Source of the DNA: Rhododendron vialii
Lineage: Eukaryota > Streptophyta > Magnoliopsida > Ericales > Ericaceae
Length of the DNA: 64,000 bases
Direction of reading: 5' to 3'
Assembly: GCF_030253575.1 (NCBI RefSeq)
Contig: NC_080559.1
Coordinates: 4,548,501 to 4,612,500 of the forward strand
The translations under genes were made by a program, and so were the position numbers. A model generated the notes under the pieces. It was not told where the DNA came from, searched no databases, and was given only the letters and a program-made list of their open reading frames with translations. Of this stretch, positions 1 through 64,000 are shown piece after piece. Within the stretch, counting starts at the first letter, position 1; the number at the start of each line of letters is the position of its first letter.

Positions 1-81
1 TTATCACCCCTTGCGTTGCAGTCTACGTTACCACCCCTTTCGTTGCAGTCTACATTACCACCCATTGCGTTGTAGTAACCG
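1..81. repeat. Short tandem repeat, three units of about 27 bp
   Basis: Three imperfect head-to-tail units, each containing a variant of ACCACCC followed by TTGCGTTGCAGTCTAC. The array is cut by the window edge, so it may continue to the left. No coding meaning is evident, although one frame stays open through it. Confidence 0.7.
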
Positions 82-3000
82 ACACTTTCCAATTCTAAAT
101 TATCACCACTCGTATCACATCAATTGCACAACCTCATCATCAAACACTTCTCCAATCTCAATTCATAATAAAGTACACCAATTAACTCAACTTATAGGTC
201 AAACATGCATAAACAATCTCATCACCACAGTCACCATAAGAAGAATATAAAAGCCCCAAATCCTTTGCGCGTATAAATACATCAAATCATTCACTATTTT
301 ACCAACCCCTTGATCTCGTCAATCAAGTAATACCAACATCAAACAATTTTCCTTCCATATCAACACATGAAAACTGTCCAGTGAGCAAGCTGGTATCGAC
401 ACACCCTTTTTGTGGGTATCGATACTTGGTCATGTAAAGTCCAGGGAGAACATGTGGGATCAATACCTCTATATGGGGTATTGATACCTATGGATTTTCT
501 GCACGAATTTTCCAGATTTCAAGAGTCTTATCCAAGCACAAAAAGGAAACAATCACCGTGATTTTTATGCACGAAATCTTCTCAATAACATATAGAGGTA
601 GTTAGAAATCCCTACCTCAAGGGTTTTGAGCAAAACCCCAAGATCAAACAAAGCCCTAGCCCCAAACTTGAAATCCACCAAGAACTTTCCTCTTCCTCTT
701 GAGCTCTTCCCACGACTCTACGTGCCGAGGTCACTTAAGAACGATGAAAGGTGTATGGGTTTGCGAGGAATTTGGGTGGAGAACAAGATCCAAGTGAGAG
801 GCCGAGAGAGATATGGCGAGAGAGAGACGTGAGGAAAAAAAAAACAAGAGAAGGGAAAGAGATTCTTTCCCGGGTAGTACTCCACCCGTCTATATATAAT
901 GCTATTCACACTCAACCCCTCATCCATCATAACATTAAGCTGGTTCCCACAACTTCCAAGTAATATCACAAGGACCCCAACATACTTCCACATCATTATT
1001 CTTTCTTTTCTTTTTTTTTCACAACTCCAGCTTTTACAAAACAATAAAGTTAATTAAAAATTAACACGGGTCTCTACAATATTTCAGCAAGTTTCTTTTG
1101 CATTTTAAACTCTGTCTTATGGGAACATGTTTTATCCTCGAGATACTTCACGATTGTATGCAATAGTTTTAGAGCATGGCCTTGAAAATGGTTTTACAAC
1201 AAAAACAATCCCTTGGTGGATAAATCAAAACACCGGCCGTGGAATGGATTGCTTGGCTGAGGGTTTCATTCTTCGGCCATTACTTCTATTTCCTAGAGAA
1301 GCTGGACTTTTTAGCCAAGTGGTGTTCCTTCTTTCTTATGCTTAAATCTGATTTACGCCTTTTGTTTGCTTTCGCCATATTCCATAGTCTCTTTGTCATG
1401 CTTTAGGATCTCTGAGATATCTTGTCCCTTGTATTGATGACTTTTGAGTCAGAGAGGACGAGTAATGATTCTCGTGACTTTTTTTTTTGTTAATTCTTTG
1501 AAAAATGACTAACTCATCTTTTGCAAGCTCAATACGCAGGGTTAGCCATGTCTATCATTGAGTACAAATCCCTTTGATATTTTTCCTTCTCTCCACATGT
1601 TTGGGCCGCATCTCAAAGTGAGATTGCCTACGTAGCCCAATTAGGGAATCAGGCCTTTTACGTAGTTCCAAAGTCACAACCTTTGAGGTTGGGTTTCCAT
1701 TCTTGATTTTTTCTCCTCCCATGCTTTAAACTTTGCCTAGGTCAACTAATGGAGGTTGAGTCCCTAGCAAGCTTTTTTTTTTTGGGTAAATTGGCTTGAA
1801 ATTAAAAAGGGTTAACCGAATGTATAGCCTTTAAGGGACATACCCTAGGAGGAAAAGAAAACTGAAAAGAAATTGCAGTATCACATGCACAACCCGCATG
1901 CATAGTAAGGTAGAGTAAGTGGAATAACAAAATTTCCATAAGTTTTAATATCTTACCCCCGTTGCACTATCCATCTGTGAGGAAAGATAGTACAATGGGT
2001 GTGAACCTATGAAGTGATACAAGTAGTAATGATTACATGAAACCAAACTATTACTTGGCACATCCCGCCAAGCTAGGAAATGAAATAAAGAGTCACGATC
2101 AGAAATGACCATGTGATAGACCATCACTGAGAACTAACAACAACATGGCAATTCGACATAGGGGAAGTTAATCAGCTACTACAGTGGAACAAGGCACCAA
2201 GAAGAGGCTCAACTAGAGATGACGACATCCGATAGGGGGGCCCACACTACATACCATGCCCATTCCAACTAGTCTAACTCTTTCATCCAAATTCCAAGCC
2301 TCGCCAAAACAACCCACCCCTGCCAAAACCAAACACTACTAATCTCCAGAGATGGGATAAGCAGGCCAAGATTGAAATACTCCGACTGATGTAGCGCAGC
2401 CTCCTTTTACGAAACTATTTGCAAGAAGAGATCACGAATTTGCTTATGTTAAAGATTCTCTCTTTGAAACATAAACACAATGGATATGAACTAGAGGTAC
2501 TCCCTCTTCGAATACACGTTAATGAGAAAACTCTCAATTTTTCTTTAATTCAATAACAACTCCATTTTAATGTCACCTTACAACTTATTTTATACTAAAA
2601 ACCTAAGACCAAAAAGGAATCAGCAAAACAGGAAGCTGAATCCTGGTGAATCGCTATTTGACTCAATATTACCAAAATCAAAAGATTTGATCTCAAAATA
2701 CTAAATATTAAAAGAAAACTTGCCAAAACAAATGGCACTTAAAGCAGAATATTCAAAAATAATTTATAACCAAAATAATAAAACTAAATATCTATTTCTT
2801 AAATAATAAACCGTTTCCATTATGCACCACTGACCAACCCAGAAAAGACCTCAACGAGGCACTCTCATCCAGAGAAACAGCTACTACAGAGGACCTCGAG
2901 CCTGAGGAGGCAGACAGAGATAAATGCAACCAAACACGGGTACCCTCTAAACCCCACTCGAAAGCCCAATCCACACAATCTACACAACCTCAACCGATTA

Positions 3001-3830
3001 CCAAAGGCTCACCGCCCACCATAAGAGAGACAGCAAAGGAGCCTCTAATCTGCCACCAGTAAAGAACTGGCACATTTCGAGGCACACAACACTGCAGGGG
3101 ACTAAAATCTGCTCCGCTCAATCAGTGAATAACCACTCATCTAATAAGAACAGACACAATCACACACTTGTCACGCTAAGAAAGAAATGGGCTCATAGAA
3201 GCAAAAGCTCTTGGGTTTTGAAAGATGCAGCGCGATAAGGTGCACAGCAATGAGCCCTTAATGGCTTGAATGCCTAGTCACTAAACTGGGCTAGGACCAA
3301 ACAGCACCTGTTATGATCATTTTCCTAATTTATTGGCAAAACCAAACTACTACATATATCCAAAACCGGCGACACACCGGGACTAACTAGAACAAGAATT
3401 AATGGAATAAATCCAAACGATTAACCCGATCTCAGTCCAACAGATGACTGCCCATCGAGGTTTGCAATCAAGATCTACATTAACACAGATCTTGCTCGAG
3501 AAATGAATCACAAAACTTCATAAAAATCAAAACCACTCATCTACTGGACATAATGCAGCCCATGATTATCCAGACCATTAGCATCCAGCCCGTGAGCAAT
3601 TTTGAGCACAAAGCTCGATTTAACAATGGCGACCCAGCAGACTAGATCAGCTAATGTAGCTTTAATTTTGACAGAAATGAAAGATATCATTGTAAATCCT
3701 ACATATAAAACAAATGCTACAATACACACTCCATATATAGTTGGTGTGTACGAATTTTTATCCAACTATTGGGAGATTTTATGTCAATGTCATTAATATT
3801 TACGCAACTGCTATGAGTTTTCACATATAA
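82..3830. other. Intergenic, no supported gene
   Basis: I see no homology-supported gene. At 390-495 the motif GGTATCGATAC and variants of GGTATTGATACC recur, which looks like repeat-derived DNA. An open frame at 1127-1345 (+) is not one I recognise and has no visible splice context. The stretch at 2200-3300 is relatively rich in C and A and may be an old retroelement, but no domain can be read. Poly-T and poly-A runs are scattered through it. Confidence 0.5.
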
Positions 3831-3879
3831 ATTATGATTTCTTGGCCTATCAAAAAAAAAAAAGATTACGATTTCTTGG
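3831..3879 (+). mobile_element. Ultra-short retroposon tail with target-site duplication
   Basis: A near-perfect 15-bp direct repeat (ATTATGATTTCTTGG at 3831-3845, ATTACGATTTCTTGG at 3865-3879) flanks only CCTATC followed by a poly-A run and a G. This is the signature of target-primed reverse transcription aborted almost at once, leaving about six element bases plus the tail. The parent was probably a LINE. Confidence 0.6.
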
Positions 3880-4030
3880 TATACAAATGTTATAAATTTA
3901 TAAGCTAGCGTACGCGAAGATATAGCCATGTGTTAATTTCAAAAGAGACCATATATGTGGCAGTGAAACAGATTAGACTCTCACCGCAAACAAGAATAAA
4001 ACCCTTACACAATTGTTAATTTCAGGGCCT

Positions 4031-4080
4031 CAGAATTAGTTAAGGTGTGCGTAAGCTTGCCCGCATCCCAATTATCAAAC
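4031..4080 (+). mobile_element. 3' domain of a plant SINE (copy 1)
   Basis: The run from GAATTAGTTAAGGTGTGCGT to CCCGCATCCCAATTATC matches the plant SINE 3' domain of the form GATTAGTCGRGGTGYGCGYAAGCTGGCCCGGACACC. Its duplicate lies at 14871-14918 and keeps GGATTAGTCGAGGTG more faithfully. It sits in intron 3 of the 5-phosphatase gene model and predates the segmental duplication. The tRNA-like 5' part is not recognisable. Confidence 0.5.
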
Positions 4081-4278
4081 AAATATGTGAAAGTGAAACG
4101 AAAGTCAATGCACATTAGTTTTCCTGGGTAAAATCCAGAGAGTGAGTAACCAAACAAACAATAACAAGGTCTCGGACAAATTTTTTTAGCAAGAAAAAAT
4201 GGTATACGTTTAGAATTGAGAAGCAAAACACAAAAGAAAAGCATAGAATTTGAGAAAAATAAAGAGATGAAAGCATAC

Positions 4279-4710
4279 CCCAAAACATATATATCAAACT
4301 GATCATGAACTTGAAGAAAATCATCAAGATTGAGACCATTGTGGGGAGATTTCCCACCAACATTCCATGTCGCTACAAAAACCCTAATATTAATATTAAA
4401 AAACAAGAAAAACAATAAGCATCAATTGTAATAGATTAAAAAATTTGAAAAATAAAAGGAAGAAAATCAGATTGAATTCTGCATACCTGTACGTTTCAAC
4501 TTCTTGAGGCATTGGAGGCTCTATCTAGGTCTAAGGACATGAAAAAAAAAAACCCAGCTTTTTCTAACCCTGAAATTGAAATCAAACAGTGGTCTCAAAA
4601 ACACCTACACATTAAAAAGAAAATAACCCAATGGAAAAAGGAAAAAACCCAATTGAATTAGACCAACATGCAAGTTTAATAGCAACCTGAAATGCTCTGT
4701 TCAGAGACAT
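4279..4710 (-). pseudogene. Truncated type I inositol polyphosphate 5-phosphatase copy (exons 1-3 only)
   Basis: Three exons with intact splice sites mirror the full gene: 4687-4710 (MSLNRAFQ), 4487-4524 ([12 protein letters not shown] plus two bases) and 4279-4383, which encodes [19 protein letters not shown] through DIYVLG. This is the N-terminal part of the endonuclease/exonuclease/phosphatase fold. No later exon ([26 protein letters not shown]) follows at lower coordinates, so the catalytic core is missing. It differs from the full gene by, for example, K for I after GG. Exons 1 and 2 and all donors are undamaged, so a short transcript from a duplicated promoter is possible. An active phosphatase is not. 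Confidence 0.85.
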
Positions 4711-4933
4711 TTTGATTAAGCTCTGAACTTTTGGAGCTCACCAATGGACCAGTTCTTTCTCCGGTAGAGAGAAGGTGTTAGTGGAGAAACATATATGGTT
4801 AAGAATGAAATGGAATAACGTTGACTTCTTGGAAGGAATGAGTCTTTATTAGGCTTCGTTTGTATGTCTATAAAAAAGTTGGCTTTTGGATTTTTTTTTG
4901 GACAGAATTGTACTTTGCTAATGATTTTTTTAC

Positions 4934-5510
4934 GGAAAAATTTCAAAATAGCACATGAACTTTGTACCAAATGTCACAGAGACACCTGAACTTAAATTTA
5001 TTTCAATTAAACACTTATACTAACAAAATCCCCAAATTTAGACACCTGAACTTAAAGTTTATTTCAATTAAACACCTGTACTAATAAAATCCTCAAATTT
5101 AGACCCCCGCCGTTATACTCCGTCCCAAAAATTGTTGATATGGCATCTTCAACCCATTTAAGTTACCCAATTGCACATGTTTCTAACAAGAGATGATGCA
5201 CCCAAGCGAAACTCATCATTAGAAGTATGCCGAGCAGAAAGAAGAACTGGGTTTGGGCAAAAAAACATGTGCAATGAGGCAACTTAAACGGGTTGGAAAT
5301 GTCATGTCAGCAATTTTTGGGACGGAGTATAACGGCGGAGGTCTAAATTTGGAAATTTTGTTAGTACATGTGTTTAATTGAAATAAACTTAAGTTCATGT
5401 GTCTAAATTTGGAAATTTTGTTAGTACATGTGTTTAATTGAAATAAATTTAAGTTCAGGTGTCTCTGTGACATTTGGGGCAAAATTCAGATCTCATTTTG
5501 AAATTTTCCC
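4934..5510. mobile_element. Inverted-repeat element with 8-bp TSD (hAT-like MITE)
   Basis: The flanking direct repeat is TTTTTTAC (4926-4933 and 5511-5518). The empty site is seen in the other segmental copy near 15770-15780. The termini are inverted (GGAAAAATTTCAAAAT against the reverse complement of the right end), and long internal arms containing AATTGAAATAAA blocks are also inverted. The 577-bp size, inverted structure and 8-bp TSD suggest a non-autonomous hAT-type element. No transposase is encoded. Confidence 0.8.
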
Positions 5511-6140
5511 TTTTTTACTCAAAAGTTAGGCAATCTCAGACATGTACCATGATATCCCGTCAAACTTGTTTCAAAGTTGTATAAATTTTTGCTTTTGACC
5601 AGCAGTTTTTTTTTTTTTTGTTGGCTCTACAATAATGCCATAATAACTACACAAATTTTATTACTTTGAAATCAAGGTGAAAAGAAAGAACTCAAAATAA
5701 GAAAGAGAAATGTATACTTTTTTGAATCTGTTCGTACATTTGTGAGTTACCGTAGCTCATCGTGTTAAAGTTAATCTTAGAAGCTAGCGCACAATCAAAA
5801 ATTTAAAGATGCCTTTAGACTAGATTTTGACCACACTCATGGGTATTAACGCCTGTGTTGGGTTAGTACATAGATAAATTTGCTCTTGCTTTGATTAGTT
5901 CTCCGTTCACGAACATTTAGATTAATTCCCAGAGTAACCGATCTATTAAACCGGATACCAAATCTAAAAGAATAATGGTGCTGATATTTTGTTGAGCATG
6001 ATGAAGCATCTTTTTATGCTTTGACAAGTACTTAGAATACCTAAAAACACCACATATTAAGCCTATGAACATGCTCTTGAGTAGCTTTTTGATCTTTATA
6101 GACGCGTCAAATGATTGCCCGATCATTAATTTTAGGGCTT

Positions 6141-6190
6141 CAAAATTATTCAATGCATGTAAGATGACACAAACATCTAGTTATAAAAAA
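6141..6190 (+). mobile_element. SINE 3' end (copy 1)
   Basis: The block AAATTATTCAATGCATGTAA, then GATGACACAAACATC and TTATAAAAAA, fits the same plant SINE 3' domain, ending in a short A run. Its better preserved duplicate at 17228-17280 reads AAATTAGTCGGTGCATGTAA. It lies upstream of the 5-phosphatase coding exons. Confidence 0.5.
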
Positions 6191-6581
6191 GAAAACAAGT
6201 GAGTTTTCTCCTAAAAAAATGGAAGCTTTGCCAAATGAAGCTAATAAGAAGAAGATCCACAAGCTTTTAGACATGCTTTCTTCCTTCCTTCCCAACTAAG
6301 GATAAGACCCTAGACATGAATATATTCTTTACTTTAGAAAATGATGGTCAAGTTGTACTTCCTCTTGGCCTTTCATTCAGATTCACTTTCTAGAGGAATC
6401 ACAATACATAAAAAAAATCAAAAGAAAACAAAAGATCTATCTAACCCAAAACAGAAACAATTTAGAAATAAGAAAACAACCAAAATACTCCAGAAAAGAA
6501 AAGTATGTGCGGGTACAAGTTGGTTTGATCATTGGCCTACATTCCCCCTTTCTAGGGCCCTGTTAGCTGCTGATTCCCCCT

Positions 6582-7689
6582 AGTATACATTTCTCTTTCT
6601 ATGGAAAGTCAAGGGCAAGGGTGGGGAGGAGCACAATAAAGTATTTCAGAAATGTTGAATGCAAATGATAACGGCGAATAGTAGAAGACTTGCTTATTGA
6701 TATAGAGAGTTTCTTGTATTTTGCTTATTGAACCTGTGACTGTTGCAAGGTTGCAATGTGTTGGATTATATTGGATGAATGCAATTTATATTAGTCAAAC
6801 GTATTGTGTCGTATCCATATCCGTATCGTATCTTGAAAGATGTATTGTGTCGTATCCATATCTGAAATTGAGTTTCACTTTTAGTTTCTGGAGTGCTAAA
6901 AATTGAGTTTATGGAATGTCCTTGTTTCGTGTCCGTTTCCGTATCGGACACGTGTCAGACACGGCTCCTTTTTCTCCTCGTCATCAAAAAGTTAGGATTT
7001 CAAACTTACTTAAGTATTTTTGTTACCTCTTGGCCCTCTTTTTCGACAACATACACACCAACGCAGGTGTCTAAATGTAATTAGCATATGCGGGAAAGTA
7101 TAGGTCAAAGCAGTTTGGCTTGCTGTTACATTTTCAGCATAAGTTGCTCATTACCGTAGCTACAAAATATTTCATGTTGATCTTGTAGTTTCTATGATGC
7201 TAAGTTGTTTACTGATTGACATAAAGTTAGTGCCAGTGCCAAGTTCATGATAATGCCTAGAGCTGGCAAAAGGAGACACAAGGTAGTTTCTCGTAAAATT
7301 TGGGCAGCACCTCCCCTTTTTTATCATAACCCGACGTCTCGCGTCTCGTTCAGTGCAACAACAACAACATGTTACGCACAAGTCCACACCGAGCATTTAT
7401 CGTCCTAATGACCATTCACAAAGCCAAAGTCATAAAATCATCAAGCACATTCAAGTTTAAAGTTTTGAAATAACAAAGAAAACCAAACATTGTCTTCAGA
7501 AAAACCACGAAAGCAACAAAAAATAAATAGAGCAAACTTTGGCATTCACTAGAATGATGAGCGTAATACATAGTCTTCCGGATACAAAAACCATTATATG
7601 GGCATTACATTTATCCTCTCCCTTAAGCTGCGAGCAAAAAATAAAAATAAAAAAAACTACTATTACCACCCTCACTATCATCGTCCTCA
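6582..7689. other. Intergenic, repeat remnants
   Basis: No gene is supported. At 6800-6962 the motif ATTGTGTCGTATCCATATC occurs twice, and a CGTGTCCG / CGGACACG palindrome follows. This is probably a decayed MITE, and GTGTCC-rich remnants recur near 21.7-22.0, 43.1 and 53.4 kb. Confidence 0.5.
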
Positions 7690-7889
7690 TGCTCCCGTCT
7701 TCCTCCTCCTCCTCCTCCTCACTACCTGTCTCCTCTTCGTCCTCATCCTCGTCATCGTTGGCATCGACACTGGAAGATGTTTGAAGCATCATTAGGATGT
7801 TCACAGTAATAGCTACAACATGAATGGGTTGTGGCATGATACAGGTCTTCTTGTTGTCCCTCGCCGCGTTTTCCAGCCAATTCCAGCAC
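7690..7889 (-). pseudogene. Histone H2A-like exon fragment followed by an acidic tract
   Basis: Behind a plausible acceptor (AACAG before 7889) the sequence reads VLELAG, then after a one-base shift NAARDNKKTCIMP. This matches the H2A core VLELAGNAARDNKKxRIxPRHI. The rest of the histone fold is degenerate. One frame continues into DANDDEDEDEEETGS and a run of Glu. The frameshift and the absence of other H2A exons mark it as a captured or decayed fragment. The acidic run may have a different origin. Confidence 0.5.
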
Positions 7890-8040
7890 CTGTTAAAACA
7901 CACATCAATTAGGCCACCTTCTTCCTAAACCACCTTGCTCAAATTTTGAAAAAAGTTGATCAGTTTGCAAAATTAAACCTTGGGTAAATCTAATTTCCAC
8001 ACACATTTAAATGAGCAGTCATCTCAATAAGACCCTTTTT

Positions 8041-8365
8041 AAGAAAGAGAATCAGGTGGATGCACGCAGACTCAACATTGAAATATTTGCCATGCTGAAA
8101 GAACAGTTGGTTAATGTCTTTAGTCTGATGAAGGTATGTATTACGTGGCTTATTTGGTTTTTCATTTGAAGAGGTTACTAGTATAGCTACAAGGAATTCA
8201 ACTTGTTTCTCTTCTTTTCCTTGGGATTAGCCAAGATTTTTATTCCAATATGAACCAGAAATTGATGCTTTCCTTGAGTTTCTCATATGGAGGTTCTCCA
8301 TTTGGGTTGATAAGCCTACTCCAGAGAATGCTCTTATGAATTTGAGGTACAGAGATGAACGAGAA
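8041..8365 (+). pseudogene. PEX2: PEX2 (peroxisome biogenesis RING protein) gene fragment
   Basis: Two exon pieces separated by a spliceable intron match the N-terminal half of plant PEX2. The first, ending at 8133 before GTATGT, encodes VDARRLNIEIFAMLKEQLVN then VFSLMK. The second, starting at 8231 after TTAG, encodes PRFLFQYEPEIDAFLEF, then LIWRFSIWVDKPTPENALMN and LRYRDER. The frame then runs into unrelated sequence and a stop. The membrane segments after this point and the C-terminal RING are absent. The retained intron means it was copied as DNA, not as mRNA. Confidence 0.8.
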
Positions 8366-8445
8366 ATCGGCCTGGGAGGAAAATGGGAGGACCAAAACGA
8401 TTGCTAAGTAAAGTTGTACCTGTGGTTCAATTTGGATTCAAAACC

Positions 8446-8757
8446 CTAACTTTCAATTGAAATCTCATTTTCAATTCCAAGCAGAAACGAAATAAGGAAA
8501 AGCAAAGAAACCAAAATCCTAACTTTCAATTGAGAGAGAAACGAACAAAATAACGAACGGAGAGAGACCTTGGCGGTGTGGGGTCCCGTCGGAAGTCGCG
8601 AAGGCGAAAATCGCCACTGGTGGTGGCGGTCGGTGGAGGGAAGGTCGCCGGTGGTGATGGTGGTCGCGGTGGTCGTCTCCGGTAGCGGTCGCAGTGATGG
8701 TGTTGGTCCGGTTGTCGTCGTCGTCCTCCTCTCTCTCCCTTTCTCTTTCATCGCGCA
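8446..8757 (-). other. GC-rich first-exon-like segment
   Basis: This is much more GC-rich than its surroundings. On the minus strand an ATG at about 8752 opens MKEKGRERRTTTTTGPTPSL and continues through Thr/Pro/Arg-rich residues to a possible donor (CCAAG before GTCTCT near 8568). It resembles a promoter-proximal exon or 5' UTR captured from another gene. I recognise no protein family. Confidence 0.35.
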
Positions 8758-8884
8758 GAACCAGAAGAAGTATTTTGGGTTTTTTTTTTTAGGGGCGCCC
8801 AAAACTACATTGTTTTGGGCTATCCAGGGTTGGCGCATGGGCTGGTAGGTTTCCTGTTGTGTAGACTTTCTGTTAATCAGATAA

Positions 8885-8983
8885 AGGATCATTCAAATAA
8901 ATAAGAGAGAATTGATTCAATTGAACAACAAAGTGTCGACCATAACGGTGCGATGATGCACCGATAGACATAGCTGACACATT
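8885..8983 (-). repeat. Copy of the AVT1 gene 3' flank
   Basis: About 100 bp (AGGATCATTCA through CATAACGGTGCGATGATGCA to CACATTCCG) is nearly identical to 19081-19173. That stretch ends 12 bp before the AVT1 stop codon, inside its 3' UTR, and no AVT1 coding sequence is included here. With the nearby H2A and PEX2 pieces it suggests capture of gene fragments by a mobile element. Confidence 0.8.
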
Positions 8984-10036
8984 CCGTCTAGTGTGCCTCC
9001 CTCCAATCCCGTCCAGTTCTATCAAACGATATCCGATCAGCGTAGTCATTGTTCTCGACGAGATCTAAAAAGTGAATAATTTCAATCATTGTTGTAGACT
9101 CGGGAAGAGCCCACGAAAGTACAAAACTACACGGGACTTAAGGGAGGCTTACATTGGACAGGATCTGAGTCGGAATAGGAGGGCTAATTGGCTTCTCTTT
9201 TTGATAATTCAGAGTGTTTAGATTAATTTATGCACACATCAACTTAATTTATGGCTAATCAATTCCATCGCTTATTAACGGAGAGCTTATTTAAATTCCA
9301 GATAAAATCTCGTACGATTACAAGAGCTGATAGCACCTAAGAGGTTTTGAATTCATGACACAAGAGGAAGCAAAACCCAAAATTTACACCTTGACCACCC
9401 CATGCTAACTCCTTGGGGTTCACTTGCATCATTTTTCCGACTTTAGTTTAATTTTCTTCAGTATCAACAAAAAAAAAAGGTTTAATTTTCTTCATCAGAA
9501 AAATTGACAATATCCTAACTTCAACCCAATCCAATCACCGTGGACCTCCAAGCATTTATTTTTATAAAAAATATAGTTATCAAAATATTTACTATTACTA
9601 TCTTGTGTGAATTTTGCAAAGAAATCATTTGGCCCACTTAAAAATTTTTTGAAATTTGTTTTGGGCCCATTTCAATGACTTTTTTGGATTTGTAAAATGG
9701 AGGTAGGCCAAGTCAATTTAAGCCTGTCCAAGCACAACAAGCCCATTAAAGCCGAAACCCAAGAAGTACAGTTTAAAGCCCATTTCTAGCCCAGAAAGCA
9801 GTCCTTGCGGCCGCGGCTTGTTAGTTATGTAGCTGTGATGTTAAACCTTTTTAACAATGCGGACGTAATGTTTAGGTTTGCGGCCTTAACCTCCAAACCC
9901 CAAAAAATAGACATTTGGTGCACAACTACGATGATGAACTACGATGATCTGACTTTGAATAAGAAGTTTCTTGCATAGGATTTGAGTGGCCACAGTGGCA
10001 CGAGTTCTGTCAGAGACCATCACATAAGTTATGTTT
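8984..10036. other. Intergenic, transposon debris
   Basis: No gene. A possible degenerate tRNA-like SINE piece on the minus strand lies at about 9330-9430, where the reverse complement contains GGGGTGGTCAAGG and AATTCAAAACC. It is too decayed to call firmly. A retroposon tail is annotated separately within this stretch. Confidence 0.4.
9446..9494 (+). mobile_element. Ultra-short retroposon tail with perfect 15-bp TSD
   Basis: GTTTAATTTTCTTCA occurs at 9446-9460 and again at 9480-9494, flanking only GTATCAAC plus a poly-A run and a G. The structure is the same as at 3831-3879, indicating extreme 5' truncation during target-primed reverse transcription. Confidence 0.7.
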
Positions 10037-10243
10037 TTTAAGTAACGCAAGATAACTCAAGCCAACTTGCACGCTCCTTAGATTAATTCCTACAACCCTT
10101 TCATAACCATTTCAAACACTTTTGCAAGGGGAGAGAGGAGACCTCAATAATTATTGACAAGGGGACTCAAACCTCAAACTTTAGGAAAAAGCAAACGGCA
10201 AAATCACAAGGCTTCATGACAAGGAGCCCAACCACTTATGTTG
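10037..10243 (-). mobile_element. tRNA-derived SINE with plant-type 3' domain
   Basis: The minus strand reads a tRNA-like head (TAAGTGGTTGGGC as box A, GGTTTGAGTCC as box B). The 3' end is ATTAATCTAAGGAGCGTGCA followed by AGTTGGC, the domain shared with the elements at 18714-18929 and 38440-38662. A weak direct repeat beginning ACATAAG flanks it. Confidence 0.65.
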
Positions 10244-10467
10244 ACATAAGCTTTGTTTGCCAACTTTTCCTTTTCTTTTCATTAACCACTTGAGCTTGAT
10301 ATACTTATGCCAGAAAGAAAAGAATAAAATTCAAATAATCATTCAAACAACACTATCTGCACACATTGAAACAATATTTGGAGTTAGCTGGAGGTACATA
10401 AGATTTCATCAATTCCAACTTTCATGTTGAAGGCATAAATTCCCTTGTTCAGTTGTGTTCGGACCTG

Positions 10468-10662
10468 GGGACCCCGTAGTGAGCAAAAGTCACTACGGGG
10501 TTGTAGTGAGTATCGATCTCAACTATCTATCTAAGCAATTAATGGTTCGGATTAAAAACAAACTCTTCTAGGGAAGAGTTATTCTCCTCCGTGGAAGAGT
10601 TTTTTTTTTTAATCCAAATTGTAGAACTTATGGACTGTTGGAATTGCTCACTATAGGGTTCT
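10468..10662. mobile_element. Foldback MITE in the 5-phosphatase 3' flank
   Basis: The outer ends are inverted repeats (GACCCCGTAGTGAGCAA against the reverse complement of TTGCTCACTATAGGGTTC). An inner hairpin is formed by GGATTAAAAACAAACTCTTC and its partner GAAGAGTTTTTTTTTTAATCC. It lies about 20 bp beyond the stop codon of the 5-phosphatase gene, so it is probably transcribed as 3' UTR or provides the polyadenylation region. Confidence 0.65.
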
Positions 10663-10683
10663 CGGATCCCTGGTGTTCATCCA

Positions 10684-13600
10684 CTAAACTACAACATCCA
10701 CTAAAAATGTTGCACAAACAGGCCGGTGGTCAGAAAATCTCAACTCCCTGCGCACATATGACAGTTGACGTATCCCTTCTCCATGGAATAATATTCTGTC
10801 ACACCTGCATTTTTCAAAATCCTCATATTAACATTACTCCTCTGAAAAAGTCCATATTTACATGAATATATAACGCGTGAGAGCATCTCCACCTGAACCG
10901 CTAAAACTTTGGTATGCCGGATGTTTTGAAGTCTTACGTGGCAAGTTGGTATACATCAAAATTTGAAAAACTTCCCACCCACCCCATTTTGTCCAAATAG
11001 AAAATGGAAACTTTTAAGAACTGTTTGTGAAATATCAACTAAATGTCTCATAAACACCTGCACTTAACGATATTCTAATTGAACATCTGAAGTTGAAAAT
11101 AATTTGAATTGGGGCTCCCCACACCACCCCCCCCCCCCCCCCCAAGTGACTACAGCAACCACCGTCAAATAAGAAACAGAATTATCTGAGATGGCGATGA
11201 GGTGTTTAATTGGAACACCAATTAGTTCAAGTGTTTACGAGACATTTATGCGATAGTTTTGGGATAAGTTCAAGTGATTATGAGATATTTAGGCGATAGA
11301 TAGGGATAGTTTTCGAATTTCCCCTAAAAAACATCCCATTCAACGCCATTTTGCTTCAAAGAGTTACTCCTTCAATGCCCCAACTTGAAATATCGAGAAT
11401 TCATTAAGTTGGCAGCTAGGAAGATGTCCAAATGAGGAAATGCCAACTGCCATATCAGAAATAAATGGTTTTGGGTGGAATGATCTCTTTCAAATAGTGA
11501 TTTGAGTGGAGACGCTCCAAGTTCTAAATATCTATCTTGTTTCGTTTTCAATGGGTATGGATTTGAGGCTCGCTGATGAAAACACAAACATACCATGCTG
11601 GAGTTCTCCTTTTGCTCTTTGATTTTTCAATCTCTCCAGCATAAGCATCTGAATTGTTATAATATTTGTACGTAGGTGCAAAGTAGATCTTCTCTTCTTT
11701 CCATCCGTTGAATACTCGGCCGGCTTCCCTTTCGATCTTCAGCTATCAAAAGAAAACCACAAAGGAAAAAAAGGAACACCATGTCATTGTCTTTTGAGCA
11801 ATGAAGAGTAAACCACAACACTGAACAAGTGAACATAGAGTCACTTGCAGAACACAAACTCATTTCACTTTACTCGCTTGAAACGGAAAACATGGTATTT
11901 CGGAAAAGAGAGAGTTTATTGGATGCATTTCAACATCCTGAGACTCATTGTTCAAATCTTTTGAGTCTCTAAGAAATAACACAACATCCCAGAATATGAT
12001 AAAGCATGGATAGTTACTAGTCAGAAATCCACTCACTTTAGCTTCTGCGTGACGCTTTTAGGGACTTTTAAGGGTCACTATGCAGTGCACATCACAGGAA
12101 GAAATGGTAGATTTCTAGGTAGAGGATAAAGATTGCATTGTATTGCTTGATCGAATTTTAACCATTACATCGAAGGCCTTTTATATCGGCAAATGTATTA
12201 AAACCTATTAATGAGGTGATACAGACATAATTTGTAGGGCGTGCATAAGGTCAAAAGGTGTGAGCTATGGTTGGCTCAAGATGATGACAGCCGAAAACAC
12301 TCAGCATATCATTATCTCTGATATATGTTTTTAACAGAAACCCAAAGTCTCTATTTGAAATAGTGCCCAGATCATTACGTCTATCGACCCAACTTTCAGC
12401 CTGTTCACTGTCCTAGGCTGCCAAAAAAACTGGCGAATAGGGAAACCGATCCTTTGGAAGATGAAAATACCAATTATGATCTAACCCGCGCTTTAGTTTT
12501 TTTCAAAAACTTAATTTCCATTGTATGCCAAAACACCTTTCAGCAATTCCCGATCAGAAGTGTTAGATAACTACCTGATCCTTATTGAGAAGTGCATCCC
12601 AGTTGTTCTCGTCCACAAATTTTCTGGTAGCAGCGTAGCTCAGAGCAATTCGGTAGTTTAAATCCCCTAACCATATGATTCGGCTGCAAACAAATTCAAG
12701 TGAAATGAGTTCAGAAATTCATGTACACAAGTTGAAAATTTCAAACTCGTACAATTAGAATTCTCGGAATGCTTACTCGTGTTCTAGAATTTTCTCCGGC
12801 ATCCTCCTACTATACGGTCTTTTGCAGATCTTAGTAAACTGAGCATTTTTAATAATCTCTATAACATCCAAATTTCTTCTAAGCTCATCCCCTTCTTTCT
12901 CCCCGGATGCCAAGTGACTGCAGACAAAACAAAAGCTTGTCTGGTGAAAAGACATACTCAACGAGATGCACCCCTGAAACAAGGAAATCATCACATATAT
13001 AAGAAGTAAGAACATTTCATAGAAATCATAATTCTATATAGTTACCAAGTTTGCATAATCACATACATATGCACATATTCATATCAATCTAGCAAGTCTT
13101 TCTCGTACTACGAAGCACCAATACCTTTAGAATGGAGTTGTTTTCAGATCATTCAAGCATTGGATACTAATACTTACCCGATGCATGTATTCAATGATTT
13201 TTCCGAGACGGATCCATAATTTTTTTTTTGATCGGCTAACTAATCCATATACTTTCAGATACTCTCACTCACATATCCTAACTTTCATATGCAATAGGGA
13301 TGGTAACCTTTCTGGAACTAGATTACAACAGTTTAGACAGCTTACATAATAATTTCCAAATATTTCGGTTACCTCTTATTGGGAAAGAAATACTGATTAA
13401 AGTATTTTTTTTTGTATTGACAAATCCTTAAAATTACACAAATGTGTTGCATGAGTGTATCCGTACTCATAAGCCTACTAGTGCTTAAATTAATGCCTAA
13501 TTACCAAATTGGCTTCTCACCATTCTTAAATTTATCATATTCTAAAAAAAATCGACTAATGTATCCCCTTCTTAGACATACCCTGCTTCTTTAGGATTTT

Positions 13601-15548
13601 CCGTAACAGCGTGTCTGTATCCCTAATGTATCCATTCTTTATAGTAATAGGATAATTTTGAATCATCCTCACCTTGTTCCCCAGGTAACCCATGATTCCG
13701 CGACTAATGTAGGAAGTTCTCAAGTGGCCAATGTACTGCACTAGCTCCTTCCTAACCCAAATAGTAAGGAAGATTCCCACCATCTGCTTGGATGCTATAA
13801 GGCTGTACTTGATCATGTTACAACCAGAAGACGGGTTAGATTCAGGTACAACGAAACTATCCGGTCCAATATCATTGATCTGTTCCATGAAATCTTCTGG
13901 ATCACTTTCTGTCTGTTGGCATTTGAAGCATGAATCCTTGTTATACTTCCTTTCCGGTTGATCAGAAGTAGTACTACAGTTGCAACTCTTAAGCCGCTTT
14001 CTTACGCTTTGTGCCCTGAAAATTCTACTAGCTGTTTTGAGGGAAGTTGTTTGGTTGATTAAAGGACTAGGGTAACCATGGTTCAAGGATCTGCTGATAA
14101 TAGATAGCCATTTTGCTGCTGGCCCATTGTCTTCTATGGCTAACACATTCCCAGCATTTAGAGGGACTATTTCCTGAAAACTGATTTGAACAAATTTAAC
14201 CCATGAATAGTGAAACATTATGAAAAAAAGGATACAGAAATTTCCACAAGTACAAATGTCGTTAGGACTATTGCAATAAAGACCAACACATTTCCCGCAT
14301 TTCAAGGGACTATTCCCTGAGAATTGAAAACAAACAAGATGCACAAATTGCGAAATAGTATGGGAGAAAGGTACTGTGAAGTTTTGACAGACAAATACCA
14401 TTAGGACCATCAATAGAGACTAGTGCATTTCCCGCATTTAAAGGGACTATTTCCTGAAAAATTATTGAACATACAGAAAGCCACAATTCCTGAAACAGAA
14501 CTGAAAAGGGTATAAATTCTTTTTACAAATACAAGAAAAATGACTATGAGCGTATAGAAGTTTTTTTCCTAACTACAGAAACCATTACAACAAATACTAC
14601 TGAATATCGGATGGATGGTTTAGTGTCTAAGCTGGATGAAATACTGCACTACATGCAAGCAGAACAAAAATTTTGCGGCCACCACCTCAGTACAGTTCTA
14701 GGTTTTTTTTTCCGGTTTGGGCATACACCATTCGAGAATCATCGTTAGTCATAAGCAATATTAGATGTGAACAACTATTACAAAAGAGTCCATACATGTG
14801 GCAGTGAAACAGATTTGACTCTCACAGCCAACAAGAATAAAACCCTTGCACAATTGTTAATTTCAGGGCCTCAGGATTAGTCGAGGTGTGCGTAAGCTCG
14901 CCCGCATCCCAATTATCAAACAAATATGTGAAAGTGAAACAAAAGTCAATGCACATTAGTTTTCCTGTGTAAAATCCAGAGAGGGAGAGTAACCAAACTA
15001 ACATAACAAATTGCGGTCTCGGACTAATTTTTTTAAGCAAGAAACAATTGTCTAACTTTAGAATTGAGAAGCAAAACACAAAAGAAAAGCATAGAATTTG
15101 AGAAAAATAAAGAGATAAAAGAATACCCCAAAACATATATATCAAATTGATCATGAACTTGAAGAAAATCATCAAGATTGAGACCATTGTGGGGAGATAT
15201 CCCACCAACATTCCATGTCGCTACAAAAACCCTTAAATTAAAAACAAGAAAAACAATAAGCATCAATTGTAATAGATTAAAATTTTGAAAAATAAAAGGA
15301 AGAAAATCAGATTGAATTCTGCATACCTGTACGTTTCAACTTCTTGAGGCATTGGAGGCTCTATCTAGGTCTAAGGACATGAAAAAAAAACCCAGCTTTT
15401 TCTACCCCTGAAATTGAAATCAAATAGTGGTCTCAAAAACACCTACACATTAAAAAGAAAATAACCCAATAGAAAAAGGAAAAAACCCAATTGAATTAGA
15501 CCAACATGGAAGTTTAATAGCAACCTGAAAAGCTCTGTTCAGAGACAT
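10684..15548 (-). CDS. Type I inositol polyphosphate 5-phosphatase
   Basis: Plant type I 5-phosphatases remove the 5-phosphate from inositol phosphates or phosphoinositides. Exons in coding order: 15525-15548, 15327-15364, 15127-15231, 13673-14180, 12777-12973, 12575-12683, 11594-11742, 10684-10804. All phases agree, giving 416 codons before the stop. Both catalytic signatures are present: WLGDLNYR (residues 295-302) and PAWCDRIL (375-382, split by the last intron), followed by SDHRPV (401-406). FVATWNVGG (23-31) and [11 protein letters not shown] mark the start of the fold. There is no long N-terminal extension; the start rests on MSLNRAFQ in frame with exon 2 and is conserved in the truncated copy at 4.3-4.7 kb. 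Exon 4 is the most divergent part. It ends DVVV and has no obvious membrane anchor. It belongs to the short type I class, but I cannot assign a specific Arabidopsis orthologue. Confidence 0.9.
10881..11518. mobile_element. Nested MITEs in the last intron of the 5-phosphatase gene
   Basis: The outer terminal repeat GAGCATCTCCAC is inverted at the right end as GTGGAGACGCTC. Inside, at roughly 11020-11300, a second inverted pair (AACTAAATGTCTCATAAACA against GTTTACGAGACATTTATGCG) surrounds a C homopolymer of about 16 bases (11128-11143). The inner piece resembles the element at 4934-5510 in its AATTGAACA blocks. No coding capacity. Confidence 0.55.
13212..13249 (-). mobile_element. Short retroposon tail
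   Basis: A T run followed by GATCGGCTAAC (minus strand GCCGATC plus poly-A) lies between two ATCCATA repeats, in the intron between exons 4 and 5 of the 5-phosphatase gene. It has the same form as the tails at 3831, 9446 and 18351, but the 7-bp TSD is weak. Confidence 0.4.
14266..14456 (-). repeat. Two decayed copies of the exon 4 start in intron 3 of the 5-phosphatase gene
   Basis: The genuine exon 4 begins [16 protein letters not shown] (to 14180). Just upstream in the sense direction the same start recurs twice. Near 14423-14456 it reads [20 protein letters not shown]. Near 14287-14320 it reads QGIVP, a stop, then NAGNVLVFI. The spacing is about 130-145 bp. All three sit behind CAG acceptor-like contexts. 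This is a local tandem duplication of the intron end and exon start. The extra copies may act as decoy acceptors or be inert. Confidence 0.75.
14871..14918 (+). mobile_element. 3' domain of a plant SINE (copy 2)
   Basis: GGATTAGTCGAGGTGTGCGT followed by AAGCTCGCCCGCATCCC is a clear match to the conserved 3' domain shared by several plant SINE families. It lies in intron 3 of the 5-phosphatase gene and is the duplicate of 4031-4080. Confidence 0.6.
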
Positions 15549-15830
15549 TTTGATTAAGCTCTGAAATTTTGGAGCTCACCAATGGACCAGTTCTTTCTCC
15601 GGCAAGAGAAGGTGTTAGTGGAGAAACATATATGGTTAAGAATGAAATGGAATAAAGTTGACTTCTTGGAAGGAATGAGCCTTTATTAGGCTTCGTTTGG
15701 ATGTCCATAAAAAAGTGAGTTGGCTTTTGGATTTTTTTTTTTTTGACAGAATTGTACTTTGCTAATGATTTTTTTACTCAAAAGTTAGGCAATCTCAGAG
15801 CATGTACCATGATATCCCGTCAACCTTGTT

Positions 15831-16336
15831 AGTATAATAGTTAACCCCCTCTAACTAAGCCTCGCGTGCAATTTGTCCCCTTTAACTTTTTTTTTTTGCA
15901 CTCAATCCTTTCTAACTAACTGAAATTCAAACGGTCATAACTTTTTTGTCCAAAATCGCATGCAAATTATATATCGATTTCGAGGTCTTGAAGTCAGCTT
16001 TATAATGACATCAAAATCACATCACGATTCAAAGCACACAGAAAGTTATGATCAATACGGTCTTTCTGCCTACCAGCTCTTACTCTTTTGATCATAACTT
16101 TCTGTGTGCTTTGATTCGTGATGTGATTTTGGTGTCATTAGAAAGCTGACTTCAAGACCTCGAAATCGATATATAATTTGCATGTTTTCGATTTTGGACG
16201 AAGAAGTTATGACCATTTGAAATTGTGACCGTTTGAATTTCAATTAGTTAGAGGGGGTTGAATGCCAAAAAAAAAAGTTAAAGGGGGCCAAGTGCACGCG
16301 AGGCTTAGTTAAAGAGGGTTAACTATAGTTTACCCT
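15831..16336. mobile_element. Long foldback element, about 0.5 kb
   Basis: Two arms of roughly 230 bp are near-perfect inverted repeats around a short loop (about 16060-16085). Each arm contains AACTAAGCCTCGCGTGCA, CATAACTT and CATCACAAATC-like blocks in mirror order. Termini read AGTTAACCCCCTCTAACTAA on the left and the matching reverse complement on the right. It is absent from segmental copy 1, so it inserted after the duplication. It lies upstream of the 5-phosphatase start and would form a long hairpin RNA if transcribed. Confidence 0.8.
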
Positions 16337-16415
16337 ATAATTTTTTGCTTTTGACTAGCCGCATTTTTTTTCTTGTTTGCTCTACAATAATGCCATAATA
16401 ACTACACAAATTTTA

Positions 16416-16798
16416 GAGTACTGCTATATGTATATATGCAAGGTAAATATCATGTACATATAGCTTTCTTAGGGTTCATTTTGGGTTTCATAAAAATGAT
16501 TCGAACCATTTATTATTTTTAAAATAATTTTTTATGAAGGCTTGTAAAAACTCAGCTCAACCCGATATCACTAAGGATTTTTTCTGAATTTGTAGGAGCG
16601 AAATTGAGCAGTTAAGTTTGGCCCCACAAATTAAGAAAAAAATCGGGTTGTGCTGATTTTTTACAAGGCTTCATAAAAAAATGTTCTAAAAATAATAGGT
16701 GGTTCAAATCATTTTTGTGGAATCTAAGATGGACTCCCACAAAACTTATATGTACATGGTATGTACAAACTCATATGTACCCATAACTTTATTGATTG
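16416..16798. mobile_element. Mutator-type MITE with 9-bp TSD
   Basis: The direct repeat CAAATTTTA is present at 16407-16415 and 16799-16807. Segmental copy 1 shows the empty site once, near 5655. The 383-bp insert has long inverted internal arms (GTACATATAGCTTTCTTAGG-type left, mirrored on the right). A 9-bp TSD points to the Mutator superfamily. No coding capacity. Confidence 0.75.
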
Positions 16799-17227
16799 CA
16801 AATTTTATTACTTTGAAATCAAAGTGAAAAGAAAGAACTCAAAATAAGAAAGAGAGAATGTATACTTTTTTGAATAGTGGTTCCTACATTAAAAATATAA
16901 AGATGTCTTTAGACTAGGGTTTTAATATTAATGCCTGCGTTGGGTTAGTGCATAGACAAATTTGCTCTTGCTTTGATTAGTTCTCCGTTCACCAACAGTT
17001 AGATTAATTCCCAGAGTAACCGATCTATTAAACCGAACCGGATACCAAATCTAAAAGAATAATGGTGCTGATATTTTGTTGAGCATGTTGAAGCATCTTT
17101 TTATGCTTTGACAAGTACTTAGAATACCTAAAAACACTACATATTAAGTCTGTGAATATGTTCTTGAGTGACTTGTTGATCTTTATAGACGAGTCAAGGT
17201 TTATCCGATTATTAATTTCAAGGCTTC

Positions 17228-17280
17228 AAAATTAGTCGGTGCATGTAAGATGGCACAAACATCTAGTTATAAAAAAAAGA
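17228..17280 (+). mobile_element. SINE 3' end (copy 2)
   Basis: AAATTAGTCGGTGCATGTAA, then GATGGCACAAACATC and TTATAAAAAAAA, match the plant SINE 3' domain plus A tail. The degenerate duplicate is at 6141-6190. Confidence 0.55.
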
Positions 17281-17669
17281 AAACAAGTGAGTTTTTCTCC
17301 TAAAAATAATGGAAGCTTTGCCAAATGAAGCTAATAAGAGGAAGATCCGCAAGCTTTTAAACATGCTTTCTTCCTTCCTTCCCAACTAAGGATAAGACCC
17401 TAGACATGAATATATTCTTTACTTTAGAAATGATGGTCAAGTTGTACTTCCTCTTTTCCTTTCATTCAGATTCGCTTTCTAGAGGAGTCACAATAAAAAA
17501 AATCAAAAGAAAACAAAAGATCTATCTAACCCAAAACAGAAACAATTTAGAAATAAGAAAACAACCAAAATACTCCAGAAAAGAAAAGTATGTGCGGGTA
17601 CAAGTTGCTTTGATCATTGGCCTAAAATCCCCCTTTCTAGGGCCCTGTTAGCTGCTGATTCCCCCCAGT

Positions 17670-18350
17670 AGTTTTCTTGTCAATTTTCTTGTTTCTTTCC
17701 TCCCTGCTTTTGCTTTATGTTGTCATCTTCACTGAAAAAAGGAATAAGGAAATGGAATTTGCCAATAATTTTAGTCTTTTCTGAAGAAAGTGCGCGCGAG
17801 AGTACACTTGGGTACTCCTGGAGGAGCCTACATGGTAAGTCCGGGATCCTGTAGGATGTATAGGGTGGGCTGCCCTACAGGGTTATAGTACGGCTAATTC
17901 GGCTGTCCATTTTGACAATGAACGGAGGCTATAGGATTTCTAAATTCTTCTAGCATGAGTTACTGCAACACAAGACAAAGAGGCTGATGTGGTTAAAATG
18001 AAGCGTAAGCATCACCTATAGTCGGGAAAAATTGAGTCTTGTATTCAGCATCTCCTGCAGTTGTTTTTTTTGTTTTTATAATGTTTGTCTGTGTTGGCCA
18101 AATCATTAGAACAGTCCCGACAGGCTTAGGCTCTTGTGGGCGAAAAATCGCTTGCGACTCCCTTCACATGACCATCTTCAATTGGATTGGATTGAATAGG
18201 TAAGTTTTCTGTTTTAATGATTTCTATACAAAAGCGGAGAGGGCCCGATTATCAAGTAGCGGATTGCCTCTAAGCTGGAAAAGTTTGGACATTTGTGAGT
18301 AGAGACAATTCTTAGTATTATCTAAAGCACGGGTGACGCAGACACTAGCC
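17670..18350. other. Intergenic, nothing recognised
   Basis: Between the segmental duplicate and the AVT1 3' side. There are T-rich runs and scattered short open frames with no homology. No gene or clear element. Confidence 0.5.
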
Positions 18351-18403
18351 ATGAATTCCAGGATTTCTGCCGATAAAAAAAAAAAAATGAATTTCAGGAT
18401 TTC
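18351..18403 (+). mobile_element. Ultra-short retroposon tail with 17-bp TSD
   Basis: ATGAATTCCAGGATTTC (18351-18367) recurs as ATGAATTTCAGGATTTC (18387-18403) with one mismatch. The insert is only TGCCGAT plus poly-A. It has the same form as the insertions at 3831 and 9446. Confidence 0.7.
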
Positions 18404-18713
18404 CTTCCCTGTGATCCCACATGAACTGTGCAAAAGTTGAAAAGAGAATTCTGAGTACCTATTTTGCAAGTTTGTGTCGCTTGAAACCCGTACCCATCGT
18501 GTAAACTGAAAAACCTGTGCCCAATGCGGAAATACAGGAGTATAATGGTATGAAAAGATAGGAAACATCTCACAGTCAGGCAGAGAGACAACATAGTTAG
18601 GTTAGCAGGAGACAAGGGCTTCATACCTAATATTCCCACTTACCATTTTCTATTCAGTGTTCACACCTGTTATACTCAAACATTTGTCCATGCCCAAACC
18701 TGTCTCCAACTTT

Positions 18714-18929
18714 CTGTTTTTGTAATTCTGGTATTCGGACCAGCTTACGCACACTTTGATTAATCCTGGGGGACCAATCACACTGCACACCCGAGGGGGT
18801 CCCAATTACAAACGAGAGCAAAGTTCTGTGTGGAGTGTGAATTGGTCCCAAAAGAGTTGATAACATCTAAGATGTTTCGAACCTCAAACCTTAAGAGAGA
18901 GTAAACCCAAGTCCCAGCCCCTTGGGGTT
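18714..18929 (-). mobile_element. tRNA-derived SINE with TSD
   Basis: On the minus strand the head contains the RNA polymerase III box B GGTTCGAAAC. The 3' domain contains GATTAATCAAAGTGTGCGTA followed by AGCTGGTCC. Flanking direct repeats of about 17 bp read AACCTGTCTCCAACTTT (18697-18713) and AACCTGTCTCCACTTTT (18930-18946). Length is about 216 bp. Confidence 0.8.
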
Positions 18930-19185
18930 AACCTGTCTCCACTTTTACAACCGGCTATAAGAAAGAAACAACTAGCAATGAATAGATCTGGCCATGCCTT
19001 CAGTACATTCCCTATGAATGAAACTAAGAAAAGAGACTTTTAGCATCCAAAAAGCCTTTCTCTCAAAGGAAATTAATATAGGATCATTCAAAAAAATAAG
19101 AGAGAATTGAACAACAAAGTTTGGACCATAACGGTGCGATGATGCACCGATAGATATAGCTGACACATTCCGAGGATATGATCAC

Positions 19186-22100
19186 TCAGTACTTCTCTAA
19201 GATTTCCGAAAGTGACGAATACGTTCCCAGGATCGCACTAACGACACCCAACACGATAGTTCCGGTACTCAACACAACCTGGATTTGTGAAAGTAAAGAG
19301 AAGTTGTAGAGAGATGTAAGTTCGACAAACAATAGCAAATATTGAGAACAAGAAATTGTAAAGTCGTGCACTATTCCAAATGAGTTTTCTCATTAAAACT
19401 CTTCATCCACACCCTTTTTCTTGTTTCATGTTGGGAGTGGGAAGAGGGAAAACACAGACAACAATATTTGAAGCTTCAAGTAGTAAATTGTGAAATTTGT
19501 GTCAAAAAGGTATGGGAGAGACAATTATGTCTTTCCTCTAAGAAATGATTTCCAGCTTCATAACCAAAAGAGACCAAGAAACCATTTCAACAGTTTTCAT
19601 ATTGATAAATTCTTGATCCTTGAACGTGATCCTCACTGATAGCAGTTTTCTTGGGTGCAAAAATCCACCCAGTTTTCTTTTTGGTTGCTCCCATTGATGG
19701 AGAGAGAGTCTTAATTTCCACAAACATGAACTTTAAATCGAGGAATCTTACCTGAGTTGTTGTCGGCTTCTTTACAATTCTAAGAAAACACAAAGCTGGC
19801 ATTATCACCGCCTGAATAATACCAAAATGCACCTTTGATCAGCGTAACACACACTAAAGAATATGTACCTCGAGAAATTAACCAAAAAAAAGTCGCAACA
19901 AACCAAAGACAACCAACATCAGGAGAAGTTGGTGATGATGTACAATCTTTACGAAGGTTTAAATGCATCACTGTTGTTTTTATCTTGGCTTTCACCTTGT
20001 CTGATTACAACTCAGTTATGGTTAAGAATATTAAGATTCTCAATTCAATAAATACGATGTTATCCAAGGTTTTCATAAAGCATCTCTTCCCAAGGTTTTC
20101 AAAATTTTCTAGACATAATGTGAAATTTCTCTTTGTTTCAAGACTGCCTTAGCCTTAATAACGTACGAACATAGTAGTCTGTAGAAAATGGACGCAAATT
20201 TCCTGACCCCAACTAATTGAGACTTGGCTTCTTGAGTTCAGTTGAATTGAGTTTTATCAGAACGATAAGACTCAGTACTTTTGAACTTCAATTTCCATAT
20301 AAAATTACTTCTTTGACTTTCTGGTTGAATTTGTGTGAGAGTAAATAACCTCAATCAAATCAGCTTAAATTCGTAGTCAATCTAGGCAATTCCTTGAACC
20401 TAGATTATGCCATAACATTGCTTGAAGAGACCTACTCCGCAGATTCAGGGAGTAAAACACGAATGATCAAGTTTCTTTTTTATTTTTTTGCCAGCAAAAG
20501 ATATTCCACATGTTACTGGACAACTTCAGGGATAATCCACTCTAGATTGTCCCTATTAAGGATCACCAAGACAACGTATCAATTATGCGATGTATTCACT
20601 CGTATAAGTAAAAACATGCAGTTCTAAATAGAATCAGAGGTTTATGCATACCACAAGTACACTGAGAAGAGAACCAATTAAAGCCATCACAAGACCTGCA
20701 ACAAAAAGAATGAAGTTGAATTCAAGAAGTTGGTCATGTTACGCAATAAAAGAAGAGATACCGTCATTGCATTCCAATTTGTTGAACAATTACTCTTCTT
20801 TATAAACATCATCCAACTAAACTAGTCCAACAAGGTCACAAATTGTTACAACAGTGATTTGACTCAACTCCTTATATCAACTACAACACTAAGAAGCAAG
20901 GCACTCTATCTATGTGGCTAATTGAGTGTAGCTCTGTGGACTGTGGATATTGTAGACACCGATTCGTATCATAGCACATCACTTACTCTTTTCATTTTTA
21001 ACACGATCCCCACTGGAGACTGGAGAGCATCACTTCTTCCCTTTGGGAGCTCACTATCCCCACAACCAATGAACCACAATGTCTTACATTGCTAAACTTA
21101 AATATTATCCAAATGAACTATGCTTCCAGAGGTTGGAAGACAATTTTCTTTTTCAGAAAAAACAAAAAATGATGACAGACTGGTCATCTTATCTCCTCAG
21201 GAAACTTCAGGACCAGAAACTGGCAGTCACATTTTCTGTGTGGAGCCATCTCCCCTAAGATATTGTGGTACTTACTGAAATAGTGTCTTAAACATAATAC
21301 TGGATCACGTACCAAAGAATGGGATCACAAATGCAACCGCAACAGAAGAAACAACGAGTGCTGTCCGCAGGAGAATGAAACACCAGAAACTAGTAGAGAC
21401 TCTGATAGGCAACAGTTCCTCGATACTTCTGGCCAGTGGGTTCATCAGCAGGGCATATTTGTACATTGTCAAGGAAGCAAAAAGAAAAAGAAAATACATA
21501 ATCTGTTGGAAAACATGGTAAAGAAACCCGTTATATACTTTCCCCAACTTAAGTCTTTAGAAAAGGATATTTAGTGAATGGGTTGATCACCTGCAGACAA
21601 ACAAAAGAAAAACTCAGAACAAAAGCAACAATTGTGCTGTTAGAGACCACCTAAATTGTAAACTCTAAAACCTCCAAATGCAACATTTTAAGCTCAAAAT
21701 ATTACTGGGATGTCCATGTCCGGCACAGAAACGACAAGACACTCACACATGCTTCGGATACTCCTAAATTCATGTCCGGTTTTTCATTATTATTTTATTA
21801 ATCAAACACACTAGGACCATGCTAGGTCACGTTGGGGGCACGTGGGGGACACACTAGGTACACTTCAAGAAAGCATTAAGTAGTCAGAATGCAATTCTGA
21901 AAGATGATCAATGCCCCACGGTCAAAGTTTTCATTATATGTTAGTTAATCATACACGTTAGGGACATGCTAAGTCACATAAGAGGCAAGTGGGGACACAC
22001 TAGGTACACGTTCAGAAGTCAGAATGCTATTCTAAAAGTTGAGCCACAGTCAAAGTTGTGGATGCTTAGTTCCTGAATTCATATTTAGTACCTGTTGTCT

Positions 22101-25100
22101 TTGAATCTTCATGATAGTAATAGCATTTGTCTTTTATCCTACTTTGATAGCTAAATGATTACCGCATATCAGTATCCAAGCTTCTAGTCACGCAAACACA
22201 TATGGACTCATACAAAAGCATAGAAAAAGATAGCAACGGAGGATGGGAAATCTGATACATACTGTTGTCCACAATGCAACTTTGGAGGTTATAGTATGAG
22301 GTGGCATATTCAAAGTTATCTGTGATTGTGTGTCTTGACCAAACATGAGAAATCCAAGGATTGCAGCACCCCCATACAGTATAACACACAAAAGAAAGCT
22401 GCACATTGAACAAGAAAAGGTGTTTAGAAGATATGCGACTGAAACGCCCATGTCATGAGGAAAATAGTTCCATACCATATTATAAGGGCATTGGTAAATT
22501 TTCTTTTATCAGCCATGGATTGGTAAATGTTTGGGAATACAGAATGCCCGGAATAGCAAAACCCATACACACCAATGGCCAAAGGAATACCGCTCCAGTT
22601 AACTACCTCACCCTTTTGATGAAATCCAATTCCATCCACTGTACCAAGAAAAAATAAGCAAAGAACTATCACAATTGTCGCGAAGACCCCTCCAGCTGCA
22701 AGGTGGAAAAACAAAATTCAGGCAAAAGGTATATATAAGAGGTTCAAATTTTGGACTGACTAAAACTAAATGACTTGTTTTTGTTTTGGTCGAAATTTCT
22801 GAGTTCTCCTACTCATCTCGACTCTTGATGAGCAGAATAGGTATTGGAGAGTAAATTTTTTTGATCAATTGCTACAAGAAATTTCACAAAAAAAAGTCAA
22901 CTACGGATAGTCTGAAGCACCTGAAAGATATGATACGACACGGAGATCCCGCAACCAAACAGTAGGTAGAACAATTAGGGCGAATACTATTCCAAAGAGG
23001 TGCATGGAATCCAGTTGAAAACCAGCCCAATACAACGATGTACCAGGAAATATCCTAGTGAGATTATCCCCTTCCAAAGTAATAAATTCCACACAAGATG
23101 ACTGCACTGGCAGGATATCAATGTCAGAAATGGGAAAAGTACAGTCCAAGTGATTGGAAGATTAACAATCAGTGATCCACTTACATATAACTCCGAGTAC
23201 AGAACAATCTGCACCAATATCCAAGAGGAAGATAATATGAGCAACTTATAAAATAAGAAGAAAGAGGATTAAACTTACTAGAGCAATCTGTTCATTTTCG
23301 CCCTTTTTCTTTTCTGTTTTTCACTTTACTATAGGTAGAGAGCTGGGCTGTTGGAGGAAGGGTTTAACTTTAACCCTTGTACTCTACTTTTCTAACCTAT
23401 TTGAATGAGTTTCCAAGCATTAAGAGTTGAGGCGAAATTGCATATCGTGGTCGATAGAAGTAAATCTGTATTGGCAGAGTGGCATCATCCAGTTGCAATC
23501 AACACATACCATGACAGCTCGAAGTCATACATACATATGACTATACCGATATAACATCGGCAAAATGCATGCGATAGATATCTAGAAAATTAACTGACGT
23601 ATTTAACTTTGCCCCTCATAGCACCATTAGACAACAACGATACATCTCTTTTGGACTAACTGACATGTCATCTGGTCTACAAAACACGTTAAGAGCTGTA
23701 ATCAGAAGCTAAAACAACTTACAGATACAAAAAGACGTCCAAATTTTCCAAATGCAGCTTCTCCAATATCTGGGTAGGTTGTGATGCCCTCTCTACTCTC
23801 AAAGCAGTGTCGCATAAGAGAAGCAGTATAACAGCAAACCACTGCAAAAAGAACAAGCACCGCCAAGCTTGCCCAGCCGGCTTCTTTCAAAGCGTAGGGT
23901 GTAGACAAAATCCCAACTCCAGCCAGTACATTTACCCCTGTTCCATGGAAACCACAACTCGTAGGATATCCCAAAAAAGTCCATCAAGCTAAAGAATTTG
24001 ACTTGTACAGAAACAGGAAATGGAAATTTCGCCATAAAAAAACAGACTCCTCGCACCATCTCAAAAAACATCAATAATTTTACCAGGAACAACTATCCCA
24101 ATTCCCAAGTATATGTATCTCATTTCTTAATATTTTCAACAATAGGAAATCATGACCAATTCAGTCTTTAGTTTCTTTTCAAAAACATAAAGCAATTAGA
24201 TATCCCGTAAACAAAAAAAAGTTAACGAGCAAAAGTAATCAAATACTTCCATGTGCATCAGATAACGCGTTGTAGAGAGCCCCTTCTTTTTAAAGCAGTA
24301 TGAGATCTCAAACGATACCAAAACTATAGAGGTAAACTCTAATGACCTTACCATTGAATATAGTTTGAGTAAAGCTACATCCATTGCTAATGGGAAATTC
24401 TCCGGTGAATTGCTTATGAAGTGGAGCCTTATCAGACCATGATGACTGTGTTCTAGAGATCCTGCCCGAGTCTTCCTTCCGAAAACTCTTTTCATATTCA
24501 GGCAGCAATGGCTCCAAATCCAAGCTACTTTTACTATCACTATCACAACCTGAGTATCTGACGCTAGATAGGCGTCGAAGGGTTCCAAATATTGGTGATG
24601 CAGTGATTGTGAAGGAATCGGTTGTCTCCCTGCCAAGAAGAAAAGATTATGATTTCTGAGCATTTCAATGACATCAGTTGCCTTTGTCTTATAGAGTTTT
24701 CTCCATGGCTATTGTGAACGAAACAATGGAGTATTTCAACCAGTCATTGATCCACTTTGAAAATTTTCTACCAAGTAGCCTTTGAACTTGTGTTCCGGTG
24801 TTACCACAAAATGCCAATAACCCAGTAAATTACGCATGGGAAGGCCCGTTTCGCAGTATGGTACACTTACGTGCCAAAACGGCCAAAGCAATCCCAGAAT
24901 TTCTCTATTTATTTACCTTAATGTTCTATCAGAGAAAATTATATATGACATAGCATACCTATAATGTAAAGAAAGTGGAAATTTAGCAGGACAAGTACAA
25001 TGTGACACACAAAAGCAGCTCCCTTAGCTTCTCGACAACCATTTTTTTCCAGCTTTATATAAGTCAATTTTGCTCATAAACTATGTCAACTTGAACGAAA

Positions 25101-26248
25101 CACTCCGCCGCAAACTCCCAATTATATACTATGGCTAGAACAAAAGGCTCCCAATTAAATACATGAATGGATGAGCAAATTCAGCACAAGAGTACACAAA
25201 TGTACCATTCAGGAAATTATGCATGTTAAGACGCAACCATCCTACGAAGTAAGTTTTGGCCTTTTCAACAATGTGAGCCGTCTGCGGCAAAAGCAGGGTG
25301 CTATAAAACTATTCCAGACCCAATCAAACAGAATAACCGGCAAGCAACATTTTGATATCTGGTGCGTTACTGTGATATGGGAGAGGGATCATATAGCTAC
25401 AGCAATTGAGCATTCACATTTAGCGTTTCTAAGTCCTGCAATTGAAGAAGTAGACATACCAGACGTATAAGCTCACATTTCTTGTCTAAAAATTGAAAAC
25501 CTTCTCGCTTGCGTTTAGCAAGTAAGGAGAATCTGTAAATATATGTGGCAAAATCCTGAAACTCTGCATATTCCACAGTTTCTGTAGCACCACTTTTTCA
25601 TTCCCTCTTCCGACAACATTTTCTGTAGCACCACTTTTTCTTACTCATAGTATAGGAAATGACTCATGGTTTGTCTAAGAATTTCTGTTTTCCATTAGGT
25701 TGTATTCCGCCTGAATTAGCTTCACTTGTATCCTTTGATAGGTGTTCTTAGTTCTTTATATCAGTTGATCTTCTTAAAAACTTTCAGTATAGGAAATGAC
25801 TCAAAAGAAACATCACACAGGCCAAAACAATACCCAAGACATAGTGTGTACTATAACTTTCTCCTAATTGGAATGTAGACTGGCTTAAGGTTCAAGATGG
25901 GATTTTTTGTGAGATTGTGCCAACTTTTGACTTTGGCTATGGATTTGTAACCTTATTTTTACTCAAAACACTTGAGGGAAACTCCATTGGAACTCTTCCC
26001 GCTCCTTTACTCAAGCCTATAACGAACACAGTTTTACGCAAAGTGTTACTCAAATCATGGAAAGTCAAATCTTCAATCAAATTCTGGCCATACCCCCAGG
26101 GGCGTGGTTTGGCCGCCGGAATAATCAAGTGCGCGCAAGGTGGCCCTGACTCCGGTTATGAAAAAAACTGCTTTTGCTCACATTCATGGCTAGATTTGGG
26201 ATTATCCACTAGAGTGATTCATATTAAATTCAAGCTTCTGTGTGTGTA

Positions 26249-26295
<47 letters not shown>

Positions 26296-26517
26296 CCTGT
26301 AACTCTGAGGCCATTGGTGAGAAGAAAAAGGCGGATAAGAAGAAGGAGGAGATCTAAATCTTCGATGGCACTCCTCCTCACCACCTTCACCAACCTCTTC
26401 ATCACTGCTATTGCTACCACCACCACCATCACCATTTTCATTCCTTTTGTCTTCTATGTCATCATCATCATCATCGTTCTCCAAGAAAAACTCAGACTCT
26501 TTCTCTCTCTCCGCCAT
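19186..26517 (-). CDS. AVT1: AVT1-type vacuolar amino acid transporter
   Basis: Member of the amino acid/auxin permease superfamily (Aa_trans fold), AVT1 clade, expected in the vacuolar membrane as a proton-coupled amino acid carrier. Exons in coding order: 26297-26517, 24352-24629, 23723-23937, 23185-23208 (24 nt), 22921-23101, 22476-22695, 22263-22398, 21571-21590 (20 nt), 21313-21458, 20652-20695, 19752-19811, 19186-19278. All phases join, giving 545 aa. Residues 1-165 form a hydrophilic acidic cytosolic tail ([17 protein letters not shown] and others). Then comes [20 protein letters not shown], the family's first membrane helix, with further hydrophobic segments ([40 protein letters not shown]) to the end. 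The start is the ATG at 26517, since the upstream in-frame codon is TTG. Intron 1 begins beside a CT repeat, and the intron after the 20-nt exon is probably U12-type. The exact paralogue within AVT1 is not assigned. Confidence 0.92.
21459..21570 (-). other. Probable U12-type (minor spliceosome) intron in AVT1
   Basis: In the sense direction the exon end CCATTCACTAA is followed by ATATCCTTTT, the U12 5' splice-site consensus. The intron ends with TTCCTTGAC (U12 branch-point consensus TTCCTTRAC) and AATGTACAA. Only a boundary after ACAA keeps the frame ([14 protein letters not shown]), giving AT-AA termini with the branch A about 10 nt from the acceptor. An AC acceptor two bases earlier would shift the frame. 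No U2-type GT donor fits. Confidence 0.7.
26249..26292. repeat. (GA)n microsatellite at the AVT1 exon 1 donor
   Basis: A run of GA dinucleotides on the plus strand, read as (CT)n in the AVT1 sense, starts only a few bases inside intron 1 (GTACC then CT repeats). Confidence 0.95.
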
Positions 26518-27496
26518 TGGCAAACAAGCTCTTCAGAACCACAGAACCCCACACCGCCTAAACCACAAAACCAGCACGTATATGTAGTTGTTGTATGTTT
26601 ATGGACTTGGATCCTCTCCTCTCCGGTCCATGGAAAGTTATTTTAAGTAGGGTTGATAAACGGGTCAAACGGGTCAAGCAAAGCAGATATTTATTTAAAG
26701 CTTGGTTTTTTGATTGTGTTCGTTTTGTATTCCAAAATCTAACTCCTTCCTTTGTGCACGGTTTCAATTAATTTTCTCTTAAAATATTACTCTTATTTCT
26801 CTACCTCTTTTTTTATTATCCCAAAAACATCCTTGAAAATCCAAACTGAACAAAATTTCGAGTAGCTTAAATTTTTGTTCATTACATGTTACATGAGCGG
26901 AAAAATTGTTTGTTCAGATTTCGTTTTGAAAGGTGGATGCTCTTTAAAAAATATATAAGTTTGGTTTGTTTATGTAACAAAACTATCATGAACAATCCTT
27001 AATAAACATTTTACGAGCTCAAACTCGATATCTTGGTTTGTCTAGCAACACATTTTGATGATCGAAACCGTCACGTTTTAAATTTTGTTAATTTTAATTA
27101 GAGAACCTACATGTCTTGGGATATAAATGAATAGCATTGGGAATTTTTTTAAGATAACCATGTTTCGGAATCATATCAACTGATTTTCTATCATCATTGG
27201 TTTTGGCAAAATTACTGTTCTCAACGAAGTCTAAAAATTAAACGATTTCAATTATCAAAATGAATCTGAAAAAAGTCGTATATAATCTTAACAAACCCTC
27301 TAATATATGTGTGGACCGTAGAGGATAAACCATGTACTATACTTATGTATATGGCTGGTAGCAAATGACAAAATTACTTACGAATAAGAGAGGAACATAG
27401 TGTTACACATATATATGGCATTACACATATATATTAATTGGACCAAATTCCTACCAGTGGGAACGGGAGAGGGGAAGGACAGACAATAAGAAACAA

Positions 27497-27606
27497 AAAG
27501 GATACGATACATGAAATTCGGTCTATGAAAGTGTCCGAAAAAAAAAATGAATTTTTTTACGGACACTTTTATGGTTCGGAACGTTTCGTTTCATGTATTG
27601 TACCAG
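27497..27606. repeat. Near-palindrome / small foldback
   Basis: The left arm (CGATACATGAAATTCG then GAAAGTGTCCG) and the right arm (CGGACACTTTTATGG then TTTCATGTATTGTACC) are inverted around a short A/T loop. Probably a MITE. No TSD resolved. Confidence 0.6.
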
Positions 27607-27997
27607 TCCTCAACAATAAAAACAAGATGAAAACAAAAAGACCCTTGTAGAGAAATCAAATGCAAACGTGGTATATATAGCACATGCAAACACATATGGG
27701 TTTTGAGAATATTCATACCCCACCCTGTGACACCTAAGTTCCTTTTGTTTTGTTCGTCTGTAGCCTTTGGAGCGGAGAATATTAATGCAGGGTACATGTA
27801 AGAGTTTCCGGAGCAATGGATGGCATGGCAACCACTGGTTTCTTCGGTTTGTGTTTTCAAAGAGTTTTTTTAATAATAAATGGGGAGAGATAAGTAGAGT
27901 ACTGATGGTAATAATTGGAGATAAAATTTATTAGGAACCGTGTTGAAAGATAGGGGTAGTTCTGGAAAACCCTTCGACTCACTTTCTCAATTTTTTT

Positions 27998-28470
27998 TTC
28001 TAGGATGCTTGCTTTCTCTCATAAACAACATTGTTTTGAAAATGTTTAACAACTAGGATAGAATACACAATGAGTAGTAATTAATCACTCTCTCATTTCA
28101 TATTTTTTTCTAGGATGCTTTCTCATAAACAACATTATTTTGAAAACATTTGACAACTAGGATAGTATACACAATGAGTAGTAATTAATACAAGACTAAA
28201 TGAACCAAGTCAAGCCCTCAATGACTCTCGTTGTGTATGTGGTGAATGAGGCTTTTGACAACTAGGATAGAATACACAATGAGTAGTAATTAATCGCTTT
28301 CTCATTTCATTTTTTTTCTCGGATTCTTTCTTCTAAACAACATTGTTTTGAAAACATTTGACAACTAGGATAGAATACACAATGATCAGTAGTAATTAAT
28401 ACTAGACTAAATGAACCAGTCAGGCCCCCAATGACTCTCGTTTTGTATGTGGTGAAAGAGGCCCCGCCAC
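27998..28470. repeat. Irregular tandem array of about 100-130 bp units
   Basis: At least four partial units share ACAACTAGGATAGAATACAC and AATGAGTAGTAATTAAT. Two also share AATGACTCTCGTT and TGTATGTGGTGAA. Unit lengths vary because internal parts are missing, which looks like repeated unequal or replication-slippage duplication. No coding. Confidence 0.8.
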
Positions 28471-29094
28471 AATTCCATTTGGTAATCCAAACCCGATATT
28501 TTATAAGTCTCCATGCATGTGTATAGATAGGTACATCATCTTCCATATAGACAAAGTATATTTGTCATATGAGAAATGTGCGGTCAACTTTGTCCGTTCA
28601 TTTTTCCTAGACAGATATGGTTTAATTGAACATACCTTTATCAACATCCTATTTTCCTAATCTAATGATATAGAAATATTATGTATAGAACTACAAAATG
28701 AACGGATCATATTATTAAATAATTAAATAAAATTACAGTGAGTCCTTTTAATACAAGAATTGTAGTGGATCCTATTGTGTTTCAAATGAAGAGTTATCGA
28801 ATGATTTCGAGATCCTTCATGATCACATCGTCATCGTGGTGGTCCTGGTGGACCAAAATATTAGTGCTCGGTACCTATCAATTTACATAGCTTTTTTGGC
28901 TCCTTGTCCTTAATGTCAATGTACACGAGATTGGTCACGTGACTCATGTGTACCTATTTTGTCTCTTTTTTTTTTTGAACAGCTTGAGGAGCTACTCCCA
29001 TCTTCCTCTTCTTCTTCTTCTTCTCTCTTTTTTAATTTATCGTGGACTTTTGGAGCTATCTAACCCACACCTTTTAACTTTAAAGCATAGGGTG

Positions 29095-29219
29095 TTTTTG
29101 GGTTTTGCCCTCAGAAGTTCGGGCTTGACCCGTTCTTGGTTGGATTCCCTTCCTTTCCCCACTCGATGTACCTTTTGTTTAGTTTCAAATGAATTTTATT
29201 GTCCATCAAAAAAAAAAAA
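29095..29219 (+). mobile_element. 5'-truncated LINE end with 19-bp TSD
   Basis: About 125 bp ending GAATTTTATTGTCCATC plus poly-A is flanked by AACTTTAAAGCATAGGGTG (29076-29094) and AACTTTAAAGCATAAGGTG (29220-29238). Structure and tail fit a plant LINE 3' end inserted by target-primed reverse transcription. Confidence 0.75.
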
Positions 29220-29820
29220 AACTTTAAAGCATAAGGTGACTGGTTTAATTAAAAGTAAACGAACAATTATTCAATGCTCTTGGATTAAGGTCATGTAGCA
29301 CTCCAAGTATGTCATGACAATAAATACGTCGAGACTTATAATTTTGTGTTGGATGAAAGGGCATTGTTGTGCCTTCAATTCGGGCCTCGTTCCGAGCTCG
29401 AATTAATTGATATATATGAAAGTATAACACAAACTAAAGTGAAAGAGGTTGAATTTGATTATATGATAGTAGCATACAACTTCCAAAAACTTAAAATATA
29501 TGGATAATTAAACATAAAAAGTAAATTAGTGAATTTTTTTGGGTAATTCAAATGCATGAGCATTGAGTCCTTAATTCATTACCAACGCCACAGAAAAGAT
29601 TCTTCCCTTGAAGTACTCTAGGATGGAATTACAATTACTAGTGCAGAAGAAGCCTTTCATAAGTACAAGTTTTGCTTCCAACTCAAGAAATGCATTATAC
29701 TCTTCCTCCTTCTCAAGTTTCATACTAGCATATATATATATATAATTAATCAAACTCAACCTCTTTTCACTTTAATTTGTGTTGTACCCATCACAAAATT
29801 TTCAAGGCGGAGATAGCTAG

Positions 29821-29859
29821 ATGGGTCAATCCCTGATGAAATTTGCTCCAGGTATGCCA

Positions 29860-29914
<55 letters not shown>

Positions 29915-32004
29915 ACACATGCTGTTACTGTGAGGTCTTAATTTGGATATGCAGATTTTCATGGGCTAAGGCTCAAGTAGGAAATGACAATGGGTCGGTT
30001 TGGCCTGCGTTTTTGAAACCCCATTGAATAGAAATTAACTTGACGGGTTTCTTTTGGCCTGCGTTTTTGAAACCCCATTGAATAGAAATTAACTTGACGG
30101 GTTTCTTTTCACCTAGACGGTAGTCACGGTAACTGTATCCGACATGGATACTTTCAGCTTAATTTTTCTATGTACAAATAGTTTCTCTCATCTACCCCAA
30201 TAGAAATGTACTAGTTTTTAAAATGTCCCTCAAAAATCAAACCGAACAGTGCCTGAATTAATTAATTGAATCCACTGGTTAGTGATTTACGATTATTTGT
30301 CAAAAACAGGGTTTGAGTGATTGTTACTTGTGGTTTTTTTTTAAATTTTATACGAAGTTAAATTTTTGCAATCATTTTACAACCACAAACGCGAAGCCCG
30401 TGGCCATAAGAGTGCATTTGTTTGTGCAAAGTGTTACCGGTTTTAGAATTTTCCATCACAACCGCTCCCCCCAAATGTGACTCTCTTCGTGATATATACT
30501 TTGTCATTTTGTATGCAGGAAGTGAGGAAAATAAGGCCAAGGAAATCGGTCCTATAATAGAAAGCTGCTATGATACTTACTTCTCCGGTAAAGATAAGAT
30601 TCAGGGCTCAGCCGATTTCTTCCAGGCAGTGTGCGAGACGATCGGGTACACTGTTTTCCTAACAGGAGCACAATTTCGTTCACCCTCACTTTATTCACCC
30701 TTGGCTAGAGTATTCCAAATTTGAGTCGTCCCACTTCGATAGACACAATTGATCTGTCCAGATTCATTCGATAGACACAATTGATCTGTCCAGATTCATT
30801 CGTTAAGAGACCATGCAAAAAATTTAGATAAGTCTGACACGGTTAGTGGTTGATCTAAAAGCTTATTTTTCTTGCTTCAAAATTTTCTTGACTAAAGAAT
30901 CGGATTTTTAGACTAAGGCACTTGTATCCGATTGGCCTGAAATTCTCTATAGCCTCAGAACAAATGAAATTGGACAACATGAAGAGTTTCGATTATAAAA
31001 GTGAGATAGGGAATGAGCGTTGCGAGGGTGAAAAAACTTGCACTCGACGAATAGGATACTTTTGGTATCTCCGCAATTTACTCATGTTAAACATTAACAG
31101 CCCGTTTACTTTTGGAGATTCAGTGAGAAATTTTAAGAAACGGAGGAAAATGGAAACTCATCACTTGCTTGGGTTATGAGAAATAATTTAACATTACTAT
31201 CACAAATCCATTTTTCACATAAAGTGGAGATATTTGCTGAGAAACGATAGTGATTTCTATTTTCCTCAGTTAATTATTCAATAGTCCGAGAGTACCGTCA
31301 CGTAATATTCCGAACTACTTTATAACCACATGTTCATGTAAGGCCTACCAAATGCGATAATTTAATTCATATGATCTGTTGGCTTTAATTCATATGATCT
31401 GTTGGCCTTTGTTCATTGACAGAGAGATAAACAAGAAGCTCGGCAGCACGCAGTTCCGGGTGCCGAAGTCAGAAACACTTAGACAGGTGTACCAAGTAAG
31501 TATTTACCCTCTTGCGCCTGTAGCTTAGAGTTCGTTTGCTAGCCGGACTAGTTTTTGAGATTAATCAAGAGGATCCTCTCTAGCCATTGAAAATGACTTG
31601 GCCCTTTTGTGGGCCTTCCGCTCAATTCAACTATCAGAATCGTTCTTTTTCTAGAGCTCGGCGAGAATATCAACCATTTCATTCAGATTTCGATCAATAG
31701 AAATTCGGTAAACACGTTGTTTTCCACACTCTAAATGTATTCCTGCAATTTCCAGAAGCACCACCAAGGCAAAGGGAAAACCCTAACAAAGGAAGAGTTC
31801 CAGAAGATCCTTCAAGATGTGGTAATGGAGACAGGAGTTTCTGGCATTGGAGCCAAGGACTTAATCCTCTACATCTTTGGGGTTCCTGTGACTGCTCTGT
31901 TCATCAAGCAGAGGATCATCCCCGGAGCACTCCCTAATGAGATTTTCATCCCTGTTATCACTTCTGCCACCGTTTTTGTTCTTGCCAAGCTTAACAAGAT
32001 ATGA
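29821..32004 (+). CDS. Small conserved plant protein of the EF-hand-annotated family
   Basis: Four exons: 29821-29851, 30519-30645, 31423-31495, 31756-32004. All phases agree, giving 159 aa. The protein starts MGQSLMKFAPG, runs through a charged middle (SEENKAKEIGPIIESCY, EINKKLGSTQFRVPKSE, and LTKEEFQKILQDVV at 87-100) and ends in two hydrophobic stretches (LILYIFGVPVTALFI 113-127, IFIPVITSATVFVLAKL 140-156). From memory it resembles a small Arabidopsis family annotated as calcium-binding EF-hand (At1g64850-like). LTKEEFQKIL looks like an EF-hand helix, but I see no complete DxDxDG loop, so calcium binding is uncertain. The C terminus suggests membrane association. Intron 1 opens with a long CT repeat, and introns carry three short tandem duplications. 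Confidence 0.85.
29864..29912. repeat. (TC)n microsatellite in intron 1
   Basis: About 24 TC dinucleotides begin 13 bp after the exon 1 donor of the EF-hand-type gene. Confidence 0.95.
30002..30109. repeat. 54-bp tandem duplication in intron 1
   Basis: Two consecutive, essentially identical 54-bp units beginning GGCCTGCGTTTTTGAAACCC (30002 and 30056). Confidence 0.9.
30735..30800. repeat. 32-bp tandem duplication in intron 2
   Basis: TTCGATAGACACAATTGATC and what follows is repeated with a period of 32 bp. Confidence 0.85.
31363..31406. repeat. 22-bp tandem duplication in intron 2
   Basis: TTTAATTCATATGATCTGTT followed by GG occurs twice in succession just before exon 3. Confidence 0.8.
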
Positions 32005-32629
32005 AAAACACAAGAGTGTATATGTATAATGTATGCATGTGCATGAAGTTGAAATATGTCCTTCAAGTTTCACTTTATTAATAGAGAAGAACTTATTCAC
32101 GGAGCTCCGTGAATAAGTTTTTACGGAGGTGAGTCGTGCCCGTTCGTTTTGGGTTTTGGACGGTCCATGAATAAGTCAATCTCTTATTAATATCGCTACC
32201 CTCCTCTTTGAAAATGTATTGTTTTAATTTGATGTTGTTGGATGATCTTAAATCATGTCAATTCCACATGCCATATCAATTTGCCTATAACATTGATGCG
32301 CCTAAAGGTTTTGTTTTCTTGAGGGGACTAGACCAAGCAGGTCGGCCATTGGAGTTTAGCTCGGGCCTCATTTTGATGATCTGAACAACTTGTTATATAG
32401 ATGTCAGAAAAAATCAAGTTCATCGAATCTCAACAAGTACTTGGTTGAATTACATTTATTTTTGAAACATATGTGATTCAATGAGATGACTACAAATGAA
32501 TTTATCATTTTTTTTGTCCCCACAATTGTTATATTGCAATAAAGTCGTCTTAATTTTTAATTTTTTGCAATGTAACATGATCAAAACCCCAATAGTTACT
32601 TATGAATGGGAAGGAAAAATAACCCTGCC

Positions 32630-32646
<17 letters not shown>

Positions 32647-32669
<23 letters not shown>

Positions 32670-33065
32670 TATAGTATATATATATATATATATAGTCCCC
32701 TTCTCTTAGGACCACTTTATTTTAATAAAATAAGGACCTCCCTTTCCCGATCAAATTTTGATGATCCGAGCCGCTCAATGTATTCAGAACGTGATTTTAA
32801 GGGTACCCGCGAGAAATCAGCAAAAAAAAACCGGGAAGGGCTTCATCCGAGCAGTTTTTGATATGTTTTTATCAAACGGTTCAAATAAAAACTGCTCAAA
32901 TCAAGCCCTTTCCGGTCATTTTTTTTTCCGATTTCTCGCTAGTACCCTTAAAATCATGTTCTGAACAAATTGAGCGGCTCGGATCATCAAAATTCAATCG
33001 GAAAATGGGAGAAATGGGGAGGTCCTTATTTTAACTAAAATAAGGACCTCCTTATTTGAAAATAA

Positions 33066-33126
<61 letters not shown>
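32647..33126. mobile_element. Foldback MITE embedded in a (TA)n microsatellite
   Basis: (TA)n tracts at 32647-32693 and 33069-33126 flank an inverted-repeat element of about 370 bp. Arms include ATAAGGACCTCC, GATGATCCGAGCCGCTCAAT, TTTTAAGGGTACC and AAGGGCTT, mirrored on the right (GAGGTCCTTATTTTA, GAGCGGCTCGGATCATCA). The arrangement matches elements that insert into TA microsatellites, such as rice Micron, though homology to Micron is not claimed. Confidence 0.75.
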
Positions 33127-33129
<3 letters not shown>

Positions 33130-33308
33130 CCCCAATTGTGCTTGTTCCTGAAATAAACCATCTTTTTTCTTGGGATTAGAGCATAATAGAATGGTGTGCT
33201 TAAAGCAATCATATCTATAATGACTTATTGACAGATCAATAAAACCATTGTATCAAATCATCGACGTAGAACCATTTTATCATGGGCTGCATTGGATTGT
33301 GGAGACCA

Positions 33309-33471
33309 GGGTTCCAAATAAAGGCCATTTTGTATCGGGATTTCGAACATTCGTTGCCGTTATTTACTTATGTGTTGACCGATATGCATCGATGTAGTCC
33401 ATTATTATATGATACATGACCGTACCACCAATAACATCACGTTTCCTGGTACCACGACTTAAAACCCTGGT
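33309..33471. mobile_element. Small MITE with CCAGGGTT ends
   Basis: The left end CCAGGGTTCCAAATAA and right end TTAAAACCCTGG are inverted repeats. The interior is rich in CGATAT/ATCGAT-like palindromic bits. The 35.65, 50.12 and 53.48 kb sites start with a similar AAGGTTTTAAAT motif. Confidence 0.5.
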
Positions 33472-34131
33472 AGAGAAAACAAAATCCATTACCCCAGCCC
33501 TCTTGTAAGGGACCTCTAGCTGTAAATAGCAATTCTGAAATCACCTTAATATTTGCCATCCCTCCAAATGTGAGTCTTGAGAGGTATTAGCGGTTGTAAG
33601 GAGATCCTAAAGCCACAAGGAGAGCGAAGATAGTGACAAAGAATGGTTCTTTGACCAACATTTACCTGAAATCTTCATGGTTGTGATGTACCAAAAGATT
33701 CATTACCTGTAAATATATTTCAGAGAAAATTTTAGGATGCTGATTTTGGAAAAGTGGAGCGCCTGCGTACAAAATTAGAGCGCGAAAATCAATTTCCATA
33801 ATTTTATGACAGCCTAATGTTTGTAGCCAGAGTTGGCCGATGTGTAGGTATGTATGACATGTCCGAAATTCTGTTATGTATATGCTTATACGATACTCAA
33901 AGACCTTTATTTGAAACCTTGTATGTATAATAAATAGCCCATTTGAAGTCCCTTACGGTCACTTTTGACCATTCCCGTAGCAACAGATGTCCCCATTTTC
34001 ACCTTATTTGTAGGGCTTTTTGTGCACTTCATGTCACACCACCAAAACACAACTGAAATGTACCCAAAAAAACCAAAATTATGGACCAAAAATTGTCAAA
34101 GACAGATGTTTGTTCCGTTTGGTTGCAATTA

Positions 34132-34155
34132 CGAGAGAGAGAGAGAGAGAGAGAG
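34132..34155. repeat. (GA)n microsatellite upstream of PIP5K
   Basis: About 12 GA dinucleotides roughly 200 bp before the PIP5K start codon, probably in the 5' UTR or promoter. Confidence 0.9.
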
Positions 34156-34352
34156 TCATGTTTCAATCTTTGGATTTTGTTACATTGTACAGCCATGTTG
34201 TTTTATTACACCATTTTTCCATATTGGCAGATCTCTAAAAAAACTTCTTGTTTACTATCATTTGAAAAAAGAAATAGTTGAAACCATCATGCATTTCCGA
34301 ACAATCTGAAATAGAGAGATTGTCGAATTTCAGAAAACAGAATTGCGGTATC

Positions 34353-37300
34353 ATGAAGGCATGGGAGGCTACGGTTCGCAAGACGCAGGCTGCAGCAAAG
34401 AAGCGAGCCCACAGCCTTTTCGGGACAACATACGTTGCACATGCAGAGGATGACGATGATGACAAAGACGATGAAAGCCATGATCGCGGACAGGGAAAAG
34501 GACCGGGCGAAATTTACATTGCGGACAGAGTCCTAGCCAATGGGGATTACTATACAGGCCATTGGTCCGATAATTTCCCCCACGGGCTAGGAAAATACTT
34601 GTGGACCGACGGGTGCATGTACATAGGAGAGTGGTACGGTGGCAAGACAATGGGCAAAGGAAGGTTCAGTTGGCCTTCTGGGGCCACATACGAAGGCGAA
34701 TTCAAAAGCGGTTACATGGACGGAAAAGGCACGTACACGGGACCCAATGGCGAGACGTACAAGGGGCTTTGGGTCATGAATTTGAAACACGGGCACGGGA
34801 TCAAGACCTATGCGAACGGTGATTGTTACGACGGCGAATGGTGTCGCGGGTTACAAGAAGGCCATGGTAAGTACCAATGGAGTAATGGGAATCATTATGT
34901 GGGGGAATGGAAGAATGGAAGTATTTGTGGCAAAGGCACATTTATTTGGAGTAATGGGAATAGGTTTGATGGGTATTGGGAAGATGGGTTACCCAAAGGA
35001 AATGGAACATTTAGGTGGGAAAATGGGAGTACCTATGTGGGGAATTGGAGTAGAGATCCAAATGAACAAAATGGGACTTATTTTCCAATGGGATCCTCCA
35101 CTCCAGAGGAAAATCTTGATTGGGACCCTCAGGATGTGTTCAATGTGGATTTGGGTGATTGTAAAGTTTGTCCGAACGAGAAGGTTCCGATCATGCCGTC
35201 GCAAAAGAAGCTCGCGGTGTGGAGGTCAACGAAGGCGGCGGATTCCAATGTTAGGCCAAGGAGAATGTCAGTCGATGGGAGACTGGATGCAGGGGAGGAT
35301 AAGGAATTCAACCGGATGCGAATGTTGGAGGGTGGTGTTGGGGCTTCGTCGACTTGGGATTGTTTTGATAGGAATTTGACGGTGGGGAGAGAGATGGAAA
35401 ATGGCTTAGCCGGGGTGCAACTCGAAGATGCGTGTAAGAGAGGGAGTGCGATTAGGATACCAAATGTGGTGAAGAGACAAGGTGTGACAATCTCTAAAGG
35501 ACATAAGAACTATGAGCTAATGCTCAATTTGCAGCTGGGAATCAGGTATGTATGATGTGATAAACATCATAATGACTTAATAAAATTGGTTAGCAAATGT
35601 TGGGTATTTGTAGATTGTTGTAGTTTCTTACGTAGGTTTTGAGCAAGGTTTTAAATAGCGGCAGCTATGTAGCACATATCGTTTTTGTTCCCTTAGATAT
35701 ACCGGTCATAACCAAAATTCGCATCGTTTAGAAAATGGGCTGTCTAACCTCTTCAGAAGCAAATGTCAGAATGACAATGGTATTCCAACTTCATTCCTCT
35801 CAATCAAAAACACTACTTTGGGATGATTACCAATGGGAATGCAAAGTTAAATGCCAATGATGGAAATTTCATGACTTGGGTATTCTTCAAGCTTTGCATT
35901 CAACCTGGAATAGAAAACTGATACCCAACTCTTAACTAAGACTTTTGTCCACATTTTTGGCCCACCGGTGCAGACACAGATGTGTTCAGAGCCGTTTGGT
36001 GTACCTAGTGGGTGGGACGGCTTCCAGAAACCAGTGTTCGATCGAGCGTCCAAAAGTCTATGTCCAAGGCATTTTCCTTGAAACGTTTCAATTAATTTCA
36101 ATTTGGTCCCTTGTGTTATATTTTGGGCAGGCATTCTGTGGGAAGACCTGGTCCAGTTGCGACATTAGACTTAAAGGCTTCAGCTTTTGATCCAAAGGAA
36201 AAAGTCTGGACAAAATTTCCTGCGGAGGGATCCAAATACACTCCCCCACACCAGTCCTGCGAATTCCGGTGGAAGGATTATTGCCCCTTAGTTTTCAGGT
36301 GAGGGCTTACTTTATCACCCATGTTCAATCATTTTATTGTGCATTTAACACCTTTAGATTTGCATGGCATTAATCATGGGCACAGAAGTTCTAAGTGTTT
36401 GTGGTATCGACCCAGCGATTTTCGTCTCTGTTCCCCTGCCTTCTATAGCAATGCACTTACAGCAAGACGATAGAGTAGAAATCTCGAAAATCTACGATTC
36501 TTAATGAGATAAAATCATGCGTATGAGAATGCATTCGTTGAGAGAATTGAATTTTAGGTAAGAACTTACCCTCATCTATGTCCCCTTGCATAAAAAAGTG
36601 GAATAGGCTATGGTGGAGAGATTTTAGAGATGCATTTAAAACCATCGATCGATATGGTGCCCATGTGTATAGTTGTCCGTACTAATGAATTTGGCACGAT
36701 AATGATGTTGCGCAAGCTGGTCAGAATACGTGATTATTGAAAAGAGATATCAAAACAATGTCTGGCCTTGTTTGTGTATGTGGGGAATCTTCTTTCGCAT
36801 GCGTCGTATTTAGGAGTGCTTGTACTGATTTCGCATTCATGATATGAATTCAGGACTTTGAGGAAGTTGTTCAATGTAGATGCAGCAGACTACATGATAT
36901 CGATTTGCGGGGACGACGCGCTTCGAGAGCTCTCCTCTCCCGGTAAAAGTGGAAGCTTCTTCTACTTGACCGACGACGATCGTTACATGATCAAGACCAT
37001 GAAGAAAGCAGAAGTCAAAGTGAGATACCTTCTCGCCTTCTAATTCCTTCCCCATGGATACGTTATGGCTTGTTGGATCAATTGCTTTCGGCTTTCGTCT
37101 TTTTAATTTTAGCCTGTCCATGAGGCCGGATATCAAGTTATCAAAAAGAAATATCTCATTCTAATTTTCTAGTCGTGATCATGATTATTTAGGTGCTCCT
37201 GAGGATGCTTTCGGCCTATTATAATCACGTCCGCGCCTTCGAGAACACACTTGTTACCAAATTCTATGGCTTGCATTGTGTGAAGTTGAATGGTCCTGCC

Positions 37301-40300
37301 CAGAAGAAGGTATTTATGCCTCCACAAAATTATGTATGTCTTTTATTATTTCATGCTATATCAGTATCAAGTAAGGGGTTGGTCGAACGAGAGCATACAG
37401 CGGGATTACTCTCCGGAGCTCCGTACTCCCTTGCGGCCACAAGAGATTATGCCATCGTTAACTTCAAAATCTCCAAAATTAATCGAGTCGCGTATAAGCT
37501 GAACCGTCCTAGGCACTCAGCTCCCATTTGATTTTTACCCAAAACAAAGAAATACATCCAAGACGCATCTCGGTAGAGTGTGCGTCCTATTCCAAATAAA
37601 ACATTCCAAGCAAAACCATTGTGCCAACAGAAAAGATAGAGGATATATGAAAGAAATGTTGCGGAAATAAGGATCAAACCAAAAACACACAAAGAAACAC
37701 ACACACCCAATTGAACACAGAGACAACGGATTTACGTGGTTCGGCAAATCGCCTACTCCACGGACAACTGATTTGTATTTGGAGGATTTACAAACTCTCA
37801 CCCAATCCCAGTGTACACCCACCCAAACTCACAAACTCTCAGATCTCTGTGTTACTTTACAATAGCAAACTACTAGGGTATATATAGGGAGGAGTAAAAC
37901 CATGTTCACAGCCACGCCAGAGAAGAAAATTCCCATTGAGACTTTTAATGCAGCTTTATCCCAAAGCTTCCTTTTGTCAAACATAGCTGCTGGAGGGGAT
38001 GAAAATTCCCATTGAGACTTTTAATGCAGCTTTATCCCAAAGCTTCCTTTTGTCAAACATAGCTGCTGGAGGGGATTTTGAGCCAATCCTCTGAAGATCT
38101 TCTTTGACCAAAATCCTCCCTCTTGTGGAAAACGTGAGAAAACTCCAATCTTCAACAATCTCCACCTTGGCGAGAAATCACAAGAAAAACATGAAATCGT
38201 CCATGAAATAACACTGGACGGTCTAGATTCACTTTCATGTTTTTATCAGGCCTCTTGTTCCAAATACAACATTCCTGTCACATTCTCCATGACAAAACCA
38301 TAATCCTATGGGCACTAACCAAGGGTCCACGTGCACCGATAGTAGTGCACAGATCGGAGCACGGGATCCACGTTTGGATTTCTCACAAATGATCTGAGCC
38401 GTTCATTTAGTACCTATAGTTGGGTCGACAACAAAAATCAAATTTTTTTTTTTTGCTAATGAAGAGTGGTCCCTGGGCCAGCTTGCACGCACCATAGGAC
38501 TAATCTCTCTAGCCCCCCACAAGCCCCTGCTAACCCAAAGGGTTTTTACGCATGGGGTGGCCCCAAGGGCTTTTCGTAGTGCATGAGTCGAACCTGGGAC
38601 ATCAGGGTGGTAAGCCCCTCCGTCCTGGCCGATCAACCAATTGCACTACCCCTTGAACCGATAACAAAAATCTTGTAGGGCATTGTTTTCATTTTTTTGG
38701 TTTTCATGTGGTGGTTAATGGGATTGATGATTTTTATTTTTTTCCAGGTGCGGTTCATAATAATGGGGAATCTGTTCTGTTCTGAATACACAATTCACAG
38801 AAAATACGACTTGAAAGGGTCTTCGCTTGGCCGCATAACAGACAAGCCAGAGGCAGAAATCGATGCCACCACCATTCTTAAAGACCTTGATCTCAACTTC
38901 TTATTCCGTTTGCAGAGGACCTGGTTTCAAGAATTCCGAAGGTAAACTCAAATTTGGCCTAATTGCGCGGGAAAGTCTGCGTGCGTAGATTTATATGCAC
39001 AGACTCGTTCACATCTGTGTCCAGAATCGCCCATACATGATGATCCCTTGATATTTTGTTCAGTCATGTATGTCAGATAGCTATGCGAATCAGTGCACAC
39101 ATAAGTCTTTACACGAAGCATTGCATGGGGCGTTTTTGCTAACTAAAAAGTTATAGGATGCTGCTTGTAAAGATAAGTCAAAACAAGGCTAACCATGACT
39201 ATGCCCCACTTGTTCGTTTTTAGCCTTGTTCGTCTGAATCACTAGTTTTAACCATGACTATGCTAGTGCACAAATATAACTTAAGGGATTGGCGTGACAG
39301 TCAAGGGCTTGACACTTGGGAGATCATTTCTTTTTAAGATTTCAAGTTCAAAACCTCCTAAGTGCTATCAATTCCATTGTCACCAATCTAGAATTAGTTG
39401 AGGTGCCCGGACATCTGATTTATTAGAAACAATGGATTGCATCTAACATTACACTCTTGGATTTGCTTTTTCCTATTTAATTTCGACCAAATAGGCAAGC
39501 AAAATTGAACGTTGGTGTATTCTTTTTTTACAGGCAACTAGATAGAGATAGTGAGTTTCTAGAACAGGAAAGAATAATGGACTACAGCCTTCTGGTTGGA
39601 CTTCACTTCAGAGACTCAACAAATTCCGGCAATCTTATTCTTTCCGGTGATCCGACACCTAGTACTGGTAAAACACAATACTAAACACAACCTTAGGTTG
39701 GTCATTTATAAATTAATCGACGAGAAGGGAGTTTAATGTGTACCCTTTTTTCCATGTAGATGATGATGCAGAGACAGAACCGTCAGCTCCCCGTCTTTCA
39801 AGAGCAGCTGTGGATCAGCTTCTCTCAGATCCAGAAGGGTAAGTTTTTTCCTCTGAAGTGTTGCTTTCATTCAAGTCTTATGACTCTAAATTTTGAAAAA
39901 TAAAAACATCGCAAAAGGGACGCGTTCTCATTATATTTCTTTCCGGTAATCCATTCTGAATTAAAATTGAAAGATAAAAAGCAAGTACAGTAATCCACTA
40001 TTTTGGCGTTTCCACTTGCGATTTGAAGCTCTCCAATTGCGTGTGAACTGCTAAGCCCTTGATAAGTTGTTGGATTGCTTAACTTTCTGCCAACTCTGGC
40101 AAGGTGTTTAGCACTGGCCTTCTTTCTTTCTTTCCTTTTCTTTTTTTTTCGGTTTGGTCAGTCGAAGGACTTCATAGTGTATCGTTAAGCTCATCGATTA
40201 TGCTAAAATGATAGCTGTTACAATATTCTGGTATGGTGAACTACTAGAGATGCTTGAATACTGAGGTGAATTTTGGAAGTTGAAAGAGAAATCAGTAGTT

Positions 40301-40843
40301 GTGCTATTCAAGCTAGCTGACAGTTAACTTGAAACCAACTGACGTGTCAAGAACTAAATTGACGAATATTGACAGTATTGTAGTTGGCCAATCGCACCTA
40401 GCATTCGGGATGGGATACGTATCGTTTTTGTAAGGACACGATTGTATCCCGTATCGTAGGTTTTTGACAACTATGATCAAAATCAATAACACTGTACCTT
40501 GAAATATGCACAAACTTTTTTTTGTGTGTGTGTGGATTGATGAGTAAATTGCAGGTGGGCTAGCATAAGGCTAGGAATAAACATGCCAGCAAGAGTAGAA
40601 AGAACAGAGAGAAAGCTCGATTGTGAGTTTCAGGTGGTGGGAGAGCCAACTGGGGAATACTATGATGTGGTGATGTTCTTTGGAATCATAGACATTTTAC
40701 AAGACTATGACATTACAAAGAAGCTTGAGCATGCCTACAAGTCCATCCAGTACGATCCCACCTCAATCTCAGCCGTCGATCCTAAACAGTACTCGAGGCG
40801 TTTCCGCGACTTCATTCTCAAAGTTTTCGAGGAAGACGCCTGA
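34353..40843 (+). CDS. PIP5K: Phosphatidylinositol 4-phosphate 5-kinase with MORN repeats (PIP5K4/5/6-like)
   Basis: Makes PtdIns(4,5)P2 from PtdIns4P at the plasma membrane. Exons: 34353-35545, 36131-36298, 36854-37019, 37193-37309, 38748-38941, 39534-39667, 39760-39838, 40555-40843. All phases join, giving 779 aa. The N terminus [12 protein letters not shown] is typical of the PIP5K4/5/6 group. An acidic stretch ([12 protein letters not shown]) follows, then eight MORN repeats at residues 67-240 (YYTGHW, MYIGEW, TYEGEF, TYKGLW, CYDGEW, HYVGEW, RFDGYW, TYVGNW). After a linker (PRRMSVDGR), the kinase domain begins at about 390: IMGNLF near 554, DLKGSSLGR near 570, [11 protein letters not shown] near 627, and an activation loop with [14 protein letters not shown] near 735 that keeps the Lys-Lys and Glu of type I kinases. 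The ATG at 34353 is the first in frame. Homologues often have a few residues before KAWE, and QNCGI upstream resembles them, so an upstream start cannot be excluded. Intron 4 holds a copia LTR and a SINE. Confidence 0.95.
37657..38157 (-). mobile_element. Copia-type LTR remnant in PIP5K intron 4
   Basis: On the minus strand a polypurine-tract-like AAGGTGGAGAT is followed by TGTTGAAG, the start of a roughly 500-bp LTR that ends in GCAACA. Inside are CGTAAATCCGTTGTCTC and GTGTACACTGGGATTGGG, common in plant copia LTRs. About 250 bp of adjacent internal sequence may remain to the right (to about 38400). No pol domains, so it is a truncated insertion. PIP5K splicing across it is inferred from intact exon borders. 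Confidence 0.75.
37925..38076. repeat. 76-bp tandem duplication inside the LTR
   Basis: Two consecutive 76-bp units starting GAAAATTCCCATTGAGACTT (37925 and 38001), apparently identical. Confidence 0.95.
38440..38662 (-). mobile_element. tRNA-derived SINE with TSD in PIP5K intron 4
   Basis: Minus strand: box A-like TAGTGCAATTGG, box B GGTTCGACTC, the shared 3' domain GATTAGTCCTATGGTGCGTG followed by CAAGCTGGCCC, and a poly-A tail (T run at 38443-38454). AACAAAAATC flanks it on both sides (38430-38439, 38663-38672), extendable to about 14 bp with one mismatch. Confidence 0.85.
39282..39425 (+). mobile_element. Degenerate SINE in PIP5K intron 5
   Basis: Plus strand: box A-like TGACAGTCAAGG, box B-like AAGTTCAAAACC, and a 3' end GAATTAGTTGAGGTGCCCGG then ACATCTG that matches the plant SINE 3' domain with a central deletion. 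Confidence 0.55.
40374..40475. mobile_element. Small inverted-repeat element in PIP5K intron 7
   Basis: GGGATGGGATACGTATCG and CGATTGTATCCCGTATCG are inverted arms, with weaker outer complementarity (ATTGTAGTTG, GACAACTATG). A probable MITE, about 100 bp. Confidence 0.45.
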
Positions 40844-42055
40844 ACAAGGATCACCCACCTGCTACTAACCCATTTTCTGAAAGACGAAATGCTGTTCTTT
40901 TACAATTCATGTACGGATAACTTATCTGAATGATGCGACAGTGACATTTGTACAATCATAAGTCACTCAAATCGGCCTTTTAGTTTTAAATAACAAAGAC
41001 TCGAATCCACCTCACGATTCTGTAGAATTCTTTGTTTGTATATCGACTATTCTGTTAATGACATACGGATAGGACTTTTTGTACAGAATCGTGAAAATGC
41101 CGCCTCCACACCGGTTACACTCTGATCTCATTTCTCAATCCATGCTGTAGATTCATAGGTAAGATAATTGGGAAAGGTTACAGCAAAAGGTGTAAAAAAA
41201 TTTCCAACACAACCATTTTATCATGAATTCTTTTGATCTAATCTCAGGACATAAAATTTTGGGATGATTTTGCAGATAAAATTCTCTCCGATGACATCGA
41301 TGTTGGCCTTTTTTTGGCTTAATAAGCCATTTGGATTATGTTTGGTTTTATTCAAACTTTTTCCGCATTTGTTGTGGATTATTGGTTCTTCTAACGAAGT
41401 TCCCTATGTTTACAGATCGAAAACTATGTAGTTTATACTAGTAAAACAAAAATACACGGTCCATACGCTTGTAAAAGAATAATGAAAGAAGACACGAAGG
41501 ACCAAAATCAACATAGACCAAAAAAAAAAGCCGAAGAAAAAGCTGGTGTTAATCATATGCCCATCATCTGTAAGTGTCGCCATCGCCTTCACTATTCAGG
41601 ACTATTCCTGAAGGATGAGTGGCCAGTGGCCACCAGTCGCCATATCCATGTCGTGGTCAATCCAAAAAATGTCGGGAAGATGAAAAATCTTACCTCACTC
41701 TAGGAGGGAGAAAAAATGTCTACCCCAATCCAGAACAATTTGGAGAGAGAGAGAGAGAGAGAGCCTAAAGGAGACGAATGCTTCTGCACCATCTCCCTAT
41801 CGATTATCGTTTCCAGATTGTGGCACGGTTTTAGCATATATATTTTTCAAGAAAACAAAAATATAGTTTAGAAGCTTTTCTTATCTTTTTCCCAATCTGC
41901 ATTTGTGATGAGTGTAATCCATAAAAGCAACCTTTGAATTTTGGATTTATCAAGGGAAAAGGGAAAAAAAAAAAGAAGAAGAGGAAAACAAATACAGTAA
42001 TAAAATCAGATCCATATTTTATGACACCACCCAGTAAAGTACAACTACATAATTT
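40844..42055. other. Intergenic between convergent PIP5K and SMG7-A
   Basis: The PIP5K 3' UTR, then A/T-rich sequence with a short GA repeat at about 41742-41763. No gene recognised. Confidence 0.6.
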
Positions 42056-42429
42056 AGTTTCTGTTACTTAATTCTCTTTTTCTTTTCTTTTTTTTCCTTT
42101 AGCAAATCCAAACAAAGGGCAAGGAAAAAAAAAAAAGAATAATTCAAGTTAAAATACTCCACAACTTGAAATATTAGACAACATATCCGAATCGTGAAAC
42201 ACAAGGCTGCAAGCAGCCAAGCATTATTAGACACACAGAAAGCAAAATGCGTCTGCAACCACATGCTTGTTTTCTAAATCATCACAATCCAAAACAAGAT
42301 CACCAGACTCTTCCCATAGCTAATTTGAGGTAAACTACACTATCTGAACAACCGGGCAACTCGACAGAAACTGCAAAGATTTCTACTTCAAGCGCTCACT
42401 GGCCAGAAAATAGTGACATCGTCCATGGC

Positions 42430-42684
42430 ATCACAAACCTATTTATTATGTCCCCATCTAGCAGATACCTTTTACCAGTCAAACTATTGATAGCTAGTAG
42501 AACTTCAGTAGTCTTCATACTTCAATCCGTCCAATTTCAAATACCACCATTAGACATCTTGATTCGTGTTATAGACGTCCCAACCATCCAACCAGACAAG
42601 AATCGTACCCTCATCAATCCGCATTTTCCAATCCCTACTGATTTCATTATCTCCACCCATGCGGTCTAGGAAGCTCAGCACAAG
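42430..42684 (-). other. SMG7-A last 3' UTR exon (degraded ORF)
   Basis: Behind an acceptor (CGCAG before 42684) the segment aligns with 52683-52904. It begins LVLSFLDRMGGDNEISRDWK and stops early at NTNQDV. The equivalent reading frame in unit B stays open to LLDGNKN. Interpreted as the terminal untranslated exon of SMG7. An alternative is a remnant of an unidentified neighbouring gene. Its 3' limit is not determined. Confidence 0.5.
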
Positions 42685-43899
42685 CTGCGTAAATAAGAAA
42701 GGAAAACAATGCCAATAAGTCAAACATGGAAAACGAAGAATTGTACAAGCAAGAGAGCATTTATAGACTATAGTGCAAGTGAAAACACCAGAACAAGATT
42801 CAAAAAGAAAACTCAAGATAATAATCCCCAACTAACCAGGCAAGCACACAGGACAGAAATATGTATATAATTCTGATTTATGTTCAGTTGCTATTCGTAT
42901 GATATCATAAATAGAAACAACCAAAAAGCAAATATTATTCATTTGTGTTTCTCACCTTTTACTTTTGTTAGGTGAATTATCGTTATGTTGTAATTTTTAC
43001 CGCATATTATGTTATGATTCCTGAGGCCTCGAAATAAGATCGTAGTATTACAAAATGACCGCCGTTGTGTCCACACATGCATGTCCTAGATGTGTCCCCG
43101 GTGTATCCCCAGCTTTGAATAAGTAAAATTAACTTGTGTGTTCCATATGTGTCTCCACAAGTACCCAGCGCGTCTGCGTCCACGAAGCATCCAACAAGCC
43201 TCTTAGACGTGTTGGTGATTGGTTACAGTTTTCAGATAAGCATTTTTTAAAACTTACTGTGTAAGACTTCTTTTTTGGGAAAAGAATCACTTTGAGAAAG
43301 CATTAAAAGATCTTTTAACAAAAAATACATGCGATAAGATACTAGATATGACTATTTGTATTTTCAAAATAATTTTTCCAAAAGTATTCTGCAAAACAGA
43401 TTCTGAAAGCTGCAACCTGCGAGACAGGCTCTGGATTTGGTTAAAAAAATTCTTCCAGCAGGGCCAATGCCCATAAAACAACCTCGAATTTCAAGTGCAA
43501 CATAATTACATAAATAACAAGGTTCAAGCTTGAGTTAGGAATTTGGCAGACCATTCTGCAGTTTCGGTCACCACAGAAGTGGAAGGACTGAGAAAAGAAA
43601 AGAACCAAAGATGCCTACAGTCAACCGCAATATTATGAGACTTGTCCTGGTAATTATTTTACCTGGGAAATAGTTGAACGTTGAGCATAAATGATAAAGC
43701 TAACAAGAACTGACTATTGTTAGCAATGTTATTAGGTTATTTACAGGTCCTTCGGCTGAGAAATGATAACAACTGGAGAGAAAAGAGAATCCTATCCAAA
43801 TACTAAGATGAGAAATACAGGTTCTCTCACCCCAAAATGGTGAGGTTCGTTGAGAAAATCCAATCCTTTCTTTTTCACCCTTTCTCACCATCCAAACTG

Positions 43900-43901
<2 letters not shown>

Positions 43902-43983
<82 letters not shown>
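43902..43983. repeat. Compound (GT)n(GA)n microsatellite
   Basis: GT repeats followed by about 24 GA repeats immediately beside the donor of the second 3' UTR exon of SMG7-A. Unit B has a GA repeat in the equivalent place. Confidence 0.95.
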
Positions 43984-43985
<2 letters not shown>

Positions 43986-43990
<5 letters not shown>

Positions 43991-44107
43991 CATTAGCAGG
44001 TGCCTGCAAAACTCTTCTCCAACAGAAACTAACATTGGCACACTGCAAAGGTGAACGAACTGGCAGCACCAGGTCACTGGACATCCAGCAAGTAAATTGC
44101 ACGCAAC
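43986..44107 (-). other. SMG7-A second 3' UTR exon
   Basis: Conserved in unit B (55021-55148), with CAG acceptor and GT donor both kept. The upstream partner is a donor (ATG before GTAAGA, exon edge 44403) only 18 nt after the SMG7-A stop codon. An exon junction lies more than 50 nt beyond the stop. Confidence 0.6.
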
Positions 44108-44420
44108 CTGAATGGCAAAGAAATAATCATTGCTGGATTTGGAGGAAATACTGATGTTGTATTTGGATCAAGGATTGGGGTAAAGAAAAGAAACGGAAAA
44201 GTTCAAGCATCTAACAACTCACGAATGTAAGTTTCTAAAACTTTTCCATCTCCTTCCCCTTTCCCATAAGCAAATCCTTGATTAAAATACAGCCTCAGGA
44301 ACAAATCCAGTGCTTTGACAAGAATCACTCTATAAACCACTTCAGCTCACCAGCAAAAACCTTGTTTACAGTCATAAAAGAGCATGAAAAGGTTCGTCTT
44401 ACCATCCGTCCATACTCATC

Positions 44421-47400
44421 TCACTCAAAGAAACCATCTTCCAAAAAAGTCTGTCCTTGATACTGCTCTGGCAGGGCGAAAAATGACTGCTGATTTCCTT
44501 TCTGAAGCTGCTGCTGCTGCTTTTGATGTAGACTGAGACTTTCCAAAAACTGATAATCATTCCAGCCTTTCTGTTTTTCTGCCTGGACTTCAAATGATGG
44601 CATTTGTTTTCCAGGAAATGGAAAGCTTACCATCCCCAAAGAGCTATTTTTTTTGTTTAGATCGGCCATCCCCAAAGAGCTATTGATCTGAGTTACAGGC
44701 TGGTGGTATCCATTTCCCGCTGACTGATTTATGAAATCATTATTGATCCCGATGCCTTGGTTTGTTGATGATGTAAACTGATATCCATCTAGCCACCTAT
44801 AGTCATCCATTGGTGCATTTTCGTTCTTTGATGTTACACCAGACAAGGAGAACTCATCCACAAGTTTGGTTGGGATGGAGTTGAATCCAGGTGGGGGACC
44901 TGCATGCCTAACAGGTCTGCTCACTGGATTCTTTCTCATTACTGCAGGCATCATTGGCGAAGGCTTCGTTGACAAGCTATCCACAACTTGTCCTAATGTC
45001 ATAATAGAATCAAATTTACTAGGCAGTACAGTATCCGGATAGGTATTTGTGTCATTGAGATTGAAAGACTGCTGAGGAATCAAATGATGTTGCAATCCAA
45101 GTTTCATAGGAAACCCATTTTCCGATAAGCTCAATTTGGTGAGTTGTTCATTTGCAGAAACCTGTTCTCCAAGCCAAGTTGAAGCACTGGGCTGAAAATA
45201 CGGGGGAGTAATGTTAGCAAGAGGTGTAGGTTGCCTTGAACATGTACTGTAAGTATCCTTCAAAAGAAAACCATCAATTGGGACTGAAACAACACCGCCA
45301 ATGTGACTCTCCAAATCAACCACCCTGGAGCTATTAACACTAGATCCAAAAACCTGAGAAGAGGTAAATTTTGAAGCAACTCCATCGGGATTCTTCTCAG
45401 ACAAAACCGGTTTGAAAACAATCTCCTCGTCATCCTCTTCCCTTTCAATGCATAACCTTGGTCCAAGATTTAGTTGACTCTCTGCTTGAATTTCTTGCCC
45501 TATACCATTTTCTCTGGGAATTTCCCAAGAACCAAAAAGTGAACAATCATCCGACATTTGTGGCTCAATACCTAAAGCAAATCTCTTCGACTTGGAATCA
45601 TAATAAAGTGTCTGTTGCCCAACACGAATCACATTAGCAAGAGCCTTTCCAGCCGCTATGATCCTCTGAACACGTGCGCTCTTCTCCTTATTACCTCCGT
45701 CGCTTCCAAATGGATATTTCATCGAAAAATCAAGGATTAGTTGGGCAGGAAGAAGAGGGAGGAATCCTCTCATTTCAACGTCTTCAAACAATGCTAGCCG
45801 GTTGGCAGTTTCACCTTCATCATATCTACGCATATCGGAAAAGCATGTTTCATCTCCATCCTCATTAATAGCGGGCAATCCACTTGACAAGAGCTTGTTT
45901 AAAAACGAAACAAAGTGATTCCAAAACAATGACCTAGCACTAGCTTGTTTCTCATCCACTTCAGAGCCACCTGCAATATCTTGCCGACAAGCTAACCATT
46001 CCACAAAAACCATGATGCCAGGCAACAAATAGCTCGTTGAAGGATCATTCAACTGAACACATCTCTCGAGGATGAGGCCCATGAACTCAAAAATAGCAGT
46101 AAATACATTCTGAAGCACTAGCGAACGTTGCAAAATTTCAGCATAGGACTGATTCTCTGTTTCCCTATTCACATTGTGAACACTGAAAATGAGAATTGCT
46201 ATCAGTCTAACGATCACTAGCCTACACTCAGCAGCATCTGAACCAAAAGTGTACTCCTCATTTGCACCAGAACCAAGAAGATCCAGCAAATCACCTCTTA
46301 CAAAAGAGTAAACCTCCTCAAATGTCTCCAAGCTGGTTACAGTTGACAGAAAAGCAATATCAACCATTTGAGTCAACTTCTAGACAACCTAATACAATAT
46401 ACATTGTTTAGAAGACGTACCTTGTCCTTGAGAAAAGAATGCCATTTAGACGGACAAAACGAATGCTGAAAGCTTTAAAAGTCACTGGTACACTTGATGC
46501 TCTTTCCTTGACAAGATTAGCCTCTGCTCTACTATCTTTCTGAACACTGGTGTCACCTTTTCCTCTCCTTTTTGCAGTCATCCGCGTAGGGACTATCTTA
46601 ACAGATGCTTTGGCATTTCCAGGGAGCTGGGAATAACTCTGACGGTTCTGCAAAAGAAAAATATAACTAAAACCGTAACTGACATTGAACATTTTACGCA
46701 TACAGATTGTCAAACTAAAAAGTCCTATTGAGTGACATGAAAGACAGTTAGAGGCTTAGGAGCTTCATCAATTGCTTGCTTTTTAACTTGCTAATGCTAG
46801 ACTCTCGTATCCCTATTTAGGAATTTTCTCTCTTAATCAATCTATCTTCTTATTTTGGTTGCATCATTTGGTATCAGAGCTTCTAGGCTCAAATCCCAGC
46901 CTTTTCATCTCACCAAAAACCAACCTCACTGGAAAATACCTCATTGGAGGTCCTAGAGTCACCGGGACCCTAGAATCGTTGGAAAAATGTTGCTGGATCC
47001 ACCACTCATTTGCTACAGATCTATCCAACCAAAGAACCCAAACTCGGTTGCAACCCCTAAAATCCAAGTCTACAAAGCATTCTTATGCCAGATATTACTG
47101 AAAAGCATATAAAAGAAATATGACTCACCGTTATCATCATTCATCAGTATGGACCATATGGTACAAGTTATACACAGTAACCGCTTACCTTCTCAAATGC
47201 AATAATCAAATTATCCCTGGCTGTGGAAAAAGGGTAATCAACTGCTAGACTTCGAAAGTATCTGTAAATGGCCACCAATTCATCCCCCGAGTATAAAGCC
47301 AATATAGCAAGCTGAAGAATAAGCCAAAGATGAGTCGACTAACATATGTATATCACAATAAGACAAGTATATATTAGATGCAAAACACCTTCCCATATCA

Positions 47401-48445
47401 GGATTGAATACACTATGAAATGCAAGCAAGCATAGAAACAAGGGTTCAAAAGGAACACCTGATGATGAGGGTTACCATTTGAAGGCCAAAGTGAAGAGGC
47501 TTGCATATAGTAGCTTGACGCTGCTGCAAAATCTCGAGCCTTGGACTCTACCTCCCCATATAACCCTTTGTAACGAGCAAGATCCCCAAGATAAATCAAA
47601 CAACGGTGGCAGGATATCAAGCCTCTCTTCATTTCGGTGGATATATTTCCATCTTGAGACAGAATCTGAGTTTCTTGATCATAACCAAGAGGTAGACCGC
47701 ATTTAGCTCTAATTTTCAACATCATGTCATGATAATAGCCAGATGCCTGCGAAAGAAATGTCTTAAACTGGGAACGTATTTTTGTGATTCGATCAGGTCC
47801 AGTTCGTGTGGGACCTTTCCCATTCTGAGAGGGGGTTGATCCCGCTGATGCAAGAGCAGCGCTGAGGTGTCCTCGTAACTCATCAATTCTCCTGTAATGC
47901 AACTGCCACAAAGCATACTCTATTTCATGCTGTTCAGAGAAAGCATTGTCTTCAAGAACAATTGCTTCATAATTCTCTCGCATCTGTTGCCATGCATTGG
48001 GGTCTGAGGGAATTCTGGCATGTGCTGCTTTACGACGTCTATTCTCCAACTCAACATTCTAAGGTGTAGAGACAAACATCAAACAATTTGGTCAGGACAA
48101 ACATAAAGTAAAACGACGATCATCAATGTTTTGAAAATAAGAACATCGCAAACGGTGCAACTTGAGTTCCTCAATGCCCAATGGGAAAATAATTTTTGGT
48201 TAAACTATTATGCAACTACAAATCAAAAACATCATGTCATGTTTTCTCAGAGATGAATAGATGCCCGCCATATTTGCAAGCACATGCACAAGCGAACAAG
48301 TGTTGAACATGAGAGTGTAAATAATTATCCAATCATTTAACTGAAGATGAAGTTCAGGGATAAGGCAAAGAAATACTTTAGCATAAAGACGTTGAACACG
48401 ATCTGTTGATGAAAGATCTGAAGCTTTAGCCATTGGAGCACTCAT
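44421..48445 (-). CDS. SMG7: SMG7 nonsense-mediated decay factor, copy A
   Basis: SMG7/EST1-family protein: its 14-3-3-like domain binds phosphorylated UPF1 and commits mRNAs to decay; in Arabidopsis it is also needed for meiotic exit. Coding exons: 48377-48445, 47459-48058, 47189-47311, 46421-46647, 44421-46332. Phases agree, 976 aa. Residues 24-260 hold the EST1-type helical region (SDPNAWQQMRENYEAIVLED, CLIYLGDLARYKGLYGEVES, LAILALYSGDELVAIYRYFR). The last exon joins as ILFSRT-SLETFEEV, with the acceptor inside the longer open frame. The C-terminal half is disordered, with conserved GPPPGFNS, DDYRWLDGYQ and FALPEQYQGQ motifs seen in plant SMG7. Relative to copy B it has an extra 12-residue repeat (NSSLGMADLNKK). 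A 5' UTR intron separates the ATG exon from a first exon near 50.75 kb, and introns follow the stop. Confidence 0.93.
46735..46890 (+). mobile_element. LTR end with primer-binding site in SMG7-A intron
   Basis: TTGCATCA followed by TTTGGTATCAGAGC is the classic LTR/primer-binding-site junction complementary to initiator tRNA-Met. It lies in the intron between exons 3 and 4, within about 330 bp that unit B lacks. The left LTR boundary is uncertain, and the remainder to about 47110 may be internal sequence. No coding domain. Confidence 0.6.
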
Positions 48446-48532
48446 TACCCATCAAACACGTTTGACTTAATTCAACTCCAAAAGGTGAAACATCAACAGC
48501 AACATGCAACATTTACTCTGCAGAGCAACTGC
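48446..48532 (-). other. SMG7-A 5' UTR part joined to the ATG exon
   Basis: Upstream of the ATG a conserved leader leads to an acceptor-like GCTGCAG (edge near 48532). Its counterpart in unit B is at about 59096-59182. The long 5' UTR intron runs from here to 50752. Confidence 0.5.
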
Positions 48533-49464
48533 CTGCAGCATAAAAAATTCAATCAAAATATAAATATAAATATAAAAAAAAAACTAGATGAAGTCAGAGA
48601 AAAACAAGCACAAACATAAGGTTTATAAATGCCCGAACTCCAACGAACCCTTGCCCCCCAGTTGGCAACCCTTTTGATCAACATTAATCCACAATAAAGG
48701 GTCAACCACCATTGACCCATTGAAAATGCAACCCGTATCATTAATCCAACAGACAAACAGAACTGTCAATACACAAACCAAAGAAAACGAGTGCATTGAA
48801 GGATTTAGTGTTAGCCTTGTGATTCACAACACAGTGGAGGGGCACTTGAAAGATAGTATGTGAGCCCTTTTACTAGAAATCAATAGCTGAGATGAGATCC
48901 TAAACAGGTATGAAAAAAAAAAATTCAAAGCTGCACCCCATTTGCCTGGTCTAAGTAACTTGGTGCACGAGGCATGTGCCTCTAAAACCTTCAGAAGTAG
49001 ATACTATTGATGTCTCTTCATATGATGTGGATGGTTTAGGTACAATGGAAACACGGATCATTTGATGAAATTGAGGGTCCTACATGTAGCCTATAAAGAA
49101 TACTCATGTTAGACTACATAGTTGGGATCACAATCCCTCTTTTGTAACTTTTGTTATGAAGGACCGACAAGCCAAGAGGTCCACGTTGTTACACGGTCTT
49201 GGGTAGAACTCAATCCCAAAAGCTAGCTATTGAAGTGAGGGTGCCCTCACGATTATATACTTCATATTACTTTTGTACCCAGGCGTTGTGGGATTTCACT
49301 TCACACCCTTCCTTACGCGTAGCGTGCTCACTCGGCAGCACTTACTACGTGCAAGCCAAAGACACGCACCCTACCCATCTCTCTGGCACCTAGCTTTGAT
49401 ACCATGTTAGCAGTGATAATGCCATATTACACGCCTCTGTATGCCAAATACATCAAAAGCAGTT

Positions 49465-50370
49465 TCAAATCGCCATATCGGGAAACTTAACAGTAGCAGT
49501 GATAATGCCATATATCGGCCAGTACATAGGCAAACAACGGTGTTGAAGGTCTAACATCCCAAACACAACAGCCGATATGATACGTACCAGCCTAAAGCCT
49601 GATCAAAAGTAACCTATTCTAGAAAAGCTTTGCCCCCACCATATGAGGGAGGAGAAGATGGCAATGCAACTCCCCACCAAATCACCACGGAGTTGGATCC
49701 ACGGCCCGTATGGTTATGTACCCGTAGTCCCGTACGGTTAGTGCAGAAAACTAAATTGACTAAAATTGAAGAGGAAATCCAGAAACATGAAGAAGGGAAG
49801 GAAACCAATCTGCTATTCTGCATTCGGAATGAAAACCTCATTGACCAGATTGGTTTCCTTCCCTTTTCATATTTCTGGATTTCCTCTTCAGTTTGTCATT
49901 TTAGTTTTCTACTAATGAGCATTAAACTTTTTACCTAAATGTGGAATCCTAAGTTCTTGATTACCTGAATGTGGAATCCCAAGTTCTTAACAAGAGCTTC
50001 CTTGAAGTTGCCCTGTGCTGCAATATATGAAGAAATTACAAGAGCTTCCTTGAAGTTTCCTGTGCTACAATATATAACTAGGCTAACAACCGAATATATC
50101 AAAAAGCAAGGTTTTAAATCGCGATATCGGGAAACTTGGCCATATCGGTGGTAAGGCCATATATTGGCTAGGTAAATAACAGAGGTCCAAAATCCCAATA
50201 CACAACGGCTGATATGATACCCACCAGCCTAAACCATGATCAAAAGTAACCTATTCTAGAAAAGCTTTGCCCCCGCCGTACGAGGGAGGAGAAGTAGGCC
50301 CTGCAACTCCCCACCAAATCACCGTGGAGTTGGATCCACAACCCGTACGGTTATGTACAAGGTACCATCA
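49465..50370. repeat. Direct repeats inside the SMG7-A 5' UTR intron
   Basis: Two copies of a roughly 280-bp stretch (about 49465-49730 and 50105-50370) share CATATCGGGAAACTT, AGTAACCTATTCTAGAAAAG, and TGCAACTCCCCACCAAATCA. Between them ACAAGAGCTTCCTTGAAGTT is itself repeated (49990 and 50038). A diverged version of part of this occurs in unit B near 61255-61460. Probably mobile-element derived. Confidence 0.75.
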
Positions 50371-50752
50371 GCACCAAACTCCTGATCAAACGGAGCTTTA
50401 ATAACACAAAAAGCAACTAAAAACACAAGCGCATACACAGAGGGGTATCAAGGCAATAGAAATCAAGCACACCGGGCCAAAGAAATATTAGGTCGCACAT
50501 CAACGTACTATGTGAGAATTTTCAATTTTCACGAATCATAAACGGAAAGAAAAGTAACCCAACTATATAAACCAACCAATCAATCCATACAGCTAATAAC
50601 AACCAAAATTATTACAATCAGGCAATCCAGCAACAATCGGATCGGACCTAATTTATAATTTCACACCAACACGGAAAAAAAAATTCGCCGTAAAGTACAC
50701 ATGTAAATACGTATATCTGGGTATGTATTATGTACTACTTACCTATATTGAC

Positions 50753-50799
50753 ATCAGATCCGCAGGTAGCCCTTCAATCGGCCAAAAGAAGCAGAGGTT

Positions 50800-50832
<33 letters not shown>

Positions 50833-50840
50833 CAGAATGA
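50753..50840 (-). other. SMG7-A first non-coding exon (GA/CT-rich leader)
   Basis: A donor (CAATATAG before GTAAGT) and the leader GATCTGATGTC align with unit B at 61851 onward. In the sense direction the leader carries a (CT)n tract (about 50798-50830). The transcription start is not determined. The promoter should lie just above 50840. Confidence 0.55.
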
Positions 50841-50960
50841 AGAAGAAAAACAATATAGGGTCTTCTGTTGGTTTGTCGTGTGGTATAGGCGGCCATGATT
50901 TACCAAAGACTTATAAAAAGATGTTTGAACTTCTTATGACCGTCAAAGGGAAAAAAAGAA

Positions 50961-52284
50961 AATAGGGTTATTTCTTTGGCACCCCTGAACTATGGGTTTG
51001 GATCACTTAAGGCCCTCAACTATATAAGCGAGAATAAACAATCCCTCAAACTATGTACTATTCACACAGTTGGGACTAAACGTTTTGGCAGTATTGTCGA
51101 TTTTTATTGTTTTTCCTAAACTTTGTATTCAAAGAGTGATTTGTGGGATTTGAAATTAAAAATTGATCGAATGGGTCATGACTACTGGGATAATGCAACC
51201 TTAATTGAACAACCAATTGTGAGATATAAGGAGCTTTATAACTTCCCTTGCTAAATAGTAGTAAATAGCCCTTCTTTTTTTTTAAATACTACAAGCATGT
51301 TGTATAGATATTAATCTCATTCCAATACTCGAAAGATGGGCATTTGCTAAATTAACTCCCCATGAAGCATCCAAATTTGTTAACCGTAACCAAACACATC
51401 CTAGCTAGAGGAAAAGTGTTGGGGTTCAAACAGTCTCGTCATGTCACTGGGGTTCAAGGAGTAGCACCTAATTTACAGTAATTGGTGGTGTAATATGTAC
51501 TCTTTTTTCTATTTTCTTTTTGTATTTGTTGTTCAAAATGTGTTTCGAGTCTATCCGCAGTTATATTTGAAATACTATAAGGGCATATTCGAAATCTCCG
51601 AATCGTAATTGCAAGTATTTTTTGCTTTAAAATATATGTGATACCCTTTTATGGCCAATTTCAAGAGTTTCGAGGTTTGAGAAAACAAATAGTTATTGAC
51701 GCATGATTAGCAAGTAAGAAACATCGTCAAGGCCAGCTGTAAATCAATCTTATCGAGAGTGACTAGATACCTTCCTCTTGATTAGTATTTTTACTTTTAT
51801 GTAGTTCCTATCAAATACAATGTCATACCAATCATGATTTTATCGTTTTTTTTTTTTTTGGATTCTTGTTGGATCGGCACAATTTCTTTTTTCTTAAAAT
51901 TTCAGATACAATGTTAGAAAAGTGAATTTTCAAGAACTTAGCTTTCATTCACTATACACTAGAACATAGCGCTAGTATTTCTTCGCATATAATTGAGATC
52001 CTCTCAAACAAGATCCCTCATATAACACAAAATGAAATTGATCACGGTTCCCTTTGATATAATTCAAAAGAAATATTTTGTAAGTCCCGGAGTGTTAAGA
52101 GTCCTTGCAAAATGTCAATTTTATCGGACACGGGTATCCAGTTGAACTCACAAGTGAAATAGACATTCAGAGTTTAACTATGTATTTCACTTGTGAATAT
52201 TCAACCAAACTTTTACCGATCTCTGTCCAGCTTGGTTTTTTGCATAGACATTAAACATCAAACACTTTGAGACCTACTAAGCGA
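50961..52284. other. Spacer between the two SMG7 units
   Basis: No gene recognised. The part near 50965-51100 resembles 62140-62160 plus 62404-62500, so the duplication may extend slightly beyond the 5' UTR exon. The rest is A/T-rich without clear structure. Confidence 0.5.
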
Positions 52285-52682
52285 GCGGTTCTGTTACTTC
52301 ATTCTCTCTCTTCTTTTCTGTTCCCCTTTAGCAAAACCAAAATCCAAACAAAGCTGAAGGGACAAAAACGAATTATTCAAGCAAACATACGAGTACACAA
52401 CCTGCAACATTAGACAAAATCTCCGAATCCAAGCAACAAGAAAAACAAAATGGCTGCATGCAGCCAAACATTATTCGACACACAAAGCAAAATGCATCCG
52501 TAACCACTTGTTTTCTAAATCATCACATTCCAACATAAGATCACCAGACTCTTCCCATAACTTCTTTTGAGGCTCTCTCTTTGAAAAGCATGGCAACTCA
52601 ACAGAAACCGCAAAGATTTCTACTTCAAAGTCACACTGGCCAGAAAGTAGTGCCATCGTACGTGACATCACAAATGACAAAA

Positions 52683-52904
52683 CTAGTTCTTATTCCCATC
52701 CAACAGATACCTTTTACCGGTCAAAGTATTGATCACTAGTAGTACTTCATACTTCAATCCGTTCAATTTCAAATACCTCCAGACAACTCCATTTGCGTCC
52801 CACCCATCCAACCAGACAAGATTCATAACCTCATCAATCCGCAGTTTCCAATCCCAATTGATCTCATTATCTCCACCCATGAGGTCTAGAAAGCTTGGCA
52901 CAAG
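52683..52904 (-). other. SMG7-B last 3' UTR exon with an intact ORF
   Basis: Behind an acceptor (ACTCAG before 52904) a 73-codon frame is open: LVPSFLDLMGGDNEINWDWK through DGWDANGVVWRYLKLNG to LTGKRYLLDGNKN and a stop. Unit A has the same exon but with a disrupted frame. I do not recognise the peptide as a domain. It could be chance openness within a 3' UTR exon, or the end of a separate gene. Confidence 0.5.
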
Positions 52905-53475
52905 CTGAGTAAATATGAAAGGGGAAGAATATCAATAAGTCAAAAACTGGTAAACCAAGAATTGTACATGAGAAAGCATTAATAGACAAGAGAGCAAGTC
53001 AAAAAAACCAGAAAAAGATTCAAAAAGAGAACTCCTCAGGATAATGCTCAGCAAAGCAGCACAGACCATATATGAACACAGGACACGGCAATACTACTAA
53101 TAGAACATTGACCCAGACACAGACAAGGACACGGCAAAAATTATGTACATACGTGTGATATATGTTTAGCTGTTGTTCGCATGATATTGTATAGAGAAAA
53201 AACCAAGAGTCATACTATAAGTTGAAATTCTTACCTTTAACTATTGAAATCTTAGAATTTGAACTGGGTTTTATTAGGTTAAGTTTTTTATTTGTAATTT
53301 TATACTTCAAGCCTCAAAACAAGTCTTTAATATTACAAATAAACCTATGTCGTGTCCCCACCCGTGCCTAACTTGAGCCAAGGGTCCCTGACGTGTCCGA
53401 CATGGATATGTCGACCTATTAGGCTTGTAGGTGCATCATAGCTGCTCAGATTCGTTACAGTTTCAAACAAGGTTT

Positions 53476-53860
53476 TGAATCATGTAATGTACTGGCCGGC
53501 ACATACCGGTATTGACCACATCCGGTACAGGGTACCCTATACCTCTAATTTCGTTCCACCTCAAATACCAGCCAATACCGGTCGTACCAGTCAGTATTAG
53601 ACGGTACCAGCCAATACCAGACTACTTTTAAATTTATTGGTCTCAACTCTCATCTAGTACCGGTCAATACCGGACTACTTTTAAATTTATTTTTATTTTT
53701 AATATAATAAATGTATATAATATATTAAACTCTTTGATGTGGGAAAATAACATTAGTAGCGATAAATATGAAACGGTATCCGGTATCTCACCGGTATGTA
53801 CCGTACCATACCAATAGGAAAACCGGTACTCTAGCTATACCACTACTTAGAACCTTGGTT
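53476..53860. mobile_element. CCGGTA-rich inverted-repeat element, unit B only
   Basis: The ends AAGGTTTTGAATCATG and the reverse complement of ACTTAGAACCTTGG are similar. The interior repeats TACCGGT, ATACCGG and ACCAGCCAATACC many times. Unit A lacks it. Probably a Mutator-like MITE related to AAGGTTTTAAAT starts elsewhere in the window. TSD not resolved. Confidence 0.55.
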
Positions 53861-54112
53861 TGCAATAACCATTTTTTACACTAATTTCATAAGACTTTCC
53901 GAAAAAGAGTCACTTGTAGAACGCATTAAAAGATGTTCTTCAACTGTAAAACAAAATGCAATAGTAAAATATAAATGAGTATATGCATTTTGAATACTTC
54001 CCCGAAAGCGAAAGTAATCCACAAAACTGAGCAAACAGGGAAGCAAATGCTCTCCATTTGCTTTTTAAAAATGAGGCTTGGCAAAGTTTCTTCCCACAGG
54101 GCCAAGAGATTG

Positions 54113-54270
54113 ATTTTGTTTAGCCTCATTAAAAGAGGGTGAACATTTCCCTCACTACTATTGATTGAGATGGTGTGGATCCCATCAAAAAGTAATCTCA
54201 TCCTTAACACCATCTCAATCTATACTAGTGAGGGTAATGTTCACCCTCTTTAATGAGGGTGAACAAAATT
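54113..54270. mobile_element. Foldback MITE, 158 bp, unit B only
   Basis: Arms CATTAAAAGAGGGTGAACAT and its mirror ATGTTCACCCTCTTTAATG, with inner GATTGAGATGGTG against CACCATCTCAATC, around a short loop. Ends read ATTTTGTT and AACAAAAT. Absent from unit A. Confidence 0.75.
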
Positions 54271-54977
54271 GCTTTTTTCCCTGAAATTTTCAGTGAAACA
54301 TACAACAGGGGTTAGGTTTATTTGGCAGACCATTCTGCACTTTTGGCCACTAAACAAGCAGACGGACCAAGAATAGAAGAGGACCAAAGAAATTACAGTC
54401 AACCACACTTCTTATGAGACAACTAGACAAGAACTAGCAATTCTTTTAGCTGGCAAGTAGTTAAACCTTGTACATAAAAATACCAAGAACTGACTTTTGC
54501 TAGCGATGGTATTAGGCGTTCAACAGGTCATTTGGATGGTGAGAAATGGTAGAAATGAAGAGAGGAGAATCCTATCAAATACCAAAATAGGTGAGGAATG
54601 GTGAGAAATAGCAAGCAATGCCCAGAAAATGTGAATTTTTTTTGGTTGATATTTGTTTCTCACCAAATCTCACCATTTTGGTGAGATTAAATAGTGAAAT
54701 TCGGTGAGAAAACCCCAATCCTTTCTTTTTCACCCTTTTCTCACCAATGAGAGAGAGGGAGGGAAATAGGGAGATAAGAAAACTCCATTACTGTGATTAC
54801 ACCTTCAGATACGAAGGGTATGTTCCACTTTCCCTAAATAAGTACTTATTTTTTGAATTAAGGTGATGTGATGTGAGAGAATGACATCTCTCGTAAAGCG
54901 GGACTAAGTATTTAGTTTTTAAGAAGGGAAAGTGGAACGGGCTCAAAGTAGATAATTGAAAGTGCCACACACATACA

Positions 54978-54979
<2 letters not shown>

Positions 54980-55009
<30 letters not shown>

Positions 55010-55019
55010 GAGAGAGAGA
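54980..55019. repeat. (GA)n microsatellite
   Basis: GA repeats with one GGG interruption, immediately beside the donor of the second 3' UTR exon of SMG7-B. Equivalent to the repeat at 43902-43983. Confidence 0.95.
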
Positions 55020-55020
55020 C

Positions 55021-55148
55021 CTAGTCATTAGCAGGTGCCAGCAAAACTCTTATATCCAACAGAAACTTTATAACATTGGCCACACTGCAATGGCGAAGGA
55101 ACGGGTAGCACCAGCCACTGGACATCCATGTTGTAAATTGTTCATAAC
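55021..55148 (-). other. SMG7-B second 3' UTR exon
   Basis: Acceptor CATTCAG and donor GACTAG before GTCTCT are conserved with unit A (43986-44107). The preceding donor (exon edge 55445) is 23 nt after the SMG7-B stop codon. Confidence 0.6.
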
Positions 55149-55467
55149 CTGAATGGCAAAGCAATAATGAATGCTGGATTCTGAGGAATATACAAGGGAA
55201 ATACTGATCCTGTACGTGGAGGATTGGGGTAAGGTAAAGGAAAATTAAATGGAAAAGCAAAAGGATCTAGCAGCTTGCAACGATCAGATCCTTGAGCTTT
55301 TCCTTCTCCTTTCCCTTTTCCTAATGCAAATCCTTGATTAAATATAGCCAAGGGAACAAATCCAGATCTTTCACAGGAAAAACTTCACCAGCAAAAAAAC
55401 CCTATTTACAGTCATAAAATAGCATGTTAAAAGGTTTGACTTACCATCTCTCCCTCCCATAATCATC

Positions 55468-58400
55468 TCACACAAAGAAACCATTTTCCAAAAAAGTCTG
55501 TCCTCGATATTGCTCCGGCAGGGCAACAAACAACTTTGGATTTCCTTCCTGAAGCTGCGGCTGCTTTTGATGTAGACTCAGACTTTCCAAAAACTGATAC
55601 TCATTCCAGCCTTCCTGCTTTTCTGCCTGGACTTGGTGTGCTGGCATTTGTTTTCCAGGAAAGGGAAAGCTTACCATCCCCAAAGAGCTATTAATCTTAC
55701 TTACAGGATGGTGGTATCCATTTGCTGCAGAATGATTCATGGAATCATAATTGATCCCAATGCCTTGGTTTGTTGATGATGTAAACTGATATCCATCTAG
55801 CCATCTATAATCATCCACGGGTGGATTTTCATTCTTGAATGTTGCACCAGACAAGGAGGACTCTTCCAGAAGTTTGCTAGGGAAAGAGTTGAATCCAGGT
55901 GGGGGACCTGCATGCCTAACAGGTCTGCTCACAGGATTCTTTCTCATACCGACTGGCATCATTGGTGATGGCTTCATTGACAAACTATCCACAACTTTTC
56001 CTAATGGCATAATGGAATCAAATTTACAAGGTACTACAGTTTCTGCATATTTATTTGTGGCATTGGGATTGCTAGACTGCTGAGGAATCAAATGATGTTG
56101 CAACTCACGTGTCATAGGAAATCCATTTTCTGACAAGCTCAATTGGGTGAGTTGTTCATTTGCAGAAAACTGTTCCCCAAGCCACGTTGAAGCACTTGGC
56201 TGAAAATACGGGGGAGTAATGTTAGCAAGAGATATTGGTGGCCTTGAACATGTATTGGAAGCATCCTGTAAGAGGAAACCATCATTTGGGACAGAAACAG
56301 CAGTGCCAGCATGACTTTCCATATCAACACTAGATCCCAAAACCTGAGAAGAGGGTGATTTTGAAGCAACCCCATCAGGATCCTTATCAGACAAAACCGG
56401 TTTGAAAACAATCACCTCGTCTTCTTCGTCCCTTTCAATACCCAACCGTGGTCCAAGATTCAGTTGACTCTCTGCTGAAATTTCCTGCCCTCGACCATTT
56501 TCACTGGGGATATCCCAAGAACCAGAAAGTGAATAATCATCCGACATTTGTGGCTCAGCACCAAAAGCAAATTTCTTTGATTTGTAATCAAAATAAAGTG
56601 TCTGTTGCCCAACATGAATCAAATTAGCAAGAGCTTTTCCAGCTGCTATAATTCTCTGAACACGTGCGCTCTTCCCCTTGCTGCCTCCGTCGCTTCCAAA
56701 TGGATATTTCATCGAAAATTCCAGGATTAGTTGTGCAGGAAGAAGAGGCAGGAATCCTCTCAATTCAATGTCTTCAAACAATGCAAGCCGGTTGGCTGTT
56801 TCACCTTCATCATATCTACTCATATTGAAAAAGCATGTTTCAGCTCCGTCCTCCTTAATAAAGGAGAATCCACTTGACAAGAGCTTGTTTGAAAATGAAA
56901 CAAAGTGATTCCAGAAAAACGACCTAGCACTAGCTTGTTTCTCCTCCACTTCAGAGCCAACTGCAATATCTTGCCGACAAGCTAACCATTCCACAAAAAC
57001 CATGATTCCAGGCAACAAATAGCTCGTTGAAGGATCATTCAGCTGGATGCATCTCTCTAAGATGAGACCCATGAACTCAAAAATAGCTGTAAATACATTC
57101 TGAAGCAGTAGTGAACGTTGCAAAATTTCAGAATAGGACTGGTTCTCTGTTTCCCTGTTCACATTATGAACGCTGAATAGGAGAATTGCAATCAGTCTAA
57201 CAATCACTAGCCTACACTCGGCAGCATCTGAACCAAAAGTAAACTCCTCATGTGGACCAGAAGCAAGTAGCACGAGAAAATCACCTCTTACGATAGAGTA
57301 AACCTCCTCAAATGTCTCCAAGCTGGTTAAAAGATATAGAGAAGCATTATCAATCATTTGAGTCAACTTCTAGACACAACCTAATCCATTGTTTGGAAGA
57401 CGTACCTTGTCCTTGTGAAAAGAATGCCATTTAGACGAACAAAACGAATGCAGAAAGCTTTAAAAGTCTCTGGTATACTTGATGCTCTTTCCTTGACAAG
57501 ATTAGACTCTGCGCTAGAATCTTTTTTAACACTTTTGTCTCCTTTTCCTCTCCCTTTTGCAGTCATCCTTGCAGGGACCATCTTAACAGATGCTTTGGCA
57601 TTCCCAGGCAGCTGGGAATAGCTCTGTCGGTTCTGCAAAAGCAAAATATAGCTAAACCCATAATTGACATTTCCGAACATTTTATGCATAGAGATATTCT
57701 ACACAAAACTGATGTAGTGCATTACAACAGGTAACATTAAGATTTGTCCTTTAGTGAAAAACATAGACTAACATAGAATCATACAATTGGAGATGTTCTT
57801 ACAGACAAGCTAAGCCTTTACCTTCTCAAATGCAATAATCAAATTATCCCTCGCTGTGGAGAAAGGGTTATCAACTGCTAGACTTCGAAAATATCTGTAA
57901 ATGGCCACCAATTCATCCCCCGAGTATAAAGCCAGAATAGCAAGCTGAAGAATAAGTGACAGATAAGCAGAATAATATAGACATACCGCCATAAGACATG
58001 CATATTAGATACCCATAAAAAAACAACCATATCAGTGTGAATATATAATGCAAGCAAGCATAGTGACACGGGTTCTAAAGGAACACCTGATGATGAGGGT
58101 TACCACTTGAAGGCCAAAGCGAAGAAGCTTGCATATAGTAACTTGATGCTGCTGCAAAATCTCGAGTCTTGGACTCTGCCTCCCCATATAACCCTTTGTA
58201 ACGAGCAAGATCCCCAAGATAAATCAAACAACGGTGGCAGGATATCAAGCCTCTCTTCATTTCAGCGGATATATTCCCATCTTGGGACAGAATCTGATTT
58301 TCTTGATCAAAACCAATCGGTAGACCACATTTAGCTCTAATTTTCAACATCACGTCATGATAAAACCCAGATGCTTCCGACAGGAATGTCTTGAACTGGG

Positions 58401-59095
58401 AACGTATTTTTGTGATGCGATCAGGTCCAGGTCGTGTGGGACCTTTCCCATTCTGAGAGGTGGTTGATCCGGCTGACGCAAGAGCAGAGTTGAGGTGTCC
58501 ACGTAACTCATCGATTCTCCTGTAATGCAACTGCCACAAAGCATACTCTATTTCATGCTGTTCAGAGAAAGCATTGTCTTCAAGAACAATAGCTTCATAA
58601 TTCTCTCGCATCTGTTGCCATGCATTGGGGTCTGAGGGAATTCGGGCATGTGCTGCTTTACGACGCCTATTCTCCAACTCAACATTCTACGGTAAAGAGA
58701 CAAACATCGAACAATTCGTTAGGACAAACAAATAAAGTGATGATAACAATCACCAATTTTTTGAAACAGGATCAACCTAATGGCGCAACTTAAGTTCCTC
58801 TATTCCTCTGGAAAAACCATTATGTAGTTACTGAGGACAGGTACATTAACCTACGTCCCCCAAAACAAAAGCATCATGTCATGTTTTCGCATTTTCAAGA
58901 GAGATGACTAGATTCTGCTATTTGCAGGCACATGGACAAACAATCAATCATTGAACATGATGGTGGGAATTAAATTATGCAATCGTTTAACAGAAGATGA
59001 AGTTCAGGGATAAAGCCAAGACATACTTTAGTGTAAAGACCTTGGACACATTCTCTTGCTGAAAGATCTGAAGATTTAGCCATTGGACCGCTCAT
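55468..59095 (-). CDS. SMG7: SMG7 nonsense-mediated decay factor, copy B
   Basis: Tandem paralogue of copy A with the same exon structure: 59027-59095, 58087-58686, 57822-57944, 57406-57632, 55468-57322. Phases agree, 957 aa. Exons 2, 3 and 4 have exactly the same lengths as in copy A (600, 123, 227 nt). The N-terminal peptide is more diverged (MSGPMAKSSDLSARECVQGL against MSAPMAKASDLSSTDRVQRL), while the EST1-type region is almost unchanged. The last exon is 57 nt shorter. The conserved GPPPGFNS, DDYRWLDGYQ and VALPEQYRGQ motifs are kept. Both copies therefore look functional. Gene order on the minus strand is B upstream, then A, each with its own 5' UTR exon and presumably its own promoter. 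Confidence 0.93.
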
Positions 59096-61850
59096 TGTCC
59101 ATCAAACATATTTGCCTAAAGACAACTCCAAAAGGTGAAACATCAACAACAACATGCAACATTTAATCGGCAGAGCAACTTCCTGCAGCATAATAACTTG
59201 ATCAAATAAAAATATTTTGACAAAGCCAAAGAGGCATACAAGCACAAACAAAACTATAATCCTTAAAATATATAGCTGCACTATAAATTAAAATGATCCT
59301 GTGATTTTAGAACAAATTTTTAAGGTGAACCACCATTGACCCATTGAAATGCAACCCCGTATCATTCCTCCATCAGACAAACATAACCCTAAATACAGAA
59401 ACAAAAGGAATGAGTGCAGCATGTTGTCAACAGACTGCTTTTGGAACCGGAAAATACATTATACTTGAGAGATGGGTTGCAGACTTGCAGGACATACTTG
59501 CTGAAGATTCCAAAAGTCTTATATAGAAGAAATGCACACTCACTGTTCCAATCAGTTTGCTGCCAGTGGACTTTTAGTCATGCCGTCACACATCTTACAG
59601 TCACTATAACCCTCACAACCAAGATGCCTATTGTCAGTGGACTTCTAGTCAAGCCATCACAGTCACTCACTAATACCTCACAAGCAAGATGCCTTGGACA
59701 AAATCTGTAACATTGTATCTATCTCTACAGGCTAAAGGTAGCAAAGCCACCCATAGTTTCCAATACAATAGCACTGGAGAGCTGTCTACAGCAGACTCTG
59801 CTAAAGAAACACAAAGACGATCTTCCTTATCCGCAAGTATGATTATCAAAAATGATTAACCAATGTTAAGCAAGTTAAAGCAGGAATAGAACCATAATTT
59901 GTAAACATAACTCAGCAGATAAAAGTACCAAAAAAATATTCAAAACATCAAAGGGAGAAGCACAGGACAATATGTACTTCAGAACACCTAGGTTGTTGGT
60001 GCGCAATTATAGACAGCCAATGAGTTGTCCATGGTGTTGCAGATAGTTTTGGGAGAAATACAGGCAGATTGCAGATGCAGTTCTAGTGGCAAATGATTGT
60101 GCCGATTCATGGAAGGGGAATTGGATTGACTGTGTAATGTGCAGATAGCAAGAAGGCATTGGATTATGTGACTTGGGCCTTTCCGCCCGATGTAATGGAA
60201 AGGCCAATATTTGAGGCTAAATGGAGGAAGTAGGTCTGGTCTTCAATTCCTGCTATAAGGTTGGAGAATGGTACTCCAGGCAGGTTTAAGGCAGAAGATC
60301 CCTTTTTTCCCTTCTACTCTTCATTGTAGTTTTGGCAATGCTGAGCCTTGTGATTCGCAAAGCGGATGGGAGCTTGATGGAAGGCTTTGGGGAGACTAGT
60401 GGGGTGGTTTCTCACCTTTTTCATGCAGATGAAAGTCATGAAACCAATATTGTTTACTAGGCGGATGGAAGATGCAACACAGTTTGGCTTTGTAAGATGC
60501 TTGCTCAAGTGCTATCAGGTAGTATATTTTTCCTTCTTTTTTTCAAACCAACTTTGAGGTAGTATCTGGCTTTCGAGGTGACTTGGGAAAACTAGAGATC
60601 ATCCAACTTGGAGGTAGTATCAGGCTTTCGAGGTAACTATGGAAAACTAGAGATCATCCCAGTTGTGGAGGTGCCCAACATTGACTCAGTACCTGCAGCT
60701 CTTGGTTGTAGGGTTGAAGCCCCTCGCCCGAGTTGGGCTTGTGGATTCCTAAAAGGCTAGATCAGTTTGGCATCAAGTAGTAGGAAGATTTTGATAGAGA
60801 TTTCTATGGTAAAAGCTCCAAGGGGAAGACTCACTCTTATTAAGAGTACTTCGTCTAACTTCTCTAGCTGTTCTGCCTCCATTTGTCTCCTTGCCTACAT
60901 TGCAATGATGTTTGGATAGGACTAAGCCTCTAGACGAATCTATATCCCCTGCCATATACCTTTGAGAAGGCACCAGGAATAGTTGGGATATAAGTTTGCG
61001 GCTCACTCTGGCATGGTGATGTGGAAGGCATAAGGGTTGCAAGTTCATGCTTTGAAGCTGTGTGTGGTTGAGGGGTGCCTCCCCAGTAAGGCAGTAATGA
61101 GCCACCAATTCCTAAATTGAGTCATGAGGATGATCTCAGTGTTGGCCTGGTCTACTGGAACTACCAAGTCTGATCAATTAGGTAAATTCCAATTCTTCCC
61201 GCTTAGGTATAAAAGACGAAAACTGTTGCATAAACTTATAAATTATGATAACTAGGCTTACAGCTGAATATCTCAAAGGTAAGCCTTATCCTCAAAAGCT
61301 TTGGGGTCACAACCCCCGAACCCCCACCTGAAATGGAAGGAAAGGGGAATCTGCCCCTGCACCTCCCCATCAAACCACCACAGAGTTCCATCTGCGACAC
61401 GCGTGACTGTACACCGTGTCACTGGCTCCAAAGTCCACATATAATTGAGCTTTAATAACACATAGCAACTAAAACACAAAAGCATAATTGGGTTCTCAAG
61501 GTTATCCCCTTGGCCCTAGTTTTTTTTTTTCCTTTACTAAGAATCAACTCACCTAAAAAAAAAAAAGGAGGGGAGGGCCAAAGAAGTATCGAATCACAAA
61601 TCAAATCAACGTATTTATGCGTGAATTTTCACGAATCAAAAACGGAAACAGAAGTAACCTAACCGTTTAACCAACCAATCAATCCATATAACTTTGAAAC
61701 GCCCGAAACCATTACAATCAGCAGCAAACAGATCGGGCCTAATTTATTAACGCACACAATATCAATTCCCAACCAACCCCAAAGTACACACACACAAATA
61801 CACACACACACACATATATGTTTATGTATGTATGTATCGTGTATATTTAC

Positions 61851-61925
61851 CTATTTTTGATATCGGATCCGCAGAGATCCCGTCGCTCGGCCAATAGAAC
61901 CGCCGTGAACTTGTTGGTCTCGGCG

Positions 61926-61960
<35 letters not shown>

Positions 61961-61975
61961 GGAGAGAGAGTGAGG
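61851..61975 (-). other. SMG7-B first non-coding exon (GA/CT-rich leader)
   Basis: Donor (AAAAATAG before GTAAAT), then CTGCGGATCCGATATC, aligns with unit A. The sense leader contains a (CT)n tract at about 61928-61970. Transcription start not determined. Confidence 0.55.
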
Positions 61976-62171
61976 CGTTGTTCGGTTGGTTTTTCATCGC
62001 GGGACTCAATTCATGTTTTTTTTAGTAATTAGTAATTACTACTAATATTTTTGGTATTGGGCGGCTAGACTTATCTGTATTTTGATTGAAAACATTCTTT
62101 CCCGTCAAACGAGAGAAAAAACAAATAAAAACATGTAATTGGGTTAATTTCTTAGACACCCCTAAATTATG

Positions 62172-62403
62172 GAGAAGTTTTTCAGTGCCGGTTGGTCACC
62201 GGCCACTTGGTGCCGAGTATCATCTTGGCCGTTCAAACGTATTTTGAACGGTCCAAATTTGATTGGATAGTTATTAAGTGTAAAATTACAAAAACACCCC
62301 TTTAACCCCAAACAGATTTGAGCTGTCCAAAACATGTTTGGATGGCCGAAATACGTGCTCAGCACCACGTGGCCGGTGCCCGCTCGGCACTGAAAAATTT
62401 CTC
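62172..62403. mobile_element. MITE with 9-bp TSD (Mutator-like)
   Basis: TAAATTATG flanks it at 62163-62171 and 62404-62412. The terminal inverted repeats are GAGAAGTTTTTCAGTGCCG and GAGAAATTTTTCAGTGCCG (right end reversed). The arms continue with CCGGCCAC and GGCCGGTG blocks. 232 bp, non-coding. Confidence 0.8.
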
Positions 62404-62412
62404 TAAATTATG

Positions 62413-64000
62413 AGACTGGACCAGTTAACCCCGATAGATTCACTATATAACCGACCAAAGACAATGTCTCCACTATGCAAAAGTTTCAAGGGTGAAAATT
62501 TCACTTACACAGTTACACTATCAGGTTTGCTCGATCGTATACCAACCCTTTCACGTATGGTAAATGATTATGCACCTAACACCAGTCAAATGTCTTATTT
62601 CAGGTGGTTAAAAATACCTCCTCGCCCATTTGATTATATGCACCTTTGACAATTATTGAAGATATAACTATAGTAGTAAACAATCTCAAGAACCAGAGAA
62701 AATTAATTAGGTCGCACGTTTTGTTTCTGAACCTAGGCTTATGTAGTAAAATAAAATACTGAACTTTTATATATATTTAGAACTCAGTACGTATTTTTTC
62801 ATTTGCAACTAAGCACCCATATTTTGTAGACTACTTAATTTTTAATCATATTCTCCTTGTGATATAGTAAATAAAAACTAGACTTATGATTTAATCATAT
62901 TCTCCTTGTTGTAATAACTTTTTCTCACTTGTTTCTCCCTCTGTATAACCTTACTTTGTTATGGGTTAATTTTCTCCCCTCGGATGACCTTACATTATTA
63001 CGAGTTGCCTAACATTTTCTGATTTGATATGCTTCATGTCACACATTGAAGCAATAATCTCCAAGCCTATCGATGAAAAACAGTTTAGACTTCATGTCTA
63101 TGAAATGTTGTATTTGGTGTTATGTGTGTAGCATTGTTGTTTTAATGTTATGATGATAAGTTGAGAGAGTATAGATATGTTGTAGAAACTCGCATGCGAC
63201 AGACTTGAGATTGTTCCGAAGCTTGCATCTTGAACATGGTGGGATTCTCAAAAACGGGTCGCCCGTAATCATTAGAACTTTGCATCTTCAACATATGAGG
63301 TCCATTGAAAATGTTTATTCGTCAAATCTCAAGCTCATTTCCGAATTACCATTATGATCGACAATGTTCATCTCGTAGAACTTATCGACTTTATGAACCA
63401 CTTCAAAGATCATTCTAATCGAATACTTATTGGTACATAATCGAAGATGATCAAAATGAATTTATTTTTTTACGAGTGTCTATTGTTGTGATCTAAACCG
63501 TTCATATTTTAAGACCTACAATATATTATTGCCATGCAAAAAATCAGCTTGATTGGAAGTCGATATATCAAAATTTGAATTTTGATTTATAAAATAGACA
63601 ATCTAATTTCTGTCAATAATAATAAAGATAAACTATTCATTTTAAAAAGCAAAATTCAATTTTTGATACTCCTATCGATGTTCTATCAAGTTAATTTTTT
63701 TTATGGATATATTACTATGTGGGGTTTACAAGATGAATGTTTCATATCAACAATAAACATACGGTAGGACCGAAAAAGATAGTGATGGAAAAGTGAAATT
63801 TTCTACCGCTGATAAAAAGAATTTAATCTCTTTGTCAAATTGTGAGCTGGTTACGGTTCATATTTATGATCTCAACTGTTCAAATTGCATAGATTGTTGA
63901 GAAGATAAACCTTGGGAAATATCATTTGAATTGAATTCCGATTGATATATAATCGGAGACAATGAGATCAAGTTTGCTTTTGCAAAAATAAACCTGGCTA
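62413..64000. other. Intergenic, no supported gene
   Basis: A/T-rich, with short direct motifs (TTTAATCATATTCTCCTTGT occurs twice near 62840-62915 with small changes). No ORF with recognisable homology and no clear element. Confidence 0.5.

Follow-up and report, generated by a model that had tools for sequence, protein, structure and literature searches.

A head-to-tail pair of complete and constrained SMG7 genes in Rhododendron vialii

SMG7 helps destroy faulty messenger RNAs. The window analysed, a 64,000-nucleotide stretch of Rhododendron vialii contig NC_080559.1 (positions 4,548,501 to 4,612,500), carries two complete SMG7 genes, copies A and B, which form a head-to-tail tandem pair on the minus strand. 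The rebuilt gene models, in window positions, were as follows.

48445-44421, minus strand: SMG7 copy A coding sequence, 976 aa (rebuilt gene model and Pfam)
48445-48377, 48058-47459, 47311-47189, 46647-46421, 46332-44421, minus strand: coding exons of copy A (gene model)
59095-55468, minus strand: SMG7 copy B coding sequence, 957 aa (rebuilt gene model and Pfam)
59095-59027, 58686-58087, 57944-57822, 57632-57406, 57322-55468, minus strand: coding exons of copy B (gene model)

Each copy comprises five coding exons with matching boundaries, the lengths being 69/600/123/227/1912 nt in A and 69/600/123/227/1855 nt in B. In the rebuilt models all eight coding introns (four per copy) were of the GT..AG type, and no internal stops or frameshifts were found in A or B. 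The earlier note's description of two full, intact genes of 976 and 957 aa, lying head to tail and sharing one exon architecture, was thus confirmed. Intron 4 of A contains a 335-nt insertion that is not in B.

The Pfam matches were, in order, EST1 (PF10374; 51.6 bits in A and 53.1 in B, cut-off 25) and EST1_DNA_bind (PF10373; 195.6 and 201.5 bits, cut-off 22). As these were the sole Pfam matches in either protein, and the PIN domain of animal SMG5/SMG6 was not matched in A or B at E-values up to 0.001, an animal SMG5/SMG6 identity was rejected. An arginine is located at residue 185 of both proteins within the stretch DLARYK, which aligns with DIARYR, of 1ya0 SMG-7 in the case of A and of EST1A in the case of B. 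R79 of A and B, placed by motif and outside those alignments, is a candidate for the second position of the phosphoserine pocket. In Arabidopsis SMG7 the basic residues of this pocket are given as K77 and R185 (PMC6232500).

Four SMG7-family loci were identified by one PF10373 search of the genome, with 12 candidates scored, a procedure by which fragments may be missed. In addition to the pair, these were a third SMG7, D (G000:C13:30988042-30993459), intact and 945 aa long, and an SMG7L-like gene with EST1-type domains at about 26.92 Mb of the same contig. D is identical to A at 501/911 residues (55%), and the SMG7L-like gene is 33-35% identical to A and B across the N-terminal exon. An SMG7L identity for A and B was rejected because they resemble D far more than the SMG7L-like locus; moreover, SMG7L has a short intronless 3′UTR, and the inferred 3′UTR of A and B bears introns. 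The C-terminal regions that are specific to SMG7 and absent from SMG7L were recognised in both copies as the four blocks RPVRH, GPPPGF, WLDGY and FPFPGK, presumably motifs 6-8 of the published SMG7 motif set. All four are present in D as well, and none was found at the SMG7L-like locus in the three forward frames searched. D further resembles A and B in its coding intron positions and its two-intron 3′UTR. The lineage of A and B split from D at a dS of ~1.8 (saturated), and since D is intact on C13, the pair divides an older second SMG7 lineage and not the sole SMG7 of the genome. When the SMG7L-like gene served as outgroup, the A/B lineage showed no rate excess over D (483 columns; 31 vs 24 for A, 26 vs 25 for B). 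None of the 186 stop-to-stop ORFs of at least 60 aa in window 1-42000 matched the 100 kb around D, and, apart from SMG7 itself, a DNA search around D returned nothing beyond short matches (window 63475-63541, 63646-63839 and 16469-16697), which were taken as repeats.

The proteins of A and B are identical at 812/957 residues (85%), and the large coding blocks at 84% and 82% of their DNA. Pairwise dN was 0.074, dS 0.242 and omega 0.31 (CI 0.24-0.39), with dN of 0.071-0.074 and dS of 0.21-0.26 across NG86, LWL85, YN00 and ML; the dS implies a putative duplication age of ~30 My, in a range of about 15-56 My. Per-exon dS ranged over 0.19-0.27 with overlapping intervals and the longest exact match between the copies was 85 nt, by which recent gene conversion was rejected. 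Positive selection was likewise rejected, the top omega in 100-codon windows being 0.46. By part, identity was 408/447 over residues 24-470, 389/487 over residues 471-976 and 15/23 in the first exon. The EST1-type part, which the earlier note called nearly invariant, is conserved, at ~91%. Of the two regions it named as diverged, the C-terminal half was upheld (nonsynonymous share, residues 1-470 vs 601-976: Fisher p = 0.029, the C-terminal part being more diverged), and an excess in the first exon was not; there, omega was 0.77, and the 8 nonsynonymous and 3 synonymous differences are too few (Fisher p = 0.36) to mark a fast-evolving region.

That the pair might be two haplotypes laid side by side by the assembly has a practically negligible chance. 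A dS of 0.24 far exceeds allelic divergence, judged from the heterozygosity of about 1.1-1.8% given for R. simsii (PMC7572368), the 335-nt intron insertion is in one copy only, and both copies lie on one chromosome-scale contig; the artefact which the earlier note had named as a possible refutation is therefore excluded.

With D as outgroup, branch omega was 0.277 for A and 0.278 for B, unique residues numbered 26 and 31 (p = 0.60), and neutrality over the whole gene was rejected for both (A p = 0.04, B p = 0.012). A and B are both complete, constrained as whole genes and indistinguishable in rate. The proposed retention of both copies is accordingly borne out by purifying selection on each whole gene, with omega near 1 in neither, and a pseudogene from the start was rejected on the lack of stops and an omega <0.4. 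When copy A was mutated neutrally by its half of the dS, a mean of 12.6 stops arose and 0/1000 simulations stayed stop-free, so that chance does not account for the long intact frames. A copy silenced recently, its damage not yet visible, is an unlikely reading. It draws on the half-gene tests, in which neutrality was not rejected, at low power, for residues 1-470 of A (p = 0.61) or 471-976 of B (p = 0.60), and is opposed by the whole-gene tests, by the absence of stops and frameshifts where neutrality since the duplication predicts 12.6 stops, and by the similar CpG observed/expected ratios (0.459 and 0.427 in the pair, 0.483 in D).

The same data bear on the suggestion that one copy serves NMD and the other a meiotic role of the Arabidopsis type. 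The more diverged C-terminal half is the one which the Arabidopsis smg7-6 allele, as described, ties to meiosis (PMC6232500), and branch omegas by half differ in opposite directions, not significantly (residues 1-470: A 0.44, B 0.13; residues 471-976: A 0.24, B 0.64). However, A and B have similar numbers of unique C-terminal changes (16 and 19), neither half departs significantly from equal omega (p = 0.28 and 0.34, low power), the four C-terminal blocks are common to A, B and D, and a third SMG7 could take either role; with D and the SMG7L-like gene in the genome, any such split would span three genes. With rates and omega indistinguishable, the division finds no support in the sequence, and we regard it as quite improbable.

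Outside the coding sequence, the following features were delineated.

48426..48532, minus strand: 5′ part of the second exon of copy A; its 28-codon uORF, from 48512, overlaps the main ATG at 48445
59076..59182, minus strand: 5′ part of the second exon of copy B, with the matching 28-codon uORF from 59162
50743..50831, minus strand: inferred non-coding first exon of copy A, donor AG|GTAAGT after 50743
61851..61958, minus strand: inferred non-coding first exon of copy B, donor AG|GTAAAT after 61851
42059..44420, minus strand: inferred 3′UTR of copy A (A/B/D alignment and splice sites)
52289..55467, minus strand: inferred 3′UTR of copy B (A/B/D alignment and splice sites)

The upper bound of each first exon is where A/B similarity ends, and does not define a 5′ end. 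Similarity between the copies is patchy and spans 42059 to 50831 in A and 52289 to 61958 in B; in the DNA farther upstream (beyond 50900 in A and 61950 in B), a sensitive search returned nothing but one 46-bp match (about 50951-50995 and 62127-62172). Equivalent proteins with expression parted between tissues, through differing upstream DNA and 5′ introns, would fit this, as well as the lack of any A/B match in mid-intron 1 and the insertion in intron 4 of A, but weak similarity persists over the first exon and into the beginning of intron 1 (68% over 346 columns). We hold this reading possible, though on balance doubtful.

In the modelled 3′UTR of A, the donor of the proximal intron is at 44403, 18 nt past the stop, a short middle exon ends at ~43986, the distal acceptor is at 42685, and the last exon reaches ~42059. 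In B the corresponding positions are 55445 (23 nt past the stop), ~55021, 52905 and ~52289. The two-intron layout is common to A, B and D, with proximal donors and distal acceptors conserved in A and B. From these sites, A and B are inferred largely to keep the angiosperm SMG7 layout, with the ATG in exon 2 and two 3′UTR introns. D differs from the pair in its distal donor, ACAA|GTGAGT, where A and B have AG|GTCTCT within a TC repeat, and no 28-codon uORF of this kind was seen in D. In neither copy does AG|GTCTCT rank among the top 14 GT sites by score, and sites with higher scores occur deeper in the putative distal intron, e.g. TG|GTGAGA at 43889 (A) and 54745 (B). The distal donor thus looks weak in both copies, and the half of autoregulation that depends on the intron may therefore be weaker or organised in another way. 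With AG|GTCTCT taken as the end of the middle exon, a count by hand puts the distal junction no less than 61 nt (A) or 68 nt (B) past the stop for each of the three acceptors considered. The last 3′UTR exon is 81.5% identical between the copies, barely above synonymous sites (79.3%), a margin too small to show constraint; a coding role was rejected, no third-position pattern being visible by eye in the alignment. Rfam gave no match in the whole window at the gathering threshold. One reading of these features, to which we give little credence, is that A and B form a distinct second lineage whose autoregulation was rewired before the duplication, a microsatellite having replaced the distal donor and the overlapping 28-codon uORF being present, with partial escape from feedback; A and B could then set the NMD level above that of the C13 copy.

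SMG7 has been described as repressing itself through 3′UTR introns 6 and 7, with the autoregulatory layout reported in 30/35 angiosperm SMG7 transcripts (PMC3711448), and SMG7 mRNA as gaining stability in an NMD mutant of Arabidopsis (PMC3284524). The argument that dosage sensitivity of NMD factors makes retention telling is weakened, because SMG7 by that account represses itself through its 3′UTR (PMC3711448) and most of the layout is kept in A and B. Most probably, A and B are two largely redundant, self-repressing NMD adaptors from an ordinary, old tandem duplication. The duplication would have taken one dicot SMG7, already a member of the older second lineage, from near its 5′ end through the last 3′UTR exon. 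By family, each copy would encode an adaptor of the 14-3-3-like type, which binds UPF1 in its phosphorylated form and brings in mRNA decay; by anatomy, each transcript would bear NMD cis-elements, namely a long 3′UTR that contains two introns, one proximal and one distal. With such elements on each transcript, total NMD activity would repress both copies and buffer the extra dose, which would make the duplication tolerable and allow the copies to be kept as largely redundant genes. Their expression may have diverged, since the upstream DNA differs, and no division between NMD and meiosis would be needed.

Judging by this genome, a core RNA-surveillance gene may be able to persist long-term in three full copies, in keeping with the view that duplication is tolerated where a gene represses itself and feedback buffers its dose. 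With a feedback intron that is strong in D and weak-looking in A and B, the three genes also lend themselves to a natural comparison. In other respects the case is one of routine turnover in a gene family. In R. simsii, 14.4% of genes are given as tandem duplicates (PMC7572368).

As described, Arabidopsis SMG7 (AT5G19400; PMC6232500, PMC3711448) likewise has 14-3-3-like and helical EST1-type domains, an ATG in or near exon 2, and 3′UTR introns 6 and 7 (five before the stop), one of them near the stop, as in A and B. The Rhododendron pair differs from that description in its tandem arrangement, its place in the lineage separate from the C13 copy, its weak-looking distal donor and its 28-codon overlapping uORF. 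Plant SMG7 copies are reported to arise repeatedly and to be mostly recent, and the duplicates described in maize, poplar, grapevine and moss are, like this pair, independent gains of a copy (PMC6232500).

The window (contig C3, 4548501-4612500, of a 532.6 Mb genome in 13 contigs) carries two head-to-tail SMG7 genes, both on the minus strand. Exon models with GT..AG introns gave the proteins A and B:

48445-44421, minus strand, coding sequence of SMG7 copy A, 976 aa
59095-55468, minus strand, coding sequence of SMG7 copy B, 957 aa

These models reproduced the lengths and intact frames claimed in the earlier note, with no internal stop in either copy, and likewise its shared exon architecture, the exon lengths being equal except in the last exon. 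Both proteins matched Pfam EST1 and EST1_DNA_bind, and by sequence residues 1-603 were closest among solved structures to SMG-7 (1ya0), EST1A (4um2) and EBS1 (9qdq). As judged from the family, A and B are probably phospho-UPF1 adaptors that recruit mRNA decay.

DNA similarity between the copies was discontinuous, over 42059-50831 in A and 52289-61958 in B, and a sensitive search upstream of 50900 (A) and 61950 (B) found nothing beyond a single 46-bp match (ca. 50951-50995 and 62127-62172). On these limits of similarity, the duplicated unit is read as spanning the first exon through the last 3′UTR exon, including the ends of the 5′UTR intron and all coding exons. The middle of intron 1 had no A/B match in self-comparison. 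Intron 4 of A (46648-47188) carries an insertion of ca. 335 bp missing in B, a stretch of which resembles a retrotransposon primer-binding site. Close to its C-terminus, A also has 12 residues inserted in frame (44630-44685), apparently by local repetition of NSSLGM.

Divergence between A and B (NG86) was dN 0.074 and dS 0.242, with an omega of 0.306 (bootstrap 0.24-0.39), and LWL85, YN00 and ML gave similar values (dS 0.21-0.26). Omega by coding exon 1-5 was 0.77, 0.16, 0.05, 0.40 and 0.33, the first value referring to only 23 codons (interval 0.19-4.0). The proposed divergence of the first exon was not significant against the remaining exons (p = 0.36). Nonsynonymous changes made up a larger share of the differences in residues 601-976 than in residues 1-470 (p = 0.029). 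In a neutral simulation, in which A was mutated by half of dS, 0/1000 copies were stop-free (mean 12.6 stops).

A whole-genome PF10373 profile search produced 8 matches at four loci, i.e. A, B, and two on contig C13 at 26.92 and 30.99 Mb. That at 30.99 Mb (D) encodes an intact SMG7 of 945 aa, with identities of 501/911 to A and 496/910 to B; one TAA fell inside its PF10373-matched stretch in the search, and the spliced model has no stop. The blocks RPVRH, GPPPGF, WLDGY and FPFPG, common to A, B and D, were absent from the three forward frames at the 26.92 Mb locus, the N-terminal exon of which was 33-35% identical to A/B, and this locus was read as SMG7L. No neighbouring gene common to D and the tandem pair was found: in the 100 kb surrounding D there was no match to any of 186 window ORFs, and at the DNA level only short matches lay outside SMG7. 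Two alike small cysteine-containing ORFs adjoin D (ca. 30.9966 and 31.0049 Mb), an apparent further local duplication.

With D as outgroup in a star-tree codon model (910 codons), branch dS was 0.117 (A), 0.134 (B) and ca. 1.8 (D, saturated), and branch omega 0.277, 0.278 and 0.173, respectively. A dN/dS near 1 in one copy had been named in the earlier note as an outcome that would count against its reading; over the whole gene, neutrality was rejected for A (p = 0.04) and B (p = 0.012), and equal omega was not rejected (p = 1.0). In half-gene tests, which have reduced power, point estimates of omega were 0.44 (A) and 0.13 (B) in residues 1-470, and 0.24 and 0.64 in 471-976; neutrality could not be rejected for A in the former (p = 0.61) and B in the latter (p = 0.60), nor equality in either half (p = 0.28 and 0.34). 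Unique amino-acid changes against D numbered 26 (A) and 31 (B), and all three differed at 73 sites. Replacing the outgroup by the SMG7L-like gene showed no significant rate difference among A, B and D. Branch omegas and rates being statistically indistinguishable, no asymmetry favouring a protein-level division of labour was detected in these tests. The observation of two intact SMG7 genes is correct. The suggested subfunctionalisation or split between NMD and meiosis overreaches, given the third intact SMG7 and the lack of any detectable sign that A and B have divided functions; redundancy or expression divergence may explain retention.

A second tandem duplication, in pieces at 3936-8986 and 14777-19172, involves a phosphatase-like gene, which we take to be an inositol-phosphatase; at 93% identity over 1022 columns and 86% over 944 columns, it is apparently younger than that of SMG7. 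The copy near 4 kb looks partial, since self-comparison found no DNA beside it matching the Exo_endo_phos2 ORF (13556-14419), and its own ORF (4005-4421) had no Pfam match. Imperfect inverted repeats of ca. 160-580 bp (4934-5510, 15837-16326, 16443-16766, 32647-33114, 49738-49915, 54113-54269, 62172-62403) resemble small DNA transposons. The DUF7874 gene (31735-32004) was the sole match of its family genome-wide, with 2 candidates scored.

A whole-genome duplication has been dated to 78 Mya from a Ks peak at 0.65 (PMC7572368), which corresponds to 4.2e-9 substitutions per site per year, a rate that would date the A/B duplication to 29-31 My, if the Rhododendron peak applies. It would then be later than the Rhododendron-Vaccinium split (56 Mya) and would precede the divergence, 14.5 Mya, between R. 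simsii and the two species R. delavayi and R. williamsianum, and the saturated D split would be older than the 78 Mya duplication. In openly licensed literature, no paper was found on SMG7 in Rhododendron or Ericales, nor, by title, on plant SMG7 tandem duplication with nonsense-mediated decay. Independent, mostly recent SMG7 gains are described in maize, poplar, grapevine and moss, and Arabidopsis SMG7L as not redundant with SMG7 (PMC6232500).

Dosage sensitivity had been invoked in the earlier note; self-repression by NMD would explain the tolerated duplication better. NMD, the process in which A and B act, probably represses both genes in turn, and one more copy would then shift total dose little. 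According to Nyiko et al. (PMC3711448), the Arabidopsis SMG7 3′UTR triggers NMD in reporter assays through its length and introns 6 and 7, such a layout occurs in 30/35 annotated angiosperm SMG7 transcripts, and SMG7L transcripts have a short intronless 3′UTR (11/11); slower SMG7 mRNA decay is reported in upf3-1 plants (PMC3284524).

In A and B the ATG falls within the second exon, in agreement with Arabidopsis (PMC6232500), and each is overlapped by a uORF of a kind not seen in D:

48512-48426, minus strand, 28-codon uORF of A, overlapping the main ATG
59162-59076, minus strand, 28-codon uORF of B, overlapping the main ATG, of the same length as in A

By hand count, D has a proximal 3′UTR donor 25 nt and a distal donor (ACAA/GTGAGT) 82 nt past the stop, with the distal acceptor at local 13025, and fits the published angiosperm layout. 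A and B have good proximal donors (18 nt past the stop in A, 23 nt in B), and their distal acceptors (42685 and 52905) are conserved. In place of the distal GTGAGT both copies have AG/GTCTCT, the start of a TC repeat (43932-43985 in A, 54979-55020 in B) at the position of D's strong donor for the NMD-relevant 3′UTR intron. Scored with donor weights, AG/GTCTCT did not rank within the top 14 GT sites of this stretch in either copy, and higher-scoring GTs lie downstream, including TG/GTGAGA at matching places (43889 and 54745). Weak donors also occur in coding intron 3 (AG/GTGTTC in A and B, GTTTCT in D). The proximal acceptor of A and B has three candidate sites; with any of them, a middle exon ending at AG/GTCTCT would leave a minimum of 61 nt (A) or 68 nt (B) between the stop and the distal junction, which exceeds the published 50 nt.
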